From Gammaproteobacteria bacterium (GTDB lineage: Bacteria; Pseudomonadota; Gammaproteobacteria; Pseudomonadales; Azotimanducaceae), in the NCBI GenBank assembly GCA_024640825.1, contig JAHEEG010000008.1, forward strand, positions 26,326-58,626: a stretch of DNA of 32,301 nt, given 5' to 3'. Below are positions 1-32,301 of the stretch, piece by piece. The notes beneath the pieces are model-generated. The model had not been told where the DNA came from, did no database searches, and saw nothing but the letters and a program-made list of their open reading frames with translations. The position numbers and the translations under genes are program-made. Each line of letters starts with the position of its first letter. Position 1 is the first letter of the stretch.

Positions 1-5
1 GCCGG

Positions 6-1526
6 TCACACATTAACCGCCGATATCCGCTCGGCGATCTTCGCCGACCAGATCTTCGGCCCCTCCCGATGCACCGACTCGCCCCGGGTGTCTACGGCGA
101 GGGTGACGGGCATGTCTTTAACTTCGAATTCGTAGATGGCTTCCATACCAAGCTCCGGGAACGCCAGCAGGGTCGAGCGGGTGATGGCTTTGGCTACGAG
201 ATAGGCCGCGCCGCCTACGGCGATCATGTAGACCGCCTTGTTGTCACGAATAGCCTCGATGGCTGCGGGCCCGCGCTCCGCTTTGCCCACCATGCCAATC
301 AGGCCGGTTGTTTCGAGCATGGTGCGGGTGAACTTGTCCATCCGGGTGGCCGTGGTCGGGCCGGCCGGGCCCACCACCTCGTCGCGCACCGGATCCACCG
401 GGCCCACGTAGTAGATAACCCGGTTGCGGAAATCCACCGGCAGCTCCTCACCGCGCTCGATGAGATCCGCCAACTGCTTGTGGGCGGCATCGCGGCCGGT
501 CAGCATCTTGCCGGACAGCAGCAGGGTGTCTCCCGCTTTCCATGTGGCAATCTCTTCCGGCGTCAGCGTGTCCAGGTTGACACGTCGAACATCGTCTCCC
601 AGTTCGAATTCGACATCCGGCCACTCCGAAAGATCCGGCGCCTGGAACTCGGCAGGGCCACTGCCATCCAGGGTAAAGTGCACGTGGCGGGTTGCGCTGC
701 AGTTAGGGATCACGGCCACCGGCTTGTTGGCGGCATGGGTCGGATACTCTTTGACCTTCACGTCCATGACCGTCGTCAACCCGCCCAGACCCTGAGCACC
801 GATACCCAGCGCGTTGACCTTGCCGAACAGCTCGAGCCGCAGTTCTTCCAGATGGTTGCTGGCCCCCCGTGCCTGCAGATCGTGTATGTCGATAGGCGCC
901 ATCATGGACTCCTTCGCCAGCAGCATGGCCTTCTCCGGGGTGCCCCCGATGCCAACACCGAGAATCCCCGGCGGGCACCAGCCGGCACCCATGGTCGGCA
1001 CAACAGAAAGAACCCAGTCGACGATGGAGTCCGAGGGATTGAGCATGGCGAACTTCGCCTTGGCCTCGCTGCCGCCGCCCTTGGCCGCGATCTCGATGCT
1101 GACGGTGTCGCCGGGAACAACCTTGTGGTGGATCACCGCCGGCGTGTTGTCCTTGGTGTTTGCCCGACGGCCGTCCGGGTCGTCAAGCACGGATGCCCGC
1201 AGAACGTTGTCCGGATGCTGGTAGCCCTGGCGCACCCCTTCGTTGACCATGTCGTCCAGGCTCATGTCCGCATCCCACTGAACGTCCATGCCGACCTCCA
1301 CGAAGGCAATGACGATCCCGGTGTCCTGACAGATCGGCCGCTTACCGAGCGCGCACATCCGGGAATTCACCAGCACCTGGGTCAGCGCCGCCTTGGCCGC
1401 TGGCGATTCCTCCTTCTCCCAGGCCTCGCGCATCGCGCGGATGAAGTCCACCGGGTGATAGTAAGAAATGAACTGCAGCGCGTCCGCCACGCTGCGGATC
1501 ACATCGTCCTGTCTGATAACTGCCAT
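6..1526 (-). CDS. fumA: Class I fumarate hydratase (iron-sulfur fumarase)
   Basis: Interconverts fumarate and (S)-malate in the TCA cycle; cytosolic. The 506-aa product has the usual length of the class I (FumA/FumB) family. The three cysteines expected to hold the [4Fe-4S] cluster are visible in ICQDTGIVIAF, GWCPPGILGVGIGGTPEKA and PNCSATRH. An N-terminal alpha-type fumarase domain is followed by the beta-type C-terminal domain (GPTTATRMDKFT, GKAERGP). An in-frame ATG 51 bases upstream would add a non-conserved extension. I chose the start at MAVIRQDDVIRSVADAL because it matches the family N-terminus. The gene diverges from the zur-like gene. Family assignment is very secure; the choice of fumA rather than fumB as a name is nominal. 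Confidence 0.95.
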   Translation of the reverse strand: MAVIRQDDVIRSVADALQFISYYHPVDFIRAMREAWEKEESPAAKAALTQVLVNSRMCALGKRPICQDTGIVIAFVEVGMDVQWDADMSLDDMVNEGVRQGYQHPDNVLRASVLDDPDGRRANTKDNTPAVIHHKVVPGDTVSIEIAAKGGGSEAKAKFAMLNPSDSIVDWVLSVVPTMGAGWCPPGILGVGIGGTPEKAMLLAKESMMAPIDIHDLQARGASNHLEELRLELFGKVNALGIGAQGLGGLTTVMDVKVKEYPTHAANKPVAVIPNCSATRHVHFTLDGSGPAEFQAPDLSEWPDVEFELGDDVRRVNLDTLTPEEIATWKAGDTLLLSGKMLTGRDAAHKQLADLIERGEELPVDFRNRVIYYVGPVDPVRDEVVGPAGPTTATRMDKFTRTMLETTGLIGMVGKAERGPAAIEAIRDNKAVYMIAVGGAAYLVAKAITRSTLLAFPELGMEAIYEFEVKDMPVTLAVDTRGESVHREGPKIWSAKIAERISAVNV

Positions 1527-1672
1527 AGCCCTTGATCCGTCGGTTCCGAAGGGGCGATAGTTTACCCTACTGGTCACCCGGCAGGGCGAGGGCGACGCCT
1601 GCGACGGCTGGGGTAAATCCGGCCTCGCACCTGCACCTTGTCAGCAACCGGAGCCCATGTGAACATAACCCG

Positions 1673-2110
1673 ATGACCGCGCGCTCCCTGCAATCGGCCG
1701 AACGTCTCTGCAAAGAAAAGGGTTTGACCTTCACCCCGCTGCGGCGTCAGGTTTATGGGCTGATTTCCGCCGACAAGACACCCATCGGCGCCTACGAACT
1801 GCTGGACCGGTTGAAAAAGCAGCGGGCCAACGCGGCGCCGGTAACCGTTTATCGGGCGCTCGACTTCCTGCAGGAAGCAGGCCTAGTGCACCGCATCGAC
1901 GCGCTCCATGCTTATGCTGCCTGCGAAGTCGACAGAACCGACCACGGGGGGTTGATGCTGGTCTGCAACCGTTGCAAGACAGTGACTGAGTTCGAAAACC
2001 CGGGGCTGGAGCAGCAGATCGCTGAAACCGCGCTGCAGCACGAGTTCCACGCATCGGAAGATCTCGTCGAGATTCGCGGGCTGTGCAGCCTCTGCGCCGA
2101 CATTTCCTGA
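1673..2110 (+). CDS. zur: Fur-family transcriptional regulator, Zur-like
   Basis: Metal-responsive repressor of 145 aa. The N-terminal winged helix has the Zur-like run LTFTPLRRQVYGLI and the recognition-helix segment PVTVYRALDFLQEAGLVHRI (about residues 56-75). The C-terminal dimerisation domain carries two CxxC pairs, C98/C101 (CNRC) and C138/C141 (CSLC), which form the structural zinc site, plus H91. The GLCSLC ending resembles Zur more than Fur, so zinc is the likely ligand, by inference. The open frame extends upstream to 1532. That extension lacks family similarity and would overlap the divergent fumarase promoter region, so I chose the ATG at 1673. It is followed 34 bases later by a dipeptidase on the same strand. 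Confidence 0.85.
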   Translation: MTARSLQSAERLCKEKGLTFTPLRRQVYGLISADKTPIGAYELLDRLKKQRANAAPVTVYRALDFLQEAGLVHRIDALHAYAACEVDRTDHGGLMLVCNRCKTVTEFENPGLEQQIAETALQHEFHASEDLVEIRGLCSLCADIS

Positions 2111-2144
2111 AGCACCGTCCTGAAACTGATTGTCTGAGGTTCTG

Positions 2145-3383
2145 ATGTCCACACCTCGTTTCTTCGGCACGCTAACGCTTGCATTGCCGCTACTGTTCGC
2201 CTGTGCGGGCCCGACCCCGTCCTCGGAAACTGTCCAGGACCGCGCCGCATCGCTGGCCCGCAACGCGGTATTGATCGACACCCACATTGACGTCCCCTTC
2301 CGCCTGTACCGGAAACCGGAGGACGTCAGCGTCGCCACGCCGGATGGTGATTTCGACTATCCCCGTGCCGTCGCCGGCGGGCTGGATGCCCTGTTCATGT
2401 CCATATACATCCCCGCCGACGTGGATGAGGCCGGGCAGGCGCGGCCGTTTGCAGACGGGCTGATCGACAGCGTCGAGGCTCTCGCGAAAGGCCACCCGGA
2501 GCAGTTCGCGGTAGCCACCTGCACCGGTGACATCGCCGCGCTCAAGGCAAAGGGCAAACTCGCTTTTGCCATGGGTATGGAGAACGGTGGTCCCATAGAG
2601 GGCAGCCTGGAAAATCTGGATCACTTCGCGGAACGGGGTATCCGCTACGTCACGTTGACTCATTCGCGATCGAACCACATCGCGGATTCCTCTTACGATC
2701 TCAACGAGCGTTGGGGCGGACTTTCACCTTTTGGAAAAATTCTGATTTCGGCGATGAATGCGCGAGGCGTCATGATCGACGTCTCGCACGTTTCAGATCG
2801 TGCCTTCCAGCAGGTGCTGGATCTGTCCGAGGTACCGGTAATTGCCAGTCATTCCTCTCTGCGCCACTTCACACCAGGCTTTCATCGAAACATGGACGAC
2901 GCCATGGTGAAAGCGCTGGGTAATAACGGCGGCGTCATTCAGATCAATTTCGGATCCGGTTTTCTGACCGCGGCGGCGCGCAAATACAGCAACGCGCGTG
3001 AGCAGGCGATGCTGCGTTTCCGGGCCAGCGAAGGTCTTACCACTGGCGACCCCCGACTGCTGGAATTCGCTCGCGCCTACAGCGACGATAACCCTTACCC
3101 TTTCGCCGATCTGGACGACGTCCTGAACCACATAGACCGTGCGGTCGAGCTGGCCGGTATCGATCACGTCGGTATCGGCTCGGACTACGACGGCGTGGGG
3201 GACTCTCTGCCTGTCGGCCTGAAAGACGTGAGTGAGTATCCCAACCTGATCGCCGGCCTGCTGAATCGCGGCTACAGCGAAACGGAGATCACCAAGATTC
3301 TGTCCGGCAACCTGCTGCGTGTGTGGCGGGAAGTGGAGCGCCATGCCGCGCAGGCCGGCTACCCGGCCCGCTGCCGCCAGTGA
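2145..3383 (+). CDS. Membrane dipeptidase (renal dipeptidase, peptidase family M19), predicted lipoprotein
   Basis: Zinc-dependent hydrolysis of dipeptides. The 412-aa protein starts with a hydrophobic leader ending LLFACAGP; Cys20 is a plausible lipobox cysteine, so the enzyme is probably anchored facing the periplasm. M19 metal-site motifs are all present: DTHIDVPFRLY (HxD), GMENGGPIEG (bridging Glu), IDVSHVSD, VIASHSSLRHFTPGFHRN (His ligands) and HVGIGSDYDGVG (Asp). ATG at 2145 is preceded by TGAGGT at good spacing; a TTG at 2130 in the same frame is less likely. Possible substrates include D,L- or L,L-dipeptides, and the sequence does not decide between them. It converges with the argE-like gene. 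Confidence 0.92.
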   Translation: MSTPRFFGTLTLALPLLFACAGPTPSSETVQDRAASLARNAVLIDTHIDVPFRLYRKPEDVSVATPDGDFDYPRAVAGGLDALFMSIYIPADVDEAGQARPFADGLIDSVEALAKGHPEQFAVATCTGDIAALKAKGKLAFAMGMENGGPIEGSLENLDHFAERGIRYVTLTHSRSNHIADSSYDLNERWGGLSPFGKILISAMNARGVMIDVSHVSDRAFQQVLDLSEVPVIASHSSLRHFTPGFHRNMDDAMVKALGNNGGVIQINFGSGFLTAAARKYSNAREQAMLRFRASEGLTTGDPRLLEFARAYSDDNPYPFADLDDVLNHIDRAVELAGIDHVGIGSDYDGVGDSLPVGLKDVSEYPNLIAGLLNRGYSETEITKILSGNLLRVWREVERHAAQAGYPARCRQ

Positions 3384-3442
3384 GCGGGGTCGTTCGTCCG
3401 GCGGTCTTCCCACTGCAGCCGGAGCAGACGAGATCCGCCGGA

Positions 3443-4591
3443 TCAGGACAGCTTGTCGATGAGCCGGCGAATGAACTCGGTACCCTGCTCCAGCTGATCC
3501 AGAGTTATGTACTCATCAGGCTGATGGGCCTGGGCGATACTGCCCGGCCCGCACATCACCACGGATAGCCCCGCCGCCTGGAACTGGCCGGCCTCAGCGC
3601 CGTAGGCCACGGCTTCAGTGGCATTCTGACCCGTCAACTGCTTGGCCAGCAGCACTGCCGGCTCATCCTCTCCGGCAGTGAATCCGGGCACGTCGGCTTT
3701 GATCTCGAAGCTGATGCCGGTGTCGGGGTGAACCGCATGCATCTCCGGCTCCAATTCTTCCCGGGCATAGGATTCCAGCTCGCGGAAAAAGTCCATGGGC
3801 TGTTCGCCCGGCAGCGTTCGGATGTCGGTAATGAACCGACAGTGTCGAGCCGTGATGTTCTGCGCCGTGCCGCCCTGCACCACACCGCAGTGCAAGGTGG
3901 AGTACGCGGGCTCGAACTCGCAGCCTTGCTCGGCGCGATCGCGATTCTGCTGCTGCCGCTCTGCCAGCCAGTTGATGAGGCGCCCCGCTACCATCACCGC
4001 CGGTACGCCCTGATCCTGCTTGCTGGAATGAGCTTCGTGCCCCAGAACCCGGGTTTCAAAAATGAACATGCTCTTGTGCGCCGTGACCACCCGCATTTCC
4101 GTGGGTTCGCCGACGATGACGGCACTGGGGTCCGGCAGCGCATCGAGCAGAGCCTCAATCAGCCGAGGCGCGCCAAGACAACCCACTTCTTCGTCATAAG
4201 ACAGAGCCAGATGGATGGGTCGCTTGAGACGACCCATCTCCGGGACCAGAGCCAGGGCGATGGCGATGAATGCCTTCATATCCGAGGTGCCCCGACCGTA
4301 AAGACGACCGTTGCGCTCGACAATCTGGAACGGATCGCTGTGCCAGTCCTGATCGTCCACGGGAACCACGTCCGTGTGCCCGGACAATACCACCCCGCCC
4401 GACGCCTGCGGTCCGATAGTGGCATACAGGTTGGCCTTGCCGCCGCAGTCGCTCTGAACCAGATCGACGGTCACACCACAATCGGCCAGGTAAGCGCTGA
4501 CGAAATCGATCAGTGCCAGATTGGAGTCTCTGGATACCGTCGGCAGCCCCACCAGAGCTTCCAGCATCGCCCTTGGCGTATACCGATTCAT
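3443..4591 (-). CDS. argE: Acetylornithine deacetylase (M20 metallopeptidase family)
   Basis: Predicted to remove acetate from N2-acetyl-L-ornithine in arginine biosynthesis; cytosolic, two-zinc enzyme. The 382-aa length is normal for ArgE. Metal and catalytic motifs are seen in order: SGHTDVVPVDD (His72, catalytic Asp74), GRGTSDMKAFIA (Asp104), SYDEEVGCLGAP (catalytic Glu134, ligand Glu135), the dimerisation-domain segment LGHEAHSS, and CGPGSIAQAHQPDEY (final His ligand). The GAEAGQFQAAG stretch is typical of ArgE rather than DapE. No other arg gene is nearby, so a related N-acyl amino acid deacylase remains possible. Convergent with the dipeptidase. Confidence 0.88.
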   Translation of the reverse strand: MNRYTPRAMLEALVGLPTVSRDSNLALIDFVSAYLADCGVTVDLVQSDCGGKANLYATIGPQASGGVVLSGHTDVVPVDDQDWHSDPFQIVERNGRLYGRGTSDMKAFIAIALALVPEMGRLKRPIHLALSYDEEVGCLGAPRLIEALLDALPDPSAVIVGEPTEMRVVTAHKSMFIFETRVLGHEAHSSKQDQGVPAVMVAGRLINWLAERQQQNRDRAEQGCEFEPAYSTLHCGVVQGGTAQNITARHCRFITDIRTLPGEQPMDFFRELESYAREELEPEMHAVHPDTGISFEIKADVPGFTAGEDEPAVLLAKQLTGQNATEAVAYGAEAGQFQAAGLSVVMCGPGSIAQAHQPDEYITLDQLEQGTEFIRRLIDKLS

Positions 4592-4654
4592 GTCGGCGTT
4601 GGAAGGGAAGAAAACATCGGGCGGTCTCCAGAACGTTGTATTTTGCAGCCGGCT

Positions 4655-5175
4655 TTACTGGTTGACCGCTTCAGAAAGTCCCCTCAGGGCCGGCGCCAGA
4701 GGCCCGCATCCATCGGCATCCAGCATCTCGCCAAGCAAGTGGAACGCGCCGCCCGGCAGGAGCGCGTCATACACCTTGCGCACCACGCCGGCCACGACAT
4801 CGCGCGCATACTGCGGCAGGTTTGACGCCATGATAGCGACATCGGCGTCTTCTGGCAGCGCGTCAGTGGTAAAATCGCATTTCTGCGCGCTGACCTGCTG
4901 CGCCACGCCGTTGCGCTCGATGTATTCTCGGGTGACGGTTACCACCGGCGCGATGTCGAGCACCACCGCCGAGATCCCAGGATAGCTCCGGGCGGCGACG
5001 ATGCAGTAGCAGCCCGAGCCGCCCCCCAGATCCATGGTTCGACGCCGCCCGAACAGATCCACCTGGCGGTAAAAACATCCAGCTCAACCGCACGCATGAG
5101 CGCCGCCAAGTCCCAGAACCCTTTCACCACACCTTGCAGGCGCACGGTGTCCGCTCGAACAGGGCCATCGCTCAT
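4655..5175 (-). pseudogene. Remnant of an O-methyltransferase (family 2-like) with internal deletion
   Basis: The reading frame from ATG 5175 (GAGG ribosome site upstream) encodes a family-like N-terminus, VVKGFWDLAALMRAVELDVF. Near base 5080 the similarity switches to another frame, which begins VDLFGRRRTMDLGGGSG, the SAM-binding glycine motif. Family members normally have roughly 100 or more residues of winged-helix domain between these parts, so a deletion combined with a frameshift is inferred. The C-terminal part continues through LPGGAFHLLGEMLD and stops at LSEAVNQ, where intact homologues continue for several tens of residues. With an internal deletion, a frame change and a shortened end, a working enzyme is unlikely. 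Substrate unknown. Confidence 0.72.
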
Positions 5176-5253
5176 GGACCACGCCTCTTCCTATCTCAAT
5201 TTCTGCTGTTTCGACTTTTGTTACGACGATTTCTGCTTCGGTAATCCCCTATT

Positions 5254-5280
5254 TTTACCTTAACCAGGTTTGCATATAAA
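5254..5280 (+). promoter_or_regulatory. Possible sigma-70-type promoter for ompW-like gene
   Basis: An AT-rich stretch in otherwise GC-rich DNA contains TTTACC at 5254-5259 and TATAAA at 5275-5280, with TG just upstream of the second hexamer. Spacing is 15 bases, shorter than ideal. It lies 29 bases before the OmpW start. Assigned by eye from position and composition only. Confidence 0.3.
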
Positions 5281-5308
5281 ACGCGCGGCAAGAACAAGGA
5301 AAAGCACA

Positions 5309-5962
5309 ATGAAATCGCAAAGAATCTGCCTTCTCGGCTGTGGAATGATCGTCGCGCTGTTCGCCGGTTCAGTTTCCGCCCACGAAGCCGGAGACTGGGT
5401 CGTGAGAGCCGGCGCCCTGCTGGTCGACCCCAAATCCGACAACGGCAAGATCGGCAGCGGCCCGGGGGCCATTGAGATTCAAGTCGAAGACGACACCATG
5501 TTCACTTTCGATATTACCTATATGCTGACTCAAAACTGGGGGGTCGAGCTGCTGGCCGCCGCGCCGTTCGAGCACGATATCAAGGTGGGCGGCTCGAATA
5601 TCGCGTCCACCAAGCATCTGCCACCGACTCTGAGCGTGGTTTACAACTTCCTGCCCGAAGCCAAGTTTCAGCCTTACGCGGGCGTGGGCTTGAACTACAC
5701 CCTGTTCTTCGACGAGGATCTGGACGGTGGTGCACTGGGCGATCCCGGCGCCAACCTGAATCTCGACGATTCCGTCGGCGTGGCCGCGGTGGTTGGCGTT
5801 GACGTGGATCTCGGCAACGAATGGTTTCTCAACGCGGTGGTCCGCTGGTTCGATATCGATACGGATGCCGATGTCAAATTCAGCAACGGCAGCAAGCTGG
5901 ATCTGGGCACTGTGGAGATCGATCCCTGGGCTTTCGGTGTCAACGTCGGCCGAAGGTTCTGA
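5309..5962 (+). CDS. ompW: OmpW family outer membrane beta-barrel protein
   Basis: Small outer-membrane porin-like protein of 217 aa. A Sec signal peptide ends SVSA|HEAG. The mature part starts with the family-typical GDWVVRAGALLVDPKSDNG and alternates amphipathic strands, including FTFDITYMLTQNWGVELLAA and LPPTLSVVYNFLPEAKFQP (YAGVGLNYT follows). It ends in an aromatic residue (NVGRRF), the usual signal for barrel assembly. An AAGGA ribosome site sits 8 bases before ATG 5309; an upstream TTG at 5270 in frame is rejected because it would precede the signal peptide. OmpW proteins are eight-stranded barrels with a hydrophobic channel. The transported compound cannot be told from sequence. Confidence 0.92.
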   Translation: MKSQRICLLGCGMIVALFAGSVSAHEAGDWVVRAGALLVDPKSDNGKIGSGPGAIEIQVEDDTMFTFDITYMLTQNWGVELLAAAPFEHDIKVGGSNIASTKHLPPTLSVVYNFLPEAKFQPYAGVGLNYTLFFDEDLDGGALGDPGANLNLDDSVGVAAVVGVDVDLGNEWFLNAVVRWFDIDTDADVKFSNGSKLDLGTVEIDPWAFGVNVGRRF

Positions 5963-5966
5963 GGCG

Positions 5967-6009
5967 TAAACGGCAAGTCGATGTGCCGGGCATGTGCCAC
6001 GACCGTTTA
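5967..6009. repeat. Short inverted repeat after ompW
   Basis: TAAACGG at 5967-5973 is matched by CCGTTTA at 6003-6009, enclosing about 29 bases that also contain GTGCC twice. It lies between the ompW stop and the next start. There is no run of T after it, so a Rho-independent terminator is not supported. It may be a weak hairpin or an operator. Confidence 0.3.
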
Positions 6010-6026
6010 GGGGTTAAACTTGGCAC

Positions 6027-6719
6027 ATGAGCAAAGCCCCGGGTTCCAATGTCATCAGCGAGCTGGTGAGTTCCTACTTCGAACTTCCGGTCTCCATACA
6101 TTGGGGAAAAGCCAGCGGGCTGCCGTTTCCCGACCGCTTCGAGCAGGCGCGACTGGAGTTCGGTGGCCTGGCAACCGCCTGGCTGGATCTCAAACAGGTC
6201 GTCTGGCACGCCGATCAGGTTCGGTTCATTGCCGGCTTCCCCGCCAAGGTCGAAGTGAAGGGGCCACGTGTCGAGATTGCCATCGGTCAGGCTGAGCTAG
6301 ACCGCTGGCTCAGCCGCTTTCAGCTACCTTACCGCCTTGTGCTGAAAGAAGACGCGCTCGTCGTTCACGCCGAGATAGCGGGCCTGCCGCTAGGAGAGTT
6401 CGAAACTCGAATCGAAGTCGTCAACGGCTGGTTCGTGCTGCAGCCAAAGCGCGCCACCATACTGGGCGTGCCCACCTACGTCGCCAGCCTGTTCCGCACC
6501 TATCTGCCGTTGCCGCCGCTGTCCGGCGACACGCGCCTGATCGGCGTCGAGCATCAGACCGGCCAGCTTCACGCCATATTTGGCCTGGACGACTTCGAGG
6601 AGCAGGTAACTCCGGGGCTGCTGAGCCGGCTGCAGGCCCGCCTGCTCCCCACCCTGTCGTCGCCGTTTAGCGGCATGTCAACAAAGCGACCGGCGGGCTC
6701 GGACAGCCAGACCTCCTAA
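6027..6719 (+). CDS. DUF2993 (LmeA-like) family protein, tentative
   Basis: A 230-aa protein without a clear signal peptide or transmembrane helix. The central part (about residues 85-150) has the pattern of DUF2993/LmeA-like lipid-binding proteins: AELDRWLSRFQLPYRLVLKE, then beta-rich DALVVHAEIAGLPLGEFETR, and a strand pair around NGWFVLQPKRATILGVP. The protein ends in a polar, probably disordered tail. It follows ompW by 64 bases on the same strand and ends 9 bases from the stop of the convergent WS/DGAT gene. A role in lipid binding would fit the neighbourhood, but this is inference from weak resemblance. Confidence 0.6.
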   Translation: MSKAPGSNVISELVSSYFELPVSIHWGKASGLPFPDRFEQARLEFGGLATAWLDLKQVVWHADQVRFIAGFPAKVEVKGPRVEIAIGQAELDRWLSRFQLPYRLVLKEDALVVHAEIAGLPLGEFETRIEVVNGWFVLQPKRATILGVPTYVASLFRTYLPLPPLSGDTRLIGVEHQTGQLHAIFGLDDFEEQVTPGLLSRLQARLLPTLSSPFSGMSTKRPAGSDSQTS

Positions 6720-6728
6720 AGAATCCTT

Positions 6729-8180
6729 TCAGGACGCTTCTGCTACGCCAGATCGATCGCCTTCCAGGCCGCAGGCTTGCTTCAACTCGTCGAAACTGTC
6801 CTGCAGGCATTGGGCGAAAAATTCCGGATCCGGCACCATCTCGCGGCAGGACGTGAACGAAATATTGATGTGCCCACAATAGCTGAACACCGGCATGATC
6901 AGGCCCATGCCATCGAAGATGGGGCCGAGGCCATGCTGAGTAACCAGCCGAGCCCCCGCGGAGTAAAGGGGAACCTGAGGGCCCGGAACGTTGGTGATGA
7001 CGCAGTTGAACGGCACGTTCATCTGGTTCGCAAGACCCATCTGGGTATAAGCGCGGGCAGCCAGTGCGGCCGTCGTGGACGGGATGAACTGCGAGTAATC
7101 GGTGAGCAGCTTGGCGCCGACGGCGTTGGTCATCTCTTTGGACGCCGCAGCGGAATGATGGACGGCATCGAGGCGCTCGAGAGGGTCCGCAATGTGCGTG
7201 CCAAGCGCCACGGTCATGGCCGACACCTGATTGCCCATGGCGTCCTTGCCCTCTTCCGAGCGGACCGAGATGGGCGCCATAGCAACAAGCGGTTCGTCCG
7301 GAAGTTCGTGCTTGGATTCGAGAAACTTACGCAGCGCGCCGCCGCAGACGGTCAGAACCACATCATTGACCGTAGCGCCGGACACGTTGCTCTTGATCGC
7401 GCGAACCTCCTGCAGATCGAACTGCCGGCTCTCTATGACGCGATGCGCAGATACTGGCCTGCTGAATCGCGTTCTCGGCGGCCGCACGCTGGCGCCTTCG
7501 AACTCCCTGCGAGCCAGCCCCTGGGTGAGCCGGCCAACGGCGGGCACAGTCCGCGCCAGCACCTCGGCAAGCCGGAAAGGCTGAGTGAAGTTGTTCAACT
7601 GAGCGCGGACGATCAGCTCCACCGGATTGGGTACCCGCTCGCCGGTCCAGGGTCGCTGCGCGGGACGGACAGACTCGGGATAGGGCTCCAGATCGTGAAT
7701 CGCTTCGACCAGATCGACGCCGGACACGCCATCGATTCCCGCGTGGTGCACCTTGGTGACAATGGCGTAACAGCCTTTGGGCAGCCCGGCAATGGCGTCG
7801 AGGCCTTCGATCACCGTAAATTCCCACAGGGGCCGACTCATATCGAGGGGCCTGGCGTGCAATCGCGCCGTCTGGATGCAAAGCTGGCGCCAGTCGCCGG
7901 GCTCCGGCAGGCGGATGTGCCGAACGTGGTACTCCAGATCGAAGTCTTTATCCTCAATCCAGTAAGGGTGGTCCATGCTGAACGGTACTTCCACCAGCTT
8001 CTGGCGAAAGGTTCGCGCGAGATGCAGGCGTTCCTCGATGGCGTTCAGAATGTCCTTGAAGCCCTGCTTGCCCGTTTTCGTCGTGGCCGGGTCATAGATC
8101 ATGATGCCGCCGATGTGCATTGGCGTGCGCGGCGTCTCCAGATAGAAAAAAGACGCATCCAGTCCGGTTAGCTGCTGCAT
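6729..8180 (-). CDS. Wax ester synthase / diacylglycerol acyltransferase (WS/DGAT)
   Basis: Transfers an acyl group from acyl-CoA to a fatty alcohol or diacylglycerol to make storage wax esters or triacylglycerol, at the inner face of the cytoplasmic membrane. The 483-aa product is of normal family length. It opens with the typical MQQLTGLDASFFYLETPRTP and carries the catalytic HHxxxDG motif as HHAGIDG at residues 145-151. The C-terminal domain shows NCVITNVPGPQVPLYSAGA and the INISFTSC segment, both characteristic of the family. The enzyme sits among acyl-CoA genes, in line with neutral lipid storage. Which product dominates cannot be decided from the sequence. Confidence 0.93.
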   Translation of the reverse strand: MQQLTGLDASFFYLETPRTPMHIGGIMIYDPATTKTGKQGFKDILNAIEERLHLARTFRQKLVEVPFSMDHPYWIEDKDFDLEYHVRHIRLPEPGDWRQLCIQTARLHARPLDMSRPLWEFTVIEGLDAIAGLPKGCYAIVTKVHHAGIDGVSGVDLVEAIHDLEPYPESVRPAQRPWTGERVPNPVELIVRAQLNNFTQPFRLAEVLARTVPAVGRLTQGLARREFEGASVRPPRTRFSRPVSAHRVIESRQFDLQEVRAIKSNVSGATVNDVVLTVCGGALRKFLESKHELPDEPLVAMAPISVRSEEGKDAMGNQVSAMTVALGTHIADPLERLDAVHHSAAASKEMTNAVGAKLLTDYSQFIPSTTAALAARAYTQMGLANQMNVPFNCVITNVPGPQVPLYSAGARLVTQHGLGPIFDGMGLIMPVFSYCGHINISFTSCREMVPDPEFFAQCLQDSFDELKQACGLEGDRSGVAEAS

Positions 8181-8260
8181 GACGGAGTCTCCAGTGTCCT
8201 TTTGTCAATTATCCGCCTATATCACGTCGAATACCAAATACACGCCTGTCCCCGCTCACG

Positions 8261-8572
8261 CTATTCCGGTGGCCAGGGAAAATCCTCCGGCACGTTCAGC
8301 GACGTCCTGACGAACTCGTTCCATGCCTCCGTGGCCAGGCGGGCGGCCTCGTTGTGGGCCACCGCCGCCGCCTGATTGGCCTCGACAAAATCGCTGATGC
8401 ATTGGCGGAAGTTGTCCACATCCTCCAGATACGCCTGCCAGAGCAGATCATTCTGCTCATCGGCCGGGCGTGCGGGCGCTCGACAGCCCGCCTGAGGCGC
8501 CGCGTCGTGGGCGCGCACCGTGCCGACACCAAGCGCGGCGGCAGCGAAGACGAGAAACACTATAGATTTCAT
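8261..8572 (-). CDS. Small secreted protein of unknown function
   Basis: A 103-aa product with a clear Sec signal peptide (MKSIVFLVFAAAALGVGTVRA, probably cut before HDA). The mature part is helical and rich in Ala, Asn and acidic residues. Two cysteines are visible (in AGCRAP and RQCISDF) and could pair in the periplasm. The ending VPEDFPWPPE is proline-rich. The longer in-frame start at 8611 would put 13 residues before the signal peptide and is rejected. I do not recognise the family. It sits 80 bases downstream of the WS/DGAT start on the same strand, so it lies upstream of that gene in transcription. Confidence 0.65.
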   Translation of the reverse strand: MKSIVFLVFAAAALGVGTVRAHDAAPQAGCRAPARPADEQNDLLWQAYLEDVDNFRQCISDFVEANQAAAVAHNEAARLATEAWNEFVRTSLNVPEDFPWPPE

Positions 8573-8739
8573 GATGGACGTTCTCTCAGTTGCACGGACA
8601 CAGTTTGTCATCCGCGGACAGAACCCGGCACCGGATTACCGGGCGTGAGCGCCGAAATCGTTAACCAGGGCCCAGATCCCGGTTGATCGCGGCCACAGAA
8701 CGCACTTACGCTGGGACTCAGGGTTGGGGAGACCGACGA

Positions 8740-9258
8740 ATGAAAGTACTTAAGTTCGCGCTGGGATTGGCGCTGATGATACTGCTGGGCTTCGGGGTGC
8801 TGCTGGTTGTTGCTCGATTCTCCGATGGGCCGCTGGCGATCATCGCGGGCGGCCCGCTCGTCAGCGGTGAGCTGGTCAATGACGAGGCGATCGACTGGAC
8901 CTTCGTCCGGGACGTGCCGACCGTGGAATTTCAGCTGCTGGAACCACCCCGCTCCCGAACCACCTGGATCCTCGAGCATGCGGGCCGCATCTTCATACCC
9001 AGCGCCTACATGGATACGATCTGGGGCCGGCTGTGGAAGCAGTGGCCGATGGAGGCAGAGCGCGACGGAAGGGCCATTCTCCGCGTCGCGGATAAACTTT
9101 ACCCCCGGCGTCTGATGCGCGTCCAGGAAGGCCCTCTGGTGCCGATCCTGGTGGCCGAGCTCAACCGAAAATACGCTGCCGGCATGAGCGTGGAAGACGT
9201 GGCGTTGGGGTCGCTGTGGTTCTTCGAACTCGAACCGCAGGGCAGCACCAAGAACTGA
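8740..9258 (+). CDS. Conserved-looking membrane-anchored protein, function unknown
   Basis: A 172-aa product with one N-terminal transmembrane helix (about residues 4-25, LKFALGLALMILLGFGVLL) followed by a soluble domain of about 145 residues. The soluble part begins FSDGPLAIIAGGPLVSGE and contains aromatic-rich blocks such as WTFVRDVPTVEFQLLEPP, AYMDTIWGRLWKQWP and LWFFELEP. The pattern suggests a compact beta-rich fold exposed outside the cytoplasm. I cannot name the family. The start at 8740 has GGGGAG at ideal spacing. An in-frame start 57 bases upstream would hide the helix behind a charged extension. It ends 8 bases from the convergent prenyltransferase stop. Confidence 0.65.
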   Translation: MKVLKFALGLALMILLGFGVLLVVARFSDGPLAIIAGGPLVSGELVNDEAIDWTFVRDVPTVEFQLLEPPRSRTTWILEHAGRIFIPSAYMDTIWGRLWKQWPMEAERDGRAILRVADKLYPRRLMRVQEGPLVPILVAELNRKYAAGMSVEDVALGSLWFFELEPQGSTKN

Positions 9259-9266
9259 CAGGGCGA

Positions 9267-10214
9267 TCAGAGCAGGCCATTCGCCAGCGCGCCCAGCACC
9301 AGCAGTCCCCCGCTCGTCCTGGCAAACTGAAACGCAGGAACCGTGTACCAGAGCGGCCAGAGGTTCGAAGGATAATCGTCGGGGCGACGCTGAGGCCGCG
9401 GGCGTGTCGTCCGGTAGAGGCAGCCCGCAAGCGCGGGCAGCGCCCCGACGATAACCAGGTAAGTCCACGCCTGGCCGGAAAAAGCCCAGGCGATGGTCAG
9501 GCCCACCTGCAGCAGCGCCAGCAGCGCGATGACCGCCGCCGACCAGCCGGCCCCTAGCACCACGGGCAGCGTACGCACGCCGCGTCGCGCGTCGTCGGTA
9601 CGCTTGTCGGCATGCTTGGCGCAAATGACTACCGTCGGGCCCAGGCCGTAGATCACCGACAGCAGCATGATCTCTGCGCCCCAATCACCGCTCACGGCCC
9701 AGTAAACGCCGCCAACCATCAGCGGCCCCCATACGAGAAAGACAGAAAGCTCCCCAACCGCCCAACGCTTCAGCGGATAGGTGTAAAACAGCAGAAAAAA
9801 TGCGCCGGCTCCCGCAAGCCAGTAAGCGGTGGCACCCAGTATCTGCCCCAGATAAACACAAAGCAGCAGCGCCGCCGAACCGGTGAGCAGAATCATCAGC
9901 CGATGGGCAGCGACGCTCATGAGCCCGCGGGTCAGCGGGTGCGTGCCGTAAAGGGCTCGGAAGTAGTTACCCCGGTCCAGACCCGTCCGGTAGTCCACAT
10001 GGTCGTTGAGCAGATTGTTGGTCGCGTGGGCCAGCAGCACCGCCAGCGTTACCAGCACCAGACGCGTTGCCTCCCCCACCGACCAGGGGAGCGCCAGCAG
10101 ACCGGCGAACAGGCAGGCAAACAGTGTCAGCGGCAGCACGGAAGCCCGTGAGGCAACGAGCCAGCGCAAAACCCAGCCGGTGCGACGCCATGTCGCGGGC
10201 GGAACCTGAGGCAT
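9267..10214 (-). CDS. UbiA family prenyltransferase (MenA-like)
   Basis: Integral membrane enzyme of 315 aa that transfers a prenyl chain to an aromatic or related acceptor. The first Asp-rich motif is NNLLNDHVDYRTGLD (about residues 66-80), matching NDxxDxxxD. The second is DKRTDDARRGVRTLPVVLG. Eight or so hydrophobic helices are seen. The LLAHATNNLLNDHVDY region is closer to MenA (1,4-dihydroxy-2-naphthoate prenyltransferase) than to UbiA of ubiquinone synthesis, but no other men gene is nearby, so the substrate stays open. The frame is open to 10331. I start at MPQVPPATWRRTGW because the extra 39 residues are low-complexity and lack a helix. Confidence 0.85.
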   Translation of the reverse strand: MPQVPPATWRRTGWVLRWLVASRASVLPLTLFACLFAGLLALPWSVGEATRLVLVTLAVLLAHATNNLLNDHVDYRTGLDRGNYFRALYGTHPLTRGLMSVAAHRLMILLTGSAALLLCVYLGQILGATAYWLAGAGAFFLLFYTYPLKRWAVGELSVFLVWGPLMVGGVYWAVSGDWGAEIMLLSVIYGLGPTVVICAKHADKRTDDARRGVRTLPVVLGAGWSAAVIALLALLQVGLTIAWAFSGQAWTYLVIVGALPALAGCLYRTTRPRPQRRPDDYPSNLWPLWYTVPAFQFARTSGGLLVLGALANGLL

Positions 10215-10327
10215 ATCCAGCACTGCGGACGACACGCTGAGCCCGGGCCTGCTCCCGGCATGGGGCTTGCCCCCAGCCCGAAGTTGGCCCACGACGCGGG
10301 ATCGAAAAGGAAGCTGAATGCGGGTGT

Positions 10328-11752
10328 TCACCCGACTCCGTCGAGAGCGGTCTGGTACCCGGAGTACCTGGGCTGGTCGATGGCGATCTGGTTGACCACC
10401 GTGGCGCGCAGGTGCTCGGCAAGGCCGGGCATATCCAGCGACACGGTTCCGTCTCGCAGCCCGTGCACCAGCTGCCAGCGCAGGCTGGTGAGGTCTTGCG
10501 GACCGTCAAACAGCTGCCGCAGTCGAGCCACCTCGTCAGCCCGATGCCGTTCTCCCAGCGCCAGCTCGCGAAGCACGATATCCAGGCTATTGCCCGCTAC
10601 CCGGGCAAGGAAATTGGTTCGTCCCTGCGTCTGAGACATGACATCGTCACGCAGGAAGTCCCGCACCGAAATCAGCAGTTCATCGACGCGCGGCATGTCC
10701 TCATTGGCCGTGAGATCCGCTGGTTCCACCAGAGATACGGGACCGGGAATCAGGAGATTGACGCAGTCCACCTGGCATTCCGACGTGCGGCGCCCGATTG
10801 CCGGGCGCTCGACGGTCTGATCGGGCCCGGTACGATAGTGCTCCGCCATGCCAAGGCAGCCGACCGCCCACCAGAAAGAGCCGAATACCTCCCAGAATTT
10901 CACCCGATCGGGCTCGACCGGGGTGCCGGCTACGGATTCGTAGCCTCGAAACAGGTCCTCGTAGGTACCAAAACCACCCACAGGCAGATCGCTTCGGCCG
11001 AATCGCCAGGAGTTCGTGCAGATCCAGCCAAGATCGCGCATGGGATCGCCGATGTGGGCCACTTCCCAGTCGAGGACCGCGTTGACCCCCTGCTCATTGA
11101 CCATGAAGTTGCCGTTGCGGAAATCGTTGTGAACCAGAGCCACCGGCGGCGCCTCCGGCAGGTTGTCCATCAACCAACGGGCCGCGTAGTCGATCATCGG
11201 CTGGGGCGTTTCGTAGAGCTGGTAGCGCTCCCAGGTATTCTGCACAAACTCCGCCGGCGTAATGACCTGCAGCTTCCGGTCAAGGCCCGTTGCCGCCAGG
11301 TCGATGGCGTGGATCCGGGCCAGGATCTCCCCACACTCGAAGGCCAGCTTCCCACGCAGCGTCTCGAACTCCGGCGAGCGGACGATCCGCGCTCCCAGGG
11401 CCTCGCCGTCTATCCACTGCATGACGAAACCCTCGCCCAACCCATCCGTGGGTTGCAGGACGTAATAGACCTCCGGCTCGGGAACACCAGCCGTCCGCGC
11501 GCAGCGCATCAGCAGCGCTTCGGTGGCGAGGCCCGGGTTGATACGCTCTTCCTCTGCGATGGAGATGCCACCGGGAGCTCGCCGCATCGCGAGCAAACGG
11601 TCGCCATCACCGACATCGATGGTGATGCGGTAGGTTTCCTGGCTGGCACCGCCAGAGAGCCGCTCAACCGCTTTGAGACCCCGACAGCCGGGAACCTCTC
11701 GAGCCAGCACCTCGGCGAGCAGGTCATCGAACGCCTGCGGGTCCCGGGCCAT
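10328..11752 (-). CDS. APH-type phosphotransferase fused to a DUF6285-like domain
   Basis: A 474-aa two-domain protein. Residues about 1-330 form an aminoglycoside-phosphotransferase-like kinase fold with catalytic loop VHNDFRNGNF and metal-binding VLDWEVAHIGDPMRDLGW, the type found with acyl-CoA dehydrogenases (ACAD10/11-like systems). The C-terminal part (about 370-474) carries MPRVDELLISVRDFLRDDV, RVAGNSLDIVLRELALGE and QIAIDQPRYSGYQ, which I recognise as the DUF6285 pattern, often a separate gene. The start overlaps the stop of the upstream acyl-CoA dehydrogenase by one base (TAATG), indicating translational coupling. Likely role: phosphorylation of an unusual (for example hydroxylated) acyl-CoA before dehydrogenation, by analogy with ACAD11. 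Not an antibiotic resistance gene by context. Confidence 0.85.
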   Translation of the reverse strand: MARDPQAFDDLLAEVLAREVPGCRGLKAVERLSGGASQETYRITIDVGDGDRLLAMRRAPGGISIAEEERINPGLATEALLMRCARTAGVPEPEVYYVLQPTDGLGEGFVMQWIDGEALGARIVRSPEFETLRGKLAFECGEILARIHAIDLAATGLDRKLQVITPAEFVQNTWERYQLYETPQPMIDYAARWLMDNLPEAPPVALVHNDFRNGNFMVNEQGVNAVLDWEVAHIGDPMRDLGWICTNSWRFGRSDLPVGGFGTYEDLFRGYESVAGTPVEPDRVKFWEVFGSFWWAVGCLGMAEHYRTGPDQTVERPAIGRRTSECQVDCVNLLIPGPVSLVEPADLTANEDMPRVDELLISVRDFLRDDVMSQTQGRTNFLARVAGNSLDIVLRELALGERHRADEVARLRQLFDGPQDLTSLRWQLVHGLRDGTVSLDMPGLAEHLRATVVNQIAIDQPRYSGYQTALDGVG

Positions 11753-13023
11753 TAGACTTCCTTTACCCCCTTGGGTGCGCGCTGCTTCATGAAGCCGAAC
11801 ATGTAGCCGGCCACACGACGCATCTGGATCTCTTCCGCACCTTCGGTTATGCGGTATCGACGGTGATGCCGATAAATGTGCTCGAAGGGCTTGTGCCGGG
11901 AGTAGCCGAGGCCACCGTGCACCTGCATCGACTGATCCGCCGCCTGACAGCACAACCGGTTTGACCAGTAATTGCACATGGACACCTTGTCAGAGACCGA
12001 GAAGGCGCCGTCCCGGTCCATGAGCCAGGCCGTCTTGTGAATGAGCGCGCGCAGCATCTCGCACTGGGTCTGCAGTTCCACCAGCGGAAACTGGATACCC
12101 TGATTGGAGGACAGCGGCTTGCCGAACGGCTTGCGCTCCATGGCGTATTTGACCGCCTCGTTGATGCAGAACTGGGCTGCACCGAGACTGGAGGCCGCCT
12201 GACGGATACGGTTTTCGTTGAAGAAGTGCTGGACGATCTGCAGCCCCCGGCCTTCGCCGCCGAAGATGCTGGCGTGAGGAACCCGGACGTTGGTGAAGGA
12301 AACCCGGCCGTGATCTGTCGGCATATTGAAAGTCCAGAGCATTTCTTCGATCTTCACACCGTCGGCTTTCATCGGGGTGAGGAAGGCGGTAATGCCCTCG
12401 CCGTCACCGGGATTGCCCTTGGTCCGGGCCATCACCATGTCGTACTGCGCTTTGTGAATACCCGTATTCCAGGTTTTCTCGCCGTTGATCACCCATTCAT
12501 CCCCATCGCGCTCCGCATGGGTTTCCATATGGGTGGCATCGGAACCGTGGTTGGGCTCGGTGATCCCAAACGCGAACCCGCGCCGGCCCTCGGCCAGGTC
12601 ATCTACCCACTCGGCCTTCTGCTCGTCAGTCCCGTATTGCAGCATGAGCAGCAGGCCGACGTTGTTGCCGACAATAGAGTGCTCGTTCTGCAGATCGTTG
12701 TGCAGGCCGAGGCCCTTCACCGCGAGGTGCTCGCGGATGATCGCCATGCCCAGGTTGGTTCCGTCCATACCGCCATATTCCTTGGCTAACGGATAGCGGT
12801 AGAAGCCGGCGTCGTCGGCCAGACGCTTGGTCTTGTGCAGCAGCTGCTCCCACTCTTCGTTGGGCAAGCCACCCCGGTCCCAGTCGGTCCGCGCGTCCTC
12901 GCGGCGGTGGTCGAAAAAGCGGATGTTGTCATCCTGCTGCTCCAACGGCTTGATCACTTCGTCGATGAACTCATCGAGCTGATTCAGCAGCGTCTGTATG
13001 TCTTCCGGAATATCAAAATTCAT
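11752..13023 (-). CDS. Acyl-CoA dehydrogenase family protein
   Basis: FAD-dependent alpha,beta-dehydrogenation of an acyl-CoA thioester; cytosolic. The 423-aa protein has the three-part family fold: N-terminal helices (about 1-150), middle beta domain with FAFGITEPNHGSDATHME and the WVINGEKTWNTG segment, and C-terminal helical domain with RKPFGKPLSSNQGIQFPL, MQVHGGLGYSRHKPFEHIYR and YRITEGAEEIQMRRVAGY. AGGGGGAA lies a few bases before ATG 13023. The gene is first in a coupled pair with the APH-DUF6285 gene and is divergent from the acyl-CoA synthetase. Together these suggest activation, phosphorylation and dehydrogenation of one substrate class. Chain length and substrate are unknown. Confidence 0.93.
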   Translation of the reverse strand: MNFDIPEDIQTLLNQLDEFIDEVIKPLEQQDDNIRFFDHRREDARTDWDRGGLPNEEWEQLLHKTKRLADDAGFYRYPLAKEYGGMDGTNLGMAIIREHLAVKGLGLHNDLQNEHSIVGNNVGLLLMLQYGTDEQKAEWVDDLAEGRRGFAFGITEPNHGSDATHMETHAERDGDEWVINGEKTWNTGIHKAQYDMVMARTKGNPGDGEGITAFLTPMKADGVKIEEMLWTFNMPTDHGRVSFTNVRVPHASIFGGEGRGLQIVQHFFNENRIRQAASSLGAAQFCINEAVKYAMERKPFGKPLSSNQGIQFPLVELQTQCEMLRALIHKTAWLMDRDGAFSVSDKVSMCNYWSNRLCCQAADQSMQVHGGLGYSRHKPFEHIYRHHRRYRITEGAEEIQMRRVAGYMFGFMKQRAPKGVKEV

Positions 13024-13225
13024 GCGTGGTTCCCCCTGATGACTGCACGATAAAAAGGCAAATTTCGAAAAGCACTATAGCCAGAGGCTGACCAGCATCC
13101 AACCGCACCGCGTCTCCACTCGCCGCGTCAGGTGTATTAACATTCGCAGCCCGGTTCCGCTGGCAGCGCGTAGTAACCCACCCGAACCGGCATTTTAGGG
13201 GAAATTCCGAACCAGGGGGAAAACG

Positions 13226-14935
13226 ATGTCGATGTACGATCAGCTGAAAGAGATATGGGGGGAGCTCACCGCGCCGGGAGCCCCGTTCGAGATCGCGACC
13301 GTAGACATACGCGGCAATCCCACCCGCGCTTTCGCAACGGCCCCGGCTACGATTCGTGATCTGTGGCTCGCCTCCGCGGCCTTCGCCGACCGTGACTATC
13401 TGGTCTACGACGACGAACGAATCACCTATGCCGAAGCCCATCGTCAGGTCGCCTCCATCGCCAACTGGTTGCGCGCCCAGGGGGTGCAGCCGGGGGACCG
13501 CGTCGCCATCGCCATGCGCAACTATCCGGAGTGGCTGCTGGCCTACTGGGCAACCATTGCCATGGGCGCGGTGGTGGTGGGCGTCAACGCCTGGTGGGTA
13601 GGCCCGGAGCTGGTCTACGGACTCAACGACTCGAGTCCGAAAGTGCTGATCTGCGATCAGCAGCGCCTCGAACAGACCCTCGCGCACTTCGACGAGCTCC
13701 CCGAGATGCGCCTGGTTGGCGTGCGCTTACCAGGCGCCACGCCAGCTGGCGTGGCGCCTTGGCAGGATCTGCTGGCTGTCGGCGGCGATCTTCCGGCAGC
13801 GGACATAGACCCGGACAGCGACGCCTGCATATTCTACACCTCTGGCACCACGGGACACCCCAAAGGCGCCGAACTGACCCACCGCGGCTGCATAACGAAC
13901 CTGATGAACATGGTTTTCTGGGCCACCTGCGTGAGCACCATCGGGCAGCGCAACGGTACGGTCCCGATACCGGAGGAAGGCGCGCCACCGCCGGATACCG
14001 CCGCCCTGGTTACCACCCCGCTTTTCCACGTCACCGCTAACAACTGCGTTGCATACTCCGCCACGGCGGGCGGCGGAAAACTGGTCTTCATGTACAAGTG
14101 GGATGCCACGGAGGCGCTCAAGCTGATTGAGCGCGAGCGCATAACCGCGCTCACCGGCGTGCCGGTGATGTCCCGAGAGCTGGTATCCCACCCGGATTTC
14201 GCCAGCTACGACACATCATCACTCATGAGCGTTGGCGGCGGCGGCGCTCAGCTGCAGCCCGACCTGGTCAACAAGATCGATCAGACCGTGGCCACGGCAA
14301 GACCCAACACCGGCTACGGCATGACCGAAACCTGCGGCATCATCACCTCCATCTCCGCCGATTTCTTCCTGGACAAACCCGACAGCTGCGGGCCCGCCAT
14401 GCCCTCCTACGAGGCCAAAACCGTCGATGCCGACGGCAATGCGCAGCCGCCGGGAGAGGTTGGCGAGCTGTGGGTGAGAGGCGCGGCTGTCATCCGCGGC
14501 TACCTTAACCGGCCGGAGGCGACCGCGGACACCATCACCGACGGCTGGCTGCATACCGGCGACATCGCGCGTATTGACGAAGACGGCTTCATTTACATTG
14601 TCGACCGGGCCAAGGACATGGTGCTGCGCGGTGGCGAGAACGTCTACTGCGCCGAGGTAGAAAGCGCTCTATACGAACACCCGGCAGTGGCCGAGTGCAC
14701 GGTATTCGGGGTCCCGGACGATCGCCTGGGAGAAGAAGTTGGCGCTGCGATCTTTCTCAAAGCCGGCGAGCAGGCACCCGCGGACGAGCTGCGTGGGCAC
14801 TGCCGGGAAAGAATCTCCCCCCACAAAGTGCCCCGCTACCTGTGGCTCACCGCAGAGCCGCTGCCCCGCAACGCCAGTGGCAAGTTCCTGAAGCGCGAGC
14901 TGCGGGACAAACTGGACCCAGCCCAGGCGGTCTGA
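13226..14935 (+). CDS. AMP-forming acyl-CoA synthetase (FadD-like)
   Basis: Activates a carboxylic acid to its CoA thioester through an acyl-AMP intermediate. The 569-aa product carries the ANL superfamily core motifs: FYTSGTTGHPKGAELTHRG (P-loop-like A3, from about residue 202), GYGMTETCG (A5), GWLHTGDIARIDEDGFIY (A7, about 439), VDRAKDMVLRGGENVY (A8) and PRNASGKFLKREL with the adenylation lysine (A10). AGGGGGAAAAC precedes ATG 13226 at good spacing. It is divergent from the acyl-CoA dehydrogenase across a 202-base gap that probably holds both promoters. Likely substrate: a medium, long or branched fatty acid. Confidence 0.93.
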   Translation: MSMYDQLKEIWGELTAPGAPFEIATVDIRGNPTRAFATAPATIRDLWLASAAFADRDYLVYDDERITYAEAHRQVASIANWLRAQGVQPGDRVAIAMRNYPEWLLAYWATIAMGAVVVGVNAWWVGPELVYGLNDSSPKVLICDQQRLEQTLAHFDELPEMRLVGVRLPGATPAGVAPWQDLLAVGGDLPAADIDPDSDACIFYTSGTTGHPKGAELTHRGCITNLMNMVFWATCVSTIGQRNGTVPIPEEGAPPPDTAALVTTPLFHVTANNCVAYSATAGGGKLVFMYKWDATEALKLIERERITALTGVPVMSRELVSHPDFASYDTSSLMSVGGGGAQLQPDLVNKIDQTVATARPNTGYGMTETCGIITSISADFFLDKPDSCGPAMPSYEAKTVDADGNAQPPGEVGELWVRGAAVIRGYLNRPEATADTITDGWLHTGDIARIDEDGFIYIVDRAKDMVLRGGENVYCAEVESALYEHPAVAECTVFGVPDDRLGEEVGAAIFLKAGEQAPADELRGHCRERISPHKVPRYLWLTAEPLPRNASGKFLKRELRDKLDPAQAV

Positions 14936-15029
14936 GGCCATGTCGTGCCCCAGTTCGCAGACGCGGACCCGGAACCCTGGTCTAGACTATCCATAGGTTC
15001 CAGTCAAAGCGGGGCGCGCGGTTTGCTGT

Positions 15030-15047
15030 TCCGCGCAGCGGCGCGGA
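15030..15047. other. GC-rich hairpin before the receiver-domain gene
   Basis: CCGCGC at 15031-15036 pairs with GCGCGG at 15041-15046 around an AGCG loop, with a T-A pair extending the stem. It lies between the acyl-CoA synthetase stop and the next start, 33 bases before the latter. No T-run follows, so it is not a canonical Rho-independent terminator. It may slow or shield the transcript. Confidence 0.3.
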
Positions 15048-15079
15048 CAGGACCTCGGAACACCCTGAAGAGAGGCTCG

Positions 15080-16486
15080 ATGGCGTTCAAACGTGCTCTG
15101 GTGGTCGACGATTCGAAATCGGCCCGCTTGGCCCTGCAGCGTCTGCTCGAGACGCACGACCTCATCGTCGAATTCGCGGAATCCGGCGAAGAAGCGATCG
15201 ATTTTCTCAAGCACCAGCTGGTGGACGTGATCTTCATGGATCACACCATGCCCGGTATGAGCGGGTTGGAGGCGGTAACCGCCATCAAGAGCAACCCACG
15301 TACGGCCACCATTCCGGTGATGATGTACACCACCAAAGAAGGCGAAGTTTACGTCAGTCAGGCCCGCGCCCTGGGCGCTGTCGGCGTTCTGCCCAAAGAG
15401 GTGCACCCAGGGGTGCTTTTCCAGAGCCTGCTGGACCTGGGACTGGTTACCGACCGGCGAGGGGAAACTGCAGCATCGATCGTGGAAACGTCAAGCGCAA
15501 CCACCACCACTGACAACAACCAAGACGAAGACGCCGGCGACAAAGGCGACGAGGACCCGGACCGGCTTTACGAGCAGCAGGCGATCGGCATGTCCGTGCA
15601 GGCTCTGGTAACGCGCATCCTGGAGGATCAGCATCTGACACTCCGCGCGGACATCCTGCGCAGCCATCGGGATTTCGCCAAACAGGTCGCCAACGAAATT
15701 CTGCACAAGCAGGCAGAACAGGAAACGGACGATACCGTTGCCGAGCCGATCACCAACGTGCCGCCGTCAACGGACCGCATGACCTCGGGCCTGACAATGC
15801 TGCTGGCACTGTTGGCGCTGGTATTCGGATTTCTGTTCGCTCAGGTAAAAGGCGAGAGAGACGACCTGCTGACACAGCTGGCTGAGGTGACAGCTGCCAA
15901 CCAAGCGCATGTCAAAGCGGTGCGCATTCAGTCTGGCGGCATGGTCAGGGAGCGGGAAGCGGCGCTGATTGACACGCAGGCGCGGCTTACGCAGTCGCTG
16001 AGCACCCTTGAATGGGCCATGAACCAGAATCCCGGTCTGCCGTTCGACGCGATACCGTTCAACGATGCTCGCGCGCTGCAGTTGGGAGAACTGCTGACGC
16101 ACCTGTCATCCCTGGGTTTTCTGGGCTCGGTATCCGTCGAGTCGCACCTGGGAGAGTTCTGCCTGGTTACCGACGCAACCGGCGTCTACCGTCTCCCAGA
16201 CCCGGCCATGCCCATCGATGAATGCGCCCTGTTCGGCCATCCGCTGGAGGATTCGTCCTTCCCGAGCGATCGCCAGACAGCCGCCTTTGCCGCCTTCCTG
16301 GAGAGTTCCCCGTTTCTTCAGAACCCCGGCATCGAAGTTCGCCTGCTGGCCCGGGACCGGCTCGACTCTGACGTGCCTTACGGGTATCCGGTCTCCATCA
16401 ATACCGCGGGCGAATGGAACCGGATCGCTGAGCGGAACAACAGAGTGGTATTTCGACTCATGCCGGCGGAAGCCGACCCTGTCTAG
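15080..16486 (+). CDS. Membrane-anchored response-regulator receiver protein with C-terminal extracytoplasmic domain
   Basis: A 468-aa protein of unusual order. Residues about 1-125 are a CheY-like receiver: acidic pair D10/D11 (VVDDSKSARLALQ), phospho-acceptor D54 (IFMDHTMPGMSG), MYTTKEGE, and the conserved Lys in VLPKEV. An acidic Thr/Asp-rich linker (about 138-160) and an amphipathic helix region follow. A single transmembrane helix lies at about 236-256 (LTMLLALLALVFGFLFA), then a coiled coil (GERDDLLTQLAEVTAANQA). The final 130 residues end in EWNRIAERNNRVVFRLMP, which faintly recalls the end of OmpA-like domains. With the receiver inside, the tail should be outside the cytoplasm. Its stop codon lies in the first unit of a tandem repeat. 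No histidine kinase is adjacent. Confidence 0.82.
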   Translation: MAFKRALVVDDSKSARLALQRLLETHDLIVEFAESGEEAIDFLKHQLVDVIFMDHTMPGMSGLEAVTAIKSNPRTATIPVMMYTTKEGEVYVSQARALGAVGVLPKEVHPGVLFQSLLDLGLVTDRRGETAASIVETSSATTTTDNNQDEDAGDKGDEDPDRLYEQQAIGMSVQALVTRILEDQHLTLRADILRSHRDFAKQVANEILHKQAEQETDDTVAEPITNVPPSTDRMTSGLTMLLALLALVFGFLFAQVKGERDDLLTQLAEVTAANQAHVKAVRIQSGGMVREREAALIDTQARLTQSLSTLEWAMNQNPGLPFDAIPFNDARALQLGELLTHLSSLGFLGSVSVESHLGEFCLVTDATGVYRLPDPAMPIDECALFGHPLEDSSFPSDRQTAAFAAFLESSPFLQNPGIEVRLLARDRLDSDVPYGYPVSINTAGEWNRIAERNNRVVFRLMPAEADPV

Positions 16487-16555
16487 CCGACCCCGTCTAG
16501 CCGACCCTGTCCGGGCGACCCTGTCCGGGCGACCCTGTCCGGGCGACCCCGCTAG
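16473..16555. repeat. 14-bp tandem repeat array, six copies, between convergent genes
   Basis: Units read CCGACCCTGTCTAG (16473-16486), CCGACCCCGTCTAG (16487-16500), CCGACCCTGTCCGG (16501-16514), GCGACCCTGTCCGG twice (16515-16542) and a 13-base last unit GCGACCCCGCTAG (16543-16555). The first unit supplies the stop of the receiver-domain gene and the last supplies the stop of the convergent split-barrel gene. Hence the array fills the whole intergenic space. It has the same unit length and copy number as the array at 29110-29193 but a different sequence. Counted by eye. Confidence 0.9.
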
Positions 16556-17094
16556 TCGAATATTCCTGTGGGGTAGCCGTCCAGGCTGCGCTGGTTTTTC
16601 TTCGCCCAGTACTCGACGACCCCGGCCTCGCCCTTCTTCTCCGCCCATCGCGTCAACGCGACCCGATCTTCCCGATAGTCGAAAAAGGGTACGGCATAAC
16701 CGCAGGAAGTCTGCACAAGATCCACTCGTACCCGGAAATACTGCCTGGCACCGGGCGCCGGCGGCAGAGCGGTCGCGCACGTCTGCCAGTCTTCATCGCG
16801 GGGATGAACCGCAAGTGCAGAGCCGTAGGCACGTAGGATCAGCGGCGGGCCCTCGAATGCGCACCACATCAGCGTGAGGCGATTCACGTCCAGCAGATGG
16901 GCCGCAGTCTCATTGCCGCTGCCGGTGAGGTTCAGCCAAAGAATCTCGCTGGGACCGAGAACGGCGAGGCTGTCCTGGCCTTTGGGAGAGACGTTCACCC
17001 GACCGTCGCGAGCCGCGCTACCCACAAAGAAAATTTTCTGCGCCCTGATGAACGCCATATGCGACTCGGTGAGCGCCTGGAACTGATCCGCCAT
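16552..17094 (-). CDS. Pyridoxamine 5'-phosphate oxidase-like FMN-binding split-barrel protein
   Basis: A 180-aa flavin-binding family protein, not the canonical PdxH. The N-terminal block MAFIRAQKIFFVGSAARDGR, followed by VNVSPKGQDSLAVLGP and IWLNLTGSGNETAAHLL (as ILWLNLTGSGNET), matches the general stress / PPOX-like branch. The C-terminal part has the VDLVQTSCGYAVPFFDY segment often seen in this subgroup. GGGGAAG lies close before ATG 17094. Such proteins bind FMN, F420 or haem and their substrates are mostly unknown. The stop codon lies in the tandem repeat shared with the convergent receiver-domain gene. It follows thrS on the same strand, with 57 bases between them. Confidence 0.85.
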   Translation of the reverse strand: MADQFQALTESHMAFIRAQKIFFVGSAARDGRVNVSPKGQDSLAVLGPSEILWLNLTGSGNETAAHLLDVNRLTLMWCAFEGPPLILRAYGSALAVHPRDEDWQTCATALPPAPGARQYFRVRVDLVQTSCGYAVPFFDYREDRVALTRWAEKKGEAGVVEYWAKKNQRSLDGYPTGIFD

Positions 17095-17151
17095 CGTTGC
17101 TTCCCCTTGATTGTCAGTGCGCGTCCAGCAGCTCGTGTTCGACGCGCGATC

Positions 17152-19080
17152 CTAGCCGGCTTCACGTTCCAACGGCGAGCGCGCCTCTTCTGCCAGTGCC
17201 GCCAGCGCATCGTCCAGGCCGAGCACCTCCTGAGCCTTGCCGCCGAGACGACGAATGGCGACGGTGCGTTCTTCGGCTTCCCGCTTGCCCACCACCAGCA
17301 TCGCCGGAACCTTGGTGACGCTGTGCTCCCGCACCTTGTAGGAAATCTTCTCGTTGCGCAGATCCAGCTCTACTCGCAGCCCACAACGGGACGCCGCCGC
17401 GGACACTTCGCGCGCGTACTCATCGGCCTCATCGGTGATGGTAGCCACCACGATCTGCAGCGGCGCCAGCCAGAGCGGAAAGTGACCGGCAAAGTGCTCT
17501 ATGAGAATGCCGCAGAACCGCTCCAGGGAGCCGAACAGCGCGCGATGAATCATCACCGGATGCTTGCGCTCACCATCGGCGTCGACATAGGTGGCGCCCA
17601 ACCGCTCAGGCATATTGAGATCCACCTGGACGGTGCCGCATTGCCAGTCCCTGCCGATGGCATCGCGTAGTACGAACTCCAGCTTCGGGCCGTAGAAGGC
17701 CCCTTCACCCGGGTTCAGCGTCCACTCCACCTGCATCTGGTCGAGCGCTGTTTTGAGAGCGGCTTCGGCATGGTCCCAGACCTCGTCGGAACCGACCCGC
17801 TGCTCCGGCCGATCGGAAAACTTCACGACCACGTCCTCAAAGCCGAAGTCACTATAGATCTCGTGAATCAGCTTGGAGGCCTGCACGCATTCCTCGGTAA
17901 TCTGCGCCTCGGTGCAGAAGATGTGCGCATCATCCTGGGTGAAGGCGCGCACGCGCATAATGCCGTGCAACGCGCCGGACGGCTCGTAGCGATGCACCTT
18001 GCCGAACTCGGCCAGGTAATACGGCAGATCGCGATAGCTCTTGATGCCCTGCTTGAACACCTGGATATGCCCAGGGCAGTTCATGGGCTTGATGGCGAAA
18101 ACGCGCTCGTCCGGCGTCTGAGTCAGGTACATGTTGTCGCCGAACTTCTCAGCATGTCCCGACTTCAGCCACAGCGAGCGGTCGAGAATCTCCGGGGTGT
18201 TCACTTCATGGTAACCGGCACGGATCTGCTTCTCCCGCATGTAACCGATCATGGCCTGGAACAGCGTCCAGCCCTTCGGGTGCCAGAACACGGCGCCTGG
18301 TCCCTCTTCCTGCAGATGGAACAGATCCATCTCGCGGCCGAGGCGGCGATGATCACGTTTCTCGGCTTCCTCCAGACGTTTCAGATAGGCCTTAAGGGCC
18401 TTGTCGTCGGACCAGGCGGTTCCATAGATGCGCTGCAGCATCTCGTTGCGTGAGTCCCCGCGCCAGTAGGCGCCGGCGATGGACATCAGTTTGAACGAAG
18501 TACCCAGCTTGCCGGTGGACGGCAGATGCGGGCCCCGGCACAGATCGATGAAATCGCCCTGACGATAGAGGCCGACTTCTTCCCCCTCGGGAATGCTGGC
18601 AATCAGCTCCGCCTTGTAGGTTTCGCCCAGCCCCTTGAAGAAAGCGACAGCCTCGTCCCGATCCCAGATTTCCCGGCGGATGTCCTCGTTGCGCTTGACG
18701 ATCTCTTTCATCCGCGCCTCGATTACCTCCAGGTCTTCCGGGGTGAAGCGTGCCTCACGGGCGAAATCGTAGTAGAAGCCATTTTCAATGGTGGGACCGA
18801 TGGTTACCTGCGTCTCCGGATACAGTTCCTTCACCGCTTCTGCCAGCACGTGGGCCGCGTCGTGACGCAGCAGATCCAGCCCTTCAGGACTGTTCCGGGT
18901 GATGATCTCCACCGCGGCGTCCGTCTCTATGGGCAGATAAACGTCTTTCAACCGACCATCCACTCGCACCGCCAGCGCGGCTTTCGCCAGCGACTTCGAG
19001 ATGGATTCCGCCAGTTCGACCCCCGTCACCGGCTTTTCGAACTGTCGAACCGATCCGTCGGGCAGCCTGATGTTGACCAT
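17152..19080 (-). CDS. thrS: Threonine-tRNA ligase
   Basis: Charges tRNA-Thr. The 642-aa length equals that of the E. coli enzyme. Domains in order: TGS ([20 protein letters not shown]), editing/SAD domain with HxxxH in [13 protein letters not shown] and the second metal site [13 protein letters not shown], class II catalytic core with zinc cysteine in [13 protein letters not shown] and motif 3 in [13 protein letters not shown], and the C-terminal anticodon domain ([20 protein letters not shown]). I use ATG 19080, the conserved MVNIRLPDG start, rather than an in-frame TTG 21 bases upstream. In many proteobacteria infC, rpmI and rplT follow thrS. Here a split-barrel gene follows instead, so the usual translation operon is broken. 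Confidence 0.97.
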
Positions 19081-19275
19081 GAGGGTAATTCCACTCGCCA
19101 AACCCGCGATTCTGCCAAAGCCGCGCCCCGGGGTCGATGGCGCCGCGGCCCAGGCCCCCGATCAGGTCGTACTTTCTGACTCATCCTCTGCCCCGCAGCG
19201 ACGTCGAATGCCATCCCAATGACGCCGCAGCGGCTCATCTGTATTACCATCGATGAAAACAACCGAGGCGGCTTT

Positions 19276-20049
19276 GTGATAAACGAACTGATCCAGGACT
19301 ATCCCGAGATCGCCGCCGTCCTCATGCTGCTGCTCGGATTCCTGCTGGGCCGGCTGGCCCAGACCGGGATTCAGCGCCTGCTGAGCGTTGCCGAACGACT
19401 GCTGGCGAGGTTCACGACCAGTGGGGAAAGCATTTTCTCCCCGGTCTTCATAAGAGCTTTCGGTCTGTTTGCCTACAGCGCGGTACTGGTGATTGCCATC
19501 GTGCTGGCCGTGCGCCTGCTGGACATAAACCAGCTGTCGCAATGGCTCGACCAGGCACTCGCCTATGCCCCGCAGCTGATCATCGGCCTGTTCATCATCG
19601 GCCTTGGCAACGTGCTGGGCGTGCTTGCTCGAAATCTGGTAGCCGGGCTGAGCAACAGTTGGGAAACCAGCTCGCTGGTTCCCCGCTTCGTGCACGGGGC
19701 AGTGCTCACCATAGCTATCATCACCGGCCTGGAGCACCTGGGCCTGGCCATTTCCTTTGTTACCCAGCTGTCGCTGATTCTCCTCGCCGCGCTGCTGGGC
19801 GGCCTGTCCCTCGCCTTCGCTCTGGGTGCCAAGCAGTACGTCGCCAATCTGCTGGCTCACAACGAGCTGGCGAAGTACAGCGCGGGCGAAAGGCTGCGCA
19901 TAGACGACGATGAGGGCACGGTCATCGATATTCACCAGACGGGTATCGTTCTCTCTACCGGGGAGGGATTGGTGGCCATTCCAGCCGCTCGCCTTGCTTC
20001 CGGGAGGGTGTTGAAGATCACCCGTGAAGCTTCGGGTATCTCTAAATGA
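19276..20049 (+). CDS. Mechanosensitive-channel-related TM-helix protein
   Basis: A 257-aa integral membrane protein. Hydrophobic helices are seen at about residues 10-30 (IAAVLMLLLGFLLGRLAQTG), 57-82 (FGLFAYSAVLVIAIVLAVRL), 96-118 (APQLIIGLFIIGLGNVLGVL), 140-160 and 164-186. The APQLIIGLFIIGLGNVLG run and the LALGAK-like helix FALGAKQYVANLLAHNEL match the conserved TM helix repeat (PF05552) of small MscS-related proteins. A short beta domain (EGTVIDIHQTGIVLSTGEG) closes the protein, as after the MscS pore helix. I prefer GTG 19276, with GAGGCGG upstream, over ATG 19219, which adds 19 polar residues. It overlaps the next gene by 4 bases (ATGA). Confidence 0.75.
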   Translation: MINELIQDYPEIAAVLMLLLGFLLGRLAQTGIQRLLSVAERLLARFTTSGESIFSPVFIRAFGLFAYSAVLVIAIVLAVRLLDINQLSQWLDQALAYAPQLIIGLFIIGLGNVLGVLARNLVAGLSNSWETSSLVPRFVHGAVLTIAIITGLEHLGLAISFVTQLSLILLAALLGGLSLAFALGAKQYVANLLAHNELAKYSAGERLRIDDDEGTVIDIHQTGIVLSTGEGLVAIPAARLASGRVLKITREASGISK

Positions 20050-20870
20050 CTCGGACGAGCAGACTTTCCGAGGCGTTCGCGCGCAACCATCCCGCGGAGA
20101 TCGCGAGCTTTCTGGCTGCCAACAGCGCAGAAACGCTGGTCGAGACCGTTCTACAGCTGCCGGATGACGCCGCGGCCGCGGTAGTTTCTCACCTGCCCCA
20201 CGGCACGGCCAACGCGGTGCTGAGCCAGGTTGCCGACGACCGGGTTGGCGAGTGGCTGGGCGAGTCCTCAGTGGGCCAGGCACTGAACCTGGTGCTTCGG
20301 CTCGATCCGACCCGCCGAGCCGGGATCCTCGGCGATCTGCCGAATCGGGCGTTGCGCGTGAGGCTGGAAAGACTGGTGGTGTATCCGCGCCGGACGCTGG
20401 GCGCCCTGGCAGACGCGACGACGGTTCGTTTGCAGGCGGCCACCCCGCTTCACGAGGCGGTATCGATTCTTCGTGGTCAGAACGAAATCGAGCAGGGGCC
20501 GGTCTGGATCGTGGACGAATCGGGCCGGTTTCTGGGCGAGCTGGATATGGTCAAAGTGGTTCTGGCGAGCAGACCTGATGCCCAGGTGCGCGACTGCCTG
20601 AAAGCGTTGTCTGCCCTGCACGCAGAATCCTCCCTGCTGGCCGCCCACGACGACCCGAGCTGGCTGCACCATCTGAGCCTGCCGGTAGTGGACCACGACG
20701 GGCATCTTCTCGGCAGCGTAACCCGCGCGCAGCTGACCAGGTTTGTGGCAGAAGACGCGCCTGAGACCAGCAGCGGAATCGCGGATACCCTGGCATCGCT
20801 CGCCGGCCAGTACCTGCGTTTCCTTGCCGTCTGCCTCGCCGAGCTGCTGCCGAGCCGGCCTTCCCGATGA
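20046..20870 (+). CDS. Soluble MgtE-like protein (MgtE N domain plus CBS pair, no channel domain)
   Basis: A 274-aa protein resembling the cytosolic half of the magnesium channel MgtE. Residues about 1-115 are helical MgtE-N-like repeats (HPAEIASFLAANSAETLVET, LPDDAAAAVVSHLPHG, LRLDPTRRAGILGDLP). About 120-250 hold two CBS-like units (LQAATPLHEAVSIL with VWIVDESGRFLGELD, and LPVVDHDGHLLGSVTRAQL). There is no transmembrane domain; the final LRFLAVCLAELLP is at most one short hydrophobic segment. It overlaps its neighbours by 4 bases on both sides (ATGA), including the full MgtE that follows. The likely role is a Mg2+- or nucleotide-sensing partner of that channel, by inference from context and domain content. 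Confidence 0.8.
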   Translation: MTRTSRLSEAFARNHPAEIASFLAANSAETLVETVLQLPDDAAAAVVSHLPHGTANAVLSQVADDRVGEWLGESSVGQALNLVLRLDPTRRAGILGDLPNRALRVRLERLVVYPRRTLGALADATTVRLQAATPLHEAVSILRGQNEIEQGPVWIVDESGRFLGELDMVKVVLASRPDAQVRDCLKALSALHAESSLLAAHDDPSWLHHLSLPVVDHDGHLLGSVTRAQLTRFVAEDAPETSSGIADTLASLAGQYLRFLAVCLAELLPSRPSR

Positions 20871-22156
20871 GCGTCGGGGCCATCGAGAACGAATATCTAA
20901 GGCGCCATCCCGGCGAGGCAGCAGACCTGATAGATCGGTTGCCTGTGGATTCGCTGCCCGGCGACCTGGAAGGCCTCGATCCTTCGCCGCTGGCGCTGAC
21001 ACTGGACTACTTGAGCCCGGTCAAAGCCGCCGCCGTTTTCAAACTTCTGCCGGCCGTACAGCAGGTAGAACTGCTCGAGATAGCGTCGCCGCGCCTGACC
21101 ATCGCTCTGCTGGGCGAAATGGAGACGGACGAGAGTGAGGCGCTGCTGAGTCAGCTGTCCCCTGCGGTCCGTGAAGACATTACCCGTCTGGCCAGCTTTC
21201 CGGAGAATTCCGCCGGGCGCCTGATGGATCGGTTGTTCCGCGGTTACCCCGAAGACATGAGCGTCGCGGAAGCACTGAAACGCCTGAGAGAGTCGGACAT
21301 CCGCCGCGCGCGCTCGCTGTACCTTGTAGGGACAGACAATGCCCTGATCGGACGGGTGGACATGCAGGATCTGGCCTTTGCCGAACCGGAAGCAAAACTG
21401 GGCGAGTACCTGCACCCCATTGAAGACTGCGTGGACGCCATGGCACCTCGGGAGGAGGTGGTTAAGCTGCTGGACCGCTACCGCCTGGATTCGATCCCCG
21501 TGGTTGATACCGAGGGCAAGCTGATGGGCGTGGTGCGCTACACCAGCCTCTTCCAGGCCATCGAAGACGTTGCAACGGCCGACCTGCAGAAAATGGTCGG
21601 CGTGAGCGCGGACGAGCGGGCGCTGTCCTCAGCGGGCTTCTCGGTCCGCCGCCGTCTGCCCTGGCTGCACATCAATCTGCTCACCGCTTTTCTGGCCGCT
21701 TCCGTGGTTGGTCTGTTCGAGAATCTGATCGCGCAGTTCACCGCCCTGGCGGTTTTGCTGCCCGTCGTGGCGGGCCAGTCGGGCAACGCTGGCTCTCAGG
21801 CGCTGGCGGTCACCATCCGTGGCCTGGCGCTGAAAGAAATCGGCATCCGCCAGTGGCGCGCAGTGCTCAACAAAGAGCTGATGGTGGGCATCGTCAACGG
21901 CACCGCGCTAGCAATCACCTGCGGCCTGGGGGTGTTCCTGTGGAGCTCGAGTTACGGGTTGTCCTTGGTCATCGCCGTCGCCATGGTCATGTCCATGGTC
22001 GCCGCCGGTATATCAGGCGCTCTGGTGCCCATGCTGCTCACGCGCTTCGGTCAGGATCCGGCCACCGCCTCGTCGATCGTCCTGACGACGGTCACCGACG
22101 TTGCCGGCTTCTTCTCGTTTCTGGGCACAGCAACCCTGCTGTCGTTCATGCTTTGA
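20867..22156 (+). CDS. mgtE: Magnesium transporter MgtE
   Basis: Mg2+-selective channel of the inner membrane, 429 aa. The N domain spans about residues 1-125 (ENEYLRRHPGEAADLIDRLP, with PENSAGRLMD marking its end). CBS pair: SVAEALKRLRESDI to VGTDNALIGRVDMQDLA, and VVKLLDRYRLDSIPVVDTEG. The plug helix leads to the five-helix pore domain from about residue 260 (RRLPWLHINLLTAFLAASVV). The signature VLLPVVAGQSGNAGSQALAV matches the conserved MgtE pore segment; the Asp in the last helices (TTVTDVAGFFSFLGTA) corresponds to the Mg2+-coordinating residue of the family. Translation is probably coupled to the soluble MgtE-like gene through the ATGA overlap. Confidence 0.95.
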   Translation: MSVGAIENEYLRRHPGEAADLIDRLPVDSLPGDLEGLDPSPLALTLDYLSPVKAAAVFKLLPAVQQVELLEIASPRLTIALLGEMETDESEALLSQLSPAVREDITRLASFPENSAGRLMDRLFRGYPEDMSVAEALKRLRESDIRRARSLYLVGTDNALIGRVDMQDLAFAEPEAKLGEYLHPIEDCVDAMAPREEVVKLLDRYRLDSIPVVDTEGKLMGVVRYTSLFQAIEDVATADLQKMVGVSADERALSSAGFSVRRRLPWLHINLLTAFLAASVVGLFENLIAQFTALAVLLPVVAGQSGNAGSQALAVTIRGLALKEIGIRQWRAVLNKELMVGIVNGTALAITCGLGVFLWSSSYGLSLVIAVAMVMSMVAAGISGALVPMLLTRFGQDPATASSIVLTTVTDVAGFFSFLGTATLLSFML

Positions 22157-22165
22157 GGCCGAAAC

Positions 22166-24970
22166 ATGTACCTGGTTTTACTTGCGATATCCCTTGCCGC
22201 CGGCGCCCTGCTGGCACGTGCCGGTCTGGTGCAACGGCAGCGGGCACGGCTGCTGTGTGGGCTGCTCCTCATCCTCGCGAGCCTGAGCTTTTTCGGGTGG
22301 ATGAGCTTCTGGGGCGAGTATCTCTGGTTCGAGGCGCTGGGCTACGGCTCGCGCTTCTGGATTTTCGTGGGTGCCCGGTTAGGCGCGGCTGCGTTCGGGG
22401 CAACGCTGGCATTTGCGGCGGCCTGGGCGCTGGCTTTCCGTGCCGGCCCGCACCTGCGCCGCCGGGTGGCCTTGATAGCGGCACCCGGCGGCCTCATCTG
22501 GGGCCTGCTCTGCTGGCAGAACGCCCTGATGTATCTGAATCGGGTCAGCGCTGGGGTGGCAGATCCCCTGCTCGGGTTGGATGCCGGCTTTTACCTGTTC
22601 TCACTGCCCCTACTGGATGGCCTGTTCTGGCTGCTGCTCTATGTGGCGACCGTGGCCCTGCTGGCCACGTTCTTCGTCTGGGAGCAAGGCGGCGTGATCC
22701 GTCTGCGCGTCGTGCAGGAACCCCAGGGCGATCAGCTGGCAGTGCCTCTGGCAAACGCCGGCCTGGCGCTGGTGCTGGCCGCCGGAATGCTGCTCACCCT
22801 GTGTCATCTGCTGTATTCGGACTGGGGTGTGGTGCTGGGACCCGGGTGGGTCGACACGCACATTCGCCAACCGGCTCTCGTCGGCGCCGCTGTCGGTTTC
22901 CTGCTGGTAGGGCTGCTGCCGCTGTTTCCCGGTTTCCGCGCACGAACGCTGTCGCTGCTCGGCAGATGGCTGCACACGGGCCGCCCCGCCATAGCCGCTC
23001 TGGCAGCCGTGTGGTCGGGGATCGCTCTGGTATCGACGCTGCTGCTGGTCGCAATTCCGGCGCTGGTCCAGTGGCTGGTGGTCAAACCCAACGAGATTAC
23101 CTTTGAAAAGCCGTACATCGCCCACAATATCGAATTCACCCGCCGCGGATTTCTCCTCGATCGCGTCGAGGAGAAGCAGTTTGTTCCCACGGATACGCTT
23201 TCCCAAGCCACCATTGACGACAACCAGAACCTGCTATCTGAGATAAGGCTGTGGGATTGGCGCGCCCTGGACGCGGTCTACAAACAGTTTCAGGAAATCC
23301 GCCTCTACTACGAGTTCGTTGACGTGGACATCGACCGCTACGAGTTCGGTGGCAACTACCGCCAGGTGATGGTGGCAGCCCGTGAGCTGGCCCAGCACAA
23401 CCTCCCCGCCCAGAGCCAGACCTTCGTGAACCAGCGGTTCAAATTTACACATGGCTACGGGATCACGCTGGCAACGGTCAGCGACTTCACCCCCGAAGGC
23501 CTGCCCAACCTGCTGGTGCGGGATATCCCACCGCAAGCCAAAGTGCCGGAACTCGCCATAACGCGACCGGAGATCTACTACGGCGAATTGACGTACGGGT
23601 CTGCGGTGGTGAACACGCTGGAGGAAGAGTTCGACTATCCCAGCGGCGAGTCAAACGTCTACGCCAGGTACCAGGGATCCGGCGGGGTTCAGCTGTCGAG
23701 CTTCTGGCGGAAGCTGCTGTTCGGCTGGAAATTTGATGGCACCCTGTTCCTGCTATCCAGCTATCCAACGCAGGACAGCAGGATCATGTTTCGCCGGCGC
23801 ATTCAGGAACGGGTCAAGAACATAGCGCCTTTCCTGGTGTTCGACGCTGACCCGTACATCGTCACTGTAGATGGCCGCCTTTACTGGATCATGGACGCCT
23901 ACACACGATCGAACTACTACCCGTACAGCCAGCCTTTCGACTCGCGAGAGTTCATCGAGTACCGGGAGGGTTCCGTAGGCACCAGAACGGTGGCTCGCCT
24001 GGACGGCGCCAACTATCTGCGCAACTCGGTCAAGGTCGTCGTCGATGCCTACAACGGCAGCGTCGATCTTTATGTGTTTGATGCGGAGGATCCCATCACC
24101 CGCACCTGGCAGCGGGCGCTGCCAGGGCTGTTCAAACCGGCCGATGCCATGCCGCAGGGGCTGCGCAAACACGTACGCTACCCGCAGGATTTCCTGCTTG
24201 CCCAGGGTCTGATCTTCACCAAGTATCACATGTCCGACCCGGAAGTTTTCTACAACCAGGAAGATCTTTGGGTTCGGGCCACTGAGAAGCACTACCACAG
24301 CATCAAGCCTGTGGAACCCTACTATGTCATGTGGGAGCTGCCCGGCTCCAACCGTGCGGAATTCGTCCTCATCCTGCCCTTCACCCCGAAGAACCGCCAG
24401 GTGCTCATCGGCTGGATCGCCGGCCTGTCTGACGCAGACAATTACGGCCGCTTTCTGGCCTACAAGTTCCCAAAGGAAAAGCGGGTACTCGGTCCACAGC
24501 AGGTGGAAAGCAAGATCGATCAGGATTCCTTCCTGTCGGGTCAGCTTACGCTCTGGGATCAACAGGGTTCCGATGTCATCCGGGGCAACGTGCTGGCGAT
24601 ACCCATCGACAACACGCTGCTGTACGTAGAGCCCATCTACCTGCAGGCTGAAACGGCAGCCTATCCCGAGCTGCGTCTGGTGGCCATCATGCACGGCGAC
24701 AAGCTCAGCTACGCAGAGACCTTCGACGAAGCTCTGCTTGGGCTGCTGATGCCTGGGTCAGCAAACGGGCAACTCGACGCCGGCAGCGCCGGCAATGTCG
24801 CCAGCCAGGCGCAGGCCGCGTTCAACGGCTACCTGCAGTCGCTTGGCGCCAGAGAATTCGAAGAGGCCGCTCGGCAGCTTGCGCTGCTGAGCTCACTGCT
24901 GGAGGCGCTGGTTGGAACTGACCCAACGGTCCCACCAGAGACCGGGCGGGCGCCGGCGCCCGTCGACTGA
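22166..24970 (+). CDS. UPF0182 family large membrane protein
   Basis: A 934-aa member of UPF0182 (COG1615), a family of unknown function. The first about 310 residues hold around seven transmembrane helices, with the typical SFFGWMSFWGEYLWFEALGY near residue 46. The remaining about 620 residues form a large domain, probably extracytoplasmic. Family blocks there include FEKPYIAHNIEFTRRGFLLD, LLSEIRLWDWRALDAVYKQF, YRQVMVAARELA, FTHGYGITLATVS, RPEIYYGELT, DPYIVTVDGRLYWIMDAYT and MWELPGSNRAEFVLILPFTP. GAGG lies 7 bases before ATG 22166, 9 bases after mgtE, and tdh starts 15 bases after its stop. It is placed in the middle of the + strand run that ends with grdA. Role unknown. Confidence 0.9.
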   Translation: MYLVLLAISLAAGALLARAGLVQRQRARLLCGLLLILASLSFFGWMSFWGEYLWFEALGYGSRFWIFVGARLGAAAFGATLAFAAAWALAFRAGPHLRRRVALIAAPGGLIWGLLCWQNALMYLNRVSAGVADPLLGLDAGFYLFSLPLLDGLFWLLLYVATVALLATFFVWEQGGVIRLRVVQEPQGDQLAVPLANAGLALVLAAGMLLTLCHLLYSDWGVVLGPGWVDTHIRQPALVGAAVGFLLVGLLPLFPGFRARTLSLLGRWLHTGRPAIAALAAVWSGIALVSTLLLVAIPALVQWLVVKPNEITFEKPYIAHNIEFTRRGFLLDRVEEKQFVPTDTLSQATIDDNQNLLSEIRLWDWRALDAVYKQFQEIRLYYEFVDVDIDRYEFGGNYRQVMVAARELAQHNLPAQSQTFVNQRFKFTHGYGITLATVSDFTPEGLPNLLVRDIPPQAKVPELAITRPEIYYGELTYGSAVVNTLEEEFDYPSGESNVYARYQGSGGVQLSSFWRKLLFGWKFDGTLFLLSSYPTQDSRIMFRRRIQERVKNIAPFLVFDADPYIVTVDGRLYWIMDAYTRSNYYPYSQPFDSREFIEYREGSVGTRTVARLDGANYLRNSVKVVVDAYNGSVDLYVFDAEDPITRTWQRALPGLFKPADAMPQGLRKHVRYPQDFLLAQGLIFTKYHMSDPEVFYNQEDLWVRATEKHYHSIKPVEPYYVMWELPGSNRAEFVLILPFTPKNRQVLIGWIAGLSDADNYGRFLAYKFPKEKRVLGPQQVESKIDQDSFLSGQLTLWDQQGSDVIRGNVLAIPIDNTLLYVEPIYLQAETAAYPELRLVAIMHGDKLSYAETFDEALLGLLMPGSANGQLDAGSAGNVASQAQAAFNGYLQSLGAREFEEAARQLALLSSLLEALVGTDPTVPPETGRAPAPVD

Positions 24971-24985
24971 GGCAACAACGCGACT

Positions 24986-25957
24986 ATGCCCACCATTCTC
25001 GTTACCGGCGCTTTCGGCCAGATCGGCACGGAGCTCACCCAGGCGCTCTACACCCGCTATGGCGCCGACAACGTGCTGGCCACGGGTCGGCGGGTTCCCG
25101 AATCCGCAGGCACGCTGGCCGGTCCGGTGGAAACACTCGATGTCACCGACCCGGCACGACTGCGGGAAGTCTGCGCACGCCACGACGTCGAGATCATCTA
25201 CCATCTGGCGGCCAGGCTGTCGGCGGTTGCTGAGCAGGCCCCCCTGGAAGCCTGGCGCATCAACGTCGACGGTCTGCGCAACGTGCTGGAAACGGCAAAA
25301 GCGTCCGCCGTCAAGCGCCTGTTCTGGCCCAGCTCCATCGCCGTCTTCGGTCCAGAAACGCCGCGAACGCTGACACCTCAGGATACCGTCACCCGACCAA
25401 CCACCGTCTACGGCATCGCCAAAGTTGCCGGAGAGCTGCTCTGTGACTACTACGCGCGGCGCTACGGGCTGGACGCGCGCGGCGTCCGCTACCCCGGGGT
25501 GATATCCAGCGGCGCCCTGCCCGGCGGCGGCACCACGGACTACGCGGTGGAGATTTTCTATGCCGCTGTTCAAACAGGTAGATACACGGCTTTTGTGCGG
25601 GAAGACTGCCGGTTGCCCATGATCTACATGCCCGACTGCGTCAAGGCGGCCCTGCAGCTGATGGACGCGGACCGGGAGACGCTGGAGCACCGCAGCGGCT
25701 TCAATATCAACGCAATGAGCTTCTCCGCCGGCGAGCTGGCAGCGGAGATCCGCAGGCACATTCCGGACTTCATCTGTGACTTTGATCCCGACGAGCGTCA
25801 GCAGATCGCCGACTCCTGGCCTGACAGCCTGGATGACGGCGCCGCACGCCGTGAATGGGGCTGGCAACCGAGTTACGACCTGGAGACCATGACGGCGGAC
25901 ATGCTGTCAAAGCTCAGAGCGCGCCGGTTGAGCGGACACAAGGAAACGGCCCGATGA
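24986..25957 (+). CDS. tdh: L-threonine 3-dehydrogenase, short-chain (epimerase-like) type
   Basis: NAD+-dependent oxidation of L-threonine to 2-amino-3-ketobutyrate. The 323-aa protein is of the extended short-chain dehydrogenase type found in animals and some bacteria, not the zinc alcohol-dehydrogenase type of E. coli. The Rossmann motif is TGAFGQIGTEL near the N-terminus. The catalytic YxxxK is Tyr142/Lys146 in TVYGIAKVAGELLCDYY. Family-specific blocks include SSIAVFGPETP, PGGGTTDYAVEIFYAA, LPMIYMPDCVKAA, FNINAMSFSAGELAAEI and ADSWPDSLDDGAARREWGW. These make Tdh much more likely than a sugar epimerase. Its stop overlaps the kbl start (ATGA), matching the known pairing of the two enzymes. 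Confidence 0.95.
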   Translation: MPTILVTGAFGQIGTELTQALYTRYGADNVLATGRRVPESAGTLAGPVETLDVTDPARLREVCARHDVEIIYHLAARLSAVAEQAPLEAWRINVDGLRNVLETAKASAVKRLFWPSSIAVFGPETPRTLTPQDTVTRPTTVYGIAKVAGELLCDYYARRYGLDARGVRYPGVISSGALPGGGTTDYAVEIFYAAVQTGRYTAFVREDCRLPMIYMPDCVKAALQLMDADRETLEHRSGFNINAMSFSAGELAAEIRRHIPDFICDFDPDERQQIADSWPDSLDDGAARREWGWQPSYDLETMTADMLSKLRARRLSGHKETAR

Positions 25958-27147
25958 GAACGCTCGATGCACGGCTGGCGGAAACTCTGCAGGGGCTTCG
26001 TCAGGCGGGAACCTACAAAACCCTGCGAAGCCTCAGCGCACCCATGGGCCCAGTAACCCGCCTTCACGCCGCGGGAGAGGTCCTGGTGTTCTGCTCGAAC
26101 AACTATCTGGGTCTTGCCAATGACCCGGAGATTGTCGAGGCCGCCCGTCAGGGGCTCGCCGCCTATGGCGCCGGTACGTCCAGCGTGCGCTTCATCTGCG
26201 GCACCTTCGATTGCCATCTGGCGCTGGAGGAGAAGACGGCCGAATTCCTCGGCACTGAGGCCGCACTCAGCTACAGCAGCTGCTGGAACGCCAACGAGGG
26301 CCTGATTCCAGCACTGGCGGGCCATGACGATGCCATCATCTCCGACGAGGCCAACCACGCGAGCATCATCGATGCAGGTCGTCTGTCCCAAGCCGATCGG
26401 ACGGTGTTCATACACAGCGACATGGACGACCTGGCGCAAAAGCTGGCCGACGTGCACGGCGCCGCGCTGAAACTGGTGGTGAGCGATGGCGTGTTCAGCA
26501 TGGAAGGCGACGTAGCGCGCCTGCCGGAAATGCAGGTGCTTTGCCGGCAGCACGACGCGGTGCTGGTGATCGATGACTCGCACGGCACCGGCGTGCTTGG
26601 CCCCCGCGGCAGAGGCAGTCACGAGCATCTCAGGGTGCCTGCCAGCGGCCCGAACGGCATCGACATCCTGACTGGCACCTACGGCAAGGCGCTGGGCGGT
26701 GGCAACGGTGGCTTCGTGGCAGGCTCCAGAGATCTCATCGACTATCTGGTGCAGCGCAGCCGTCCCCACCTGTTCTCCAACGCGCTGGCCCCGCCCACCG
26801 CCTGCGCTGCGCTGAAGGCGCTGGAAATTCTGGAACGGGAGCCTGAGCGAGTCACACAGCTGCACAGCAACGTCACCAGAATGCGTCAAGGGCTGAGGGA
26901 GATCGGCTACGAGGTTACGGATTCTCCAACCGGGATCATTCCAATCATGATCGGGGACACCGCTAAAGCCCTTGCTCTATCCGAGGGCCTGCTGGAGATG
27001 GGCGTTTTCGTGGTTGGATTCGGCTTTCCAGTCGTGCCGGAAGGCAAGGCCCGTTTGCGGGTGCAGATGTCGGCAGCGCACACTGACGCCCACATCGACC
27101 GGGCGCTGGATGCATTTGCACGCCTGAAGGCCAACCTCCCGGACTGA
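25954..27147 (+). CDS. kbl: Glycine C-acetyltransferase (2-amino-3-ketobutyrate CoA ligase)
   Basis: PLP enzyme that splits 2-amino-3-ketobutyrate with CoA into glycine and acetyl-CoA, completing the threonine route begun by Tdh. The 397-aa length is one residue from the E. coli enzyme. Diagnostic blocks: FCSNNYLGLANDPEIVEAA, SSVRFICGTFDCHLALEEK, SDEANHASIIDAGRLS, VIDDSHGTGVLGPRGRG (PLP-contacting Asp/His) and GTYGKALGGGNGGFVAG with the Schiff-base Lys245. HLFSNALAPP and the C-terminal RLRVQMSAAHT are typical of Kbl. The frame is open further upstream, but ATG 25954 gives the conserved N-terminus and a 4-base overlap with tdh. grdC begins 13 bases after the stop, so glycine is produced directly beside a glycine reductase gene. 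Confidence 0.96.
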   Translation: MRTLDARLAETLQGLRQAGTYKTLRSLSAPMGPVTRLHAAGEVLVFCSNNYLGLANDPEIVEAARQGLAAYGAGTSSVRFICGTFDCHLALEEKTAEFLGTEAALSYSSCWNANEGLIPALAGHDDAIISDEANHASIIDAGRLSQADRTVFIHSDMDDLAQKLADVHGAALKLVVSDGVFSMEGDVARLPEMQVLCRQHDAVLVIDDSHGTGVLGPRGRGSHEHLRVPASGPNGIDILTGTYGKALGGGNGGFVAGSRDLIDYLVQRSRPHLFSNALAPPTACAALKALEILEREPERVTQLHSNVTRMRQGLREIGYEVTDSPTGIIPIMIGDTAKALALSEGLLEMGVFVVGFGFPVVPEGKARLRVQMSAAHTDAHIDRALDAFARLKANLPD

Positions 27148-27160
27148 ATGGAGCAACGCC

Positions 27161-28630
27161 GTGACGGACAATCCGGTCATCCGAAACTGCGCCTTCTGCC
27201 TGGTTCACACACCGGATCTGGTGCGATTCGGTTCCAAACCTCGCCGCGAGTTGGAAGCAGAACCGTCCCTGGCAGACCGCCTGGAGGGCGCTCTGCGCAG
27301 CTATGCCGCAGCCGTTGCGTACCCGCCAAACCAGACTTTTATCGGCAATCTCAGCCCGCTGCAATTGGGACAGATTCCCAAACCCTGGTTCGCTGGGCAA
27401 AGTCCCCGCAATAGCGCAGAGGCTTCGGGACCTTTCGGAGAGATCATCAACCAGGATCTGTTCTACGCCGCCCTGAGGCAGGCCAACGTTCTGCAGCCAC
27501 CGCTGGTAGCTTTGACGACCGAAGCAGCGCAAAAACTGGCAAAGCTGCTGGCCGCGCATCCGGTGTTTGGCCCTCTGGCACAGAGCGCCATGGCGGCGGA
27601 CCCGGCGGGCTTTCAACAGGAAATCGATGCGGGAAAGGCGCTCCCGCTCAGAACCGGCGGGACGCTGCAGGGCCTGGTGCGAGGTGACAACCGGTCCGAG
27701 GGGGCCGGCGATATCAACCTGGACCCGCATACCCTGCTGGAAGCCCTTACCGCAAAAACCACAGGCGCCCTGGCGCTCAGGTGGCTGCTGCACCGCGAGC
27801 AAATGCAGCCTGACCAGGTGGACTACATCATCAGCTGTGGCGAGGAAGCCACCGGCGATCGCTATCAGCGGGGTGGCGGCGGGGTAGCGAAAGCCATTGG
27901 CGAAATGTGCGGATGCGTCAACGCTTCCGGCATGGATGTGAAGAACTTCTGCGCCGCCCCCGCCTCGGCGCTGGTCACGGCCGGCGCGCTGATCAAAGCG
28001 GGCCTTTACGAGCGCGTCGCCGTGGTTGCTGGAGGATCGCTCGCCAAGCTGGGCATGAAATCCATGGCCTTTCTGCGCGAAGGGATGCCTATCCTGGACG
28101 ACAGCCTCGGCTGCATCGCGTTTCTCGTCACCCGTAATGACGGCGCAAGTCCGGTGCTGCGCCTGGATCGCGGAGCGGTCGGCAAGGCGAGCATCGGCGC
28201 CAGCACGTCGGACCAGGCCATCTACGAACAGCTCATATTGAAGCCGCTGCGCGCCCTCGGCCTGACCATGGCTGACGTCGACAGGTTCGCACCGGAGCTG
28301 CACAACCCTGAAATCATGGAATTTTCCGGCTCCGGAGACGTTGCACACAAAAACTATCGTATGATCGCCGCCACGGCCGTCCTTGCCGGTGAGATCGACA
28401 AAGCCGGCATGCGCGCCTTCACTGAACGGATCGGCATGACGGGTTTCGCACCGACCCAGGGCCATATACCGTCAGGCGTACCCTATGTCGGCCATGCGTT
28501 GGCGGCAATGCAAGCGGGCGAGCTGTCCCGTGCTATGTTTCTGTGCAAGGCGAGCCTGTTTCTCAATCGGCTCACCAGTCTCTTCGACGGGGTATCATTC
28601 CTGCTGGAATCCCAGAAGCGACAACCGTAA
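27161..28630 (+). CDS. grdC: Glycine reductase complex protein C, beta subunit (GrdC)
   Basis: Thiolase/KAS III-like subunit of protein C, which receives the carboxymethyl-selenide intermediate of GrdA and carries the acetyl unit. The 489-aa product is slightly shorter than clostridial GrdC (about 510). Family blocks: NQTFIGNLSPLQL, DYIISCGEEATGDRYQRGGG, KAIGEMCGCVNASGMDVKNF followed by CAAPASAL with candidate active-site Cys264, RFAPELHNPEIMEFSGSGDV, FAPTQGHIPSGVPYVGHA (His435) and RLTSLFDGVSFLLE. The start is GTG with GGAG about 7 bases upstream. The partner subunit GrdD, expected next in clostridial operons, is absent here: grdA begins 25 bases after the stop. Assignment is strong; the reaction product without GrdD is uncertain. 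Confidence 0.93.
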   Translation: MTDNPVIRNCAFCLVHTPDLVRFGSKPRRELEAEPSLADRLEGALRSYAAAVAYPPNQTFIGNLSPLQLGQIPKPWFAGQSPRNSAEASGPFGEIINQDLFYAALRQANVLQPPLVALTTEAAQKLAKLLAAHPVFGPLAQSAMAADPAGFQQEIDAGKALPLRTGGTLQGLVRGDNRSEGAGDINLDPHTLLEALTAKTTGALALRWLLHREQMQPDQVDYIISCGEEATGDRYQRGGGGVAKAIGEMCGCVNASGMDVKNFCAAPASALVTAGALIKAGLYERVAVVAGGSLAKLGMKSMAFLREGMPILDDSLGCIAFLVTRNDGASPVLRLDRGAVGKASIGASTSDQAIYEQLILKPLRALGLTMADVDRFAPELHNPEIMEFSGSGDVAHKNYRMIAATAVLAGEIDKAGMRAFTERIGMTGFAPTQGHIPSGVPYVGHALAAMQAGELSRAMFLCKASLFLNRLTSLFDGVSFLLESQKRQP

Positions 28631-28655
28631 TTCACGTGGACTCAGGAGAAACGAG

Positions 28656-29117
28656 ATGCGCATTCTGAAAGGGCACAAGGTCGCCATCTTCGGCGAACGG
28701 GACGATGTTGCCGGTTCCGCCGTGCGCAACTGCGTGCTGGCGGCCGGTGCAGAGGTGGTCTACGAAACAACGTCCTGCTTCGTCTGAACCTCCGCCGGCG
28801 CCGCAGGTCTTGCGGAGCAGGAACAGATCAAAGCCCTGGCAGAACGCTGCGGGCCAGACCAGCTCGTGCTCGTCTTCGGCCTGAATGAGCCCGGCAATCT
28901 AAGAATCATGGCCACCACCTTCAAGGACGGAGACCCCAGCTACGCCGGCGCTCTGGGAGGCATCGCCCTTGGCCTCAAGAGTTATCACATATTTGAACTG
29001 AAAGACGAAATCCCCGCGGAAGTCTGGGCTCGGGAAATGGCATTCAAAGAGCTGGAAGTGGAGGATGCCCTCATCGAGCAGATCTGCACCATCATGCGGG
29101 AAATACGCGGCGACTGA
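28656..29117 (+). CDS. grdA: Glycine reductase selenoprotein A (GrdA), TGA read as selenocysteine
   Basis: Small redox carrier that takes the carboxymethyl group from protein B onto its selenol and passes it to protein C. The 153-aa frame runs from ATG 28656 (AGGAGA upstream) through an in-frame TGA at 28785-28787 to TGA 29115-29117. Reading that TGA as Sec gives TTSCFVUTSAGAAGLAEQ, the GrdA signature, with Sec at residue 44 in a CxxU motif (Cys41). Homology continues without a break on both sides, for example FGERDDVAGSAVRNC before and VLVFGLNEPGNLRIMATTF after. Total length is close to clostridial GrdA (about 158). Sequence without Sec would leave a useless 43-residue peptide. The last codons lie in a tandem repeat. 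Confidence 0.96.
28785..28820 (+). promoter_or_regulatory. SECIS-like element of grdA
   Basis: Exactly 18 bases after the TGA, GGTCT is presented in a loop by the 5-bp stem CCGCA (28801-28805) with TGCGG (28811-28815). E. coli fdhF, as I recall it, has the same GCAGGUCU apical sequence at the same distance from its UGA. An alternative longer pairing, CTCCGC (28790-28795) with GCGGAG (28812-28817), competes with the lower part. The element would recruit SelB for Sec insertion. Confidence 0.8.
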
Positions 29118-29193
29118 TTCACAGCGACTGATTCACAGCGACTGATTCACAGCGACTGATTCACAGCGACCGATTCTCACCGGCTGATTCTCA
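29110..29193. repeat. 14-bp tandem repeat array, six copies, between grdA and grdB
   Basis: Four identical units GCGACTGATTCACA occupy 29110-29165, followed by the diverged units GCGACCGATTCTCA (29166-29179) and CCGGCTGATTCTCA (29180-29193). The first unit encodes the end of GrdA (Gly-Asp-stop). The array ends 10 bases before the stop of convergent grdB. As 14 is not a multiple of three and each of the first four units holds TGA on both strands, the array places stops in all frames in both directions. Confidence 0.93.
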
Positions 29194-29203
29194 GCAAAGA
29201 CGC

Positions 29204-30541
29204 TCATGGCCCATCGAACACTGTCTGATCGGAAATCTCCGTTTCAAGCGCGGACAACGCCTGTTCCAGCAGCCGGCGTCGGATTGCCCGCTCTTCGGTC
29301 AGGGTTTTACCAGGATCTCCGAGCGGGTGCGGGATGGCCACGCTGGGGACGATGCGGTTTGCGCCAACCGTTTTCGAGATGGTGATGATCGAGCAAATAT
29401 GGGCCGTGGGCAGGCCGGCCCGCTCCAGTTCCTTCACCATCGTTGCACCGCAACGAGTACAGGTGCCTCACGTCGACGTGAAGATGACGGCCTGCACGCC
29501 TTCGTTCACGAGCAAAGCGGCAATCTCAGTGCCGAAACGGCGTGCCTGCTCTACCGACGTGCCATTACCCACGGTGGCAAAATAGCGGGGAAACAGCCGG
29601 CCGATGCGCCCTTCCTGTTCCAGAACTCTTGCCATATCCAGAGGCAGCACGCGATTCGGATCTTCATTAGCGTACGTGGGATCGTAACCACCGTGCACGC
29701 TCCGATGCGTGGTCGCGTTGAGCGCTTCGAGACCTTCGATAGAGTACTGACCCCAACCGCTCGCACTGGCGGACTCGATGCGGTCCGGGTTGCCCGAGGG
29801 AACGATACCGCCGGACGTAATCAATGCTACCGTGGCTCGAGACGCATCGGCGATCGGCGGCGCGGGTGGGACGCGATCGAAGCTGGGCATGGGGTACTCG
29901 TTAGCAAAGGCTTCACCCCGCAGCTTGCACAGCAGCATTTCAATGGCGCGCTCGGCCCCAGATGCAGCAGCAAAGTAATTCTGCCGCAAACCCCGAGGGA
30001 TGATGCCGTCCCGGGCAGGCAGCAGATTCTCCCCTGCCACGAGTTTGTCCAGAATAGCCGCCACGCCCGCGACGGCTTCTCTCATGCCCATTACATCACT
30101 GGTGGTACGGACCATGACCACCTCTCGGCGGTACCCGTCCACCGCTGGATTCTCCGGGTACATGGCCGTTACGGCTGGCCAGCCGTAGCGGTTCCCGAGC
30201 GCCTGACAGAGCGCCGCACAGGCAATGCCGTACCGGCCGGCATTGAACGCCGGACCGGCGATGAAGAGATCGATCGCAGATTCATCAACGTGTTGCGTCA
30301 CCACCTGGAGGGCCCGGCTCACCGCCGACTCCAGATCTTCTGCCATGTAGTTATCCCCGGCCACGAGGGTTCCGACGATCTCTAGCCCGGGCGCCACACT
30401 CTCCAGCAACCGCCCGGGCCCTGCAGCGCCTTCCAGCCACAGCGGCTCGAGCCCGCCCTGCTCCTCTCCACCCTGACCGGCAAAAAACTGGTTGAGGTAG
30501 TGCACCGCCCTCAGCTTCGGCTTCGGCTTGGGACTGGACAT
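29204..30541 (-). CDS. grdB: Glycine reductase protein B selenoprotein subunit (GrdB), TGA read as selenocysteine
   Basis: Selenoprotein half of substrate-specific protein B, which with GrdE binds the substrate and releases ammonia. The 445-aa frame contains an in-frame TGA at 29468-29470 (minus strand). Read as Sec358 it gives VIFTSTUGTCTRCGATMVKE, the GrdB UxxC signature. The N-terminus KLRAVHYLNQFFAGQGGEE is typical, and AGDNYMAEDL, GPAFNAGRYGIACAALCQ and YPENPAVDGYRREV follow. ATG 30541 has AGAGAGG at 7 bases; a GTG at 30547 overlapping the grdE stop is an alternative. Subunits for sarcosine (GrdF) or betaine (GrdH) are close relatives. The tdh-kbl context favours glycine, which is inference. 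Confidence 0.95.
29441..29470 (-). promoter_or_regulatory. SECIS-like element of grdB
   Basis: On the minus strand, 18 bases after the TGA, a perfect hairpin CGTTGC-GGT-GCAACG (29441-29455) places GGU in its loop. Distance and the GGU loop match the grdA element and the enteric SECIS pattern, although the stem sequences differ and the coding constraints are unrelated. Confidence 0.78.
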
Positions 30542-30543
30542 GG

Positions 30544-31785
30544 TCACACCTCTCTGCAGCTCAGGTTGGAAAAACCAAGCTGGTTGGTTGCACCCATGAT
30601 GGCCTGAAGTTCAACCTCCATGGAGCCATCGCTCCCCAGGTTCCCGGCGTAACCGCCAGCCAGCCTTTCGGCATCCGCCAGCGGACCGATAGTGGTGGCC
30701 ATTGGCGGCAGACGGACGCGTTGATTAGCATTCCCCGTGGAAACAATGGCATTGGCATGCGACGTGGAATCGGCCAGGGATTGGGAGCCGCCGTCCGCAC
30801 CCGCAAACTCGTCGCTGAGCGCCACCGCCTTAACCCCGCCCAGTTCAAGGCCCCGCAGCAGCATCATGAGGTCAGCATCGGGATTGCCGAACCCTTCCTT
30901 GCTGACCACGACCGCTCGGGCACCCAGTTCCCGGGTGAGCGATACGGCAATTTCGGCAGAGCGCTGCTTCTCTGCCAGGCGCGTGGGCACGTTAGTCATA
31001 ACCAGGCCGACAAAATTCCAGCGCTTGCCGTGCCCATCGAGGAGCAGGCGGATGATAGGGTTGTTCTGGTGATGGTAAGTGGTGTTTTTGTCGCAGGCGC
31101 TCACGCAGTTTCCAGAGACCACGCCATTATCCAGAACGATCCTCGGGTCCAGCACCCGAGGGATTGTTCCTGACGCGTTCTCACCGAGCAGATAGGTATC
31201 GTGAAGCAGACCCTGTGTCAGCACCATGCAGACGTAGGCGATCCGCGGCAGGCGCTCGTCCACGGCAACCTCGTTCCAGAGGACCTCCTGCGTCTCCGTC
31301 GGCGCGGCTTCCGCACAGACCTCACCGAGATACGCGGCGGCCTCGAGGCCGGCCGCCCGGACTATGGCTTCGTGGTCATGGGGCCGTGTACCCGGCTTAA
31401 CCTGCAGTTCCAGAACCACCAGGTGCAATCGAGAAAACGGCGTATAGTCCGCACCGGGACCGGACATGTCGATGATACCTTCCTGAAAACCGACGATCGG
31501 TCCGCAGGTAACCACCGCGACCCCATCCAGGACGCCGAGATGACCGCCGCCGGGCGCTTTGGCGTCGAGTTTGAAACGGGGCTGCACGACGTCCTTGCAG
31601 CACAGCAGCCGCGTAGCATCACCCGGATGCGCGAGATGCAACCGAGCATCTTCGATGCGCGGCTCCAGATTTCGAAGCCGGCTGCCGAGCGCTTCAGGAT
31701 CAATCCGAAGATGGCCTTGAACAAAATCGGATGCCCCTCCCATGCTCACCCTTGAAACCGCAAACGTCTGAACGGTCAGCGTCAT
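30544..31785 (-). CDS. grdE: Glycine reductase protein B proprotein (GrdE)
   Basis: Precursor of the alpha and beta subunits of protein B. In clostridia the chain is cleaved at a cysteine that becomes a pyruvoyl-type carbonyl, which forms a Schiff base with the substrate amine. The 413-aa product (clostridial about 428) has the cleavage-site signature GVVSGNCVSACDKNTTYHHQ, with Cys227 the likely cleavage residue and Cys231 nearby. Other family blocks: GHLGVLDGVAVVTCGPIVGF, QEGIIDMSGPGADYTPFS, IPRVLDPRIVLDNG, FVGLVMTNVPTRLAEKQRSA, VVSKEGFGNPDADLM and LADSTSHANAIVSTGN. grdB follows, its start next to or overlapping the grdE stop. The GrdG (sarcosine) and GrdI (betaine) paralogues are similar, so substrate is inferred from neighbours. 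Confidence 0.95.
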   Translation of the reverse strand: MTLTVQTFAVSRVSMGGASDFVQGHLRIDPEALGSRLRNLEPRIEDARLHLAHPGDATRLLCCKDVVQPRFKLDAKAPGGGHLGVLDGVAVVTCGPIVGFQEGIIDMSGPGADYTPFSRLHLVVLELQVKPGTRPHDHEAIVRAAGLEAAAYLGEVCAEAAPTETQEVLWNEVAVDERLPRIAYVCMVLTQGLLHDTYLLGENASGTIPRVLDPRIVLDNGVVSGNCVSACDKNTTYHHQNNPIIRLLLDGHGKRWNFVGLVMTNVPTRLAEKQRSAEIAVSLTRELGARAVVVSKEGFGNPDADLMMLLRGLELGGVKAVALSDEFAGADGGSQSLADSTSHANAIVSTGNANQRVRLPPMATTIGPLADAERLAGGYAGNLGSDGSMEVELQAIMGATNQLGFSNLSCREV

Positions 31786-31808
31786 GATGAACGTTTCTCA
31801 ATCGGCGA

Positions 31809-32301
31809 TCAGCCGGATTCCGGTTCGCGTTTTATCAAAGACACCCGCTTTGCCCGAACGCCCTCACCACCCTGTTGGGTGACGTAGTGGACGGCTATGC
31901 CTGGCGAAAGGCTGTCGAACTCAGCGTCCACCACGACATCTCGGCTGAAGTAAACTTCCTCGCCTTCCGGCGTCGTGAGGAACCCGTAATCCTCATCTGG
32001 AATCAGCCTGCCCACAGTCGCCATGTGGGAGGGTTCATGGGGTTTGACATGCCCCCGACGCACCCGGACATACGCCTGGAGCTGACGACGCAGCGCATCG
32101 AAAGCGTCGCGGATGGATACGTAAATATCCTCGTGCGCGTGATTGTCAGCCGGATCCCGGGTAACGATGATTTCTTTATCGGGAACTTTGAGACTCAACC
32201 TCAGACGGTAGAGATTACCCTTGTGATGATGCCTGTGCGGAGAATCCACAACTACCCGGCAGCTGATGATGTTGTCACAGAAAGCGTCCAGCTTCTGCGC
32301 C
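31809..32301 (-). CDS. Ribosome hibernation factor (HPF/S30AE) fused to a cold-shock domain, 5' part outside the window
   Basis: The frame runs off the right edge of the window without a start; 163 codons are visible. The first about 90 residues match the end of an HPF/RaiA-type S30AE domain: CRVVVDSPHRHHHKGNLYRL, VTRDPADNHAHEDIYVSIRD, FDALRRQLQAYVR. After a short linker (KPHEPSHMA), a cold-shock-like beta barrel follows: TVGRLIPDEDYGFLTTPEGE, EVYFSRDVVVDAEFDSLSPG and VHYVTQQGGEGVRAKRVSLI. A GTG at 32249 is not the true start, as homology continues upstream of it. The fusion should bind ribosomes or RNA under stress. It ends 23 bases before grdE on the same strand, so it may be first in the grdE-grdB transcript. 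Confidence 0.87.
   Translation of the reverse strand, partial: AQKLDAFCDNIISCRVVVDSPHRHHHKGNLYRLRLSLKVPDKEIIVTRDPADNHAHEDIYVSIRDAFDALRRQLQAYVRVRRGHVKPHEPSHMATVGRLIPDEDYGFLTTPEGEEVYFSRDVVVDAEFDSLSPGIAVHYVTQQGGEGVRAKRVSLIKREPESG

Follow-up and report, generated by a model that had tools for sequence, protein, structure and literature searches.

The window (the whole 32,301-nucleotide stretch of DNA analysed) carries a block of six genes (24971..31808; 6.8 kb) arranged as two facing runs. On the plus strand, tdh (24986..25957), kbl (25954..27147), grdC (27161..28630) and grdA (28656..29117) form a tight four-gene run, with an ATGA overlap joining tdh to kbl; on the minus strand lie grdE (30544..31785) and grdB (29204..30547), whose GTGA overlap places the GTG start of grdB on the stop codon of grdE. 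Host genes border the block on both sides: a plus-strand gene for a UPF0182 membrane protein (22166..24970; PF03699, 794 bits) ends 15 bp before the start of tdh, and a minus-strand gene (31809..32249), whose S30AE-like and cold-shock-domain Pfam matches are weak and stay under the gathering scores, lies 23 bp upstream of grdE. A sequence-only reading had already described this layout, and the family matches agree with it. The surroundings it named, class I fumarase, OmpW and acyl-CoA metabolism, are likewise present in the window as an Fe-S fumarase gene, a gene for an OmpW-like protein (191 against a cut-off of 287) and acyl-CoA genes.

The first two genes encode enzymes of threonine breakdown. 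Tdh (323 residues; PF01370) is an SDR-type L-threonine 3-dehydrogenase with full-length similarity to solved enzymes: in phmmer searches its best solved match is an artificial L-threonine 3-dehydrogenase (7cgv, 403 bits) and the best not named artificial is 7ol1 (354 bits), and of the 18 solved sequences that reach E <= 1e-20, 14 carry the name L-threonine (3-)dehydrogenase and 4 only that of an epimerase or epimerase/dehydratase. Kbl, a probable glycine C-acetyltransferase (2-amino-3-ketobutyrate CoA ligase), scores over the NCBIfam cut-off for glycine C-acetyltransferase NF005394 (480.4 against 460) and under that of TIGR01822 (444 against 493), and among solved structures it matches 2-amino-3-ketobutyrate CoA ligases best (7bxp, 371 bits). 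The E. coli tdh-kbl operon shares this pathway step, and the two Kbl proteins are 44% identical, but that operon has no Grd, and the E. coli Tdh is of the MDR type whereas the window's is of the SDR type.

In each of the two Grd selenoprotein genes an in-frame UGA is followed by a SECIS-like hairpin. GrdA (NF040748, 140.5 against a cut-off of 130; PF04723) places selenocysteine at 28785-28787 (plus strand) in the context CFV-U-TSAGA, giving the CxxU motif CFVU, and the adjacent hairpin (28785..28815, plus strand) consists of the UGA, 18 nt, a GGTCT loop and a 5-bp stem, with the same spacing as in E. coli fdhF. This hairpin is no more stable than shuffled sequences (z -0.14); across 10 core-lineage sequences (see below) its pairing is kept in 50 of 50 cells, its covariation score is reached by 0 of 500 shuffles, and its count of base pairs altered on both sides by 18 of 500. 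GrdB (PF07355, 448 bits, in a scan without the last 11 residues; TIGR01918, 539 against a cut-off of 65) has its UGA at codon 360 in the context TST-U-GTCTRC, retaining the UxxCxxC motif as UGTCTRC, and the element at 29430..29467 (minus strand) matches the Rfam family SECIS_4 (RF01990) at 62.2 bits against a gathering score of 38 (E 3.9e-13). Its partner GrdE is a component B alpha proprotein (PF09338, 469.5 bits) that carries the SGNCVSACDKNTTYHHQNNP motif and keeps the GNC motif in SGNCVSACDK, with the conserved Asn-Cys at which such proproteins are cleaved. The genome also encodes selenocysteine machinery, the complete absence of which the sequence-only reading had named as fatal to its proposal: selA, selB (interrupted by an N stretch) and the tRNA-Sec gene selC lie together on another contig, and selD has two matches over cut-off. 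SelA is found in 58 of 97 relatives. Two COX1 matches and RpoS in the source genome fit the respiring Gammaproteobacterium that had been supposed.

A selenocysteine glycine reductase had been claimed here, and GrdE, GrdB, GrdA and GrdC (component C beta subunit; NF040746, 532.6 against a cut-off of 450) are indeed present, but the enzyme is not of the standard kind: GrdD, the second component C subunit, which is thought to make acetyl-phosphate, has no match (NF040747) anywhere in the source genome. The block belongs to a lineage of Grd loci from Alphaproteobacteria, Planctomycetota and Desulfobacterota that forms one clade in trees of GrdE plus GrdB (FastTree support 1.0; 13 core members, the window included) and, with 9 members each, of GrdC and of GrdA (support 1.0 in both); a cultured member is Desulfogranum marinum DSM 2058 (L071). 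None of the 15 lineage genomes has a GrdD match over cut-off, against all six canonical controls. The C-terminal tail of GrdC is likewise missing, both in the window and in all 10 lineage loci that encode the protein, while 52 of 53 other loci have the tail or a GrdD-like extension in its place. The canonical glycine reductase of Peptoclostridium and Acetoanaerobium/C. sticklandii shares GrdE, the selenoproteins GrdB and GrdA, GrdC and the GNC and UxxCxxC motifs with the block, and differs in these component C features, in gene order and in the position of one cysteine: in 12 of 13 lineage pairs GrdB lacks Cys63, which is kept in 65 of 66 others, and GrdE has gained Cys62 where the canonical protein has Pro. 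In the alignment, some 13 residues of canonical GrdE also have no counterpart in the window's protein. A branch of glycine reductases without GrdD has apparently been overlooked so far.

We consider it somewhat probable that the block is a horizontally acquired L-threonine catabolic cassette that yields a second acetyl-CoA through GrdC without passing through acetyl-phosphate. Such a cassette would probably break threonine into two acetyl units by means of a selenium enzyme. Tdh would oxidize threonine to 2-amino-3-ketobutyrate and NADH, and Kbl would use CoA to cleave this product to acetyl-CoA and glycine. GrdE-GrdB, with its pyruvoyl group and selenocysteine, would then reductively deaminate glycine onto the selenocysteine of GrdA, and GrdC would convert the carboxymethyl group to an enzyme-bound acetyl thioester at Cys264, a residue invariant in the alignment. 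In the absence of GrdD, GrdC would most likely pass the acetyl group to CoA, giving the net conversion of threonine and 2 CoA to 2 acetyl-CoA and NH4+. The two electrons for glycine reduction could be covered by the NADH from Tdh, perhaps by way of the cell's own thioredoxin system; that the block contains no thioredoxin gene counts against this reading. The component roles that we assume are textbook knowledge, and are partly given in the consulted part of PMC13188914. Glycine reduction had been suggested to act as an electron sink, which it need not be: since Tdh makes NADH that glycine reduction uses, the conversion of threonine and H2O to 2 acetate and NH3 is redox-neutral by calculation.

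The fate of the acetyl group invites a variant of this module, in which GrdC releases it as free acetate for reactivation by an AMP-forming acetyl-CoA synthetase, or in which GrdC alone makes acetyl-phosphate. We regard this as rather unlikely, though it has the most to recommend it among the alternatives. One lineage locus (L045) has an acyl-CoA ligase gene and PorB/PorA-like genes beyond tdh, and 8 of the 15 lineage genomes give acetate kinase matches (one of them weak), so that GrdD and acetate kinase have not been lost in step. Against it, the window's block contains no acyl-CoA ligase, and the source genome has 0 acetate kinase matches; with GrdD and acetate kinase both unmatched, no end point of the textbook route to ATP by way of acetyl-phosphate can be seen there. 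The predicted thiolase/KAS III fold of GrdC (pLDDT 88.5, pTM 0.92) would also favor CoA as the acyl acceptor, although a shared fold is not a shared function.

The substrate of the Grd branch is the second point on which readings divide. GrdB falls short of the glycine-specific model TIGR01917 (505 against a cut-off of 602), scores slightly higher, yet still below cut-off, with the sarcosine GrdF model (538 against 800), and lower with the betaine GrdH model (464 against 775), and the best NCBIfam match of GrdE is sarcosine GrdG (347 against 780). These sarcosine-leaning scores and the displaced cysteine could mean that the enzyme acts on sarcosine, another N-methylglycine or an amino-ketone from Tdh, which tdh-kbl would supply or remove. 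We judge this improbable. Where GrdB and GrdF can be told apart by sequence, the residues are of the glycine type, TVGN[GA]T and HGGYD[PA] being found in 13 of 13 core members and TTGT and DR in L034, the sole annotated sarcosine GrdF in the comparison set; moreover, kbl would make glycine, and the block holds no betaine/sarcosine transporter. The tree cannot decide between substrates, since the L034 sarcosine pair sits within the canonical glycine type. Component B is homologous in sarcosine reductase (GrdF/GrdG) and betaine reductase (GrdH/GrdI), but the window proteins score far below the cut-offs of those enzymes and differ in discriminating residues. Fluoroacetate reductase FarE/FarB is a GrdE/GrdB-like pair with altered substrate in the consulted part of PMC10838667; the FarE model gives 89 bits on the window against a cut-off of 675.

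Returning to threonine as the source of glycine, SDR Tdh genes lie near grd in 4 of 15 lineage loci and 0 of 70 others (Fisher 0.0007; 0.0001 when the window is included), and alpha-oxoamine synthase (Kbl-like) genes in 3 of 15, compared with 2 of 70 for Kbl (0.01 with the window), for the best 80 loci among the matches listed plus 5, in tests that treat related loci as independent and with several loci cut by contig ends. L045 repeats the window's order of tdh, Kbl-like gene, grdC and grdA, and in the canonical system of L079 the gene immediately after a GrdC-GrdD fusion is a true kbl. The lineage synthases are not Kbl proper (36-40% identity to Kbl, under the Kbl cut-offs). A random association of tdh-kbl with grd, the other outcome that the sequence-only reading had named as fatal, is not borne out by this comparison, in which tdh occurs close to grd more often than expected by chance, but 11 of 15 related loci have neither Tdh nor Kbl in the fetched flank, several being cut by contig ends. 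This patchiness, and the mere 53-55% identity of the lineage SDR Tdh proteins to the window's, would be expected if tdh-kbl and grd were unrelated passengers on one transferred segment; given the recurrent Tdh linkage, the shared order in L045, the separate kbl linkage in L079 and a tight run in a block holding nothing else of note, we find that very unlikely.

The block appears to be an insertion. Positions 22165-24912 and 31809-32301 match neighboring stretches of a same-genus genome (G004, locus L029) at 83-86% and 84.6% DNA identity, with no blastn match between them; in G004 the two flanking genes are separated by 55 bp, and the block is absent. GrdE (PF09338) is found in no other genome among 144 relatives, 368 members of the class and 397 of the phylum (overlapping samples; 145, 369 and 398 with the source, which alone has it), so transfer is likely. 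That an assembly error brought in the grd genes of another organism is hardly credible: the block lies close to a contig end, with a right flank of about 0.5 kb, and is missing from the four other searched genomes of the genus, but both flanks match adjoining G004 genes, GC content is 0.624 in the block and 0.622 upstream, and Sec machinery is present in the same genome, as is SelA in relatives. The region is variable, since 19143-22164, left of the UPF0182 gene, is also unmatched in the G004 stretch.

Glycine reductase is a model enzyme both for selenium catalysis and for substrate-level phosphorylation by way of acetyl-phosphate, and a lineage consistently without GrdD and the GrdC tail would show that its chemistry can run without the acetyl-phosphate step. 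In C. sticklandii, whose glycine reductase we take to be canonical, the same two threonine steps occur. The consulted part of PMC3091704 describes this conversion of threonine to glycine and acetyl-CoA, with no mention of physical linkage to grd. Grd is already known in Gammaproteobacteria: according to the consulted part of PMC10059138, Photobacterium and Shewanella MTB7 have sel-dependent systems of the kind with grdD, and horizontal transfer was proposed for Shewanella MTB7. Four Photobacterium and Aliivibrio loci (L032, L070, L072 and L080) differ from the block in having trxB, trxA, grdA, grdC, grdD, grdE and grdB on one strand, with GrdE 44-46% identical to the window's; a TrxB-like match lies near grd in only one of the 15 lineage relatives (L046). 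Glycine reductase likewise feeds acetyl-CoA in a non-Stickland respirer in the reductive glycine pathway of Desulfovibrio desulfuricans, but there, in the consulted part of PMC7547702, with both component C subunits, via acetyl-phosphate and with glycine from CO2 rather than threonine.

We tentatively suggest, as an idea slightly short of probable, that these loci represent a second, GrdD-free architecture in which a thiolase-like GrdC hands acetyl to CoA. Transfer would have carried it among respiring and sulfate-reducing bacteria, and more than once it would have come together with threonine dehydrogenase and an alpha-oxoamine synthase as a redox-balanced module from threonine to two acetyl-CoA. 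Motif-based surveys would probably miss this lineage: the GrdB motif given in the consulted part of PMC9751293 matches 0 of 13 core members and 54 of 66 other loci (L113 but not L076 among two further loci), the window reading AGD for CGD and VHGG for AHGG, a mismatch that also counts against the cassette reading. Through this cassette a respiring bacterium might use threonine in a selenium-dependent manner, a route that can be tested. Some genomes of the lineage have a terminal oxidase and others do not, COX1 matches being found in the source genome and in 6 of 11 lineage genomes searched, and their presence in all 3 Photobacterium/Aliivibrio genomes examined that carry canonical Grd indicates that respiration is not special to the GrdD-less lineage.

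The tdh, kbl, grdC and grdA genes lie in one run on the + strand, facing grdB and grdE on the - strand, all within 24986-31785. The sequence-only reading had described this arrangement, and it is borne out, as are the neighbors that reading named: an Fe-S fumarase, an OmpW-like protein and acyl-CoA genes are all present in the window. An ATGA overlap joins tdh to kbl, and the coordinates show a GTGA overlap joining grdE to grdB. Family scans assign the Grd proteins and Kbl, whose best matches are solved 2-amino-3-ketobutyrate CoA ligases; no NCBIfam model in these scans names Tdh, which was identified through solved L-threonine 3-dehydrogenases, the top three being artificial enzymes. GrdE matches no solved sequence at E <= 1, and a scan of the viral_contigs set with GrdE returned no relative. 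The window covers 26326-58626 of the 58,626-base contig, so that both end together, and the source draft genome spans 4.09 Mb, at 96.35% completeness and 1.27% contamination. The RpoS that it encodes, given where RpoS is known to occur, points to Gammaproteobacteria. A 14-bp tandem repeat (GCGACTGATTCACA), present six times at 29110-29195 and starting at the end of grdA, extends over most of the intergenic space that separates grdA from the convergent grdB. Elsewhere in the genome, two partial matches to PF07355 (GrdB) with no internal stop, on contigs C261 (6718-7080; 35.7 bits, over the cut-off of 22) and C200 (15768-16160; 20.9 bits, under it), are probably distant GrdB relatives.

From at least 560 Grd loci in named genome contigs, our scan retained the best 80; adding five from annotated records gave 85, of which 15 form the window's lineage (13 core members plus L076 and L113). 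Among the best 80, the closest relatives, with GrdE 50-62% identical, are MAGs labeled Rhodopirellula, Alphaproteobacteria, Rhodospirillales, Planctomycetota, Proteobacteria and deltaproteobacteria/Desulfobacterota, labels that may be wrong for individual contigs, together with one isolate, Desulfogranum marinum DSM 2058. Firmicutes, Synergistetes, Spirochaetes and Photobacterium follow at 43-49%. Trees were rooted on betaine reductase and built from hits covering at least 85% of the query (GrdE from 85 of the 85 loci, GrdB from 80, GrdC from 62 and GrdA from 65). In these trees the core is a single clade with support of 1.0 on GrdE+GrdB (13 members including the window, with L046 left out for its short GrdB), on GrdC (9) and on GrdA (9). 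L076 and L113 join the core with support of 0.858 on GrdE+GrdB and 0.948 on GrdA, and on GrdC do so only along with L066; an interim IQ-TREE tree, which carries no support values, gives the same groups. One locus in the survey, L036 (MT838886.1), is labeled a bacteriophage from human feces, yet its grdE, grdB and trxB resemble gut bacterial genes, and it is probably a bacterial contig.

Glycine reductase in this lineage appears to do without GrdD. Searched against the whole source genome, the GrdD model found no match, and across 21 further genomes, none with stated completeness and several of them small drafts, GrdD exceeded the cut-off in 0 of 15 lineage members versus all 6 canonical controls; in four lineage genomes the model gave only weak matches (23-34 bits). 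Independently of this, GrdC is short, ending 8-24 residues past the DGxS motif in the window and in all 10 lineage loci with GrdC; canonical GrdC has either a tail of ~34-51 residues past this motif or a GrdD-like extension, as in 52 of the 53 loci outside the lineage in which at least 300 residues align. The single tail-less GrdC outside the lineage belongs to L066, a Halanaerobiaceae MAG whose fetched stretch contains no GrdD and whose GrdB has Ala in place of Cys63; this locus falls outside the lineage on GrdE+GrdB and may represent an independent loss. At seven loci from various anaerobes (L079, L082, L089, L092, L103, L052 and L081), GrdC continues into a long GrdD-like extension, and these are apparent GrdC-GrdD fusions, partly judged by eye. 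In GrdB, the Cys of the CGD motif is present at 65 of 66 other loci and missing from all 13 core sequences. Position 62 of GrdE carries Pro in all 70 others, compared with Cys in 13 of the 14 core members; both changes occur in 12 of 13 core pairs, and neither in L076 or L113.

A GrdB motif given in the available portion of PMC9751293 matches 54 of 66 others but none of the core (0 of 13); a survey that used it as a filter would thus probably miss this lineage. Because GrdD is missing, the glycine-specific cut-off is not reached and the published motif does not match, we class the system as a glycine reductase variant rather than a plain member. Family-model scores make sarcosine or betaine reductase unlikely as its class; the annotated sarcosine reductase L034 falls within the canonical group, so substrate cannot be read from the tree by itself. 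According to the parts of the sources available, Grd is already known in Gammaproteobacteria (PMC10059138), threonine-to-glycine conversion is known in Stickland fermenters (PMC3091704), and glycine reductase is known in respirers (PMC7547702), there with both component C subunits, unlike the window's lineage, which is without GrdD. Among the matches listed in a literature search with most subscription journals outside its scope, we found neither a GrdD-less glycine reductase nor a tdh-kbl-grd cluster; within that limited search, both the lineage and the cassette are new here.

The block occupies a site that is empty in a same-genus genome, G004. There, the two genes that flank it in the window, a UPF0182 gene and a 146-aa cold-shock/S30AE-like gene (31809-32249, with weak matches to S30AE ribosome-hibernation and cold-shock domains), adjoin 55 bp apart. 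By blastn, the flanks are 83-86% (left) and 84.6% (right) identical to G004 and nothing in 24913-31808 aligns, so the block holds only these six genes. From the coordinates, tdh begins 15 bp downstream of UPF0182, and grdE 23 bp downstream of the cold-shock-like gene; each arm of the block thus continues the direction of a host gene and may be transcribed with it. The region is variable: 19143-22164, between thrS and UPF0182, is also unmatched in the G004 stretch, and this second difference beside the grd block comprises a mechanosensitive-channel-like gene and two MgtE-like genes.

We consider it likely that the block was gained by transfer. A less likely alternative is that it was lost from the other genomes. 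PF09338 (GrdE) was found in 1 of 145 relatives, 1 of 369 genomes in the class and 1 of 398 in the phylum, overlapping sets sampled from larger groups in which the one positive is each time the source genome itself. This distribution makes inheritance from a phylum ancestor unlikely, although the sets are samples and other Proteobacteria carry Grd (Photobacterium and Alphaproteobacteria in our locus scan). Contamination is an unlikely main explanation, as the flanks match G004 and the GC content of the block (0.624) equals that of the upstream flank (0.622).

That tdh-kbl and grd are random passengers is made unlikely by the empty site in G004 and the linkage across loci; the sequence-only reading had named random association as a possible refutation. 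An SDR-type Tdh lies in the fetched flank of 4 of 15 lineage loci (L038, L045, L048 and L071), three of which also have an alpha-oxoamine synthase, and neither gene is in the fetched flank of the other 11. The other 70 loci have no Tdh and two Kbl, one of them (L088) more than 8 kb from grdE. Fisher's exact tests, on related loci that are not independent and of which several are cut by contig ends, gave 0.0007 without and 0.0001 with the window for Tdh linkage, and 0.01 with the window for synthase linkage. L045 shares the window's order, with tdh, synthase, grdC and grdA in one run; tdh is divergent from grdC in L071 and L048, and in L038 it lies ~5 kb from grdE. Compared with one another, the synthases found in L038, L045 and L071 share 55-61% identity; with Kbl they share 36-40% and score below the Kbl cut-offs. 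A genuine kbl, 59% identical to that of E. coli, directly follows the fused GrdC-GrdD gene of L079, a Defluviitaleaceae MAG, and the E. coli MDR-type Tdh had no match at E <= 1e-10 in the 85 loci. Beyond tdh on the same strand, L045 carries an acyl-CoA ligase and pyruvate synthase-like porB/porA (14969-18864).

In the pathway we propose, Tdh and Kbl would convert threonine to glycine, acetyl-CoA and NADH, and Grd would spend two electrons on reducing glycine, yielding ammonia and an acetyl unit. By arithmetic, threonine + H2O would give 2 acetate + NH3 with no net redox change, so the cassette would balance itself. For COX1 the source genome has two matches, for acetate kinase none; acetate kinase matches occur in 8 of 15 lineage genomes (one weak) and in 6 of 6 controls. 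GrdC is confidently predicted to adopt a thiolase/KAS III-type fold (pLDDT 88.5, pTM 0.92). Its leading fold matches are SpoVAD, OleA, PqsBC, KAS III and thiolases (Z 20.8-22.8; rmsd 3.1-5.4 over 253-292 of 489 residues), with Foldseek TM-scores by query length of only 0.29-0.40, and its invariant Cys264 lies in a stretch that a profile search aligns to the KAS III Cys region (E 5e-5). Acyl exchange with CoA is common among enzymes of this fold, and for this reason acetyl-CoA is our preferred candidate for the GrdC product.

Both selenocysteine codons lie in recognizable contexts, the grdA UGA within CFV-U-TSAGA and the grdB UGA within TST-U-GTCTRC, the latter directly followed by a SECIS_4 element (Rfam, 62 bits). 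After the grdA UGA, a hairpin presents GGTCT 18 nt from the UGA, the same spacing as in E. coli fdhF. Across 10 core-lineage sequences, all the core members with grdA fetched, standard pairs fill 50 of 50 pair cells, both sides have changed in 3 of 5 pairs (reached by 18 of 500 shuffles), the covariation score is reached by 0 of 500 shuffles, and the loop is GGTCT in 7 and GGACT or GGGCT in 3; L076, L113 and five canonical grdA compared are without the hairpin sequence and were excluded from the pair count. On its own, the grdA hairpin is no more stable than shuffles, so its support is the covariation. The genes that the sequence-only reading proposed to look for, selA, selB, selC and selD, were all found in the source genome, which rules out missing sel genes: selA, selB (containing a stretch of N) and tRNA-Sec are adjacent, and selD has two over-cut-off matches. 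SelA matches in 58 of 97 relatives searched, including most of the same family, suggest that this machinery is probably older than the cassette. The second selD (L136, 82-1314) lies on a 3.4-kb contig, C287, beside a 495-aa ORF that by eye resembles a group II intron reverse transcriptase; G004 has one over-cut-off selD.
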